Part shown: one piece after another, positions 1 through 64,000 of the stretch
Layout: every line of letters starts with the position of its first letter
Numbering within the stretch: position 1 is the first letter of the stretch
DNA from: Zygnema cylindricum
Taxonomy: Eukaryota; Streptophyta; Zygnematophyceae; Zygnematales; Zygnemataceae
Assembly (NCBI GenBank): GCA_037447655.1
Contig: JBBHKE010002729.1
Location: forward strand, 1-64,000
DNA length: 64,000 nt
Reading direction: 5' to 3'
Notes under the pieces: generated by a model
The model's database searches: none
Told to the model about the DNA's origin: nothing
What the model saw: only the letters and a program-made list of their open reading frames with translations
Program-made: the position numbers and the translations under genes

Positions 1-177
1 CTTCCATCTTTTATCCTTTCCACTTGTTATTTTCTTTTCACATTGTCATATTCATTTTAACTGTGTATTATATTATTTTTGCTTCGGGATGTGCTTTGTT
101 GTTGTCTATTCCACGTTTTCTACTCGCAAGCTGATTAGGTTGCATGTTTCTTGGTTTGATTAGACACATGCACGACA
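1..177. other. Unassigned AT-rich flank
   Basis: This stretch replaces what should be the first ~300 bp of the A-element 5' LTR, since homology to the 3' LTR at 20336 starts only near position 178. I see no coding frame, terminal repeat or known element signature in it. It may be another insertion cut by the window edge or a diverged U3. Confidence 0.4.
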
Positions 178-780
178 GTCATCTATAATTAAACGACGCT
201 CGCGGACGCGAATCTAACCGTGTAAAATACATTATCGGACAGACGTTGTCGCCCCCGCCAATCCCGAATGAATCTTCGAAGGCTTTCGGACATAGCAGCG
301 CAATGTGCCACGTGGCGCCACATCATTGGACACCAGAAAGGATGGGAGGAGGAACGATGGCTCCCAAGTTGACAAGTGTCAACTAGAAGGCCATGTTGTA
401 CAAAGGCCGTACAAGAAGTACAATCAGCCACTGTACCTTCTTCTAATATACACTCTTTTGATTGGCCTAGGGTAGAGTAGTATGTAGTTGTGAGTAGGAG
501 TTAAAGGACTTAGCGTGTTTGAGGCTCCTCTCTCCAGACGACCTTTTGTATTTATAGGCCATCTTTGGTCAGCCATAACTTACTGCTCAGGGGAGCAAAT
601 TTAGTGATTCTTTTTGCGTTTGACCCAAGGGAGTCTTGTCCTTACTGGGGTGAGGGTGGTCAGAACTTTTGTTTGCCTGAATGGCACCTATTTATTGAGA
701 AAGTGGAAGGGGAAAATATTATCCTACAGGCTTTGCATAGGCTGCTTATTCTGTGGGACAATGGAGACCACAAAATATCA
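178..780 (+). repeat. Copia A 5' LTR, 5'-truncated
   Basis: The segment aligns with the 3' LTR at 20635-21237 and ends in CA directly before the primer site. A TATA-like TGTATTTATAG lies at about 548-558. The R/U5 part contains short inverted repeats (GACCCAAGGGAGTC type). The last 20 bases hold the gag start codon (ATG at 761), so the LTR supplies the N-terminus of Gag. Divergence from the 3' LTR and loss of the first ~300 bp mark an old copy. Confidence 0.8.
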
Positions 781-1864
781 GGTTATGGGCCCACCCTCTA
801 GGGTGCCCATATTTAATGGATCACACTTTTTTTATTGGGAAATGATGATGGAGTGAGAACTTTTTGAGAAGCACCTATGGGGCATAGTTTCGGGCAAATT
901 TGTTGCCCACCTCCACTTGGGTTTGGAGGAACACGTTTTTCTAACACCTCCCTCACAACTCTTGTTAAAACATCAACCACCATCACGAACAATGATGAGG
1001 AAGGGGAGGAAATAATCATGGAAGGAGAAAAGGGAGGAGTTGCTTCTCGAGGGAGTTCATTTTCAAGGACGATACAGGCAATAACATCACCAGCAATGGT
1101 GACAGGGAGTCAAACCGATCGGTCAGAATATGAAAATTGGAACTATAAGGACAAGGTGGCTAAGTTGTTAATTCTCAAAAGTGTAGTGAAGGGTATTGCC
1201 ATTCCTCTTATCCATGTTAGATCTTCCTCTCAAATTTGGTTATCTCTAGTTAACAAATATAAGAGTGGGTCATTGCAGCAGCAACAGCTGGCAAAAAATA
1301 AGATTTTAGCTTAAACTTACAAGGGAGGAAGTATGAATGATTATTGCAATGACTTAAGAGCATTATTTGGAGTACTAGAGAGCGCAGGTACCTCATGGTC
1401 TGAGAGACAAAGAGTAAATACAGTGATAATGAAACTACTTGAAGAGCATGAGAATATCATTAATCGGTTGCATGATCTAGGTGATAGCAATTGGAATTGG
1501 GATGATACAGTGGGGAAGATTTTAAAGAAAGAGAGTACCATAGAACTTAGGAGAGGAAGTCCGAGTGTTCAAGCATTGGCAACAGATTGGCGGAAGCGTT
1601 ATGAGGAAAAGGGAAAGGACCCCTATCGAAACTTTGGAGGCAAAAAACAAGGAGGTGGCAGATTTGATTGACAGGGGAGAGGAGCTCCTTGAGGTGGATT
1701 GTGTCACTTCTGCAAGAAACCGGGAGATTATATGGCAGATTGTGTCTAGCTTGCGGATCTTAGAATGAAATATGGACAAGGTTCCTAAAATGATGGAGGA
1801 AAGAAAAATGTTTTTCTGACTGAAGTTCATGACGAGGAAAAAGATGACGTAACCGAACCGGAAG
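761..1864 (+). pseudogene. Copia A gag remnant
   Basis: Gag (capsid/nucleocapsid) of a Ty1/copia element. It starts at the ATG inside the LTR and reads across the primer site, giving the family-typical QVMGPPSRVPIFNG start. A TGA at 854-856 ends the first frame, a TAA near 1312 and several frameshifts follow. The retrotran_gag-like part is seen at 1130-1530 (SLVNKYKSGSLQQQQLA, ALFGVLESAG). The zinc knuckle at 1702-1743 reads CHFCKKPGDYMADC, with Asp in place of the metal-binding His. Element B interrupts the gag-protease linker after 1869, and the frame resumes at 9108. Non-functional. Confidence 0.8.
781..795 (+). promoter_or_regulatory. Primer-binding site of A (half-tRNA type)
   Basis: GGTTATGGGCCCACC abuts the LTR end. 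It is complementary to the anticodon stem-loop of plant initiator tRNA-Met (GGUGGGCCCAUAACC), not to the tRNA 3' end. Drosophila copia and yeast Ty5 are known to prime from an internal initiator-tRNA site. The tRNA sequence is recalled, not searched. Confidence 0.8.
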
Positions 1865-1869
1865 AGGAG

Positions 1870-2865
1870 TGTTGAAATAAGTAGTTTTGTATTTTCTAGG
1901 TCTAAAATAAATTAGCAGAAACATATATAGAAAATGATGGCAGCCTGCCTCCATCTCTTCTTTCTTTCCCCCATACTTGTTGTAGTCACTGAAGGAGAGA
2001 GAGAGCGATGAAGCCATGGCTGCCTCATCTCCATAGAAAGGACTAAAAAGTGACTTAAGTCACTCTCAACAAAAGGTTGAGTCCAGCAGGACTCAAACTC
2101 TCGACCGGTAGAGCGCGGCGTAGCCGTTAGCTCTAACCATTCTTTCGTAGAAGTCCGTTAGATGATATAGGGTTTCATTTATATTTAAACTATTGTATTA
2201 CACTGAAATGATTTAATTGAAATATGGACGAAACGAACATAGAACTTGTTAAGGTTTTGTGCGAACGTCATTTTCGCACGAAACAAATGAAACGGACATT
2301 TGTTTTAAACGGTCGACATTTAATGTCGGATTTAATCCGACAGCCCACGTCATCGCCGAGATCGCGCAATGGTCACTTTGGATTTTATGGACGTGGCATG
2401 ACGTGGCGCCGCGTGGAAGGATGACATTCGGTCGCGAGAATTCCGGAGAATATAAGAACAAGTGGAAAAATGACACACGTCCACTAAGTAGCCTTGTCGA
2501 ACACCGGCCGTACAGAAAGGACATCGGCCGTAGTACCTTTCTGTACTTTACAGTAATATGATTGGTTCGTACTTTAGTAGATAGGGGTTGTGAGAGAGAT
2601 TTAGGACTTAGGAAATTTTACACCTCTCTCTCTAAGAGAGCCTTGTATAAATTGGCATTTTTGCCGGCTCATAACTTATCGGTTGGTTGGCCGTTTTCAG
2701 TGATTCTTTTTGCTACAGACTCACGGGAGTCCAGGCTACACAGGGGTTCATTCAAATTGTCATTTGACTTCTTGGGCAGCAGTGGTTGTGGCTTAAAGTG
2801 GGTTAGTTAAATACTATCTAGAGGCTTCTTGTATTCTGTGGTCCAATGGAGGACACTGAATTGCA
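1870..2865 (+). repeat. Copia B 5' LTR
   Basis: It begins TGTTGAAATAAG and ends GAATTGCA, next to the primer site. U3 holds the shared block TTGTAGTCACTGA followed by the palindrome AGCCATGGCT (2012-2021), and an antisense tRNA-like segment (2089-2139). A TATA motif TGTATAAA lies near 2644, giving a short R-U5 of about 190 bp. The gag ATG at 2846 is within the LTR. Confidence 0.92.
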
Positions 2866-3673
2866 GGTTATGGGCCCACCCTCTAGGGTGCCCACCTTCA
2901 ATGGATCTGGGCTCATCTATTGGGAAGCCATGATGATCGGAGATTTGTGTGAAAAACGATACTGGGGTATCCTCAGTGGACAAGTGAAACGTACACCTTC
3001 GGGAACTCCACCAGGATTTGAGGGAGTAAGGTTTTCCTGCAACAACGGTTGCCTCAGCGGAGGAGGCAGATGATGGGGACTGCAGTGTGTCCGAAAAGGG
3101 GAAAGGGAAGGAGACACCCCTCACTCCTATTGCCACAGTATCGGGAGCGGCGACCGTGAAGACCGTGGAGAACGATACTCAAATGTGGGAGGATGTAAAC
3201 ATGGCTGCCAAGAACTTCATTCTGAGGCACCTCACTCAAGGTTTGGCCACTCCTCATCTTCACATATACAAGGCCGAGGAGTTGTGGATGAGTTTGGTGG
3301 AGATTTATAGAGCTGGAACTATTCAGGAGCTCCAGTTGGCTGAGCAAAAGCTAGTGAGTTACACTTACAAGGAGGAAAGATGTTAGATTACTGTAATGAT
3401 CTTTCTTGTTTGTATATGGAAATGGAAAGTGCCGGGTGGACAGGTACAATGAAAATGAAAGTTAACACCCTTATCATGAAATTACCAGATGAGTTCGAAA
3501 ACATAGTGTACCGAGTACAGGGAATGCCTGATAGTTCATGGAAATAGAACACAGTAGTCAGGATGATACTTGTGCAGGAAAACACAATGGAGATTAGGAG
3601 AGGAGGAAAGAGCATTCAAGCTCTAGCAGCAGGAGGGGACCGATGGGGGAAGGATCCGAAGAAACCTTATAGA
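2846..3673 (+). pseudogene. Copia B gag, 5' part
   Basis: Gag starts at ATG 2846 in the LTR (MEDTELQVMGPPSRVPTFNG). Compared with the C copy at 49692, an extra T near 3034 shifts the frame. The continuation at 3087-3386 has the Gag core (NFILRHLTQGLATPHLHIYK), then a one-base loss near 3371 shifts it again. A TAG at 3545-3547 replaces a Trp codon of the family. The reading breaks at 3673, where a foreign LTR fragment abuts. Bases 3427-3673 recur at 4337-4573. Confidence 0.85.
2866..2880 (+). promoter_or_regulatory. Primer-binding site of B
   Basis: GGTTATGGGCCCACC follows the LTR with no spacer. It is identical to the site in A and D and is complementary to the initiator tRNA-Met anticodon arm. 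Confidence 0.82.
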
Positions 3674-4336
3674 ACACTGACAACTCCCAAAGTTTCAGCA
3701 CAATTGACCTAACAACACTCAAGATATAATACTCAGAAGTTTCCCAAAAACTGTCTGCAGTTTTACTACTTGGAAGTCTGGATACATAAAAATGTTTTAA
3801 GTCCTAAGTCTTATACTTTCGCTGTTCTACCGCCGATAACAGTGTACCTGAGAGGTACGTCCAGAATCAACCCACCTACTGAGATCTACGTGTTCTTGAT
3901 CGTGCCAACCCAATCTATCATTGTACAGTCAATATTACTCAGAATCTATATTAAGTTACTGTACAAATACTTGTCGGCTAAGTCACTTGTGATACTCTTA
4001 TGAATCTCGTCCGTTGACAAGATTCATATTAATCGCAGCTGCGTTGTCCCGTACCGGATCACATTTATATCACCCGCGGCTGCGGTGTCCTGCACCAAAT
4101 CATATCCAAGATTGTAGCAGCTGCGTTGTCTGTACAGATCTTATCCAAAGTGACTGCAGCTGCGTTTGTCCTGTCAGTATCGCAGCTTCGCTGCTGCGCT
4201 GCTCTGCTGCTGCGCTGCTGCGCAGCTCTGCTGTATAGCAGCTGCGCTGCTCTTCCGTATAGCAGCTGCGCTGCTGTCTGTATAGTTGCTGCGCTGCTGC
4301 GCTGCTCTGAGACTGAGAGCTTTCCAAAAGACAACA
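3674..4336 (-). repeat. Truncated E-family LTR inside B gag
   Basis: The sequence matches the LTRs of J and K (for example CAACTCCCAAAGTTTCAGC and the terminal GACAACA at 4336) but lacks their first ~170 bp. It lies reversed relative to B. Its distal half (4060-4315) is a dense array of GCAGCTGCG-type repeats. It is flanked on both sides by the same ~245 bp of B gag, far longer than a normal 5-bp target duplication. Confidence 0.8.
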
Positions 4337-4722
4337 AAGTGCCATAGGACAGGTACAATGAAAATGAAAGTTAACACTCTTATCATGAAATTACCAGATG
4401 AGTTCGAAAACATAGTGTACTGAGTACAAGGAATACCTGATTGTTCATGGAAATGGAGCATAGTAGTCAGGATGATACTTGTGCAGGGGAGATTAGGAGA
4501 GGAGGAAAGAGCATTCAAGCTCTAGCAGCAGGAGGGGACCGATGGGGGAAGGACCCGAAGAAACCTTATAGAGAGGAAAATGATCATTCTCGGGGACAAA
4601 GGCCCCCAAAGGGTCTTTGTCATTATTGCAAAAAGCCAGGACACTTTATTGCAGATTGTGTCAAGCTATCAGAGCTGAGGCTCCAAGAGAACCGTGGAGG
4701 GGGTTCTTCCGGAGGGAAGTAA
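4337..4722 (+). pseudogene. Copia B gag, duplicated and 3' part
   Basis: The first ~237 bp repeat 3427-3673 with about ten substitutions and a 12-bp deletion after GTGCAGG. The frame then continues into an intact zinc knuckle CHYCKKPGHFIADC (CX2CX4HX4C, about 4618-4659). A TAA at 4720-4722 replaces the AAG seen at the same place in C (50668) and closes gag before protease. Confidence 0.82.
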
Positions 4723-7700
4723 AAGGCACTTGTGGTTATAAAAGTGCTAGGAGAAACCGAGGATGAGTCCTCTGAGGAGGATGGGGAGCTTTTTTTTGAC
4801 GAGTGTCTGGAGGAGAAGGAGATTCCTCGGAGGCATAAGTGTGCCCTTGGAGCAATCCGGGAAGCTCCACAGGAAGGATGGATCATTGACTCAGGTGCAT
4901 CCATGCATATGTGTCGTGATAAAGAACTCTTCACTAAGTTAAGAAAGATTCCTACTGTAGAGATAGAGTATGGGGATGGGAGAGTGGTTACTACAAATCT
5001 AGTGGGATCACTAGATCTGAAAGTCTTAGTGGAGGGTAAGACTTCTATACTTACATTCTCAGATGTACTTTACATTCATCAGCTGAGTAAAAATCTTGTC
5101 TCTACGTCTGTGTTAGATGACAAAGAGTTTGATACCTTCACTAGAAAGGGAATCTTTACAGCTAAATATGGGGATGAAGTTTACTTCAAAGCAGATAAGG
5201 GTAGCCAAGGAATGTTTAGGCTTAACCTGAGTAATGAAAAGAAGAATGCTTACTATGTTGGTGTTCCTAAGGTGATGATTTGGCATAAGCGGTTGGGGCA
5301 TGTGCATTTTGATAGGTTAAGGGAAATGAAAAAGCTTGGGGTAGTAGATGGCATTCAGTTTGGGGATAATGAAATGATGGATGATTATAGTGGTTGTGCT
5401 CATGGTAAGGCTCACAGACTTCCCTTTCCCAAAGCCGCCACATATAGAGGTGAGAAAGTGCTAGATTTGGTCCACACAGATATTTGGGGGCCTGCAAAAG
5501 TCCATTCGGTTGGAAAAAAGAGGTTTATGATGACAATAACTGATGACTGGTCTAGATACTCTAGAGTCTACTTTCTGAAAACAAAGTCGGAGGCATCAAC
5601 TTACTTCAAAGAATATAAAGCTTGGAGTGAGAAGTTGCATGAAACCCCCATTAAGAGGATAATGAGTGATAATGGGGGGGAATATACCTCTAACGAGTTT
5701 GAGGAATATCTGAGAGATGAGGGAGTACAGCACCAGAAAACTGTACCATATAACCCGGAACAAAATGGAGTAGCTGAGAGGTTGAATCGAACACTAAGAG
5801 ATGGTGTACGCAGTATGTTGGCAGACAAGAAAATAGGAAAGAGATTTTGGGCAGAAGTAATGAACTTTGCCAACTACATTAAGAATAGAGTCCTTACCTC
5901 AGCTGTAAAGAGAGCGACACCTTATGAGAGATGGGTTGGAAGGAAACCAGATATCTCACACCTTAAAGTATTTGGTAGCCAAGTTTACAGTCCTGACACG
6001 GATAGGAAAAATTGGAAACTAGATGCTAAAGAAAAACCTGGATACTTTGTGAGATATGATGAGGATGTTAAGGGATATAGAGTCTATGACTTAGCAAAGA
6101 AAGATATCATTCTAGTCAAACACTTAGGTGTCATGGATGAAGGGAAGTCATTTGACCCCTTCAAATATACAAAGAAGATAAGGATCATATTTGAGTCCGA
6201 AAGTGAGGAGAACTCGGTCGTTCTCGAAAGGGACATGGGTGAAACTGTGATTACAGATTCAGGGGAGATCCAAGATACAGGAGACTCACCGGAAACCTCA
6301 CATACTCCTATGGATTTCAAGGAGATAGAAGAAGCGGGACAAGAACCGGTTTCCATGGACACGGGAGCCGATGAGACAGTGAGAAGAAATCCAAGACTTC
6401 CATCCATTCTTGCTTCGGAGTTTGAGGGAGGAAGGAGGAGCAGCAAAAGATTACAGGAAAAACAAGCCGCTTTTAAGGTAACTAAGCTATCTCACCCTGA
6501 TGAGCCTCAGTCTTACTCGGAGGCAGTGAATAGTCCAGAGAAAGAAAGATGGATTAGAGCTATAAATGATGAGATGGCTTCTATCATGGAAGCAAATACT
6601 TGGGAGCTAGCAAATTGTCCTCTAGACAGAAAACCTATTGGGTGTAAATGGGTATTTAAACTAAAACTGAACCCAAATAATACCATTGAAAGATATAAGG
6701 CTCGATTGGTAGCGAAAGGGTTCACCCAAAAGGAGGGGATTGACTATGAGGAGACCTTTGCTCCAGTTGTTCGGTTCCCATCAGTAAGGATTCTCCTCAG
6801 TCTGGCAGCAGCGGAAGACATGGAGATACATCAGATGGACATTAAGATTGCTTTCCTCAATGGTGAGTTAGAGGAAGAAATTTTCATGAGACAACCCGAA
6901 GGGTTCGTGGAAGAAGGAGAAGAGAGCAAAGTCTGCAGGCTCATAAAGTGCTTATATGGACTAAAGCATGCTCCACGACAGTGGAATAAGAAACTAGATG
7001 AGTTTCTTACCAGTCTGGGATATATCCGTATCAACTCTGACCATTCTATCTATATGTTTGAAGATGAGAATGGTGTCATTCTTATTGCAATTTATGTGGA
7101 TGATCTGCTTTTGTTGACTAAATCCTTGGAAAAGATCAATAAGTTAAAAACATATCTTAAAAGCAGATTTTGATATGAAGGATTTAGGGGAGGCAAAATA
7201 TATTTTGGGGATTCAAATGGAGAGAGATAGGGGGAAGAAGATTATCAGACTTACTCAGAAAGAAGCAATAGGTAATATGCTTGAGAAATTCCAGATGGAA
7301 AATGCTAACAGTTGTACCACTCCCATGGACTTGAAAAAAATAAGTGATGGGAGTGTAGAAGGAGGAGTGGTGATCTTAGATGATCAAATGAGTACAGAAG
7401 AGAGAGAGTTTATGAAGACTATCCCTTATAGACAGGTCGTAGGAAGTTTAATCTATTTTATGAATTGTACCAGGCCGGACATATCGGCAGCAGTTGGAGT
7501 ACTCAGTAGGAGTCTTAATGATCCTAGGAAGAGGGATTGGGAGGCAGCCAAGAGAGTCATGAGATATCTGGTAAGAACCAGAGAATTATGGTTGCACTTG
7601 GGAGGGGAGCACACTGACATCACTACTTGGAGTGATGCCAGTTATGGGGACACACCTATGAGACGATGCACTTTCGGGTATGTGTTGTATGTTGGGGAAG

Positions 7701-8088
7701 GTGCATGCTGTTGGAGCAGTAAGCAACAAAATGTGGTTGCTTAGTCCACTATGGAGGCTGAATACATGGCCTCTTGTTCTGTTGTGAAAGAGTAGATGTG
7801 GGTCAAGTCCTTGCTGCAAGAACTGGGGTATATCAAGGAGGGAGTGCATGAAGTGTTTTGTGATAATCAAGCGGCCATAGCAATTGAAGCCAATCCAAAA
7901 CATCATTTTAAGGCTAAACATAGGGACATAAGATTAAGTTTTGTAAGAGAAAAAGTTGAGAAATAATAGTGAATCGTGTATATATATCTGATGAGGAAAT
8001 GGTAGCGGACATGATGAGCAAACCTGTGCCCTCACCGAAGTTAAAATACTGTAGGGAAAAATGTGGATTAAAAGAAAAATTAAAATAG
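4723..8088 (+). pseudogene. Copia B pol (PR-INT-RT-RNase H)
   Basis: An open stretch from 4732 to 7173 (813 codons) holds aspartic protease (WIIDSGASMHMC near 4880), integrase zinc finger (HKRLGHVHFD, CSGCAHGKAH) with core DIWGPAK, SDNGGEY and QNGVAERLN, and the reverse transcriptase start (WVFKLKLNP, YVDDLLLLTKS near 7096). An extra T at about 7170 shifts the frame. The next frame (7175-7744) carries the RT end and RNase H (TWSDASYGDTP). A TAG at 7742-7744 replaces CAG of the related copies and a second TAG lies near 7795. The Ty1/copia order INT before RT is clear. Four or so lesions make it dead, but the domains are well preserved. Confidence 0.93.
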
Positions 8089-8106
8089 ACTAAAAAATAA
8101 GAGGAG

Positions 8107-9102
8107 TGTTGAAATAAGTAGTTTTGTATTTTCTAAGTCTAAAATAAATTAGCGGAAACATATATAGAAAATGATGGCAGCTTGCCTCCATCTCTTCTCT
8201 CTTTCCCCCATACTTGTTGTAGTCACTGAAAGAGAGAGAAAGCGATGGAGCCATGGCTGCCTCAGCTCCATAAGAAGGACTAAAGAGTGACTTAAGTCAC
8301 TCTCAACAAAAGGTTGAGTCCGGCAAGACTCGAACCCCCGACCGGTAGAGCGCGGCGTAACTGTTAGCTCTAACCAGTCTGTCGTAGAAGTCCGTTAGAT
8401 GATATAGGGTTTCATTTATATTTAAACTATTGTATTACACTGAAATGATTTAACTGAAATATGGACAAAACGAACATAGAACTTGTTAAGGTTTAGTGCG
8501 AACGTCATTTCGCACGAAACAAATGAAACGGACATTTGTTTTAAACGGTCGACATTTAATGTCGGATTTAATCCGACGGCGCACGTCATCGCCGAGATCG
8601 CGCAACGGTCACTTTGGATTTGATGGACGTGGCATGACGTGGCGCCGCGTGGAAGGATGACATTCGGTCGCGAGAATTCCGGAGAATATAAGAACGAGTG
8701 GAAAAATGACACGCGTCTACTCAGTAGCCTTGTCGAACACCGACCGTACAGAAAGGACATCGGCCGTAGTACCTTTCTGTACTTTACAGTAATATGATTG
8801 GTTCGTACTTTAGTAGATAGGGGTTGTGAGAGAGATTTAGGACTAAGGAAATTTTACAACTCTCTCTCTAAGAGAGCCTTGTATAAATTGGCATTTTTGT
8901 CGGCTCATAACTTATCGGTTGGTTGGCCGTTTTCAGTGATTCTTATTGCTACGGACTCAAGGGAGTCCAGGCTACACAGGGGTGCAGTCAAATTGTCAGT
9001 TTGACTTCCTGGGAAGCAGTGGTTGTGGCATAAAGTGGGTTAGTTAAATACTATCTAGAGGCTTCCTGTATTCTGTGGTCCAATGGAGGACACAGAATTG
9101 CA
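8107..9102 (+). repeat. Copia B 3' LTR
   Basis: It is preceded by an A/G-rich tract (AAAAAATAAGAGGAG) acting as polypurine tract and followed by the TSD AGGAG. It has the same parts as the 5' copy, including the antisense tRNA-like segment (8327-8375) and TATA near 8880. Confidence 0.92.
8327..8375 (-). other. tRNA-like segment in B LTR, antisense
   Basis: Read on the minus strand, TGGTTAGAGC (D-arm/A-box part) is followed about 30 bases later by GGTTCGAGTC (T-arm/B-box). This is close to tRNA spacing. No acceptor stem pairs, so it is not a tRNA gene. Equivalent segments: 2089-2139 and 48931-48981. Confidence 0.6.
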
Positions 9103-9107
9103 AGGAG

Positions 9108-11805
9108 CTTGAGGAGCAACTTGTTAAACTAAAAACCACTAAAAAGCATGCAGACATTCTATGGAGACAAAAGTGTGCCTTCGGAGGTAAGAAGGATCCA
9201 CCTGAGGATTGGTGTATCATAGACTTAGGGGCCTCAATGCATATGTGCAAGGATAAGAGGCGGTTTACTAAATTAAGAAAAATTCCAACAGTTGAGATAG
9301 AGCATGGAGATAGTAGAGTAGAAACCACAAACCTTGTTGGATCGGTTGAATTAAAAGTTGTAGTTGATGCAAAGGCTTTAATTGTAACACTCTTAGATGT
9401 TCTTTACATTCCACAGCTTAGCAAGAATCTAGTCTCTATAGCTATTCTAGATGAAAATGAGTTCGAAATCGGAACTAAGGAAGGAATCTTCGTTGCTAGC
9501 TTTGATAATGAGGTTTATTTCATAGCTGAAAAGGGTAGTCAAGGAATGCTCAAAATTGTACTTTGCAATGAAAAAGGTGTTCGCTACTCGTGTCAAAGTG
9601 ATACGATGCTTTGGCACAAGAGGTTAGGGCATGTGAATCTAGATAGATTAAAGAAAATGAAAAAAAGAATAGTGGATGGAATTCAGTTTGGAGATGATAA
9701 GACCTCAAATTATTGTAGTGGATGTGCCCAAGGGTAGATTCATAAACTTCCATTTCCAAAGGCATCCACATTTAGAAGAGAGAAAGTATTAGATCTAGTT
9801 CACAGTGATGTTTGGGGACCAGCTAGGTATGTTTCACATGGGGGAAAAGATGGATGTTAACCATTACAGATGATTGGTCTAGATACACTAAGGTATATTT
9901 TCTTAGACATAAGTCAGAGGTACTAAGATGTTTCAAAGAATACAAAGTATGGAGTGAAAAATTACATAAAACCTCAATAAAAGAGATAAGAAGTGATAAT
10001 GGGAAAGAATACACCTTTAAGGAATTTGAAGAATTTCTTAAAGAAGAAAGAATCCATCATGAGAAAATTGTTTCTTATAATCCGGAACAAAATGGAGTAG
10101 CAGAAAGAGTGAATAGAAATTTAGAAGATATGTCCAGAAGTATGCTAACTGATAAAAGAACAGGATTGCAGTTTTGGGCTGAGTCTATGAACTATGCTAA
10201 CTTTATCAAAAATAGAGTGCTAACTTCGGCAAATAAGGTGGAAACTCCGTATGAAAGGTGGACGGGAAGAAAACCAGATTTGTCTAGTTTGAGAGTGTTC
10301 AGAATTCAAATCTACAGTTTGGATTCCCATAAGACTAAATGGAAGTTAGAGGGAAGAGGGGAACCAGGATATCTTGTAGGATATGATGAGAGCACAAAAG
10401 GATATCGAGTATATGACTTGAAAAAGAGAGATATCATTTTGGTAAAACATATAGTGGTGATGAATGAAGTAAAGTCTATTGATCCATTCAAATATAACAA
10501 AGAAGTCAAAATCAGATTTGAATCGGGTCAGCATTCTGACTTTGACTTGGGAAATGAAGAGAAGGAAGATGGGGAGAAGGAAAAATCTGCATATGTGCCA
10601 AAAGAGAAGGACGAAAAGACAACATCCGAGGTAACACCACAATAGGAAGTGGAAATCGAAGAGGAACTTGATCAAACATTGGAATTGGAAGATAGGGGAG
10701 ATGAAAATCTTCCTAAACGAAACCCGAGGATGCCTTCTATACCGGCATCAGATTTTGAAGGAGGAAAAAGAAGAAGTAAACGACTTCAAGAAAGACATGT
10801 AAATAATAAATTCACAAAGATGTCTCACCCAGAAGAACCTCAGACATACGTAGAGGCCATAAATACCCCAGAAAGTAGCCGGTGGATCACTGCCATCAAT
10901 GAAGTAATGGCCTCTATCATGGAAGCCAATACATGGGAGTTGGTAGATTGTCCACCAAACAGAAAAACCGATTGGATGTAAGTGGGTTTTTAAGCTTAAA
11001 CTAAACCCAGATAACACCATTGAAAGATATAAGGCTAGGTTGGTTGCTAAAGGTTATACTTAGAAAGAAGGAATAGACTATGAAGAAACCTTTGCACCCG
11101 TAGTCAGATTCCCTTTTGTCAGAATCCTCTTAAGTTTAGCTGCAGCTGAGGATATAGAAATACACCAAATGGATATTTAGACCGCCTTCTTACACGGAGA
11201 GTTGGAAGAAGAAATCTACATGAGGCAACAGGAAGGATTCGTGGAAAGTGGAGAAGAAAGCAAGGTGTGCAAACTGATAAAATCACTTTATGGCCTTAAG
11301 CAAGCCCCGCGCCAATGGAACATAAAATTGGACGAATTTTTGACAAGTTTGGGATACATTAGAATAAGTTAAAATCACTCTTTATATATATTTGAGGATG
11401 AAAATGAAGTGATATTTATTACTATTTATGTAGATGATTTGTTAGTCTTAAGCAAGTCCTTAGATAAAATTAACAAACTCAAACAAGATCTGAGATATCG
11501 GTTTGACATGAAAGATCTCGGCGAAGCAAAATATATTTTGGGGATTCAAATGGAGAGGGATAGAGGGGATAAAATTATAAGACTCACTCAGAAAGAAACT
11601 ATCAGTAATATGCTAAAAAGGTTACAGATGGAGAAAGCAAATGGGTGTACCACTCACATGGATCTAAAGAAAGTATCGGAGGGGAGTGAAGAGGGAGGGA
11701 TATTGGTTTTGAATGATGAGATGGATAAGGAAGAAAAGAGGGTTATCGAAGGAATTCCTTCGGCAAATTGTAGGCAGTTTAATTTACTTTATGAATTGTA
11801 CACGA
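9108..11805 (+). pseudogene. Copia A pol, first copy
   Basis: This continues the A reading after the B insertion. Protease reads IIDLGASMHMC (the DSGA serine is Leu). The integrase zinc finger (HKRLGHVNLD, CSGCAQG) is followed by TAG at 9736-9738. Core motifs are HSDVWGPA, SDNGKEY and QNGVAERVN. The RT part has a frameshift near 10971 and stops near 11062 and 11180, with YVDDLLVLSKS near 11428. Reading ends at 11805 inside the RT-RNase H connection (MNCT), where the sequence jumps back to the pre-RT linker: the junction of a 1.2-kb tandem duplication. Confidence 0.85.
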
Positions 11806-12469
11806 AAGGAGAAGGATAAAAAGACAACATCCAAGGTAACACCACAATACGAAGTGGAAACCGACGAGGAACTTGATCAAACACCGGAATTCAAAGATAG
11901 GGGAAATGAAATTCTTCCTTAACGAAACCCGAGGATGCCTTCCCTACCGGCGTCAAATTTTGAAGGAGGAAAAAGAAGTAGTAAACGGTAGTGTTGGGTA
12001 TCGGGTAAATTCATATCGCGATAATTGCGATATTCGATATATCGAATATCGATCGAGCACATTCCTCGATATATCGTACCGGGACCAACATAAATTATCG
12101 CGATATACATCGCAAAAAAATGTGTGTCTCTACAGTCATAGTACGGAAGATCGTAAGGATATTTACCCCCCCCCCCCCCCCCGCAGGGGAGGGAGAGGGG
12201 GGTTTGTAAAAAAAAAAAAAAATGTTTTTTTTATGGTTCGTTATATCGGCGATACAATATATCGGAAATATATCGGCGATATATCGCGATAACTTTGTTT
12301 TCAATATATCGAAGCGATATATCGAATATCGGGTACCTGAAATTCGATATATATATCAAATATCGGCAAAGGGTCCTCGATACCCAACACTAGTAAACGG
12401 CTTCAAGAAAGACATGTAAATAATAAACTCACAAAGATGTCTCACCCACAGGAACCTCAGACATACTTA
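11806..12469 (+). pseudogene. Copia A pol, start of duplicated copy
   Basis: Bases 11806-11988 and 12393-12469 repeat 10606-10850 (linker between integrase and RT, KDKKTTSKVTPQ and NPRMPS-like text). The copy is cut by a MITE and then by element E, and it resumes at 18755. With both insertions removed, the two copies are offset by about 1.2 kb along their full length, so it is one tandem duplication. Confidence 0.82.
11989..12392. mobile_element. hAT-like MITE, 404 bp
   Basis: The ends form a perfect 15-bp terminal inverted repeat (TAGTGTTGGGTATCG ... CGATACCCAACACTA). It is flanked by an exact 8-bp target duplication GTAAACGG (11981-11988 and 12393-12400). Eight-base duplications with TA/CAGTG-type ends fit the hAT superfamily. 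The inside has no transposase. It is filled with CGATAT/ATATCG inverted repeats and contains a C-run (12170-12182) and an A-run (12209-12222). Confidence 0.88.
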
Positions 12470-13437
12470 TGTTGTTCTACGACCACTGGAGCTGGTGGAA
12501 CGTCAGCAGTAGTAGTAAAGTAGACATAATCTCACTCACAGAAGCTTATGAAGAATCCTATCAAACAGCTGTTTTCTATAGCTCACCAGATCTGACACAA
12601 CGAAACAAACTCCTTCAAAATATACCATAATATAGAATATCACAAAGACTGACAACTCCCAAAGTTTCAGCTAAATTGATCCAACATACACCAAGATATG
12701 CAACTCATAAGTTTCCCAAAAACAATCTCCAAATTACACAGTCTAGAAGTCTAGACACATAAAATGTTCAACGTCCTAAGTCTTATACTCTTCACTTAGT
12801 TTTCCTACTACATATGCTTTACCGCCAATACAAGTGTTCTTAAAAGATACTTCCAAAAGAACTAAACTGCCACTAAGGTCTTAGTGCTCCTAATCATGCT
12901 AAAACTAATATATCACTGTACAATCAATATTAATGAGAATCCCATACAAGTTATTTGTTCAAATACTTGTCTCCTGGCTTAGTGACATTAGTCCGGGTAC
13001 GTCCATCCGGCTGAGTCACTTAATTATTCTATTATGAATCTCGTCCGTTGACTTGATTCATATCAACTGTAGCAATGCAGTCTAATTCTTGATCACATTC
13101 AAATATTTGAAGCTTCGTAGCAGTTACGCTCTCCTATACCAAAAACAACCGCAGCTGCGTTTGTCTTGTTGCGTAGCAACTGCGTTGTCTTGTACCAAAA
13201 TATCATCAGTTGCGTTTGTCGCGTTGCGTCGCAGGCTGCGTTCATCCGTAAAGATCATATCAAAAATAACCGCAACAGCGCTTGTCTCATCTGCGTCGCA
13301 GCTGCGTTGTTCCAATGCTGGTGTCGGTACCATTCAAAAATGTGCACTGTGCTTCAAGTGACGACGCATGTCCTTATAGATCTATTTTTCCGCCATCTTG
13401 TAAATTTGATGAGACTTAAAGCTTTCCAAAAACAACA
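12470..13437 (-). repeat. Copia E 3' LTR (968 bp)
   Basis: It is bounded by TGTTGTTC (plus-strand left end) and AACAACA at 13437, next to a purine tract that reads CTCCCCTAAAGC on the plus strand. It contains spaced CAGCTGCG/GTTGCGT repeats (13075-13320). It lacks the 53-bp duplication of the other LTR. Confidence 0.88.
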
Positions 13438-16400
13438 CTCCCCTAAAGCTTTAGACTCAATATATTAGTGCAGCTTTGATGTCAAACTAGCGCAGCATCG
13501 CAGCATAGCAACGTAGAAATTTAAACAAGTCACCTAGTCCCACTACATCCCCGTGATTGGACTAGCGCAACATGGTAGTATACCAGTGCAGCAACTCAGC
13601 TATTCACTTAATCCCACTACGTCCCTACAATACTTCAGCTTAGAAGCGGGAAGAGCTTTAGTGAGCATATCAGCAACCATTTTTGCATCTGGCAAATAGC
13701 TTAATTTTATCACTCTAGAGAACACTTTTTCCCTTACAAAGTGTAATCTTACATCCATGTGCTTGCTTTTGAAATGGTGACTTAGGTTAGAAGCAATGGC
13801 AATGGGAGCCTGGATATCACACCAGATCACCTGTGGACCAACCTGCTTGTATCCCAATTCTTACAACATGGATTTCATCCATATATCCCAATTCTTACAA
13901 CATGGATTTCACCCATAGAAGTTCTTTAAGGGCCGAGCTCGCTACCATATATTTTGACTCCATCGTTGATTGTGTTGTGACCTTTTGTAGTTTGCTGCTT
14001 CAACAGCGAGTCCAGTTCCTAATTTGCAGAACAAATCTCGTGGTGGATTTTTGGCTTGGCATGTCGCCATAGCTTGCATCACTCCATGTTTGCAGCTTCA
14101 CTTCTCCTCCGCCAAGTGTGAGTTTGAGGTCTTTGGTTCCTACCAAGTATCTTAAAACTTTTTGCTGCATCACGGTCAGATTTCTTTGGATTCTCTAGAC
14201 TTCTGCTTAGTTCCCCAACAGCTGCAGCAATATCTGGACGGGTACGGTTCATGAAATCTATTAAACTTCCCACTATCTGTCTGTAAGGTATCAGTGTCAT
14301 AGGATCATCCTCCTGTGACTCAAATATTTCACTGACAATAACACCCGATTCTGTTTTTTCCCCCTCTAACTTATGTCGAAATTCCACTAGTGTTACACAT
14401 CCTTTTGTCCCCCGCATTCCATATTCATCTAACATGTTTCCAAAAGCCTCCTTTTGAGTCAATTTTATTAATCTATTTTTTCTGTCCCTCTCTACCTGAA
14501 TACCCAAAATATATTTTGCCTCACTGAGGTCTTTCATCTCGAACCGTGATTTTAAAGCATTTTTAATTTTGTTAATTTTAGCCATTGATTTGCTAACAAA
14601 TAGTAAACCATCTACGTATACCGCTATATACACTATTCCATCCTCACCCTTTAAAACATAGACGGAGTGATCAGAGCTTATCCTTTTAAAACCTAGGCCA
14701 GTTAAGAATTCATCAAGTTTTAGATTCCATTGCCTCGGGGCCTGTTTTAGGCCATACAAAGATTCTAGCAGTTTGCATACTAAATGCTCTTTTCCTAGTT
14801 CTGCATACATTTCAGGCTGCTGCATGAAAATGGTCTCCTCCAGTTCTCCATGCAAAAAGGCTGTCTTTACATCCATCTGATGTATTTCCATATCTTTTAT
14901 AGCAGCTAGAGATAGCAAAATCCTAACTCTCGGAGATCTCACAACAGGAGAAAATATTTCTTCAAAGTCAATTCATTCCTTTTGATTATAGCCCTTTGCC
15001 ACAAGTTTAGCTTTGTATCGCTCAATGGTATTATCTGGATAAAACTTCACCTTGAATACCCATTTGCTGCCAATCGGTTTTCGATCCGGAGGAAGGTCCA
15101 CAAGCTCCCATGTCTGAGCCTCCTCATTTGCCGCTTCGATCCAGTGATTCCGCTCCGGTGATGAGAAGGCTTTCCGGATGGTCAGAGGCTCCCCTGAGGC
15201 TGCCAAGTAGGCGAAGTGAGAACTTGCTTGCAGGCGGCTACTAGATCTTCTTCCCCCCGGAAATTCTGAGGCTGAAATTGTCAGATATCGTGCATTGTGC
15301 TTGTTGCGCTGGTTGCGATCCGTTGGTAGTGATTGCTGTTGGTCCGCTTCGAAACGAACTTGTTGTGGAACCAGATTATTTTCTGACTCCGGTGTTAACA
15401 CTGGTGAATTTTGCATCTGTGGGACAATATAACGGATGTTATCTAAAATGACATATTCTTGTACTTTTTGCTGCTTGTGCTGCTCTGTCATGTTAAATAA
15501 GTCTATCGAGTCTAGTTCATCTTTCACAATGATGTTCCTTGCTACAATAATTTTCTGTCTCTAAAAAAAAAAAAATTCTATAACCTTTAGACTGATCATC
15601 GTATCCTAACAAAATGCCCGGCAATCCCTTAAGTTTTATTTTCCATCTATCATTAGACGTATCCAAAATAAAGCATTTACTTCCAAAGACTTTGAAATGA
15701 CTGACATCCGGTTTTCTACCCGTCCAGATCTCATAAGGAGTGGTATCTACCGATCTTGAACCTATCATATTTTTGATATAAACTGCACAATTTAATGCTT
15801 CAGCCCAGAATTTTGGATCTACGTCCTTATCTGCAAGCATGGACCAAGAGCTTTCTGTGATAGTTCTATTTAATCTTTCTCAGACCCTATTCTGTTTCGG
15901 AGAGTATGGAATAAATAGTGTGTGACTGATACCTTCCTTAAGTAAGAAGTTTTCAAACTCTTTTGATGTATATTCCCAGCCATAGTCTGATTTGAGCTCC
16001 AGAATTCGCGGACCGTGTAGTTATTCCGCCCACGCTTTGTAGTGTTGAAAATGAGTGAAGACTTCACTTTTTTCTTTCATGAAGTAGACCTTAGTAAACC
16101 TCGAAAAATCATTTGTAAACGTAACCATATATTTCATCCCCCCGGCAGATGGTATCTTTGCATGGCCGAAAACATTAGAATGAATGAGTTGCAAAAGTTT
16201 AGTAGACCTATGTTCAGACTCTAAAGGAAACGGTAATATGTGTATTTTTCCTAATGCACATCTTTCACACGTTTTAGGTGGCTGGTTTGACAAAGTGACT
16301 CGTTCTATTTTACCAACATTGACCATCTTTTTCATACTATCATAATTCACATGGCCTAACCTTTTATGCCACAGCTCATTTGAGGATAATGCACCGAAAT

Positions 16401-16770
16401 ACAAAACTTCATTTTCTTTATTATCGGGCATATCCATTCGATACATTTTGCTGGCATCTCTAGTTCTCGTGACTGCAATTTTCCCATTTTTGCTAACAAC
16501 ATGCCTGCCATGTTTCAGATTGACCTCAAACCCTTTACTTTCTACCAAAGAAGTTGAGAACAAATTGTTCTTAAAATCAGGGACATAGAGAACATTATGA
16601 AAAGTTCTCTCAACTGCCTTGTCCTCTACATAAACTAGCAAAAATACATCACCGACAACCCGTGTTTGCACACTCATTCCACATGCATAGTAAATATTTT
16701 TCTGTGGTGTTTATTTCAGATTTTTAAAAACTACCTTGTTCCACCACATGTGTGCCGACGCCCCAGTGTC
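13438..16770 (-). pseudogene. Copia E pol remnant
   Basis: From right to left: protease (WIMDTGASAHMW near 16770), GAG-preintegrase and zinc finger (WHKRLGHVNYDSMKK, CERCALGKIH), integrase core (HSNVFGHAK, with D and G changes), RT (14079-14942) and RNase H (LTHTWRRRSEAANMEXC-like, then 13600-13857 KYCRDVVGLSE end). The RT catalytic box reads YVDG instead of YVDD. Frameshifts occur near 14960, 15520 and 15850, and an A-run at 15561-15573 marks one of them. Dead copy; domain order is Ty1/copia. Confidence 0.85.
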
Positions 16771-17787
16771 CATTATCCACCCATTGTCTTTTGCGCCCTC
16801 CATTGCTGCCGCCGTAGCAAATAGATCATCATCCTCGTTGTCAGAGAGTGAAAGAGACTCGTCGTGATGAGATGAAGACGCCGAGAATAGTGCATTTCCT
16901 CGTTGTGATGATCTCGTGAACCCTTGATGAAATTGGCTCTGCTGCCATCCAGGCCTGTACAGACGTGTTTCATTAGCTTTCTTAAGCTTAGGACAGAATT
17001 TATATCCATAACGTTTTTCATTACAATAAAAACAAGCATTGAAAGATTGTTTAATTCCTCTTGGATTAAACTGTCTAAACTGATTTTGATTTTTATTAAA
17101 CTAATTTCTCTGCTAATTAAACTGAGTTTTTTTGTCAAATTCTGTGCTAAATGCCTCTACTTGTTTTTCACCATTAAGAGTTTTTGAATCTGCCTCCTCT
17201 TCCAATATCAAATTAATAGCTAACTGTAGTGTCCAGCTAGCTTTATCTTTTTGTTTCATCCTATCTGACGTTGCTCTCATAGTATTAGGAAGACCCCTCA
17301 TTAGCAAAGCAACCTGTTGAAATTGAAGAAAAGATCCACCAGCACAAGCATGAGAATCCATTAGTATTCGAAATTTATTACAATATTTTGCCATTGTGCC
17401 ACTCATGTATTTGTAGTCCCAAATCCGTCCAACCAAAAATAGTTCTTCTTTAACATTATCCTTTCCAAAATCATCATTGAGAGATTACTTGATATCCATC
17501 GCCTTTTTCATTTTTATCCGTGACATAGCCAATTCTTTTAAAATACAGAATTTCAAAATCGACCAAGCTTGCGAATTTTTATTTGACCAAGATGGATCCG
17601 ATTCTGTCAATGAACCATCCAAAATATCCAAAATATAAACATTCTCGAAATGTGTTACCACCATGTCCGCCCAATATGCGTATTTTTCTCCCGAGAAAAT
17701 AAGGATTCTTGATGATAAGCCCATAACCAGTTGTTCTACAACCACTGGAGCAGGTGGAACGTCAACAGTAGTAGTAGAAGTAGACAT
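16771..17787 (-). pseudogene. Copia E gag remnant
   Basis: Gag begins with MSTSTTT at 17787 inside the 5' LTR and crosses the primer site (VVVEQLVMGLSS). The DUF4219/UBN2-like Gag core follows (YWADMVVTHFENVYILDILDGSL, NKFRILMDSHACAGGSFLQFQQVALLMRGLP). The stop after ITKKAMDIK at 17485 and another near 17113 break it. The zinc knuckle region (near 17000-17040) is shifted out of frame. Same architecture as J and K gag. Confidence 0.82.
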
Positions 17788-18749
17788 AATCTCACTCACA
17801 GAAGCTTATCAAGAATCTTATCAAACTGTTGTTTTCTACAGCACACTAGATCTGACACAACAAAACAAATTGCTTCAAACTATACCATAGTATATAATAT
17901 CACAAAGACTGACAACTCCCAAAGTTTCAGCTAAATTGATCCAACATACACCAAGATATGCAACTCATAAGTTTCTCAAAAACAGTCTCCAGATTACACA
18001 GTGTGGAAGTCTAGATACATAAAATGTTCAACGTCCTAAGTGTTATACTCTTCACTAAGTTGTCCTACTACATAGTGATGTACCGCCGATACAAGTGTTC
18101 CTTAAAGATATGTCCAAAAGAACTAAACTGCCACTAAGGTCTCAGTGATCCTAATCACGCTAAAACTAATATATCACTGTACAATCAATATTAATGAGAA
18201 GTCTATACAAGTTATTTGTTCAAATACTTGTACAATCAATATTAATGAGAATCCTATACAAGTTATTTGTTCAAATACTTGTCTCCTGGCTTAGTGACAT
18301 TTGTCTGGGTACGTCCATCCGGCTGAGTCATTTAATTATTCTCTTATGAATCTCGTCCGTTGACTTGATTCATATCAACCATAGCAACGCAGTCTAATTC
18401 TTGATCACATTCAAATATTTGAAGCTTCGTAGCAGTTACGCTCTCCTATACCAAAAACAACCGCAGCTGCGTTTGTCGTGTTGCGTATCAACTGCGTTGT
18501 CCTGTTCCAAAATATCATCAGTTGCCTTTGTCGCGTTGCGTCGCAGGCTGCGTTCGTCCGTACAGATCATATCAAAAATAGCCGCAGCTGCGCTTGTCTC
18601 ATCTGCGACGCAGCTGCGTTGTTCCAATGCTGGTGTCGGTACCATTCAAAAGCTTGCACTGTGCTTCAAGTGACGACGCGTGTCCCTATAGATCTATTTT
18701 TATGCCTTCATGTAAATTTGCTGAGACTTAAAGCTTTCCAAAAACAACA
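17729..18749 (-). repeat. Copia E 5' LTR (1021 bp) with 53-bp duplication
   Basis: It is longer than the 3' LTR by 53 bp. The excess is a direct repeat near 18175-18285, where ACAATCAATATTAATGAGAA and the following bases occur twice. The inner terminus has AG instead of TG. The right end AACAACA is followed by TSD ACTTA. The gag ATG lies inside (17785-17787). Confidence 0.88.
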
Positions 18750-18754
18750 ACTTA

Positions 18755-20325
18755 AAGGCCATAAATACCCTAGAAACCAGCTGGTGGATCACTGCCATCA
18801 ATGAAGAAATGGCCTCTATTATGGAAGCCAATACATGGGAGTTGGTAGATTGTCCACTGGACAGAAAACTGATTCGATGTAAGTGGGTTTTTAAGCTTAA
18901 ACTAAACCCAGATAATACCATTTAAATATATAAGTCTAGGTTGGTTGCTAAAGGTTATACTCAGAAAGAACGAATAGACTATGAAGAAACCTTTTCACCC
19001 GTAGTCAGATTCCCTTCTGTCAAAATCCTTTTAGGTTTACAGGCAACTGAGGATATGGAAATAAACTTGATGGATATTAAGACCGCCTTCTTACACGGAG
19101 AGTTGGAAGAAGAAATCTACACGAGGCAACCGGAAGGATTCGTGGAAAGTGGAGAAGAAAGCAAGGTGTGCAAACTGATAAAATCACTTTACGGCCTTAA
19201 GGAAGCCCCGCGACAATGGAACATAAAATTGGACAAATTTTTGACAGGTTAGGGACACATTAGAATAAGATCAGATCACTCCATATATATATTTGAGGAT
19301 GAAAATGGAGTGATATTTATTGCTATTTATGTAGATGATTTGTTAGTCTTAGGCAAGTCCTTAGATAAAATTAACAAACTCAAACATGATCTGAGAAGTC
19401 GGTTTGACATAAAAGCTCTCGGCGAAGCAAAATACATTTTGGGGATTCAAATGGAGAGGGATAGAGGGAATACAATTATAAGACTCACTCAGAAATAAGC
19501 TATCGGTAATAAGCTAGAAAAGTTTATGATGGGGAAAGCAAATGGGTGTACCACTCCCATGAATCTAAAGAAAGTATCGGATGGGAGTGAAGAGTGAGGG
19601 ATATTGATTTTGAATGATGAGATGGATGAGTAAGAAAAGAGGTTTATGGAAGGAATTCCTTATTGACAAATTGTAGGCAGTTTAATTTACTTTATGAATT
19701 GTACACTTCCGGACATAGCTGCAGTTGTAGGTGTTCTCAATAGAAGTCTAAATGAACCTAGGAAAAGAGACTGGGAAGCAGCCAAAAGAGTGATGAGATA
19801 TTTGGTGGGAACAAGGAAATTATAGTTGCATTTGGGAGGGGAGCACACTGACATCACCACTTGAAGTGATGCCACTTATACGGATGTGCCTTTGAGACGA
19901 TGTACAACTGGATATGTGTTGCAAATTGGATCTGGTGCATGCTGTTGGAGTAGCAAACAGCAAAAATTAGTTGCTCAGTCCACTATGGAGGCTGAATACA
20001 TGGCTTCCTGTGCTGCCACTAAAGAATTAATGTGGGTAAAATCTGTAGTCGAAGAACTTGGGTTCATGAAAATAGGGACTCAGAATGTCTTTTGTGATAA
20101 TCAAGCTACTATCTCAACGCAGCTAATCCAACACACCATTTCAAAACAAAACATAGGGATTTAAGACTAAGATTTGTCAGAGAGAAGGTTGAGAAAAAAA
20201 TAATTAAACTGGTTCATAAAAGTGATAATGAGATGATTGCAGACATGATGACAAAACCGGTGCCTTCTCCTAAATTAAAATTTTGCAGAGAAAATTGTGG
20301 ACTTCAATTAAAAGTTGACTAAGAA
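18755..20325 (+). pseudogene. Copia A pol, duplicated copy, RT-RNase H
   Basis: This resumes A after element E. It encodes RT (YTQKERIDYEETFSPVVRFPSV, DIKTAFLHGELEEEIYTRQPEGF, YVDDLLVLGKS near 19329) and RNase H (CCWSSKQQKLVAQSTMEAEYM, CDNQAT). Premature stops occur near 19249, 19496 and 19598. The end (LKVD, stop near 20322) is followed by the purine tract ATTTAGGGGAG and the 3' LTR. It overlaps in content with 10850-11800 because of the tandem duplication. Confidence 0.87.
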
Positions 20326-20335
20326 TTTAGGGGAG

Positions 20336-21237
20336 TGTTGAAAAGAAGTAATTAATATTCACTTCTTAATTTAGACTCTAGAGTGAAGAGAGAGAGAGAG
20401 TCACCATGGCTGCCGCCATATTCAGAAAGAAACAAGAAGACAGGCAGACAGATTGATGGATTACCAAAATGTTGCCCTAAACAAGATTTGAACCCTGGTC
20501 TACAAAGTACAATCAAGACGTATGCCTTAACCATTTAGGCGTTTGTGAAAAGATACACACATGTGGTTTCGGCAATTAATAATACTATTACGTAAAACGT
20601 CACTTTCACTTAAACATACTAAAATTGACAAAACGTCATCTATAATCAAACGACGCTCGCGGACACGAATCTAACCGTGTAAAATACATTATCGAACGGA
20701 CGTTGTCACCCCCGCCAAACGCGAATGAATCTTCGGCGGCTTTCGAACATAGCGGCGCAATGTGCCACGTGGCGCCACATCATTGGACGCCGAAAAGGAT
20801 GGGAGGAGGAACGATGGCTCCCAAGTTGACAAGTGTCAACTAGAAGGCCATGTTGTACAAAGGCCGTACAAGAAGTAAAATCGGCCACAGTACCTTCTTC
20901 TACTATACACTCTTTTGATTGGCCTAGGGTAGAGTATTAAGTAGTTGTGAGTAGGAGTTAAGGGACTTCGCGTGTTTGAGGCTCCTCTCTCTAGATGACC
21001 TTTTGTATTTATAGGCCATCTTTGGTCAGCCATAACTTACTGCTCATGGGAGCAAATTCAGTGATTCTTTTTGCGTTTGACCCAAGGGAGTCTTGTCCTC
21101 ACAGGGGTGAGGGTAGTAAGGGTTTTTGTGTGCCTGGGCGGCACCTATTAAGTGAGAAAGTGGAAGGGGCAAATACTATCCTAGAGGCTTTGCATAGGCT
21201 GCTTATTCTATGGGACAATGGAGACCACATAATTTCA
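20336..21237 (+). repeat. Copia A 3' LTR (902 bp)
   Basis: It runs from TGTTGAAAAG to AATTTCA. From 20635 it matches the 5' fragment at 178. It holds CACCATGGCTGCC (near 20402), the antisense tRNA-like segment (20485-20535) and a TATTTATAGG box near 21010. It abuts RNase H sequence of element H at 21238, showing that A inserted into H. Confidence 0.88.
20485..20535 (-). other. tRNA-like segment in A LTR, antisense
   Basis: On the minus strand ATGGTTAAGGC, as in tRNA-Leu D arms, is followed 29 bases later by GGTTCAAATC (T arm). The preceding AGACCAGG also fits the V-loop/T-stem of Leu tRNAs. The acceptor stem is absent. Confidence 0.6.
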
Positions 21238-24060
21238 CTCACCAAGCAAAGACTTGACCCACATCAATTCTTTAACAGCAAAGTAAGAGGTCATATAATC
21301 AGCCTCCATGGTGGACTGAGCAATAACCTTTTGTTGTTTGCTACTCCAGCAACAAGCTCCATCACCCACATATAACACATATCCAGAAATACATCTCCTC
21401 ACCGGAGCATCACCATAACTCGCATCACTCCAAGTAGTGATGTCACTATTCCCTCCACTCAAATGCAACCATTGATCCCTAGTTCCTATCCAATATCTAG
21501 GGACTCTCTTAGGTGCCTCCCAATTTCTCTTAGTGGGGGCATTTAGACTTCTACTCAGCACTCCTACAGTTGCAACCAAATCTAGACGGGTACAATTCAT
21601 AAAATAGATTAGGCTTCCCACTACTTGCCTATAATGAATAGTCTGCATGAACTTCTGTTCTTCCAAACCTAATTCCTCGTCTAAGATTATAACTCCTTCC
21701 ACATTCCCCTCACTTCAATTCTTCAACTCCATTGGAGTTGTACAACTATTAGCCTTATCCATCTGAAACTTTTCCAACATGTTCCCTATTGCTTCCGTTT
21801 GAGTTAGCATTATAATCTTTCTTTCTCGGTCTCTTTCTACTTGATTTCCCAAAATATATCTTGCCTCTTCCATATCATTCATCTCAAATCTCCCCTTAAG
21901 ATCCGTTTTGAGTTTATTAATTTTCTTCATTGGTTTACTTAAAACAAGCAAATCATCAACATAAATTGCAATAAAAATAACGCCTTCCTCATCTTCAAAA
22001 ACATAGATTGAGTGATGTGAGCTGATGCAGGTGTAACCGAGACCGGTAAGAAACTCATCAAGCTTCTTATTCCACTGTCAGGGCGCTTGTTTCAATCTAT
22101 AAAGAGATTTAATCAGCCGGCATACCTTACTCTCCTCTCCTTGCTCCTCAAATCCTTCGGGTTGTCGCATAAATATCTCCTCTTCTAATTCTCAATGCAA
22201 AAAGGCTGTCTTGATGTCCATCTGGTGCACTTCCATGTCTTCCGCTGCTGCCAGGATAAGAAGTATGCAGACGGAAGGAAATCTAACGATAGAGGCAAAA
22301 GTTTCCTCGTAGTCAATTCCCTCTTTCTGTATAAATCCTTTGGCCACTAACCGAGCCTTGTAGCGCTCAATGGTGTTATCTGGGTTTAGTTTTAATTTGA
22401 ACACCCACTTACACCCGATTGGTTTTCGGTTAGGTGGATAATCCTCCAGCTCCCAAGTATCGGCTGCCATGATTGAGGCCATCTCCTCATTAACGGATGT
22501 CTTCCACCTATTACTTTCTTGAAAATTTATCGCCTCTCCATAAGTCTGAGGTTCATTCGGATGAGAGAGTTTTGTTACCTTGTTATGAGCTTGTTTTTCC
22601 TGCAACCTTTTGCTACTTCTCCTTCCCCCTTCAAAATCTGCGGCTGGTATAGATTTTTGCCGTGGGTTTTTTCGAATAATCTCGGCTTCTCCCTAGTCCT
22701 TTGATTCCGAGTCATTTTCCATCACGTCTTCCGCTTCCGATAGAGTTGTCACTAGAGTTTCTGCAGTCGAGTCGTTCTCGGTCTGATTTGTATCTGCAAG
22801 AATGTCATCTTCTCTGAAACCTGGATAGTTAGGAAGCTCAAAGTCATCTGAATTTTCTGACTCAAATCTGATTTTTAGTGACTTTGTATACTTGAAGGGA
22901 TCCATAGACTTTCTTTCATCCATAACTACTAGGTGTTTTACTAAGATTATATCTTCTCTTTTGAGATTATAAACTCTGTATCCTTTAACATCCTCATCAT
23001 AACCTAACAAGTACCCTGGTTTTCCTTTAAGATCAAGCTTCTAGTTAGACTGATTTGTATCTAGACTAAACACTTGACTGCCGAAAACCTTTAAGTGAGA
23101 TATGTCTGGTTTCCATTCGGTCCATCTCTCATAAGGTGTTTGGCCTTTTACCGCTGAAGTAAGAACTCTATTTTTGAGGTAATCAGCATTGTTCATTGCT
23201 TCTGCCCAAAACCTTTTTCCTATCTTCTTGTCCGACAACATACTTTTAGCAGTATCACATAGTGTCATATTGAGTCTTTCAGCCACCCCATTCTGTTCTG
23301 GATTTTCTAGAATTGTTTTTGTTGTTGGACTCCATCTTCCCTCAGAAAATCCTCAAACAGGTTAGAGGTATTCTCTCCACCATTGTCACTCCTAACTCTC
23401 TTGATTGGGGTTTCATGGAGTTTTTCACTCCATGTTTATATTGTCAAAAACATTCCTGAGCCTCTGACTTATTTTTCAAATAATACACCCTCGAATACCG
23501 AGACCAATCATCAGAAGACTCCTTTTTTAGTGGTAGTATCAAAACCCTTGTCATCTAATACAGATATAGGGATGAGGTTTTTTTTCAGCTCCCGAATAAA
23601 CAATACATCAAAGAATATAACTATGGATGGCTTTCCTTCTACTAACACTTTCAGATCTACCAACCCTATAAGAGTAGTAGTGACTATCCTCCCATCCCCG
23701 TACTCTATCTCTACGGTGGGAATCTTCCTTATCTTAGGGAACTAGTGTTTCTCCTTACACATGTGCATGGAGGCACCTCAATCTACAATCCAACCTGCTT
23801 CACGTTTCAATCCACCGAAAGCACATTTCTGCTTTCATGGAATTTCGACCTAGTTTTGCGCCTCCAACTCCTCATCCAATAGAAGCTCATCGTCCTCGTT
23901 CTCGGATTCCGCTTCATGTACTTGTGTTACAAGGGCCTTTTTCTTTCCTCTTGGGGGCCCACCGATTTGCCCCTCCTTTAACCAAAGCTCGGTTAGCTTA
24001 GTACACTCTACCATATACTGTCCTAGTTTCTTGCAAAAATGACACACCCCTTTGAGACCC
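21238..24060 (-). pseudogene. Copia H pol remnant
   Basis: Minus-strand pol of the D/F family, cut at 21238 by the end of A. Right to left: protease region (near 23770), integrase, RT (22192-22605 and on, DIKTAFLH) and RNase H (21235-21702, TWSDASYGDAP, CCWSSKQQKVIAQ). About 390 bp between protease and integrase core (GAG-preintegrase and zinc finger) are missing at about 23515-23525 compared with D. Stops and frameshifts are present near 21716, 22195, 22700 and 23040. Confidence 0.85.
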
Positions 24061-24959
24061 TCGCTCCGGATTCATCTGATTGAGTTTTTTATCCTCCTCC
24101 TTCATAGTTTCCTGCTGATGTTATGAGATCCCTGCTCCTCCAATCGGTTCCTGTTGCCAAAGCTTGTCCACTCTTCCCTCCCCTTTGGATCTCAATTGTA
24201 TTCTCTTGTACGAGAATCATCCTTACCAGAGAATTCCAAATCCACTTGGAATCCGACCAATCTTGCAGACGGTTGACTATGTTTTCATTGTCATCAGGTA
24301 ATTTCATGAGCAGACAGTTCACCTTCATCTTTTCTATTTCTACTTGACTAGCACTCTCTAGTTCCATGAAAAGGGTGGCAAGCTCATTACAAAAGTCTAG
24401 CATTTTTTCCCTTCTGTATACATATGCATCTATCTTTTGATCAGCCAATTGCTGCTGCTGAATAGTACCACTTCGATACATCTCTATGAAGGCAGTCGAA
24501 AGATCAGATGCCCTTTCCACCTGCAAATGAGGAGATGCAAGTCCTTGAGTAAGTTGACGGAGAATGAATTGTTTTGCCTCCATATTGTTGTAGTCCCAAG
24601 TATCAACATCATTCTCCATTTTCCTTGGAATAGGTGACATGAATGGCAAACAGTTTGCGATAGGTGTTGATATCGGTAAAACGGTCTTCTTGTCTTTCCA
24701 TTTTTCCATTACAATGCTCTCTCCGTCCTCCGAATCCTCCGGTGGAGCTAGAACTGCTTTTCTGGTAAATATGCTTCCTCCAAACCCTAAAGGAATGGCT
24801 GAACTTGATGGACGCCTCATTCGTCCGCTCAGTATCCCCCAAAACCTCTTTTTCGCATAGAGCCCATGTCATCATACTTTCCCAATATATAAAGCCTGCT
24901 CCATTAAATATGGGTACCCTAGAAGGTTGGCTCGTAACCTGAAACTCTGAGACCTCCAT
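24061..24959 (-). pseudogene. Copia H gag remnant
   Basis: It starts MEVSEFQVTSQPSRVPIFNG at 24959, within the LTR end. The Gag core is open over 24089-24820 (KQFILRQLTQGLASPHLQVERASDLSTAFIEMYRSGTIQQQQLADQK). The frame shifts near 24820. The zinc knuckle follows at about 24005-24045 (CHFCKKLGQYMVEC, with Gln for His). The primer site is mutated to GGTTACGAGCCAACC. Confidence 0.83.
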
Positions 24960-25084
24960 TGGCCCTCAGAGTAAGCAGCTCACTCGAAGCCCCTAGGAAA
25001 ACCTTGACCCCTTTATGTTTCCACAAGAATAACTGCCACCCTGACAGATAAAACCTCTAACTAACTTCACCCCTGTGAAGAGAA
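24940..25084 (-). repeat. Copia H 5' LTR, truncated to ~145 bp
   Basis: Inner terminus TGAAACTCTGAGACC is shared with D and F LTRs. Homology stops after GTGAAGAGAA near 25084, leaving only U5/R sequence. Confidence 0.8.
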
Positions 25085-25860
25085 TGTTGTTGTGTAAAGT
25101 TTTCGATGTTTAGTAGTAGAAGTTGTGATAGGGAATTTTTTTTTAACTCTGAAGATTTTCTAAGTTCTTGCTTTTGTATATACTTTCATTACAGTAGAAA
25201 GATCCGCAGACAGAGTGAGGAACTGAGTCTAAAGCTTTAGGGGAGTGTTGTTATTTGAAAGCTTTAGTCCTCAGTAGATGAGGCTGTGAGGGGAGACTTT
25301 TAGGACTTAAAATATTTTTTTAGGAAGCATGATGTCATACTTACCATATATAGTATGCCAGTAGCAGAGGTAGTCTTGAGTATGTTGTACTTCTGTAGGG
25401 ACACGTGTCGGCAGTCGAAGACTATACACGTTTTACGGAAAAGTCTTGATGACCATTTACACGCGTCTTACATCAGACAAATGGATTCGCATAATCGGAC
25501 GGACATAATCTGAATTACATGTAAAGGAAATAGATGTTACGGTCTGCCGTAATGACCGTTGATTCGAATCGTGTCGACGGACATAATTCACGCGGGACCA
25601 CAAGTGACGAAGCACACCGTACGCACTTAGGTGTTTCGTACCACATGACCACACTCGGTTCGACTTATGTGACCTATGCTGACATAGGCAACAAAAACGA
25701 ACGGCAGATACGAATCGAGTCGACGGACTCGATTCGAAGTGGGACCACATTGGGAAAAAGTTACTGGACACGTGTCATCCACTGATAAGATTTACTCTAC
25801 ATCTAACGGCGATCCGCAAATTCGAAGTTGACTTGTATGGATGCTTATAGCCGTTTGGAC
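25085..25860 (+). other. Unresolved LTR-like segment
   Basis: At 25231-25247 a tract CTAAAGCTTTAGGGGAG resembles an E-family polypurine tract in plus orientation, followed at 25248 by TGTTGTTATTTGAAAGC, a plausible LTR start. The rest to 25859 has no homologue elsewhere in the window. It carries repeated GATTCGAATCGTGTCGACGG-type words and a symmetric CGAATCGAGTCGACGGACTCG stretch (25710-25735). No coding frame is credible. The right limit is set by pol homology of element I. Identity as a truncated LTR is inference. Confidence 0.45.
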
Positions 25861-26735
25861 CAAATGGAGAGGGATAGAGAAAAGAAGATAATTAGACTAA
25901 CCAAAAGGAAGCAATTGGGAATATGCTAGAAAAATTTCAAATGGATAAAGCAATTATTTGTACGACTCCAATGGACTTAAAGAAAGGAAGTGAGGGGAGC
26001 TCAGAAGAGGGAATCTTGATCTTAGATAATGAGTTAGGACCTGAGGAAAGTAAGTTCATGCAAACTATTCCGTACAAACAGGTTGTCCGTAGTTTGATCT
26101 ATTTTATGAATTGTACTCGTCCTGGTGTAGCATCAGCTGTGGGAGTATTAAGTAGGAGTTTAAATGATCCTAGGAAGAAAGATTGGGAAGCGGCAAAAAG
26201 GGTCATGCGGTATTTGGTAGGAACAAGAGATTTGTGGTTGCATCTGGGTGGGGATAACACTGACATCACTACTTGGAGTGATGACAGTCATGGGGATGCT
26301 CCGATGAGGAGGTGTACTTTTGGATATGTGTTGTATGTTGGGAATAGGGCTTGTTGTTGGAGCAGTAAGCAACAAAAAGTGATTGCTCAGTCCACCATGA
26401 AGGCTGAGTATATGGCCTCTTGTTCTGCTGTGAAGGAATTATTGTGGGTGAAATCTTTGCTTCAAGAATTGGGATATATGAAGAGCGGAGTGCAAAAAGT
26501 GTTTTGTGACAATCAAGCTGCGATTGCAATTGCAGCAAACCCTAAGCATTACTCTAAAGCAAAGCATATGGATATTCGTTTGAGCTTTGTTAGAGAGAAG
26601 GTTGAGAATAAAATAGTTAGTTTGGAATATAGATCGGATGGAGAGATGGTAGCAGATATGATGACTAAACCGGTCCCTTCTCCTAAATTGATATTCTGTA
26701 CGGAGAAGTGTGGACTGAAGCAAAAGATAGACTAA
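25861..26735 (+). pseudogene. Copia I pol, 3' end (RT end and RNase H)
   Basis: The segment begins within RT (QMERDREKKIIRL) and after a one-base shift is open from 25923 to 26735. RNase H motifs are TWSDDSHGDAP, CCWSSKQQKVIAQSTMKAEYM, CDNQAAIAIAANPKH and the terminal MMTKPVPSPKLIF. It is closest to D/F. All of gag, protease and integrase are missing, so this is a 5'-truncated element. The polypurine tract AATAAGGGGAG follows. Confidence 0.87.
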
Positions 26736-26748
26736 AAAATAAGGGGAG

Positions 26749-27401
26749 TGTTGAAAAGAGAGGTATTTTGTAGTCTTTCTTGTGGACTTACTACAGCCCT
26801 CATACTTCTCATAGTCACTGAGGACCTGCATACAGCCATGGCTGCCAGCTGCAGCTAAAGGAGACAGGGAGATCATTCAGGACAGTTTTTTTGCAAAATA
26901 TATATTGCTCCTTGTGGGACTTGATCTAGTGACCTTTGGATGATCACTGTACGGACCAGCCGTGCGCCTTATCCAGTAAGTCTTGAAGAAATCGATACAT
27001 ACATATGGCGTGATATTTATTTAAAGCTATACCGCGCCAAACATTTCATTTAACTAATTACAGGACGATTTATGCATGGAAACATACCGGTCCGCATGAA
27101 ATCGGGACCGCACGAATTATACGAATTAACATTTAAATTCGACAGACGAAATCAAATGTCTAGATCTGATCGAACGGCTCACAGTGGAGCCGGAATACCG
27201 CAATTGCCATTTGGCGGTTTGCGGACCAGATGTCCGTGGATGACACGTGGCAACATATGGTTGAACAGCGGATATCACGGGAGGAGCAACTACGGCTCCG
27301 AGACTGACACACGTCAGCGAAACGGTTATGCCGTACTATTGCCGTAGAAGAAGTACAGCGATACCTGTACCTTCTTGTACTTTACAGTCTTATGATTGGT
27401 C
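26749..27401 (+). repeat. Copia I 3' LTR, left part
   Basis: It starts TGTTGAAAAGAGAGG after a good polypurine tract. It includes ATAGTCACTGAGG, the palindrome AGCCATGGCT (26834-26843) and an antisense tRNA-like segment (26917-26978). It is cut at 27401 by the left LTR of J. A fitting R/U5 remainder lies beyond K at 38986-39250. Confidence 0.82.
26917..26978 (-). other. tRNA-like segment in I LTR, antisense
   Basis: On the minus strand TACTGGATAAGGC (Arg-tRNA-like D arm) precedes AGATCAAGTCC (T arm) by 38 bases. It is in antisense, as in the other LTR families. Confidence 0.58.
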
Positions 27402-28091
27402 TGTTGTTCTACAACTACTGGTGCAGGTGGAGGAGCAGCAGTAGTAGTAGAAGTAGACATTATACACTCTTAGAAGCTATCAAAAATCCTATCAAACAGC
27501 TCTTCTCAAGTGCTCACCAATTCTTATACGAGCATCCAAACCTCACAAAACTCTATCAAAATATAGAGTAGCATAAACATTGATTACTCCCAAAGTTTCA
27601 ACAGAATTGACCCGACAACACTCAAGATATAATACTCAGAAGCTTCCTAAAAACTGTTTGCAGTTTTACTACTTGGAAGTCTGGATACAAGATATGTTCT
27701 GAGTCCTAAGTCTTATACTTTTGTTGCACAAGCACCACCAGTGTACTTGAGAGTTACGTTAAACCATCAAGCTACCACTAATCTGTCAAGCTACCACTGA
27801 GCTATCACTAAGCTACCACTAAGCTATCACTAAGCTACCACTGAGTTACCCACTAAGTTGACTAGAATCGTATCTATCGCAGTTGCTCTATCCTGTACAG
27901 AATCACATTAAGAATATCAGACATTGCGTTGTCTGTACAGACCATATCAAATATAATCGTGGTTGTGTTGTCCTGTCTGTGTTGCACCTTCGTTGCTGCG
28001 CTGGTGTGCTGCTACGCTGCTGTGCTGCTCTGCTGTATAGCAACTGCGCTACTGTACTGCTCTGAGATTGAAAGCTTTCCAAAAGGTAACA
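27402..28091 (-). repeat. Copia J 3' LTR (690 bp)
   Basis: It runs from TGTTGTTC to GTAACA and is followed inward by the purine tract (CTCCCCTAAAGC on plus). It contains an 11-bp minisatellite of AAGCTAYCACT units (27769-27850) and GCTGCGCTG-rich repeats (27990-28060). Confidence 0.88.
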
Positions 28092-31000
28092 CTCCCCTAA
28101 AGCTTTAGACTCATTATACCGGCGCCGGTGCGATGATAAACTAGCGCAGCATCGCAGCAAAGCAATGTAGCAATTAGCAGGTCACCCGGTCCCACTACAT
28201 CTCAATGGTGGACTTATCGCAGAGTGGCAGTATAGCAGTGGAACAATTCAATTATTCACTTAATCCCAGTGCGTCCCTACAATACTTCAGCTTAGGAGCA
28301 GGAAGAGCTTTAGTGAGCATATCAGCAATCATTTTTGCATCTGGCAAATAACATAATTTAATCACTCTAGAGAACACTTTTTCTCGCAAAAAGTGTAATC
28401 GTACATCCATGTGCTTGCTTTTGAAGTGATGACTCTGGTTAGAAGCAATGGCAATGGCAGCCTGGTGGACCAACTTGCATGTATCCTAGTTCTTGTAACA
28501 TGGATTTTCCCCATAAGAGTTCTTTGAGGGCCGAGCTTGCTGCCATATATTTTGACTCCATTGTCGATTGTGCTGTAACCTTTTGAAGTTTGCTGCTCCA
28601 GCAGCAAGTACCGTTCTCAATTTGAAGAACGAATCCCGTGGTGGATTTTCGGCTTGGCATGTCGCCATAGCTTGCATCACTCCACGTTTGCAGCTTCACT
28701 TCTCCTAGTGAGTTTGAGGTCTTTAGTTCCTGCCAAATATCTTAAGACTCTCCTTGCTGCATCAAGATCAGATTTCCTCGGATTTTCTAGACTCCTGCTC
28801 AGTACCCCGACTGCTGCAGCAATGTCAAGATGTGTACAGTTTATAAAATATATTAAGCTTCCCACTATCTGTCTATAAGGTATTATTGTCATAGGATCAT
28901 TCTCCCCTGACACTAAATACTCGCTAACAATGACGCGTGGTTCTGTCTCATCTCCCTCTAACTTCTGCCAAAACTCCATTGGAGTTAAACATCCTTTTGC
29001 CCCCCGCATTGCGTACTCCTCTAACATGTTTCCAATAGCCTCTTCTTGAGTCAATTTTATTATTTTCTTATTTCAGTCCCTCTCTACCGGGATACCCAAA
29101 ATATATTTTGCCTCACCGAGGTCTTTCATCTCGAATCGTGAGTTTAGAGTAGTTTTGATTTTGTTAATTTCAGCCATTGATTTGCTAATAAAAAGTAAAT
29201 CATCTACATATACTGCTTTATACACTATCCCATTTTCACCCTTTAGAACGTAGACAAAGTGATCAAAACTTATCCTTTGAAATCTTAGGCTAGTCAAGAA
29301 TTCATCAAGCTTAAGATTCCACTGTCTAGGGGGCTGTTTTAGGCTGTACAGAGATTTTAGCAACTTGCATACTAAGTGCTCTTTTCCTAGTTCCACATAC
29401 TTTTCAGGCTGCTGCATGTAAATGGTCTCTTCTAGTTCTCCGTGCAAAAAGGCTCTCTTTACATCCATCTGATGTATTTCCATATCTTCTATAGCAGCTA
29501 AAGACAGCAAAATCCTAACTGTCGGAAATCTTACAACAGGAGAAAATGTTTCTTCAAAATCGATTTCTTCCTTTTGATTATACCCCTTTGCCGCAAGTCT
29601 GGCCTTATAACGTTCAATGGTGTTATCAGGATTTAACTTCACCTTGAATACCCATTTGCTGCCGATCGCTTTTCGGTCCAGAGGAAGATCCACAAGCTCC
29701 CATGTTTGAGCCTCCATGATGGACTTCATTCCGTCATTTGCTGCCTCAATCTAGTGATTGCGTTCTGGTGATGAGAAGGCCTCCTGAATGGTCAAAGGCT
29801 CCCTGAGGCTGCCGAGTTGGCAAAGTGAGAGCTTGCTTGCAAGCGGCTGCTTGATCTTCTTCCCCCCCCGGAAATTCTGAGGCTGAGATCGTTGGATGCC
29901 GCGTATTGCGCTGATTGCGCAGGTTGCGATCTGTCTGTACCGACCGCTGTTGGTCCGGTTGGAACTGAACGTGTTGAGGAACTTGGAGAGAGACGCACTT
30001 CGGAGTCAATACCGGAGAATGTGGAATCTGCGCGACAATTTCCAGCATGCAATCTAAGATGACATATTCCTGTGCCTTTTGGTGCTTTTGCTGCTTTGTC
30101 ATTTGAAATAAATCTATGGAGTCTAGTTTATCTTTAACAATGATGTTCCTTGCTACAACTATTTTCTGCCTCTCAAACACAAAGACTCTATAACCTTTTG
30201 AATGATCATCATATCCTAACAGAATACCCGATAATTCCTTCGGTTCCATTTTCCATCTATCTATAGACGTATCTAATATAAAGCATTGACTACCAAAGAC
30301 TTTGTAATGGCTAACATCTGGTTTGCTTCCTGTCCAGATCTCGTTAGGAGTAGTTTCTACCGATTTTGATCATATCATATTCTTAATATAAACTGCACAA
30401 TTTAGAGCCTCCGCCCAGAATTTCGGATCCACATTTTTATCTGCTAGCATCGACCTAGAGCTCTCCGTGAGAGTCCTATTCAGTCTTTCCGACACCCCAT
30501 TTTGTTCAAGTGAATATAGAACAGTCAACAGATGACTAATGCCTTCCTCGAGTAAAAAGGTTTCAAATTCTTTCGATGTATATTCACCACCATTGTCCGA
30601 TCTGAGCTGCAAAATAGGTGAATTATGAAGTTTTTCAGCCCATGCTTTATAGTGTTTGAAGTGACCAAACACTTCACTCTTCTCCTTCATGAAGTAAACT
30701 TTTGTAAACTTGGAGAAATCATCTGTGAAGGTGACCATATATTTCATCCCCTCGGCAGATGGAACCTTCGCCGGACCAAAGACATCCGAATGAATTTGTT
30801 GTAAGAGTTTCGTTGACCGATGCTCAGACTCTTTAGGAAATGGCAATCTGTGGATTTTGCCTAAAGCGCAACCATCACAAGTTTTGACCGGCTCATCTGT
30901 GATTGATACACCCTCTATTTTTCCAGCAAGGACCATTTTCCTCAAACTATCATAGTTTACATGGCCTAATCATTTATGCCACAACTCATTTGATTGCACA

Positions 31001-31557
31001 ACACCGGAGTACAGAACATCATTCTCCTTGGTATAAGCCATAATCATGCGATGCATCTTGCTACTATCTCTAGTACCTGTAACCGCAACCTTGCCATTTT
31101 TGGTATCAACCTGCCGACCATTTTTCAAATTAACCTCAAAGCCTTTGCTCTCTACCAACGACGTAGAAAACAGATTTTTCTTAAAGTCAGCCACAAATAA
31201 GACATTGTGAAGAGTCCTTTCAATTGCTTTTCCTTCTACATCAACTAACAAGGACACATCACCCATAGCACGAGTTTGGACACTCATTCCACAAGCATAA
31301 TAAATATTTTTCTCCGGCTTTGCTTTCAGATTTTTGAAGATGGCCTTGTTCCAACACATGTGGGCTGACGCTTTTGTATCCATTATCCATCCAGGGTTTT
31401 TCGCGCCCTCCATTGCTGCCGCCATAGCGAATAGATCCGTGTTGTCCTCCTCAGAAAATGTCAGAGTCTCGTCCTGGATGGATGAAGAAGGTGAAAACAG
31501 TGCATTTCCACGAGTGTTGGCCCCGTGAAGCTTTTGAAAAACTGACTTTGTTGCCAT
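28092..31557 (-). pseudogene. Copia J pol
   Basis: Right to left: protease 31557-31300 (WIMDTKASAHMC, the glycine of DTGA changed to Lys), integrase finger and core (30370-30945, CDGCALGKIHRLPF, HSDVFGPAK, SDNGGEYTSKEF, QNGVSERLN), linker (29746-30249), RT (29073-29729, YVDDLLFISKS) and RNase H (28252-29054). Breaks near 30960, 30365, 29735 and 29070 plus an RNase H frameshift near 28700 separate the blocks. Long open stretches suggest moderate age. Confidence 0.87.
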
Positions 31558-32381
31558 CTCGGCCTATATAAACCTGTATCGTTAGCTTGTTTAAGTTTAG
31601 GACAGAATTTGTATCCATGACCTCTCTCACTACAATAAAAACATGCATTGTTTGATTATCTATGTCCACCCTGATTAAACTGTTTGGACTGGTTAAACTG
31701 ATTACGTTGCTGATTAAATTGACCTTTCCTCCCAAAGTCTGAATTAAAAGTCTTTACTTGCTCAACATTGAGAATATTAGATGTAGCTTCCTCCTCTAGT
31801 AGAATATTGATGGCTAACTGTAAAGTCCAGTTAGCTTTATCTTTCTGTTTGAGCATGTCAGATGCTTCTTTCATACTACGAGGGAGACCCCTCATGAGCA
31901 ATGCTGCCTGTTGAAACGGAGGAAACACCCCACCTGAACAAGCATGTGCATCTACAAGGATACGAAATTTGTTAGAATATTCAGCCATTGTACCGCCAGT
32001 GTACTTATAGTCCTAAATTTTTCCAGCCAATAGAAGCTCCTCTTGGACATTAGCCTTTTCATAATCACTTTTAAGAGATTTCCAGATATCAATTGCTTTT
32101 TTCATTTTTATCGGAGACATAGCTAAGTCCTCAGATATACAAAATTTCAGAATAGAATGATCTTGCGTATTTTTCTTAGACCATGACGGATCAGATTCAT
32201 CCAGCCAGCCATCGAATATCTTCAAAAGATTGATATTCTCAAAATGTGTCTCCGCCATATCCGCCCAGTAAACATACTTATCCCCGGAAAAGATAGGAAT
32301 TCTTGATGAGAGGCACATAACTTGTTGTTCTACAACCATTGGTGCAGGTGGAGGAGCAGTAGTAGTAGTAGAAGTAGACAT
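31558..32381 (-). pseudogene. Copia J gag
   Basis: It starts MSTSTTTTAPPPAPMVVEQ at 32381 inside the shared LTR and crosses a mutated primer site (GTTATGTGCC). The core runs through YWADMAETHFENINLLKI and KSLKSDYEKANVQEELLLAGKI to a TAG near 32013. It resumes at 31988 (EYSNKFRILVDAHACSGGVFPPFQQAALLMRGLP). The zinc knuckle CFYCSERGHGYKFC-type is shifted to another frame near 31610-31650. Confidence 0.85.
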
Positions 32382-32980
32382 GATACACTCTCAAAAGCTA
32401 TCAAGAATCCTTCCAAACAGCTGTTGTCAAGTGCTCACCAATTCTTATAGAAGCACCCAAACCTCTCAAAACTCTATCAGAATATAGATTAGCATAAACA
32501 CTAACAACTCCCAAAGTTTCAGCACAATTGACACGACAACACTCAAGATATAATACTCAGAAGTTTCCCAAAAACCGTTTGCAGTTTTACTACTTGGAAG
32601 TCTGGATACATGATATGTTATGAGTCCTAAATCTTATACTTGTGTTGAGCTGGCAACACCACTGTACTTGAGAGGAACGTCAAACCACCAAGCTACCACT
32701 AATTTGTCAAGCAACCACTGAGCTATCACTAAGCTACCACTGAGCTATCACTAAGCTACCACTGAGTTACCTACTAAGTTGACTAGAATCGTATCTATCG
32801 CAATTGCTCTATCCTGTACAGAATCACATTAAGAATATCAGACACTGCGTTGTCCGTACTGACCATATCAAATATAATTGTGGTTGTGTTGTCCTGTCTG
32901 TGTTGCACCTTCGGTGCTGCGCTGGTCTGCTGCTACGCTGCTGCGTTGCTCTGAGATTGAAAGCTTTCCAAAAGACAACA
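32323..32980 (-). repeat. LTR shared by J (5') and K (3')
   Basis: It is 658 bp, TGTTGTTC to GACAACA, with the 11-bp minisatellite at 32689-32770. On the left it meets J gag and a primer-site remnant. On the right it meets a polypurine tract (CTCCCCTAAAGC, 32981) and K's 3' end. One LTR therefore serves two head-to-tail elements. Confidence 0.85.
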
Positions 32981-32996
32981 CTCCCCTAAAGCTTTA

Positions 32997-33213
32997 TGAA
33001 ATTCCGTGGTCTCCATTGACCCACAGAATGAGCAGCCTATGTAAAGCCTCTAGGATAATATTTGCCCCTTCTACTTTCCCGCTGAATAAGTGCCACCCAG
33101 GCACACAAATATTCTGACCACTCTCACCCTTGTGAGGACAAGACTCCCCTGAGTCAAACGCAAAAAGAATCACTGAATTTGCTCACCCGAGCAGTAAGTT
33201 ATGGCTGGTCAAA
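32997..33213 (-). repeat. A-family R-U5 fragment in K 3' end
   Basis: This 217-bp piece matches A LTR positions ~563-780 in reverse. It begins exactly at the LTR terminus (TGAAATTCCGTGG) and stops close to where the A transcript should start downstream of its TATA box. It replaces about 11 bp of K (GACTCATTATA in J). No target duplication is visible. Confidence 0.7.
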
Positions 33214-33346
33214 CCGGCGCAGCTGCGGTGATAAACTATCGCAGCTTCGCAGTATAGCAGTATAGCAATTAGCAAGTCACCCAGTCCCACTACATCTCAG
33301 TGGTGGATTTATCGCAGAATGATAGTATGGCAGTGCAATAATTCAA

Positions 33347-34892
33347 CTATTCACTTAATCCCACTGCGTTCCTACAATACTTCAGCTTAGGAGCAGGAAG
33401 AGCTGTAGTGAGCATATCAGTAATCATTTTTGCATCTGGCAAATAACATAATTTAATCACTCTAGAGAACACTTTTTCTCTTACAAAGTGTAATCGTACA
33501 TCCATGTGCTTGTTTTTGAAGTGATGACTTGGGTTAGAAGCAATGGCAATGGCAGCATGGTTATCACACCAGATCACCTGTGGACCAACCTGCATGTATC
33601 ATAATTCTTGCAACATGGATTTCACCCATAGGAGTTCTTTCAGGGCCGAGCTCGCTGCCATATATTCTGACTCCATTGTCGATTTTGCTGTAACCTTTTG
33701 AAGTTTTCTGCTCTAGCAGGAAGTCCCGTTCCCAATTTGCAGAACGAATCCCGTTGTGGACTTCCAGCTTGGCATGTCGCCATAGCTTGCATCACTCCAC
33801 GTTTGCAGTTTTACTTCTCCTCCGCCTAGTGTGAGTGTGAGGTCTTTGGTTCCGGCCAAATATTTTAAGACTCTTCTTGCTGCATCAAATTCAGATTTTC
33901 TAGGATTCTCTAGACTTCTGCTTAGTACCCCAACTGCTGCAGCAATGTCAGGACGGGTACAGTTCATGAAATATATTAAGTTTCCCACTATTTGTCTATA
34001 AGGTATTAGTGTCATAGGATCATTCTCCCCTGACTCTAAATACTCGCTAACAATGACACCTGGTTCTGCCTCTTCTCCCTCTAACTTCTGCCGAAACTCC
34101 ATTGGAGTTAAACATCCTTTTGCCCCCTGCATTCCGTACTCATCTAACATGTTTCCAATGGCCTCTTTTTGAGTCAATTTTATTTTTTCTTATTTCTGTC
34201 CCTCTCTACCTAGATACCCAAAATATATTTTGCCTCACCGAGGTCTTTCATCTCGAACCGTGAGTTTAGAGCAGTTTTAATTTTGTTAATTTCAGCTATT
34301 GATTTGCTAATTAATAGCAAATCATCTACATATAGTGCTATATATACTATCCCATTGTCACCCTTTAGAACGTAGACAGAGTGGTCAGAACTTATCCTTT
34401 GAAATCCTAGACTGGTCAAGAATTCATCAAGCTTCAGATTCCATTGCCTAGGGGCTTGTTTTAGGCCGTACAAGGGTTTTAGCAATTTGCATACTAAGTG
34501 TTTTCTTCCTAGTTTTGCATACTTTTCAGGCTGCTGCATGTAAATGGTCTCTTCTAGTTCTCCGTGCAAAAAGGTCGTCTTTACATCCATCTGATGAATT
34601 TCCATATCTTCTATAGCAGTTAGGGACAGCAAAATCCTAACTGTTGGAAATCTTACAACCGGAGAAAATGTTTCTTCAAAATCGATTCCTTCCATTTGAT
34701 TATATCCCTTCGCCACAAGTCTGGCTTTATAGCGTTCAATGTTGTTCTCGGGATTTAACTTCACCTTGAATACCCATTTGCTGCCGATCCCTTTTCGGTC
34801 CGGAAGAAGGTCCACAAGTTCCCAAGTTTGTGTCTCCATGATCGACTTCATTTCGTCGTTTGCCGCCTCAATCCAGTGATTCCGCTCTGGTG
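33347..34892 (-). pseudogene. Copia K pol, 3' part (RT, RNase H)
   Basis: RT is open over 34210-34892 (SKWVFKVKLNPENNIERYKARLVAKGY-type start, MDVKTTFLHGELEETI, YVDDLLLISKS). A short deletion near 34190 shifts the frame. RNase H is open at 33713-34177 (QTWSDASYGDMPSWKSTTGFV) and, after breaks, at 33347-33595 (CDNHAAIAIASNPSHHF). Upstream sequence is separated by the solo LTR at 34898-36287. Confidence 0.86.
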
Positions 34893-34897
34893 AAGAG

Positions 34898-36287
34898 TGT
34901 TGTTTTTGAAGATTTAGTTTCGTGCGTACATGAAATTTGGTGCGCACGCGACGTTTCGTGCGTATATATTTTACATTTACGCGATATACTGTGGAGGTTC
35001 GAAAGGATTTGCGGATTGGGGGAATTAAATGTACGAGTAAATTTAATAGAGTAATTGAGTGGCGCGAAATGTGAGAGGAAATGGACGGCGGATCGCGAAG
35101 CGATCCGACGTGAGATAATCAACGAAGATAAAATGGTACGTCGCACGTACGAAACATAATGGGACAAGTGTACTTTAAATTTGGCGCGCGAGATTTATGG
35201 AAAGTACGCGATGGTACATAGAATCTATATTAGACAGGTGTACTATTTGGTGTACTTTATTTACGACATGCATTTATCGAAAATGACGTGTTCCTTAAAT
35301 GCGACAAGGCGCATTTATGACGAAGTACGTGATTTCGGTACGGACAAGATTTGGATCGTACGAATTGATTTCGGCAAGTTGTTCGAGGTACACGTGGAGG
35401 GCGGACGGCGTCCGCCGATATTTTCAAGGGATCTCATTATCTTTAATGACGTATTATTAGGTGGATCGTACATATGCAATGTCGGTTCACTACGTGGACT
35501 TATCGACAAGTGACTAAGCAAGTTGTCACTTATGACGCGGATTTGTGGATGCGTCGGTGTAAATATTTGAAGAAACATTTTCTTGTCGTATATGTATTAA
35601 TAAATTAGAGTTGATTATCATGTTTATATTTAAAGTGATCAATTAGGGTTTTCGACAATTTATTTTGTGTGTGTACGATGTCGTACTTGTAGACAAGTGT
35701 ACGCTTACGATTGCTTGACTCTCAGGTGTACGCTTACGATTAGTTTACTCATATTAACAGGTTATTATGCATAAATAGGATTTAGTGACAGTTGCGTAAT
35801 TTACGTTGGTTATTTTGACACTTAGTGATTCTTTGACAGCTCACAAGTGTATATATAGGAATGAGCTTTGTTAGGAATAAATAATCAATGCTGGTTAGAA
35901 AAGTAGGGACCAAAGATGTAGTATTATAGGGTTGTCGATTAGGTCATGCACTTTGAATGATATAATGATTATTTGATAATACTTTTGTTTATGTGTGATG
36001 CATTTGTTTGTTATTATTTATTTGTGTTATTTAATATATGTTTGATATGCATTGTTTATGCATTTGTCCTAGGGTTTGTTTATGTCGATTATTCCATCAA
36101 ACCTTAGATGTTGTCATAGGGTTTATTTATGTTGATTATTCCATGAAACCCTAAATGTTGTTTGTTGCGTCTGTGTACGCATATGGAGGATGTATTTCAA
36201 ATGAATCTTCATTGGCCTAGCTTCGCTTAGCTTTTTGCATGATAGTTTGGGTGGCTTCTGCGGTCTATTTTAGACCAAAGAACAACA
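34898..36287 (+). repeat. Solo LTR (1390 bp) inside K pol
   Basis: The ends are inverted (TGTTGTT ... AACAACA). The flanks AAGAG (34893-34897) and ATGAG (36288-36292) are a 5-bp target duplication with one mismatch, and the K protein text rejoins across it (SPERNHW linker). A TATA motif GTATATATAGG near 35852 followed by AATAAATAATC supports plus orientation. Two tandem ~47-bp repeats at 36070-36162 contain TAGGGTTT and AAACCCTAA. The 110-codon frame at 35181-35513 has no recognisable domain. The family is not otherwise present in the window. Confidence 0.8.
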
Positions 36288-38062
36288 ATGAGAAGGGCTA
36301 TTGGATGGTCAAGGGCTCCCTTGAGGCTGTCGAGTAGGCAAAGTGAGAGCTTGCTTGCAAGCGGCTGCTGGATCTTCTTCCCCCAGGAAATTCTGAGGCT
36401 GAGATCGTCGGTTGCCGCGCATTGCGCTGATTGCGCTAGTTGCGATCCGTGTGTATTGACTGTTGTTGGTTCGGTTGGAACTGAACGTGTTGAGGAAGTT
36501 GGAGAGAGTCTGATTCTGGAGTCATCACCGGAGAATGTTGCACCTGCGCGACAATTTCTTGCATACAATCTAAGATGACATACTCCTGTACTTTTTGTCG
36601 TTTTTGCTGCTCTCTCATGTGAAATAAATCTACCGAGTCTAGTTCATCTTTGACAATGATATTCCTTGCTACAACTATTTTCTGCCTCCTAATCACAAAG
36701 ACTCTGTAACCTTTTGAGTGGTCATCATATCCTAACAAAATACCCGGTAATCCCTTCGGTTCCATTTTCCATCTATCCGTAGACATATCTAAGATAAAAC
36801 ATTTACTACCAAAGACTTTGAAATGGCTAACATCAGGTTTGCTACCTGTCCAGATCTCGTAAAAAGTAGATTCTACCGATTTTGATCCTATCCTATTCTT
36901 AATATAAACTTCACAATTTAGAGCCTCAGCCCAGAATTTCGGATCCACATTCTTATCTGCAAGCATCGACCTCGAGATCTCCGTGAGAGTTCTATCTAAT
37001 CTTTTCGACACCCCATTTTGTTCCGGTGAATATGGAACAGTCAACAGATGACTTATGCCTTCCTCGAGTAAAAAGGTTTCAAATTCTTTTGAAGTATATT
37101 CACCACCATTGTCCGATCTGAGCTGTAAAATAGATAAACTATGATTTTTTTCAGCCCATGCTTTGTAGTGTTTGAAGTGACCAAACACCTCACTCTTCTC
37201 TTTCATGAAGTAAACTTTTGTAAACCTGGAGAAATCATCTGTGAACGTGACCATATATTTTATTCCCGCGGCAGATGGAACCAAAAATATCCGAATGAAT
37301 TTGTTGTAAAAGTCTTGTGGACCGATGCTCAGTCTCTTTAGGAAATGGTAGTCTGTGGATTTTTCCCAGAGCGCAGCCATCACATGTTTTGATTGGCTGA
37401 TCTGTGAGTGAGACACCCTCTATATTTCCAACAATGACCATTTTTCTCAAACTATCATAGTTTACATGTCCTAATCTCTTATGCCACAACTCATTTGAAT
37501 GCAAAGCACCGAAGTACAGAACATCATTCTCCTTGGTATTAGCCATATCCATTCGGTACAACTTGCTATTATCTATAGTACCGGTAACTGCGACTTTGCC
37601 ATTTTTGCTAACAACCTGCCTACCATTTTTCAAATTAACCTCAAAGCCTTTACTCTCTACCAAAGACGTAGAAAACAGATTTTTCTTAAAGTCAGGCACA
37701 AACAAGACATTGTGAAGAGTCCTTTCAGTTGCTTTGCCCTCCACATCCACTAGCAAAGACACATCACCCACAGCGCGAGTCTGAACACTCATTCCACAAG
37801 CATAATAAATATTTTTCTCCGGCGTTGTTTTCAGATTTTTGAAGATGCCTTTGTTCCAGCACATGTGGGCTGACGCTCCCGTGTCCATTATCCATCCAGG
37901 GTCTTTGGCGCCCTCCATCGCTGCCGCCATAGCGAATAGATTCGTTTCATCTTCCTCAGAAAATGTCAAAGTCTCATCCTGGAGTGATGAAGCTGCTGAA
38001 AATAGTGCATTTCCACGAGGTGTATCACCGAGAAGTTTTTGTAAAATTGACTTTGTTGCCAT
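36288..38062 (-). pseudogene. Copia K pol, 5' part (PR, INT)
   Basis: Protease is intact in motif (WIMDTGASAHMC near 37885). GAG-preintegrase and zinc finger follow (WHKRLGHVNYDSLRK, CDGCALGKIHRLPF). A short deletion near 37280 (HSDIFG|...VPSA) shifts the frame. The core continues over 36436-37416 (SDNGGEYTSKEF, PYSPEQNGVSKRLD, the ER of the family changed to KR). The linker to RT ends at the solo LTR. Confidence 0.87.
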
Positions 38063-38882
38063 CCCGGCCTGTATAAACCTGTATCGTTAGCTTTTTTAAG
38101 CTTGGGACAAAATTTGTATCCATGACCTCTCTCACTACAATAAAAACATGCATTGTTGGATTGTCTATTCCCACCCTGATTAAACTGTCTGAACTGATTA
38201 GACTGATTTCTTTGCTGATTAAACTGACCTTTCCTATCAAAGTCTGAATTAAAAGCCTCTACCTGCTCAAGATTGAGAATATTAGATGTAGCTTCCTCTT
38301 CTAGCAAATTACTGATGGCTAACTGTAAAGTCCAGCTAGCTATATCTTTCTGTTTGAGCATATAAGATGCGACTTTCATACTACGAGGGAGACCCCTCAT
38401 GAGCAACCCTGCCTGTTGAAATTGAGGAAACTCCCCACCTGCACAAGCATGTGTATCTACAAGGATGCGAAACTTGTTAGAATATTCAGCCATGGAACCG
38501 CTAGTGTACTTATAGTCCCAAATTTTTCCAGCCAATAAGAGTTCTTCGTGGACATTAGCTTTTTCGTAATCATTTTTAAGAGATTTCCAGATATCAAATG
38601 TTTTTTTCATTTTTATCCGAGACATAGCTAAGTCCTCAGATATACAGAATTTCAAAATAGAACGAGCTTGCGTATTTTTCTTAGACCATGCCGGATCAGA
38701 TTCATCCAGAGAACCATCCAATATGTCCAAGAGATTGACATTCTCAAAATATGTCTCCACCATATCCGCCCAGTATACTTTTCCCCTGAAAAGATAGGAA
38801 TTCTTGATGACAAGCCCATAACCTGTTGTTCTACAACCATCGGTGCAGGTGGAGGAGCAGCAATAGTAGTAGAAGTAGACAT
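38063..38882 (-). pseudogene. Copia K gag
   Basis: It starts MSTSTTIAAPPPAPMVVEQ at 38882 inside the 5' LTR and crosses the primer site (QQVMGLSSRIPIFSG). A 1- to 2-base lesion near 38785 shifts the frame. The rest is open to about 38060, with Gag core (NKFRILVDTHACAGGEFPQFQQAGLLMRGLP) and a complete zinc knuckle CFYCSERGHGYKFC. It is the best-kept gag of this family here. Confidence 0.87.
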
Positions 38883-38985
38883 GATACACTCTCAGCAGCT
38901 ATCAAGAATCCTATCAAAGAGCTGTTCTCAAGTGCTCACCAATTCTTATACGAGCATCCAAACCTCACAAAACTCTATCAAAACT
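38824..38985 (-). repeat. Copia K 5' LTR, truncated
   Basis: It starts TGTTGTTCTAC after the primer site (38809-38823, GGTTATGGGCTTGTC on minus) and matches J LTRs for ~160 bp. It breaks off after CTCTATCAAAA, so the terminal TSD of the J-K unit is lost. Confidence 0.8.
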
Positions 38986-39250
38986 CTATTTTTGGTTTTC
39001 CAGCCTCTCTCCTAGAGTGCACTTGTATTTTTGGACCAACTTTGGTCATCCATAACTTAATGCTCAGGTGAGCAAATTCAGTGATTCTTTTTGCTGCGGA
39101 CTCACGCGATTCCAGGCTACATAGGGATGTAGTTGGTCAGAGATTTTGCGTCCCAAGGTTGGAATTAGTCATTGTCAAAGTCAAAGGTGCATACTATCCT
39201 AGAGGCTTAGTAAGTGGACATTCTGGTGTACCATGGAGGTCCGAATTACA
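38986..39250 (+). repeat. Copia I 3' LTR, right part (R-U5)
   Basis: It resembles the end of A/B/D LTRs (CATAACTTAATGCTCAGGTGAGC, GACTCACGCGATTCC) and closes with ATGGAGGTCCGAATTACA, the family's LTR-borne start codon. It abuts gypsy sequence at 39251. Joining it to 26749-27401 would give a ~0.9-kb LTR; that link is inference. Confidence 0.65.
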
Positions 39251-40300
39251 TCCTTCGGAAACTCGAATGATCTCTACTGTTCCTCCGTTCACTGCCACTC
39301 TTGGTCCTTCCTCAACAACTGGTTCAAAGGCTGAGCGTGACTGCTAAATTTCAGGATGAACCTCTGATAGTAGTTTGTCAAGCCTAACAACGTGCAGAGT
39401 GCAAAGATGTCGTGAGGAGGGGGAAGGGAATTAAAGGGTGCCACCTTAACCATATGGTTACCCACTGTCCCGAGGTAACTTCATGTCCCAGGTAAATAAT
39501 CTTCTGCACCCCAAAAATTCTCTTACACGGTTGACATTTCTAGCCGGCTGCTTAGAGGGCCCGTAGTACAATCTGTATGTGCTCAAGGTGTTCCTAAAAG
39601 GTCTTTGAGAAGATAATTACATCGTCGATATAGCACCGTGCACACTCGATTCCTCGGAGCGCCTCGTCAATGGTACGTTGGTATTTGGCTGGTGCATTCT
39701 TTAGCCCGAATGGCATGTACAGCCATTGATACAACCTGTACCCTGCCCAAAACGCTTTCCTTTCCCGGTGCATTGGTTCCATCGCGATCTGATGGAACCC
39801 ATTCTTCATGTCCAAGGTGGAATAAATGGCGGCCCCGACTACTGAGTCAAAAATCTCTTCCGCGGTTGTCATTGGGTATCCATCAGGTACAGTGGCCGCG
39901 TTAAGCATCCGGTAGTCTCCACACCTCCGAAAGTCTACCGTTTTCCCATACGAGTCCTTCTTGGGTGGGAGAACTGTTGGGGACGCAAACCCGTGGTGTC
40001 CGGTACTTTCGTGCACCAATCATGTTTCCACCAGGGTTTGTACCTTTGCCGTGATGAATTCCATTTCCTTGAAGCTTAGCGGGTACTGCTTCTGCCAAAC
40101 AGTAGCCGTCTCGTTTATTAAATCGATCCGAAAAGGGGGTTCCTATGTAAATGCTAACGTCGATGTTTGACAAAGAGAACACCTCTTTATTCTCTTCCAA
40201 TTGATTAGAGAGCCGGGCCTTTTGCTGATGGTTCAACTGCTCCCTTAAGGTCCAATCCATCTTCCCAAGATCCACCGCTGCCCATGCCTCTGGGGTCTAC
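39251..40300 (-). pseudogene. Ty3/gypsy RT and start of RNase H
   Basis: Reverse transcriptase of the methyltransferase-bearing gypsy element. Right to left: the pre-RT segment (QLEENKEVFSLSN), the fingers (FASPTVLPPKKD, RCGDYRMLNA), palm (IYSTLDMKNGFHQI, YMPFGLKNAPAKYQ) and YIDDVIIFS at 39621-39632, then LGLTNYYQRFI and the RNase H tether (NQLLRKDQEWQWTEEQ). These are Ty3/gypsy, not copia, motifs. The text changes frame several times. It stops at 39250, where the I LTR has cut off RNase H. It follows the methyltransferase on the same strand. Confidence 0.87.
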
Positions 40301-40589
40301 CCGAGCAGGAGATATCAAATTCCAACCCTACTTGTGGGTCTACTTCACCTCCTCCTATCAAAATGTTGTTGCTAACAACTTCCGCTAAGCAGTCCCCTTT
40401 TGAGCCTCCGCTCCCCCCCACTGAGGAATCCCTTGATTTGGGTGAAATGCTAGGACTGGAAAATTTTGATGATAAAATATGTCTCTTTGCCTCCCTTTCG
40501 CCCTCAAGCTACAAGTTGGCCTGTACTGCTAATAACTGTGGAGCTTGAAGGTAGATAGCCCTTGAGTGAGCAGACCGTAGGCTAGAAAA

Positions 40590-41309
40590 GGCAAGAGAAT
40601 GTTTTAACACCCATGTGATTGCATTGAGGTCCATGCTCTGTCCTAGTAGGCGGCACCTGTGGAGGTCTGAAATACCTGGTGCTGCCGTGGTGGCAGATTT
40701 GAATCCCATTGCTTGTTCTCATTCTTCCATCGTTAGTGGTGTCCAAACTCCACTTTTGCTGTCGCATATCATTTCGGCTGCTCCCTTCCGATACAAATGG
40801 CTGTTGGGGAAGGAAACCAAAGTTGGTAGGCCTTCCCGTGGTGCTCCTTGTTTGTTGCACCTGAAGAACGAGGACGATCAACCTTGGTTACTGGAATGGC
40901 CATCCGTCTAGGCCCTAGAATTTGTTGCAGAGTAATCTGGGGATATGTTTTGTGCTTCTGTAGGAGCTGGTTTAGGATTGACAGAGGTATCAAATTGGTC
41001 CAATAATCCCAAACTCTGTGAGCCCTGGATCCCAGTTGCACTGCATCGAAAAGAAGCGCATCACCTAAAATCTGCTTAACTTGATTCCATCTATTGGTGA
41101 CCTGTTTTCTTTTATCATCTCCTTGGTGAACATTTTCCAAAACGTACCCCACTGGTGTGTCTTGGGACAGATGGAGCCACGAAATAAATAATATCATCTG
41201 GAAGAAGATTCCACTTCGATTGTCCTAATGTCCCTCGCCTTTCCCTGCTAGAGAGTATCCTTCACACGGCCATCCTGCTATTACCACATCTACTCGCTCC
41301 AGCATAGCT
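40590..41309 (-). pseudogene. C5-cytosine DNA methyltransferase domain, C-terminal part (in gypsy)
   Basis: Right to left the conserved motifs of the C5 methyltransferase family appear: motif IV VVIAGWPCEGYSLAGKG with the catalytic Pro-Cys (41261-41269), motif VI LENV (41129-41137), motif VIII QLGSRAHR then WTNL (41015-41038), a motif IX-like EQAMGF and motif X-like LLGQSMDLN (40623-40649). A TAG at 41225-41227 interrupts GKGEGH. A TGA precedes EQAMGF, and the frame shifts near 40769. Element D split this domain: the frame of 47756-48016 continues exactly into 41309. The next coding block leftwards is gypsy RT, so the order is PR-MTase-RT. Known precedent: cytosine methyltransferases captured by retrotransposons have been reported in a charophyte alga and a dinoflagellate. 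Confidence 0.85.
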
Positions 41310-41314
41310 AAATG

Positions 41315-42356
41315 TGTAACTCTGAGACCTCCATAAGTCCTCAGAGTGGACAGCTTCCAAGAAGCCTCTAGGATAATCCTGACCCCTTTGTGTTTAAGCA
41401 AAAATAACTGCCACCCAAGCAGACAAAAACGCTCACCAACTTCACCCTTGTGAAGACAAGACTCCCCTGAGTCGATAGCAAAAAGAATCTTTGAGTTTGC
41501 TCCCCTGAGCAGTAAGTTATGGGGGGTCAAAGTTGACCTTTTGTACAGAAGCTCTCTGGGAGAGGGGGTCCTATCTTCTAATTTTTCTAAGTCCTATCTC
41601 TCTCACAGACTCTATCTACTGATGTACGGAACCAATCAGAATTGAGTTCCGTACGTAAAAGTACAGCCGCCGGTGTACTTTATGTACGGACATTGTACGA
41701 CATGCCCTAAATGTCGACACATGTCAAATCCGGATTCGGTGCCATAATCTCCGGAGATTCTACGATCCAACGGAATTTCGCCACGCGTCATCCGATGTGG
41801 CGATGGCCACAAACCGCCGAAATCTTCCTCCGTGATCTCGGCGCTAATCCCGGCCGTCCGATTAAATTCAGATTTAATCGTGGCCGTAATAAATACATGC
41901 GCGGTATTTATTTCACTTCCGAAACAAATGCGCGGTATTGATTCGTAATCCGTACTGTCATTCGTACCGGATCTATGCATCCCGTAAATCGTAACAGTTA
42001 AATGAATTAACGTACGTATTCTAATTTATATAATTATCAAACTATATATCACGTAATACTACTGCTAGATCTAACGGCTAAGGCTACCGGCTATTTCCTG
42101 TCTGCCGGCCGGTAGGTACAAGGATCAAATCCTGCCGCCAGCACATACCTTTTAAATAAATAAATAAACCCTAGTATAAAATTCCCGTAAACCTCAGGAT
42201 AGCCAAGGTAGCCATGGCTCTAGCTTCCTCTCCAATTTCTCAGTGACTGCGACAAGTTTGAGATTTGGAGAGAGAAGTTAGAGGTAGACTGCCTCGGCTT
42301 CTTTCTATATTTCTATTTAGACCTAGAAAATACTTAAAAAACCATTAGTTTCTACA
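41315..42356 (-). repeat. Copia D 3' LTR
   Basis: It runs between TGTAACTCTGAG and TTTCTACA (plus strand). Inward lies the polypurine tract, AATAAGGGGAG on the minus strand (42357-42369). It includes the palindrome AGCCATGGCT (42210-42219) and a tRNA-like segment on the plus strand (42072-42132). Confidence 0.94.
42072..42132 (+). other. tRNA-like segment in D LTR, antisense
   Basis: TAACGGCTAAGGC (D-arm-like) is followed by GGATCAAATCC (T-arm-like) 37 bases later. Both boxes are unchanged at 47466-47526 and in F (60471-60531), although F's neighbouring U3 is strongly diverged. Confidence 0.6.
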
Positions 42357-42369
42357 CTCCCCTTATTTT

Positions 42370-45300
42370 CTAGTCAATCTTTAATTTCAGACCACACTTC
42401 TCCCTGCAAAAAATTAGCTTAGGGGAAGGCACAGGTTTGGTCATCATATCTGCTACCATCTCACTATCTGGTCTGTACTCTAAACTGATTATTTTGTTTT
42501 CTACTTTCTCTCTAACAAAACTGAGTCTGATGTCCATGTGTTTGGCTTTAAAATGGTGTTTAGGATTGGCAGAGATAGCGATTGCTGCCTGATTATCACA
42601 AAATATTTTCTGCACACCACTCTTAAGGTGACCAAGCTCACCAAGCAAAGACTTGACCCACATCAATTCTTTTACAGCAGAGCAAGAGGCCATATACTCA
42701 GCCTCCATGGTGGACTGAGCAATAACCTTTTGCTGTTTGCTACTCCAACAGCAAGCCCCATCACCCACATATAATACATATCCAGAAGTACATCTCCTCA
42801 TCGGAGCATCACCATAACTGGCATCACTCCAAGTAGTGATGTCAGTATTCTCCCCACCCAAATGCAACCATAGATCTCTAGTTCCTACCAAGTATCTAAG
42901 GACTCTCTTAGCTGCCTCCCAATCCTTCTTAGTGGGAGCATTTAGACTTCTACTCAGCACTCCTACAGCTGCAGCTAAATCCGGCCGGGTACAATTCATA
43001 AAATAGATTAGACTTCCCACTACTTGCCTGTAAGGAATAGTCTGCATGAACTTCTGTTCATCATGAGATAATTCCTCGTCTAAGACTATGACTCCTTCTT
43101 CCTCACTCCCCTCACTTCCCTTCTTCAACTCCATTGGAGTTGTACAACTATTAGCTTTATCCATTTGAAATTTTTCAAGCATGTTCCCTATTGCTTCTTT
43201 TTGAGTCAATCTTATAATTTTCCTTTTTCGGTCTCTCTCTACTTGAATTCCCAAAATATATCTTGCTTCTCCCATATCCTTCATTTCAAATCTCCCCTTA
43301 AGATCGGTTTTCAGTTTGTTAATTTTTTCCATTGATTTACTTAATACAAGCAAATCATCAACATAAATTGCAATAAATATCAAACCTTCCTCATCTTCGA
43401 AAACATAGATTGAGTGATCTGAGCTGATCCGAATATATCCCAGACCGGTAAGAAACTCATCAAGCTTCTTATTCCATTGTCGAGGTGCCTGTTTCAAACC
43501 ATAAAGAGATTTAATCAGCCGGCATACCTTACTCTCCTCTCCTTCTTCCACAAACCCTTCGGGTTGTCACATGAAGATCTCCTCTTCCAATTCTCCATGC
43601 AAAAAGGCTGTTTTTATGTCCATCTGGTGCACTTCCATGTCTTCCGCCGCCGCTAAACTGAGAAGTATGCGGACGGAGGGAAATCTGACCACCGGAGCAA
43701 AGGTTTCCTCGTAGTCAATTCCTTCCTTTTGTGTAAATCCCTTTGCCACTAATCTGGCCTTGTAGCGCTCGATTGTGTTATCTGGGTTCAGTTTTAGTTT
43801 GAAAACCCACTTACAACCGATTGGTTTTCGGTTAGGTGGACAGTCCACCAGCTCCCAAGTATCGGCTGCCATGATTGAAGCCATCTCCTCATTGATGGCT
43901 GTCTTCCACCGGTTTCTTTCTGGACAAGTCATCGCCTCTCCATAAGTTTGAGGTTCATCTTGATGAGATAGTTTAGTTACCTTGTTATTAACCTGTTTTT
44001 CTTGCAGTTTTTTGCTACTTCTCCTCCCCCCCTCAAAATCTGAGGCCGGAATAGATGGTTCTCGTGGATTCTTTCGAACAAACTCGACTTCTCCCCTATC
44101 CCTTGATTCCGAATCAATTTCCACCACGTCTTCCGCTTCGAGTAGAGTTGTCACTGGAGTTTCCACAGCCGGGTCCTTTTCGGTCTGATTTGTACCTGCA
44201 AGAATGTCATCTTCTCTAAAACCTGGATAGTTAGGAAGCTCAAAGTCATCGGAATTTTCTGACTCAAATCTGATTTTTACTGACTTCGTATATTTGAAGG
44301 GATCTACAGACTTTCCTTCATCCATAACTACTAGATGCTTTACTAAGATTATATCTTCCCTTTTTAGATCATAAACTCTATATCCTTTAACATCTTCATC
44401 ATATCCTAATAAGTATCCTGGTTTTCCTTTAGGATCTAGCTTCCAATTTGACCGATCAGTATCTAGACTGAACACTTGACTGCCGAAAACCTTTAAGTGA
44501 GATATGTCTGGTTTCCGGCCTGTCCATCTCTCATAAGGTGTTTGATCTTTTATAGCTGAAGTAAGAACTCTATTCTTGAGGTTATTAGCACAGTTCATTG
44601 CTTCTGCCCAAAACCTTTTCCCTATCCTTTTATCTGACAACATACTTCTAGCACTATCACTTAGTGTTCTATTTAACCTTTCAGCTACCCCATTCTGTTC
44701 CGGATTTTCTGGAACTGTCTTTTGGTGTTGAACCCCATCTTCCCTCAGAAAATCCTCAAACTGGTTAGAAGCAAACTCTCCACCATTGTCACTCCTTACT
44801 CTCTTGATTGGAGTTTCATGGAGTTTTTCGCTCCATGCTTTATATTGTCTAAAACAATCCTCAGCTTCGGACTTGTTTTTCAAAAAATATACCCGGGAAT
44901 ACCGAGACCAATCATCAGTTATAGTCATCATAAATCTCTTCCCCCCCGGTGAGGGCACTTTAGCCGGTCCCCAAATATCTGTGTGTACTAGATCTAGAAT
45001 TTTTTCTCCCTTATAGGTGGCTGACTTAGGAAAGGGTAATCTGTGTGCTTTACCTTGAGCACATCCACTACAATCACTTATATCATCACTCTCACTGAAC
45101 TGAATCCCTTCCACCACTCCCATCTTTTTCATCTCTCTTAACTTATCTAGATTCACATGCCCAAGCCTCTTATGCCACATCATAATATCATGAACACCAG
45201 CATAATAAAGTTTCTTCTTTTCATTACTTAAGATCAGTCTAAACATCCCATGGCTACCTTTCTCAGCAATGAAATAGACATCATCCTCAAAACTAGCAGT

Positions 45301-46728
45301 AAAGACTCCTTCCCTAGTGCTAGTAAAAAAACCCTTATCATCTAATACTGATGTAGAGATAAGATTTTTGTTCAGCTCCGGAATAAACAATACATCGGAG
45401 AATGTTAATATGGATGTCTTTCCTTCTACTAACACTTTTAGATCTACCGATCCTACAAGAGTAGTGGTGACTATCCTCCCATCCCCGTACTCTATCTCTA
45501 CGGTGGGAATCTTTCTTATCTTAGTGAACAGGTGTCTATCCTTACACATGTGCATGGAGGCACCTGAATCTACAATCCAGCCTGCTTCACCTTTCAATCC
45601 ACCGTAAGCACATTTCTGCCTCCGTGGAATTTCGACCTCATTTTTCGCCTCCAACTCCTCATCCAAAAGGAGCTCATCGTCCTCGTCCTCGGATTCAGCC
45701 TCAAGTACCTGTGTGACAAGGGCCTTTTTCTTTCCTCTCGGGGTACCACTGGTCTGCCCCTCCTTTAACCGAAGCTCGGTTAGCTTAGTGCACTCTGCCA
45801 TATAGTGCCCCGGTTTCTTACAAAAATGACATAGTCCTTTGGGAGCCCTTGGTTCGAACTCATCGGCCGGTTTTTTCTGCTCCCTACCCCCATAGTTTCC
45901 GACCGGTTTTCGGGAATCCCTGTTCCTCCAATCAGTCGCTGTTGCCAAGGCTTGGCCACTCTTTCCTCCCCTTCGGATCTCAATTGTATTCTCTTGAACG
46001 AGAATCATTCCTACCACTGAGTTCCATATCCACCTTGAGTCAGGCAAGTCCTGCACACGGTAAACTATGTTCACGAACTCATCAGGTAACTTCATCAGTA
46101 AACAGTTAACCTTTTCTTTTTCACTCAAATCTTTTCCCGCACTCTGTAGCTCCATGAAGAGTGTAGCAAGCTCATTGCAAAAATCCAACATATTTCCCCC
46201 TTTGTATACATACTCCTTAACTTTCTGATCAGCCAACTGTTGTTGCTGAATCGTACCACTTCGGTACATCTCTATAAGAGCCATCCAAAGATCGGATGCC
46301 CTTTCTACCTGCAAATGAGGACATCCAAGTCCTTGAGTGAGATGGCGTAGGATGAAGTGCTTTGCCGCCATATTGTTGAAGTCCCAGGTTTCAGTATCAT
46401 TCTCCTCGTTCCTCGGAATAGGTGACATGAATGCTAAACCAGTTGCTATTGGTGTGGTCGCCTCCTTCTCCTTTCCTTTGTCCACCACCTCTCCTTCCTT
46501 TGTTTCCTCTGTTGAAGGTGAATCCTCTTTCCTGGTGAATCTGCTTCCTCCAAACCCTGGAGGAATTCCAAGACTTGATAGACGCCCCAATCGTCCACTC
46601 ACTATCCCCCAAAACCTTTTTTCGCATAGAGCTCCTATCATCATACTTTCCCAGTATATGAAGCCAGCTCCATTAAAGATTGGTACCCTAGAGGGTGGGC
46701 CCATAACCTGTAACTCTGAGACCTCCAT
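42370..46728 (-). CDS. Copia D gag-pol polyprotein (one internal stop)
   Basis: One frame of 1452 codons from ATG 46728 (inside the 5' LTR) to the TAG at 42370. Gag core spans residues ~100-260, zinc knuckle CHFCKKPGHYMAEC residues 300-313, protease DSGA residues 387-390, integrase finger HKRLGH and CSGCAQGK, core DIWGPAK, SDNGGEF and QNGVAERLN, RT YVDDLLVLSKS (43354-43365 for YVDD), and RNase H with TWSDASYGDAP and CDNQAAIAIS. TGA at 43567-43569 stands where F and B have an Arg codon (CGA/AGA) in MRQPEGF, at the start of the RT palm. CGA to TGA is a CpG deamination change. It would yield a 1053-residue product lacking most RT unless read through. The protein start MEVSELQVMGPP is encoded by LTR end plus primer site. 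Confidence 0.94.
46694..46708 (-). promoter_or_regulatory. Primer-binding site of D
   Basis: GGTTATGGGCCCACC on the minus strand abuts the 5' LTR with no spacer, identical to A and B. It is complementary to the initiator tRNA-Met anticodon arm and encodes part of Gag residues 7-12 (QVMGPP). Confidence 0.85.
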
Positions 46729-47750
46729 AAGTCCTCAGAGTGGACAGCTTCCAAGAAGCCTCTAGGATAATCCTGACCCCTTTGTGTTTAAGCAAAAATA
46801 ACTGCCACCCTGGCAGACAAAAACGCTGACCAACTTCATCCCTGTGAAGACAAGACTCCCCTGAGTCGATAGCAAAAAGAATCTTTGAGTTTGCTCCCCT
46901 GAGCAGTAAGTTATGGGGGGTCAAAGTTGACCTTTTGTACAGAAGCTCTCTGGGAGAGGGGGTCCTATCTTCTAATTTTTCTAAGTCCTATCTCTCTCAC
47001 AGACTCTATCTACTGATGTACGGAACCAATCAAAATTGAGTTCCGTACGTAAAAGTACAGCCGCCGGTGTACTTTATGTACGGACATTGTACGACATGCC
47101 CTAAATGTCGACACATGTCAAATCCGGATTCGGTGCCATAATCTCCGGAGATTCTACGATCCAACGGAATTTCGCCACGCGTCATCCGATGTGGCGATGG
47201 CCACAAACCGCCGAAATCTTCCTCCGTGATCTCGGCGCTAATCCCGGCCGTCCGATTAAATTCAGATTTAATCGTGGCCGTAATAAATACATGCGCGGTA
47301 TTTATTTCACTTCCGAAACAAATGCGCGGTATTGATTCGTAATCCGTACTGTCATTCGTACCGGATCTATGCATCCCGTAAATCGTAACAGTTAAATGAA
47401 TTAACGTACGTATTCTAATTTATATAATTATCAAACTATATATCACGTAATACTACTGCTAGATCTAACGGCTAAGGCTACCGGCTATTTCCTGTCTGCC
47501 GGCCGGTAGGTACAAGGATCAAATCCTGCCGCCGGCACATACCTTTTAAATAAATAAATAAACCCTAGTATAAAATTCCCGTAAACCTCATGATAGCCAA
47601 GGTAGCCATGGCTCTAGCTTCCTCTCCAATTTCTCAGTGACTGCGACAAGTTTGAGATTTGGAGAGAGAAGTTAGAGGTAGACTGCCTCGGCTTCTTTCT
47701 ATATTTCTATTTAGACCTAGAAAATACTTAAAAAACCATTAGTTTCTACA
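46709..47750 (-). repeat. Copia D 5' LTR
   Basis: It is 1042 bp and nearly identical to the 3' LTR. The CCAAT-like ATTGGTTCCGTAC and a weak TATA-like TGTACAAAAGG (minus strand, near 46935) precede R-U5. The gag ATG is 20 bp from its inner end. Confidence 0.94.
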
Positions 47751-47755
47751 AAATG

Positions 47756-48180
47756 GGGTCCCAAAATATTGTCTACATTCAAGGGAAGGCTTCGATGAGA
47801 TCTGCATATGGCGGATATGGGAAGTTGTTGGGGATAGAATTGGTGAAGTTGTTGCAGTTTGTGTTCACTGACGGCCTGAGCATCTGGGGAGATTTCCACG
47901 GCCACATAAGATTCCACTTTATACCCTGCTTTCAATACAGCTTCTAAGTCCGAGCTAATTCTAGTGAATAGTGAAAGTATCTGGAGTCCGGAATCCGGAA
48001 TTGATAATGACACCACTTGTCAAAGGAAATTTTGATTTTCGGGTGGAATCTCTGAAGATTCCGACCGAGTCTTTTTATTCTTGGCAAAAACAACTACAAA
48101 GGAATGGTCCATTTCCCGCCAAAGTGTGGCTACCTGTGATAATCTACTCTAGTATCCCTCTTCCCACCGCTTGGAAATAG
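47756..48180 (-). pseudogene. C5-cytosine DNA methyltransferase domain, N-terminal part (in gypsy)
   Basis: The open frame from 48016 reads ILSLFTRISSDLEAVLKAG (motif I, 47951-47980), then YVAVEISPDAQ (motif II, acidic residue near 47895), then QLHQFYPQQL and ILGPH, which lead into motif IV at 41309 once D is removed. The SAM-binding motif I is usually F-x-G-x-G; here both glycines are changed (TRISS), so activity is unlikely in this copy. Sequence between 48016 and 48180 is the linker from the protease. The fold assignment rests on the joint motif set. Confidence 0.82.
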
Positions 48181-48189
48181 GGAATTGCT

Positions 48190-48701
48190 ATATCACGTCT
48201 GCGATGTCAGTAGCACTGGCGAGCAGCTCTGATAGAGTGTGGGTAGCATAAACAGGATAACATCTGGCTACTGGAACATTGGTTTTCGCCATGTTCCATA
48301 AATCCAATAGTACCACCACTTTTACCCCCTCTGGATCCTCAGGGTCTCGAACAGTAAATTGCTCCTTCCACACACTTAAACCCATATTCAACCTTGTCTA
48401 GGTGGCCATCCCCAACAGAATTTCAAACTGCTTACCTTCCACCAACAAGAAGGGCAGCTGAATTCGGACCTTTTGACCCGCGTCATTGGAAAAATGGATT
48501 AACATGGCTTTGATAATTCCGTGAACCGACTAGTTCCCACAGCTAATTGTGCTCAAACAGATGTTACTTGGGCAAATTTTTGGTCGGAGTTCCTCCGGCA
48601 TTTGGAGCAGAGCCGAAGTTGTTATTAGGTTTGGGAGTGCTCCGGTGTCGACCACTACATCTTGGTATCCCTCGTATCCATTAAGTTTAAAATTTCCCGT
48701 C
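48190..48701 (-). pseudogene. Ty3/gypsy aspartic protease and linker
   Basis: Retropepsin-like domain: GYEGYQDVVVDTGALPNLIT has the catalytic DTGA (near 48640-48655) and EILLGMAT (about 48405-48430) is the conserved ILLG-type strand. A stop separates the two. A following block (VWKEQFTVRDPEDPEGVKVV, 48188-48391) leads to the methyltransferase. C inserted just upstream of the DTGA; the reading from 55053 (VAVILNRTGNFKLNGY) crosses the target site in frame. Confidence 0.82.
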
Positions 48702-48706
48702 CGGTT

Positions 48707-49711
48707 TGTTGAAATTATTAGAAGTATGTGGTATTTTCTAGGTCTAAACAGTTCAGTACAAAAAGGAAAAGAAAAGGGCGTACATCCTGTCTCCACCTCC
48801 TCTCTCTACCCACCATACTTGTTGTAGTCATTAAGGGATAGAGAGGGTGGCTGAGCCATGGATGTCTTGGCTCAGCAGGCAAGACTAAAGAGTGACTTAA
48901 GTCACTCTCAACAAAAGGTTGAGTCCGGCAGGACTCGAACCTTTGACCGGCATAGCGCGGCGTAGCCGTTAGCTCTAACCAGTTTGTCGTAAAAGTCCGT
49001 TAGGAGATATAGATTTCAAAATTTATATAAACTATTGTATTGTACTGAAATCAATTAACTAGAATTTGAACGATGAAACATTGAACTTGTTAAAGTTTAG
49101 TGCGGACGTCATTTCGCACGAAACAAATGAATCGGACATTTGTTTCGACGATTGACATTTAATGTTGGATTCAATCCGACGGCACATATCATCGCCGAGA
49201 CCGCGGAATGGTCACTTTGGCTTTCTGGACGTGGCATGACTTGGCGCCGGGTGGAAGGATGACATTCGGTCGTGAGAATTCTAAGAAATGTATGGACGAG
49301 TTGAAAAGTGACACGCGTCCACTCGGTGGCCTTGTCGTAGACAGACCCTACAGAAAAGACATCGGTCGTAGTACCTTTTTGTACTTTACAATCATATGAT
49401 TGGTTTGTACTTCAGTAGATTGGGGCTTTGAGAGGGATTTAGGACTTAGGAAATTTGGTAGGCAGTCACCTCTCTCTAAGAGAGCTTTGTATTAAATTGG
49501 CATTTTTGCCGGCTCATAACTTATCGGCTAGTTGGTCGTTTTCTGTGATTCTTTTTGCTACAAACTCAAAGGAGTCTAGGCTGCACAGAGGTGCAGTCAA
49601 ACTATCAGTTTGCCTTCCTAGACAGCAGTGGTTGTGGCTTGAAGTGGGTTAGTTAAATACTATCTAGAGGCTTCTTGTATTCTGTGGTCCAATGGAGGAC
49701 ACAGAATTGCA
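48707..49711 (+). repeat. Copia C 5' LTR
   Basis: It starts TGTTGAAATTATTAG and ends GAATTGCA. It includes an antisense tRNA-like segment (48931-48981) with GGTTCGAGTCC intact, and a weakened TATA (TGTATTAAA near 49487). The gag ATG at 49692 is inside the LTR. Confidence 0.92.
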
Positions 49712-50660
49712 GGTTATGCGCTTACCCACTAGGGTGCCCACCTTTAATGGATATGGGTTCATCTATTGGGAAGCTATGATGATAGGAGCTTTGGGCGAAA
49801 AACGATACTGGGGTATCGTCAGTAGACAAGTGAAACGTCCACCTTCGGGAAATCCACCAGGATTTGGAGGAGTAAGGTTTCCTGCAGCAACAGCTGCCTC
49901 AGCGGAAAAGGCAGATGATGGGGGCAGCAGTGTGTCAAAAAAAGGGAAAGGGAAGGAGACACACCTCACTCTTATTGCCACAGAACCTGGAGCCGCGACC
50001 GTGAAGACCGCGGAGAACGATACTCAAATGTGGGACGATGTAAACATAGCTGCCAAAAACTTCATTCTGAGGCACCTCACTCAAGTTTTGGCCAACCCTC
50101 ATCTTCACATTTACAAGGCCGAAGAGTTGTGGGTGAGTTTGGTGGAGATCTATAGAGCTATAACTACTCAAGAGCTCCAGTTGGCTGAGCAAAAGCTAGT
50201 GAGTTACACTTACAAAGGAGGAAAAATGCTAGATTACTCTAATGATCTTTCTTGTTTGTATATTAAGATGGAGAGTGTCAGGTGGACAAGTATAATGAAA
50301 ATAAAAGTTAACAGTCTTATCATGAAGTTATCATATGATTACGAGAACATAGTGTACCGAGTACATGAAATGGGTTATAGTTCATGGGAATAGAACACAG
50401 TGGTCCGGATGATACTTGTGTAGTAAAACACAATGGAGATTAGGAGAGGAGGAAAGAGCATTCAAGTTCTTGCAGCAAGAGGGGACCGATGGGGGAAGGA
50501 ACCAGAGAAACCGTAGAAAGGGGACAGAGATAAATCAGGAGGACCGAGGCCTCCAAAGGGTCTTTGTCATTTTTGCATAAAGGCGGGACACTTCATAGCA
50601 GATTGTGTCAAGCTCCCAGAGTTGAGGCTCCTAGAGAACCGTGGAGAGGGTTCTTCCGGA
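49692..50660 (+). pseudogene. Copia C gag
   Basis: It is open from ATG 49692 to TAG at 50391-50393 (MEDTELQVMRLPTRVPTFNG, NFILRHLTQVLANPHLHIYK). The primer site is decayed (GGTTATGCGCTTACC). A second TAG lies near 50422. The zinc knuckle near 50565-50606 reads CHFCIKAGHFIADC after a one-base change. The B copy helps place the frameshifts. Confidence 0.87.
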
Positions 50661-53600
50661 GGGAAGAAGAAGGCACTTGTGGTCACAAAAGTGATAGGAG
50701 AAACCAAGGACGAGTCCTCGGAGGATGGGGAGCTTCTTCTTGATGAGAGTCTGGAGGAGAAGGAGATCCCTCAAAGACAAAAGTGTGCCCTTGGAGCAAA
50801 TCGGGAAGTACCACAGGAAGGGTGGATCATTGACTCTGCTGCATCCATGCATATGTGTCGTGATAAGCACCTCTTTACTAAGTTAAGAAATATCCTTATT
50901 GTAGAGATAGAGTAAGGGGATGGGAGAGTGGTTACTAGAGATCTAGTGGGGTCAGTAGATATGAAAGTCTTAGTGGAGGGTAACACTTCTATACTTACAT
51001 TCTCAGATGTACTTTACATTCCTCAGCTGAGTAAAAATCTTTTCTCTACGTCTGGGTTAGATGACAAAGAGTTTGATACCTTCACTAGAAAGGGAGTCTT
51101 TAGATCTTAGTATAGGGATGAAGTTTACTTCACGGCAGATAAGAGTAGCTAAAGAATGTTTAGGTTTAACCTGAGTAATGAAAAGAAGATGCTTTCTATG
51201 TTGGTGTTCCTAAGTTGATGATTTGGCATAAGCGGTTGGGGCATGTGCATTTTGATAGGTTGAGGGGAATGAAAAAGTTTGGGGTAGAAGAAGGCATTCA
51301 GTTTGGGGATAATGAAATGATGGATGATTCTAGTGGCTGTGCTCAAGGTAAGGCTCACAAACTTCCCTTTCCCAAAGCCGTCAGATATAGAGATGAGAAA
51401 GTACTAGATTTGGTCCACACTGATATTTAGGGACCTGCAAAAGTACGTTCGGTTGGAGGAAAGAGGTTTATATTGACAATAACCAATGAATGGTCTAGAT
51501 ACTCTAGAGTTTATTTCCTAAAAACAAAGTCTGAAACATCAACTTTTTTTAAAACAATATAAAGCATGGAGTGAGAAGTTGTATGAAAACCCCATTAACA
51601 AAACAAGGAGTGATATTGGGGGGGAATATAACCAGTTTGAGGAATATTTGAGAGATGAGGGAGTGCAGCTCCAGAAAATTGTACCATATAACGCGGAACA
51701 AAATGGGGTAATAGAGAGGTTCAATCAAACACTAAGAGATAGTGCATGTAGTATGTTGGCCAACAAGAAAATAGGAAAGAGATTTTCGGCAGAGGCAATG
51801 AATTGTGCCAACTACATTAAGAATAGAGTCTTTACCTCAGCTGAAAAGGGAGTGACACCTTATGAGAGATGGGTTGGAAGGAAACCAGATATCTCACACC
51901 TTAAAGTGTTCGGTAGCCAAGTTTACAGTCTTGACACAGATAGGAAAAATTGGAAACTAGATGTTAAAGGAAAACCTGGATATTTTGTGGGATATGATGA
52001 GGATGTTAAGGGGTATAGATTCTATGACTTAGCAGAGAAAGATATCATCCTGGTGAAGCACCTATTTTTCATGGATGAAGGGAAGGTATTTGACCCCTTC
52101 AAATATACAAAAAGGATAAGAACCGATTTGAGTCCGAGAGAGAGGAGAACCCGGTCGTTCCTAAAATGGACATGAGTAAAACCGTGATTGCAGATTCAGG
52201 GGAGTTCCGAGATACAGGAGACTTATAGAAAACCTCATATACTCTTATGGACTTCGAGGAGATAGAAGAATTCGGACCAAAACCAGCTTCCATGGACAGG
52301 GGAGCCAATGAGACAATGAGGAGAAATCTAAGGCTTCCATCTATTCCAGCTTCGGATTTTGGGAGAGGGAGAAGGAGCAGCCAAAAGATACAGGAAAAAC
52401 GACCGCTCATAAGGTAACTAAGATATCTCACCCAGATGAGCCTCAATCTTACTCGGAGGCAGTGAATAGTCCAGAGAAAGAAAGATGGATTAGAGCCACA
52501 AATGATGAGATGGCCTCAATCATGGAAGCAAATACTTGGGAACTAGCGGATTCTCATCCAAACAGAAACCTATTAGGTGTAAATGGGTATTTAAACTAGA
52601 ACAAAACCCAGATAATACAATTTAGGGATATAAGGCTCGATTCGTAGCGAATGGGTTCACCCAAAAGGAGGGGATTGACTATGAGGAGACCTTTGCTCTA
52701 GTTGTTCGGTTCCCATCAGTAAGGATTCTTCTCACTCTGGCAGCAGCGGAAGACATGGAAATACACCAGATGGACATTAAGAGTGCTTTTCTTAATGGTG
52801 AGTTAGAGCAAGAAATTTTCATGAGGCAACCCGAGGGGTTCATGGAGGAAGGAGAATAAGCAAAGTCTGCATGCTCATAAAGTCCTTATATGGACTGAAG
52901 CAGGCTCCCCGACAGTGGAATAAGAAACTAGATGAGTTTCTCACCGGTCAGGGATATATCCGGATCAGCTTTGACCATTTTATCTATATGTTTGAAGATG
53001 AGAATGATGTCATTTTTATTACAGTTTATGTGGATGATATGCTTATGTTGAGTAAATCTTCGGAAAAGATCAATAAGTTAAAGAAATATCTTAGAAGCAG
53101 ATTTGATATGAAGGATTTAGGTGAGGCAAAATATGTTTTGGGGGTTCAAATTGAGAGAGATAGGGGGAAGAGGATTATGAGACTTACTCAGAAAGAAGCA
53201 ATAGGTGATATGCTTGAGAAATTCTAGATGGAAAATACTAACAGTTGTACCACTCCCATGGACTTGAAAAAAGTAAGTGATGGGAGTGTAGAAGGAGGAT
53301 TGATGATCTTAGATGATCAGATGAGTCCAGAAGAGAGAGAGTTTAGGAAGTCTATTCCTTATAGACAGGTCGTAGGAAGTTTAATCTGTTTAATGAACTC
53401 TACCAGGCCGAACATAGCGGCAGCAGTTGGAGTACTCAATAGGAGTCTTAATGATCCTAAGAAGAGAGATTGGGAGGCAAATAAGAGAATCATGAGATAT
53501 CTAGTGGGAACCATGAGTTATGGTTGCATTTGGGAGAGAGGCACACTGACATCACTACTTAGAGTGATGCCTGTTATGGGGATGCTCCTATGAGAAGATG

Positions 53601-54036
53601 CACTTCTGGGTATCAGTTGTATGTTGGGGAAGGTGCTTGCTGTTGGAGAAATAAGCAACAAAAGGTGGTTGCTCAGTCTACTATGGAGGCTAATTACATG
53701 GCCTCTTGTTCTACTGTGAAAGAGTTGATGTGGGTCAAGTCCTTGATGCAAGAACTGGAGTATATGAAAGAGGGAGTGCATGAAGTGTTTTGTGATAATC
53801 AAGCTGCCATTGCAATTGCAGCTAATCTAAAACATCATTTTAAAGCTAAACATATAGACATAAGATTAAGTTTTGTAAGAGAAAAAGTTAAGAATTAGAT
53901 TGTGAATCTTGTATATAGATCTGTTGAGGAAATGGTAGCTGATATGATTACAAAACCAGTGCCATCTCCCAAGTAAAAATATTACAGAGAAAAGCGTGGA
54001 TTAAAACTGCAGTTAAAATTAGACTTAGAAAATAAA
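50661..54036 (+). pseudogene. Copia C pol
   Basis: Blocks in order: protease (WIIDSAASMHMC, Gly to Ala, 50822-50860), GAG-preintegrase, integrase finger (HKRLGHVHFD, CAQGKAHKLPF), core (TDI*GPAK with a stop, SDIGGEY with Asn to Ile, EQNGVIERFN), RT (52871-53227, YVDDMLMLSKS) and RNase H (53228-53898). Stops fall near 50913, 51108, 51428, 52228, 52624, 52857, 53225 and 53562. It is heavily decayed. Confidence 0.9.
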
Positions 54037-54041
54037 GGGAG

Positions 54042-55047
54042 TGCTGAATTTATTAGAATTATGTGGTATTTTCTAGGTCTAAACTGTTTAGTACAAAAAG
54101 GAAAAGAAAAGGGAGGACAGCTTGTCTCCACCTCCTCTCTCTACCCACCATATTTGTTCTAATCACTGAGGGATAAAGAGGGTGGCTGAGCCATGGCTGT
54201 CCTAACTCTGCACGCAGGACTAAAGAGTGACTTAAGTCACACTCAACAAAAGGTTGAGTCCAACAGGACTCGAACCTCCGACTGGCAAAGCGCAGCGTAG
54301 CCGTTAGCTCTAACCAGTATGTCGTAGAAATCTGTTAGAAGATATAGCGTTCGATATTTATTTAAACTATTGTATGGTACTGAAATCAATTTACTGGAAT
54401 TTGAACGAAGGAACATAAAACTTGTTACAGTCTAGTGCGTACGTCATTTCGCACGAAACAAATGAATCGGACATTTGTTTCGACGGTCAACATTTAATGT
54501 TGGATTTAATCTGACGGCACATATCATCGCCGAGATCGTGAAATGGTCACTTTGGATTTTATGGACGTGGCATGACTTAGGGCCGCATGGAAGGATGACA
54601 TTCGGTCGTGGGAATTCAAAGGAATGTACAAACGTGTTGAAAAGTGACACGCGTCCACTCAGTGGCCTTCTCGTACACAGGCCGTACAAAAAAGACATCG
54701 GCCGTAGTACCTTTCTGTACTTTATAATCATATGATTGGTTTGTACTTCAGTAGATAGGGGCTGTGAGAGGGATTTAGGACTTAGGAAATTTGGTAGGCA
54801 GTCACCTCTCTCTAAGAGAGCTTTGTATAAAATTTGCATTTTTGCCGGTTCATAACTTATCGGCTGGTTGGCCGTCTTTAGTGATTTTTTTTGCTATGGA
54901 CTCAAAAGAGTCTACATTACATAAAGCTGCGGTCAAATTGTCAGTTTGTATTCCTAGACAGCAGTGGTTTTGGCTTGAAGTGGGTTAGTTAAATACTATC
55001 TAGAGTCTTCTTGTATTCTGTGGTCCAATGGAGGACACAGAATTGCA
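54042..55047 (+). repeat. Copia C 3' LTR
   Basis: It starts TGCTGAATTTATTAG (second T changed to C) after the purine tract AAAATAAAGGGAG. AGCCATGGCT is at 54189-54198 and a TATA TGTATAAAA near 54825. It ends GAATTGCA before CGATT. Confidence 0.92.
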
Positions 55048-55052
55048 CGATT

Positions 55053-57248
55053 GAGGATTACAGCCACAAATAATGTCTTATAATTCTTATCTATTATAGG
55101 GGTCTTTAGGTCTATTGACCAAAAGACTGACCTGGGTTGTTCAACCCGGTCTCTTTTCTCCCCTCCTGAGTGAATCTCCTCTCCGAGGGCCTATATGAGA
55201 ATTTCTTCCGGCAAGTTATGGGAAAAAGCCAGTGTTTTCACGTGAGTGAGGGCGTAGGGAATGATATGTTTTACTTACATCACTGCCGGTTTGGAGGAAG
55301 GAGGTTGAGTTTTTGGCGACGAAATGGGTAAACCTGGTTCCTCCAGTTTTTCCTACTCTCCCCCCCTTGCTTCGTTACTTTCCTTGTTGGATTCCAACTC
55401 AGCGCGTATTTCAAGTGTGTTATCTTCCGGGCATTCCACCAAATATCGTTGGAACCAGTCTTGGTTTTCTCATTTTTTCTTCAACGTGTTTTTCCATCTC
55501 CCTTTGCTAAGTTGCTTGATAATTCTTGAATCCAGGAGGCAATTTCTTAACGACCCGCGGAGGCGGATTTGTGGGTTTGATTCTGAGACCCGTTTTGTCG
55601 TTTAGAATAACTACCCTGGGGGTGAATGATAAAGGTCTAGTGGCCGTTCTGTTCTCATCTCCTTAATCCAGTCTTTGCTTGTCTCTCCTCTGCTTCGATA
55701 TTGAGTTACTTAGTTTCCTAGGACTGTCTCCTACGGTGACATTCCATGCTCCAGAAAGGAAAGTTTGTGCGTGATGCGCTTTAGGAGGTTCCATATCCCA
55801 CCCCATCACATTGTCAGCCTCTCCGCCTGCCGCGAATTCCTCTTCAAGCTCCTCTAGCTTTTGTAGTAGTTCTTATTTGCTCCGGTAGAGTTTCTGAGCG
55901 GCTGTCAGAGCACGATTCCAGGAGGGAGATCCCAAACGTAAGGCTCCCTATTCTGCAGCCATTGCGGCAAGTTGTTGGCTCTGCTGTTTGATAATAATCT
56001 TCGGGGTGAGCCTTGCTTGACCTGGTGTTTGTCGTTCCGGTTCTTCCATGGTGCGACCTCCCCAAGGGTAAAGAAGCTGGAGAGGGAAAGGGTTTACGGC
56101 AGTTACACCTTCGCCAGTAAACAGTGCATATTGCATCATCTCCTTCTAGACCCCATTCTTTTGAAAACACTGCCCCTCCTTGTGACCCATGAAACCGCAA
56201 GCCTCACACTTAGAGCCCTCGGTGGTGTATTTGCCCCTTAATTCATTAGAGATTTGGGCATCATTGAATTTTGGAAGTTTGATCCGTAGCAGCTGGGTTT
56301 GTGACATTTTTGCATTTTCAGACCGGTGAGTCAGACGGTAATTGTCCTTGCTCATCAGGATTTTGTCTTCCAATCCCCCTCCTTGTTTCCTTTCCTGCTG
56401 CTTCTTGGTCCATTCAACTCTTTCCTTTTCCCATTCTTTATGCTTGAGGGCCAATTGTGGTTTTAGCTTCCGAGGGCAGCACTTCCATCCATGACCTCTT
56501 TGATGACAGTTCAAACAGGTGTACAGGAAGACGCAGTCATCGGCCCCCACGGCGGGTACGGATCCGCTATCCACCACCTATTTCCCTTTAAGTTTCTGTA
56601 ACGCTAGAAGCTCTGCCAATTCCTCATTGTCAGGAGGCGTTTCTCCGATAAATCGTGCAAAGTTTCCCTTGGTTTTGCCTGTTACCGCCTTCTCTCAGGC
56701 CTCACCATGAACGAAGTGGTCGTAGAGTTCATGGTGGCTAAAGAGATGTCTTTAGCGGAAGGATTGATGTTTTGGATGACCTGTCATGCGATCCAATTGT
56801 CAAGGGCAGTCTGCCCCGTGGGTCAGAACAAAATCCAGAAAGCGATAAAGTATTTGGTTGCCATAACCGAGAGATCAATAGTCAATAGTTTGTCTTTTGG
56901 CAGAGGCGACAGTCTGTAGACCAGATTCAGAGGGTTTCACTCTTCAAACAACGAAATTCCGAGAATTATTTTGATAACCAATTCATTCCTTTCTATGTAA
57001 AGGAGCCTCAAGGTGATCAAAAGAGGGGTACACGGTGTGGGGTCTACAACTATTCAGGTGGCTGCTTTGGCGGATTGGATGGCCTGCAGCTGGTTGACAT
57101 AGGCCTGACCTTGGGCCTGCAGTTTCATGTCATCTGTGAAGGCGGCGGTAACAAGAGTGGCAACAGTTGCAGCCAAGTCGGCTTCTGCTTGCAAGACTGC
57201 CGCATCGAGAATCGGGTTTGAAATCTTGATGCTGGGAGCCATCAGCAT
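55053..57248 (-). pseudogene. Ty3/gypsy gag and gag-protease linker
   Basis: Right to left: a start MLMAPSIKISNPILDAAVLQ at 57248, an alanine-rich helix-like stretch, a stop near 57054, then decayed capsid text. Two zinc knuckles are clear: CLNCHQRGHGWKCC (56476-56517) and CEACGFMGHKEGQC (56167-56208), both CX2CX4HX4C. A basic, charged region (KEWEKERVEWTKKQQERKQ) lies between. The linker to the protease (near 55550-55780) reads in pieces (GLRIKPTNPPPRVVKKLPPGF). Many stops are present. The gene belongs to the same element as the protease, methyltransferase and RT to its left. Confidence 0.78.
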
Positions 57249-58570
57249 AGGTTGTCGCCCTTTATAATCTCTTAAAGCGCCCCCAGCAAGATAATTGAAT
57301 ATTCCCTACAGGAGTCCAACCAACGAACCAAAATCCTTCCTTAATTGGACAAACGAGTTTAGATAACCGGTATTCCACAAAAGACTAGAGCCAACCGGTA
57401 CTGTCAGAGCTCTTTACAGCAAGAAATCACAAAGTCTACAGAACACAAGTCACATGCCATAGCAAGTAGACAACAGTCTTGAGGGAAACCTTGCAAGCCG
57501 GCTTGCAACAGTAGATAAGGTAAGGACTTGTTACAAGAGAAAAAATATGGAGCTCAAAGACATTTCACCGACATCAAACTATGGGCCCTTTAAAAAAAAA
57601 CCTTAACTTGAAACTAGCTTCTCACTAAAATACTTAGTTGAAACCCTAGCTTATAAACTGTTCGACAAATCCCGAGAAAAACGCCTGCCAAAAAATGACA
57701 AACTTCCAATGTTGGATTCCCGTGTTTAATTTGAAACAACTTCTACAATGCCAAATTGAATTTATCTTATGCTTTCGCTAACCGTATAGCCACACTAAAT
57801 CCTATATGTCTTTGAGCATGCAGGTTTCTATGCTCAAATGCTGCTAGTTTCTAGAGACGGCCGCTGCGTTGCCGCCTCGCAACGCGTTACATCTACACCT
57901 CAAGGATAAAGACCCTCCCTAAACTAAGCAATAATAATGGATGAACCTCCGAGGGTTCATGACTTTTGACATTAGTCAGATTCGGTGTCGTTGAGTTCTT
58001 GTCCTCCGATGTCGCACCGAGTGTACTCTGACCCTTATCCTATCCGTACCTCGAACTGTACATCCATGTATGAACCTGTCACGTCGTATATGAATCAATT
58101 AGTATAGGCCCAAGTGATATTACCCATTGACGTCTTACGGCATGACAACTGTCGTGCATGGCTATACAAACGCTAATGACATGCATCTAATCTAGCTTGA
58201 GTCGCCCAAAAGCACCAAAATATGAATCAGTGTTCCATATGTAAAGTATAACCAGAGTAACAGAACAGAAATACTACAAGCAATTATATATGAATTTGCT
58301 TAACGAAGTGCGATATGACAAATATCGCCGACTCAACAAAAACAAAAATAAAACAAGGATATATTAATAACAATGGGATCCCCCCCCCCCCCCTAGCTCC
58401 TTAGCCTGCCGAGGAGCTGGCAAGAACTCCAGGTAAGTTACGACATCCGTGGCAGAACCATTGTCCCTCTGGAATAGCGTGTAGGGGTGGGACTAAGCAT
58501 TCCATACGGATTCCTAAATTGCAGTAGTCGCACAGCAGCATAGTCGTTTCTCCATCGTTGCGCCAACACA
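57249..58570 (-). other. Non-coding interval, candidate gypsy LTR/leader
   Basis: No coding frame is credible. On the minus strand it lies between the stop of an integrase and the start of gag, the place of an LTR plus leader. A possible left part TGTTGGCGCAACG follows the integrase stop within 10 bp. I could not fix a matching CA end or primer site; TGCTGGGGGCGC near 57285 is a weak candidate. A C-run sits at 58381-58393. Confidence 0.45.
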
Positions 58571-59702
58571 ACTAACACTCAGTGGCCTCGTTAATCCGCA
58601 TCCGCCATGGGTCCATGTTGTGGGATAGATCGGGGAAGTAACACAGAGCACAAATTTTTGAATGCTCTCGTAAGGTTTGTGTGTCGGCTCCCTGTAGACT
58701 CAGTAATCCGTTGGAGTCGATTCTTGTAATTCTCAAAATGTGAGCTGAAACATTCGTGTCGAGCGTATCGAATGCTTGCCGTCGCAAATAAATAGATTCC
58801 CACACTCGAAAAGGTTTGTGTTGTGGCCAATGACTACCACTGCCAGTTGTAGCAATCCGTAAGGAGTCGCGATGTTGGGCGATCTGCAAATTTTTTAAGG
58901 CCATGGGCATGACCCTAGCAAAAGGCAATGTTCGGTTAGTAAGTTCTTCCAAAAAAAAGGAGTCTGATATGAGAGTCAAAGGTAAACTAGCAGTTTTCTG
59001 TACATTTTTACCCAGTAGTGGGTTTCAACCAAACAACACATTATATGGACTGAAACTTGCTAAACTGGCATGTACAGACATCCGATAACTTATGGCAATA
59101 TGCCCCAATGATTTGTCCCACACAATAATCTCTTTTTCTAAATAATGTTTACGCAAAACCCGTTTAAATGTTTGTACAGCTCTCTATGCCAAACCGTTTG
59201 CTTGAGGATGATCGCGACTCTTTCGTCGGTGATTGATTAACGCCTCATCTAACATCTCTAGAAATTCGCGACGAAACTATGTTCCCTTGTCTGTAATACT
59301 TCTGCAAAGGCTCCATATCCGAGGAGAACATGCTCTTTAAAATTTACGGTGGTGAGTTTGGCCGTTTTCTGCGGGAGTGCCACATCTTCCACCCATTTGC
59401 TGAAATTCTCGATCATTATCGTGATGTATTGCTTACCCTTTAGAGAAATTGGAAAGGGCCCTGCCAAAACACACGACCACCTGTAAAACAGACCCCGAAT
59501 AGGCAAGGGTTGAAGTGTAGTCTGCCGGTTTGAAAATGAAGTTCGTAAATGATCACATGTGTTGCATTCGTGCAACATCAACGCCAAGTCGGCTTGCATT
59601 CGCGACCACCAATAACGCGCATGTACCAAACTCATTCGTTTAGTACCATAATGTCCAAGATCTGTATGAATCTGATTTATAAGCAATAGTCGTTCCGTCG
59701 GT
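58571..59702 (-). pseudogene. Ty3/gypsy integrase remnant
   Basis: Right to left: zinc-binding HX4H...CX2C (59668-59555, HTDLGH ... CNTC), core text GPFPISLKGKQYITIMIENFSKWVED (first catalytic Asp replaced by Val before LAGP), the HPQANGLA box near 59195-59220 in another frame, and a C-terminal block (ILRITRIDSNGLLSLQG, CALCYFPDL) ending in TAG near 58569. Spacing is that of Ty3/gypsy integrase. F cut it at 59702. It may be the 3' end of a second copy of the same gypsy family, placed head to tail with the gag at 57248. Confidence 0.83.
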
Positions 59703-60749
59703 TGTAACTCTGAGACCTCCATAAGTCCTCAGAGTGGACAGCTTCCAAGAAGCCTCTAGGATAATCCTGACCCCTTTGTGTTTAAGCAAAAATAACTGCC
59801 ACCCTGGCAGACAAAAACGCTGACCAACTTCACCCCTGTGAAGACAAGACTCCCCTGAGTCGATAGCAAAAAGAATCTCTGAATTTGCTCCCCTGAGCAG
59901 TAAGTTATGGAGGGTCAAAGTTGACCTTTTGTACAGAAGCTCTCTGGGAGAGAGGGTCCTATCTTCTAATTTTTCTAAGTCCTATCCCTCTCACAGACTC
60001 TATCTACTGATGTACGGAACCAATCAGATTTCAGTTCCGTACGTAAAAGTACAACTGCCGGTGTACTTTATGTACGGATATTGTACGATATGGCCTAAAT
60101 GTCCACACGTGGAGTATCCGGATTCGCTCCTTAAATCCTCGGAGATGCCGCGCTCCAATGTTACATCGCCACGTGTCATCCGATGTGGCGCTGCCCACAA
60201 ACCGCCGAATTCTCCTTCCGCGATCTCGGCGCAATTTCCGGCCGTCCGATTAAACTCGTTTTTGATCGTAGCCGTAATAAATACATGCGCGGTATTTGTT
60301 TCGCTTCCGAAATCAATGCGCGGTATTGATTTCATATCCGTACCGCAATTCGTACTTTTACAATTCCATATCTATGTGTCCCGTAAATAGTTATAGTTAA
60401 ATGAATTATTCTACGTATATCTGTATAAATAATTATCGTACTATATACTATGCATCAGTACCACTAGACTTAACGGCTAAGGCTACCGGCTACCTCCTAG
60501 CTGTCGGCCGGCAGGTACCAGGATCAAATCCTGCCGCCGGCATATACCTTTTAGTCATTAATCCGTAGACTAATATAAATTTCCCGTAAACCTGAGGATA
60601 GCTTAGGTAGCCATGGCTCTAGCTTCCTCTCCAATTTCTCAGTGACTGCGACAAGTTTGAGAGTTGGAGAGAGAAGTTAGAGGTAGACTGCCTCGGCTTC
60701 TTTGTTTCTATTTAGACCTAGAAAATACTTAAAACCATTAATTCCTACA
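59703..60749 (-). repeat. Copia F 3' LTR (1047 bp)
   Basis: It runs between TGTAACTCTGAG and ATTCCTACA. R-U5 (59703-60000) and the outer ~150 bp match D closely, but the middle of U3 is diverged. The tRNA-like boxes at 60471-60531 are kept. The polypurine tract normally next to it is missing (15-nt deletion after 60753). Confidence 0.92.
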
Positions 60750-63700
60750 CTCCAATCTTTAATTTCAGACCACACTTCTCCCTGCAGAAAATTAGCTTAG
60801 GGGAAGGCACAGGTTTGGTCATCATATCTGCTACCATCTCACTATCTGGCCTGTACTCTAAACTGATTATTTTGTTTTCTACTTTTTCTCTAACAAAGCT
60901 GAGTCTGATGTCCATGTGTTTGGCTTTAAAATGATGTTTAGGATTGGCAGAAATAGCGATTGCTGCCTGATTATCACAAAATATTTTCTGCACACCACTC
61001 TTAAGGTGACCAAGCTCACCAAGCAAAGACTTGACCCACATCAATTCTTTTACAGCAGAGCAAGAGGCCATATACTCAGCCTCCATGGTGGACTGAGCAA
61101 TAACCTTTTGCTGTTTGCTACTCCAACAGCAAGCCCCATCACCCACATATAATACATATCCAGAAGTGCATCTCCTCATCGGAACATCACCATAACTGGC
61201 ATCACTCCAAGTGGTGATGTCAGTATTCTCCCCACCCAAATGCAACCATAGATCCCTAGTTCCTATCAAGTATCTAAGGACTCTCGTAGCTGCCTCCCAA
61301 TCCTTCTTAGTGGGAGCATTTAAACTTCTACTCAGCACTCCTACAGCTGCAGCTAAATCCGGCCGGGTACAATTCATAAAATAGATTAGACTTCCCACTA
61401 CTTGCCTGTAAGGAATAGTCTGCATAAACTTCTGTTCATCAGGAGATAATACCTCGTCTAAGACTATGACTCCTTCTTCCTCACTCCCCTCACTTCCCTT
61501 CTTTAACTCCATTGGAGTTGTACAACTATTAGCTTTATCCATTTGAAATTTTTCAAGCATGTTCCCTATTGCTTCCTTTTGAGTCAATCTTATAATTTTC
61601 CTTTTCCTGTCTCTCTCTACTTGAATTCCCAAAATATATCTTGCTTCTCCCATATCCTTCATTTCAAATCTCCCCTTAAGATCGGTTTTCAGTTTGTTAA
61701 TTTTTTCCATTGATTTACTTAAAACAAGCAAATCATCAACATAAATTGCAATAAATATAAGACCTTCCTCATCTTCGAAAACATAGATTGAGTGATCTGA
61801 GCTGATCCGAATATATCCCAGACCGGTAAGAAACTCATCAAGCTTCTTATTCCATTGTCGAGGTGCCTGTTTTAAACCATAAAGAGATTTAATCAGCCGG
61901 CATACCTTACTCTCCTCTCCTTCCTCCACAAAACCTTCGGGTTGTCGCATGAAGATCTCCTCTTCCAATTCTCCATGCAAAAAGGCTGTCTTGATGTCCA
62001 TCTGATGCACTTCCATGTCTTCCGCCGCTGCTAAACTGAGAAGTATGCGGACGGAGGGAAATCTGACCACCGGGGCAAAGGTTTCCTCGTAGTCAATTCC
62101 TTCCTTTTGTGTAAATCCCTTTGCCACTAATCTAGCCTTGTAGCGCTCGATTGTGTTATCTGGGTTCAGTTTTAGTTTGAAAACCCACTTACAACCGATT
62201 GGTTTTCGGTTAGGTGGACAGTCCACCAGCTCCCAAGTATCGGCTGCCATGATTGAAGCCATCTCCTCATTGATGGCTGTCTTCCATCGGTTTCTTTCTG
62301 GACAAGTCATCGCCTCTCCATAAGTTTGAGGTTCATCTTGATGAGATAGTTTAGTTACCTTGTTAATAACCTGTTTTTCTTGCAGTCTTTTGCTACTTCT
62401 CCTCCCCCCCTCAAAATCTGAGGCCGGAATAGATGGTTCTCGTGGATTCTTTCGAACAAACTCGACTTCTCCCCTATCCCTTGATTCCGAATCAATTTCC
62501 ACCACGTCTTCCGCTTCGAGTAGAGTTGTCACTGGAGTTTCCACAGCCGGGTCCTTTTCGGTCTGATTTGTACCTGCAAGAATGTCATCTTCTCTAAAAC
62601 CTAGGTAGTTAGGAAGCTCAAAGTCATCGGAATTTTCTGACTCAAATCTGATTTTTACTGACTTCGTATATTTGAAGGGATCCACAGACTTTCCTTCATC
62701 CATAACTACTAGATGCTTTACTAAGATTATATCTTCCCTTTTTAGATCATAAACTCTATATCCTTTAACATCTTCATCATATCCTAATAAGTATCCCGGT
62801 TTTCCTTTAGGATCTAGCTTCCAATTGGACCTATCAGTATCTAGACTGAACACTTGACTGCCGAAAAACCTTTAAGTGAGATATGTCTGGTTTCCGGCCT
62901 GTCCATCTCTGATACGGTGTTTGATCTTTTATAGCTGAAGTAAGAACTCTATTCTTGAGGTAATTAGCACAGTTCATAGCTTCTGCCCAAAACCTTTTTC
63001 CTATCTTTTTATCTGTCAACATACTTCTAGCACTATCACTTAGTGTTCTATTTAACCTTTCAGCTACCCCATTCTGTTCCGGATTTTCTGGAACTGTCTT
63101 TTGGTGTTGAACCCCATCTTCCCTCAGAAAATCCTCAAACTGGTTAGAAGTATACTCTCCACCATTGTCACTCCTTACTCTCTTGATTGGAGTTTCATGG
63201 AGTTTTTCGCTCCATGCTTTATATTGTCTGAAGCAATCCTCAGCTTCGGACTTGTTTTTCAAAAAATATACCCGGGAATACCGAGACCAATCATTAGTTA
63301 TAGTCATCATAAATCTCTTCCCCCCCGGTGAGGGCACTTTAGCCGGTCCCCAAATATCTGTGTGTACTAGATCTAGAATTTTTTCTCCCTTATAGGTGGC
63401 TGATTTAGGAAAGGGTAATCTGTGTGCTTTACCTTGAGCACATCCACTACAATCACTTATATCATCACTCTCACTGAACTGAATCCCTTCCACCACTCCC
63501 ATCTTTTTCATCTCTCTTAACTTATCTAGATTCACATGCCCAAGCCTCTTATGCCACATCATAATATCATGAACACCAGCGTAATAAAGTTTTTTCTTTT
63601 CATTACTTAAGATCAGCCTAAACATCCCATGGCTACCTTTCTCAGCAATGAAATAGACATCATCCTCAAAACTAGCAGTAAAGACTCCTTCCCTAGTGCT

Positions 63701-64000
63701 AGTAAAAAAACCCTTATCATCCAATACTGATGTGGAGATAAGATTTTTGTTCAGCTCCGGAATAAACAATACATCGAAGAATGTTAATATGGATGCCTTT
63801 CCTTCTACTAACACTTTCAGATCTACCGATCCTACAAGAGTAGTGGTGACTATCCTCCCATCCCCGTACTCTATCTCTACAGTGGGAATCTTTCTTATCT
63901 TAGTGAACAGGTGCCTATCCTTACACATGTGCATGGAGGCACCTGAATCTATGATCCAGCCTGCTTCACCTTTCAATCCACCGTAAGCACATTTCTGCCT
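60740..64000 (-). pseudogene. Copia F pol, cut by window end
   Basis: Protein text is nearly that of D. Protease WIIDSGASMHMC (near 63945), integrase (HKRLGHVNLD, CSGCAQGKAH, SDNGGEYTSNQF, QNGVAERLN), then a one-base A insertion at about 62864-62868 (five A's, D has four), then RT (YVDDLLVLSKS) and RNase H open to 60745. The Arg codon lost in D is intact here. A 15-nt deletion at the 3' end removes the normal stop and polypurine tract, so the frame ends KLKIGV with the stop supplied by the LTR terminus TGTAG. Gag and the 5' LTR lie beyond the window. Confidence 0.92.

Follow-up and report, generated by a model that had tools for sequence, protein, structure and literature searches.

Known retrotransposons with methyltransferases

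The closest described system is KnitGypsy-Dnmt3 of Klebsormidium nitens (de Mendoza et al. 2018), an LTR Gypsy element with a Dnmt3-related DNA methyltransferase (DNMT) inside its Pol open reading frame. As reported there, this DNMT is non-rearranged and keeps its catalytic residues, its copies are under purifying selection (Ka/Ks < 0.2), and the repeats of the element are described as DIRS-like (PMC5890265). Some retrotransposon DNMT3 domains produced de novo CG methylation in yeast; that of KnitGypsy-Dnmt3 produced none, an outcome judged inconclusive by the authors. Captured DNMTs are also described there in Symbiodinium, in SymbioDIRS-Dnmt3, where two domain orders occur within Pol, and in SymbioLINE-Dnmt. 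A different addition is seen in chromoviruses and in chromodomain- or Tudor-bearing Gypsy elements such as the Ectocarpus families, where a chromatin reader lies C-terminal on the integrase (PMC12477816).

The locus examined here lies in a window of 64,000 nucleotides, the whole stretch of Zygnema cylindricum DNA that was analysed. Compared by description, its element resembles KnitGypsy-Dnmt3 in having a DNMT3-type domain inside a Gypsy Pol. Also by description, its database relatives are set apart from KnitGypsy-Dnmt3 by Glu-Cys in motif IV and by two domain orders; the latter recall SymbioDIRS-Dnmt3, although both Symbiodinium elements belong to other classes (a tyrosine-recombinase DIRS and a LINE). 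In contrast to the chromodomain- and Tudor-bearing elements, the reader domain in the present case is a PHD finger, with a DNA methyltransferase in the same chain. The main text of PMC5890265 nowhere uses the term PHD, and no gypsy element combining PHD and DNMT was found in the available text of PMC5890265, PMC6338049, PMC12344493, PMC12477816 and the other open-licence literature searched. The same literature yielded no report of two methyltransferase orders in Gypsy or of the Glu-Cys motif. The initial annotation suggested that an order of protease, methyltransferase and reverse transcriptase may be new in this lineage; as the charophyte Gypsy element (PMC5890265) shows, DNMT-bearing retrotransposons of this kind are already known, and only details may be new.

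Structure of the gypsy copy

When two copia inserts are removed, a decayed Ty3/gypsy copy can be read on the minus strand in the order gag, protease, C5-cytosine methyltransferase (MTase) and reverse transcriptase (RT). Its parts, from gag onward, are as follows.

55053..57243, minus strand: gag remnant, three-frame reading with several frame breaks, start placed by eye at an ATG near 57243
56476..56517, minus strand: zinc knuckle CLNCHQRGHGWKCC, within the gag remnant
56167..56208, minus strand: zinc knuckle CEACGFMGHKEGQC, within the gag remnant
48707..55047, plus strand: insert C, Ty1/copia, between gag and protease
48401..48685, minus strand: protease region with DTGA (near 48650) and one internal stop; PF13650 E 0.021, below cut-off
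47753..48019, minus strand: MTase part A, motif I region; profile positions 29-112, 53.3 bits as a window ORF; tblastn with P0004-P0006
41315..47750, minus strand: insert D, Ty1/copia, splitting the MTase
40877..41311, minus strand: MTase part B, motifs IV (PC), VI (ENV) and VIII; profile positions 125-269; PF00145 (with part C); tblastn
40581..40868, minus strand: MTase part C, LPTLVS segment and motifs IX-X, in a frame different from that of part B; profile, tblastn and reading
39238..40070, minus strand: broken RT with CYIDD; PF00078 3.2e-17; tblastn with P0001-P0006

The LTRs of insert D (41315-42356 and 46709-47750) are 99.2% alike, and its 5 bp target duplication, AAATG at 41310-41314 and 47751-47755, is exact. 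Those of insert C (48707-49711 and 54042-55047) are 89.1% alike; its duplication reads CGGTT (48702-48706) and CGATT (55048-55052), equal at 4 of 5 bp. From the coordinates, the duplicated bases share one codon frame on either side, as CAT TT for D and AAY CG for C. The initial annotation described a frame running unbroken through both sites, and this holds for the sites themselves. Elsewhere, stops are found once in the protease, four times between protease and MTase part A, once each in part B (41225-41227) and part C (40719-40721), and several more times in gag and RT, and the frame changes near 40868-40877. The two copia elements are later inserts, and the window copy is dead and cannot work.

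Both zinc knuckles and the YIDD of a gypsy RT, as first annotated, were located. The RT is of gypsy type (PF00078, Y-DD, not copia-type), with PF00078 the sole Pfam family at E <= 1. For the protease, the DTGA was recovered, and its Pfam match stays below the cut-off. Homology of the RT extends in tblastn to about 39238 and ends short of RNase H; the protease precedes the RT in the window, RNase H is absent through truncation, and the integrase with its PHD finger lies in an adjacent copy. No Rfam match was obtained in the window.

The methyltransferase in the window

Read through with X at the stops and at the frame change, parts B and C together match PF00145 at 7.9e-9 (35.8 bits against a cut-off of 22), which is the Pfam DNA_methylase match on the excised minus strand that had been proposed as a check. 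When this reading is taken apart, the first 28 codons of part B give 19.6 bits, below the cut-off, and the other 151 codons give no PF00145 match; part A alone has no Pfam MTase match. Motif IV reads GWPCEG (Pro-Cys) and motif VI reads LENV (Glu-Asn). Of the motifs initially annotated, the motif I region, IV, VI, VIII and IX/X are present, with the correction that IX/X stand in a different frame from IV-VIII. From SHLYR onward, part C corresponds to profile positions 291-363.

A profile of six database relatives matches the MTase pieces collinearly at 37.7-58.5 bits, and 4 of 590 window ORF pieces reach E <= 3.1e-11. A fifth piece, which contains the start of part B, scores 6.8 bits. Chance as the source of the signal is rejected: of 20 control sets, one made by reversal and 19 by codon shuffling, the best scored 6.3 bits. 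The 53.3 bits of part A are independent evidence, because the relatives were found with a query that did not include part A.

Relatives in public databases

The relatives, P0001-P0006, are six polyproteins (about five distinct) of 1512-2013 aa, each joining MTase, RT, RNase H and integrase. RT, RNase H and integrase follow one another in this order in all six, the RNase H of P0006 being partial and below the cut-off. The position of the MTase varies: it precedes the RT in three and lies between RNase H and integrase in the other three. A PHD finger is matched in five of six, twice above the Pfam cut-off and three times just below it. With PF00145, P0001 and P0003 fall below the cut-off and the other four are not listed. 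Judged from their sequences, these MTase-bearing relatives are apparently intact, and they point to a lineage, rather than an isolated case, marked by long open polyproteins, an additional chromatin domain and two alternative domain orders.

Among five pairs of relatives, conservation of the MTase (0.80, 0.59, 0.40, 0.33 and 0.29) is about equal to that of integrase plus PHD in the same pairs (0.81, 0.66, 0.37, 0.33 and 0.29). Between P0001 and P0002 or P0003, the MTase values of 0.80 and 0.59 are below those of the RT, 0.90 and 0.78.

Since the relatives were retrieved through their MTase, the share of kin lacking one cannot be read from them. A 180-residue MTase query recovered 0 of 64 candidates at E <= 0.001, the candidates being limited by length; a padded query recovered P0001 (1 of 458). 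Against viral contigs, P0001 had no match, the polyprotein alignment accepted 0 of 46 stretches, and the MTase alignment 1 of 17, L001. By eye, L001 is a common phage enzyme of Dcm-like type; it has PC, no retroelement gene was recognised beside it, and it was rejected as a relative. Genome contigs yielded 0 of 23 stretches.

Affinity of the enzyme

A profile built from the six relatives and one window piece was run against solved sequences. DNMT3A matched best (1.5e-11), followed by 4onj (2.3e-6), a DRM listed as 'DNA methyltransferase', DNMT2 (1.2e-5), HhaI (1.7e-4) and DRM2 (5.1e-4). Part B alone places bacterial HhaI first (9.4e-4, against 0.1 for DNMT3C); part A alone has no clear match (DNMT3C only at 0.98). 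By the family profile, the enzymes as a family are nearest to DNMT3A/3B, whereas the window piece alone is best matched by HhaI. The motif order is I-IV-VI-VIII-IX-X, as in DNMT3A, DNMT3B and DNMT3C, and not the DRM rearrangement; three stretches align collinearly with DNMT3A and the window pieces are likewise collinear.

In a Foldseek search with the MTase model of P0003, the best 50 of 753 matches were all DNMT3A/3B entries or complexes (top E 1.1e-4). This serves as support only, the query model being of low confidence (mean pLDDT 54.5; 49.3 for the P0005 MTase model); among the matches listed, rmsd was 8-12, TM-score to the query 0.39-0.49 and identity 12-20%. The DNMT3 proteins differ in being host enzymes, and DNMT3A, in the family-profile matches listed, has PC in motif IV.

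An integrase with PHD finger upstream of gag

Just upstream of gag lies the end of a gypsy copy, probably of the same lineage, which the initial annotation did not mention.

58428..59704, minus strand: integrase with C-terminal PHD finger; PF17921 4.1e-10
58443..58577, minus strand: damaged PHD finger; PF00628 5.3e-8 with X at the stop
58380..58393, minus strand: run of 14 G a short way beyond the PHD stop, positioned as a polypurine tract would be

In tblastn, P0001-P0005 span integrase and PHD finger, and P0006 reaches 58527 only. The PHD finger has one stop and, by eye, an Arg at the expected His ligand. The 5' part of this copy was severed by another copia LTR at 59703. It is probably a tandem copy adjoining the gag-to-RT copy; the two are placed in one family because of their adjacency, their common strand and modestly supported trees, which hold the window and the six relatives only. 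The interval from the 14-G run to gag would be LTR and leader, and a single LTR-like interval of the element is present. Many short inverted candidates for LTR termini occur between the PHD finger and gag, none of them convincing, and inspection by eye showed no tRNA primer site.

Possible roles of the methyltransferase

Host cells use cytosine methylation to silence retrotransposons. An element that bears the silencing enzyme itself reverses this usual picture. The explanation that we favour, and consider somewhat probable, is that the window holds a dead copy from a Ty3/gypsy lineage with a DNMT3-type MTase in pol and mostly a PHD finger behind the integrase, whose MTase would methylate cDNA or DNA at the integration site. 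Besides the sequence matches and the inserts, the near-equal conservation of MTase and integrase plus PHD and the CG methylation by some other retrotransposon DNMT3 domains in yeast speak for it. Against it stand the Glu-Cys exchange and the poor PF00145 matches of the relatives, the HhaI match of part B, the lower conservation of the MTase than of the RT, and the yeast outcome for KnitGypsy-Dnmt3. Since an MTase and a chromatin-reader-type domain are joined in most of the relatives, elements of this kind may place marks on their own DNA. In live copies, the MTase would enter the particle together with the RT and act on new cDNA or on DNA at the integration site, and the PHD finger would tether integration to chromatin bearing a given histone H3 tail, as a counterpart of the chromodomains of chromoviruses. 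New copies would thereby gain a methylated, self-like state that keeps harm to the host low or shields the cDNA from attacks aimed at unmethylated molecules. P0003 and P0005 offer ready sequences with which the possible self-methylation of the cDNA, and the effect of the Glu-Cys motif within the DNMT fold, can be studied.

The first alternative, possible but rather doubtful, is that the domain is kept for a non-catalytic task, DNMT3L-like or as a nucleic-acid-binding aid to RT, packaging or integration, with its chemistry lost. All six relatives have Glu-Cys instead of Pro-Cys in motif IV, an exchange that may weaken or change catalysis, with EN of motif VI and the S.A[HR]R.R..W stretch of motif VIII retained; the lack of methylation by KnitGypsy-Dnmt3 in yeast, inconclusive for its authors, is in keeping with this alternative (PMC5890265). 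However, neither the window nor any of the six relatives has lost the catalytic Cys or the Glu of motif VI, and the window keeps Pro-Cys; a purely structural role would not need this.

In DNMT3A and DNMT3B, the catalytic domain is accompanied by an ADD reader that resembles a PHD finger. In an extended form of the favoured self-methylation, which we regard as unlikely, the pol catalytic domain and the integrase PHD finger would be the two DNMT3 halves united in a eukaryotic Ty3/gypsy lineage of at least three divergent branches, producing an element that places itself in selected chromatin and arrives already cytosine-methylated, with Glu-Cys perhaps suited to an RNA-DNA hybrid or cDNA.

DNMT2 methylates tRNA. 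The unusual motif IV and the presence of DNMT2 among the profile matches could be read as signs of an RNA substrate (genomic RNA or primer tRNA) in place of DNA, but this is improbable, with DNMT3A far ahead of DNMT2 and DNMT3 entries filling the best 50 fold matches. That the MTase is part of pol and not a neighbouring host gene, as first annotated, is supported by the in-frame inserts with target duplications and by the six fused polyproteins. A host DNMT gene adjoining, or struck by, unrelated retroelements and merely resembling part of pol, for which the dense nesting of copia elements might speak, is refuted unless all six fused relatives are gene-model artefacts, and is extremely improbable: MTase and RT share a single chain in each relative, and their matches are separated by about 162 codons in the window, compared with 165 residues in P0001.

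Structure of the broken gypsy copy

A single broken Ty3/gypsy copy occupies the minus strand from 57243 to 39238. Its 5' to 3' order is gag, insert C, protease, methyltransferase (MTase) part A, insert D, MTase parts B and C, and reverse transcriptase (RT). Inserts C and D are Ty1/copia elements, and part C of the MTase is distinct from insert C.

Features of the gypsy copy and its inserts
56476-56517 and 56167-56208, minus strand: the two CCHC knuckles of gag
48707-55047, plus strand: insert C, copia, LTRs 89.1% alike
48685-48401, minus strand: aspartyl protease with DTGA (PF13650, E 0.021, under the cut-off)
48019-47753, minus strand: MTase part A
41315-47750, minus strand: insert D, copia, LTRs 99.2% alike
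41311-40877, minus strand: MTase part B
40868-40581, minus strand: MTase part C
40070-39238, minus strand: RT (PF00078, 3.2e-17)

RNase H is absent from this copy, and homology ends at about 39238. The stops and frame changes make a working polyprotein impossible, and the copy is dead. A 170-base stretch is present at 39041-39208 and 33044-33213 (73.5% alike, opposite orientation). Each occurrence adjoins one of two copia elements that share a strand, and the end of the gypsy RT, truncated near 39.2 kb, lies next to the first. A perfect 18-base palindrome (self match), possibly structural, is found ahead of gag at 57491-57508.

Insert D is flanked by AAATG on either side, and insert C by CGGTT and CGATT. 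An open frame through both insertion sites had been claimed in the initial annotation, and the coordinates bear this out, placing the duplicated bases at the two ends of each insert in the same codon frame. Since both inserts sit within the gypsy copy, the latter appears older than insert C, which, by LTR divergence, probably predates insert D.

With the relatives as tblastn queries, a further match was found on the same strand at 59704-58428, an integrase (INT) continuing into a PHD finger (PF17921, 4.1e-10; PF00628, 5.3e-8). This piece finishes about 1.2 kb ahead of gag, where a stop is found together with 14 consecutive G. The simplest reading is that it forms, with the gag-to-RT copy, a tandem pair of one family with a common putative LTR; a scan for the termini of this LTR gave no convincing pair. 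A third copia element (59703-64000), with a 300-base LTR stretch about 98% like the insert D LTRs, cuts the INT-PHD copy and seemingly continues past position 64000, the right-hand limit of the window. The remainder of the INT-PHD copy, which may include an MTase as well, is expected on the far side of that limit.

Evidence for the methyltransferase

When the pieces were searched separately, the one match to PF00145 came from the opening 28 codons of part B and, at 19.6 bits, did not reach the cut-off. Parts B and C, joined across one frame change and with stops written as X, reached 35.8 bits against a cut-off of 22; this DNA_methylase match agrees with the C5-cytosine methyltransferase first proposed for the element. 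Stronger proof at the sequence level is provided by relatives. A length-padded search with parts B and C returned one polyprotein, P0001 (E 8.4e-7; 1 of 458 candidates). Its MTase region, scored against the 7989 candidates with most words in common, returned P0002-P0006 (E 4e-192 to 2e-28), giving six hits including P0001 itself.

A profile of the six MTases, built with the window left out, was compared with 590 window ORF pieces. Four scored 58.5, 53.3, 38.9 and 37.7 bits; the fifth, containing those opening 28 codons of part B, scored 6.8 and the sixth 0.6. The 20 control sets (1 reversed window, 19 codon-shuffled) gave at most 6.3. The parts follow one another along the profile, A at positions 29-112, B at 125-269 and C at 291-363, with insert D splitting the MTase between 112 and 125. 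The match of part A is an independent test, because part A was absent from the query leading to P0001.

Relatives and history of domain order

The domain order of P0001-P0003 is MTase-RT-RNase H-INT-PHD. That of P0004-P0006 is RT-RNase H-MTase-INT, followed by PHD in P0004 and P0005. The PHD finger exceeds the Pfam cut-off in these two and is slightly under it in P0001-P0003 (22.6-22.9 vs 24). In P0006 it is unmatched in Pfam, the sequence diverging from P0004 within the finger, and RNase H is matched in part and under the cut-off. P0004 and P0006 are nearly identical proteins, leaving about five distinct relatives. In five pairs of relatives, MTase identity resembles that of INT+PHD. The MTase of P0001 has identities of 0.80 to P0002 and 0.59 to P0003, lower than the RT values of 0.90 and 0.78.

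Unrooted trees were built for MTase parts B and C (239 columns), for RT (189 columns) and for the larger of the INT-PHD pieces (286 columns); all set the window and P0004-P0006 apart from P0001-P0003 (100/100). The P0004/P0006 pair joins P0005 for MTase and RT (SH-aLRT/bootstrap 55/65 and 90/89) and the window for INT (64/66). Because the window has its MTase ahead of RT, as P0001-P0003 do, a single capture and a later single move of the MTase would be the most economical history on these unrooted trees; two separate captures may instead have occurred. That the MTase occupies two different places in the polyprotein, before RT or in the RNase H-integrase gap, resembles what is published for the two SymbioDIRS-Dnmt3 types.

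Kind of enzyme

The window pieces by themselves carry little information on enzyme kind: part B was closest to HhaI (9.4e-4; DNMT3C 0.1), and part A matched DNMT3C at 0.98, after an unrelated chain. The family profile (six relatives plus one window piece) ranked DNMT3A top (1.5e-11), then DNMT3C and DNMT3B; lower were 4onj (2.3e-6, one short stretch), DNMT2 (1.2e-5), HhaI (1.7e-4) and DRM2 (5.1e-4). The database labels 4onj 'DNA methyltransferase', and we take it to be DRM. The three profile stretches are collinear with DNMT3A, whereas the motif order of DRM is unlike that of the relatives. A weak model of the P0003 MTase domain (pLDDT 54.5, pTM 0.55) gave DNMT3A/3B entries or complexes in the best 50 of 753 fold matches (best E 1.1e-4).

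A gypsy lineage with a DNMT3-type MTase in pol, and PHD in most members, is the explanation we favour, with some reserve. Retention of the domain for a non-catalytic task is rather unlikely, though worth weighing: motif IV reads EC in all six relatives, where DNMT3A has PC, and PC in the window. Pfam DNA_methylase falls below cut-off in P0001 and P0003 (13.7 and 15.1 bits) and is not listed for P0002, P0004, P0005 or P0006; these misses, together with part B of the window being closest to HhaI, tell slightly against the favoured explanation and for the non-catalytic one.

Comparison with known elements

DNMT-bearing Gypsy elements are a kind known since 2018, when a Dnmt3-related DNMT was described in Pol of a Klebsormidium nitens Gypsy element, and DNMTs in DIRS and LINE retrotransposons of Symbiodinium (de Mendoza et al. 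2018, PMC5890265). In yeast, two SymbioDIRS DNMTs methylated CG; the Klebsormidium DNMT gave no methylation, an inconclusive result (PMC5890265). 'PHD' is absent from the main text of that paper. According to a 2019 review, land plants such as tracheophytes lack methylase-encoding transposons (PMC6338049), a statement that would fail if the present element had a vascular plant as host. A 2025 paper restates the streptophyte and dinoflagellate cases (PMC12344493). A chromodomain or Tudor domain after integrase is known in Gypsy elements (PMC12477816). The present case, itself well supported, broadens the known kind by a lineage with a DNMT3-type MTase and, in most members, a PHD finger; its domains occur in two arrangements, and its catalytic motif is changed. 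Separately, a motif VIII pattern located a C5-methyltransferase of Dcm-like type, with PC and ENV recognised by eye, at 7749-8903 of L001, an IMG/VR viral contig.

The surrounding copia nest

Positions 1-64000 form a dense copia nest, with one 300-base stretch in six copies and others in fewer; no host genes were recognised by eye in the window ORF lists. ARAGORN called a tRNA-Leu (taa) at 8512-8603, within a repeated stretch. Because this stretch recurs at 2272, and in a more diverged form within the insert C LTR, it is probably copia LTR and no gene.
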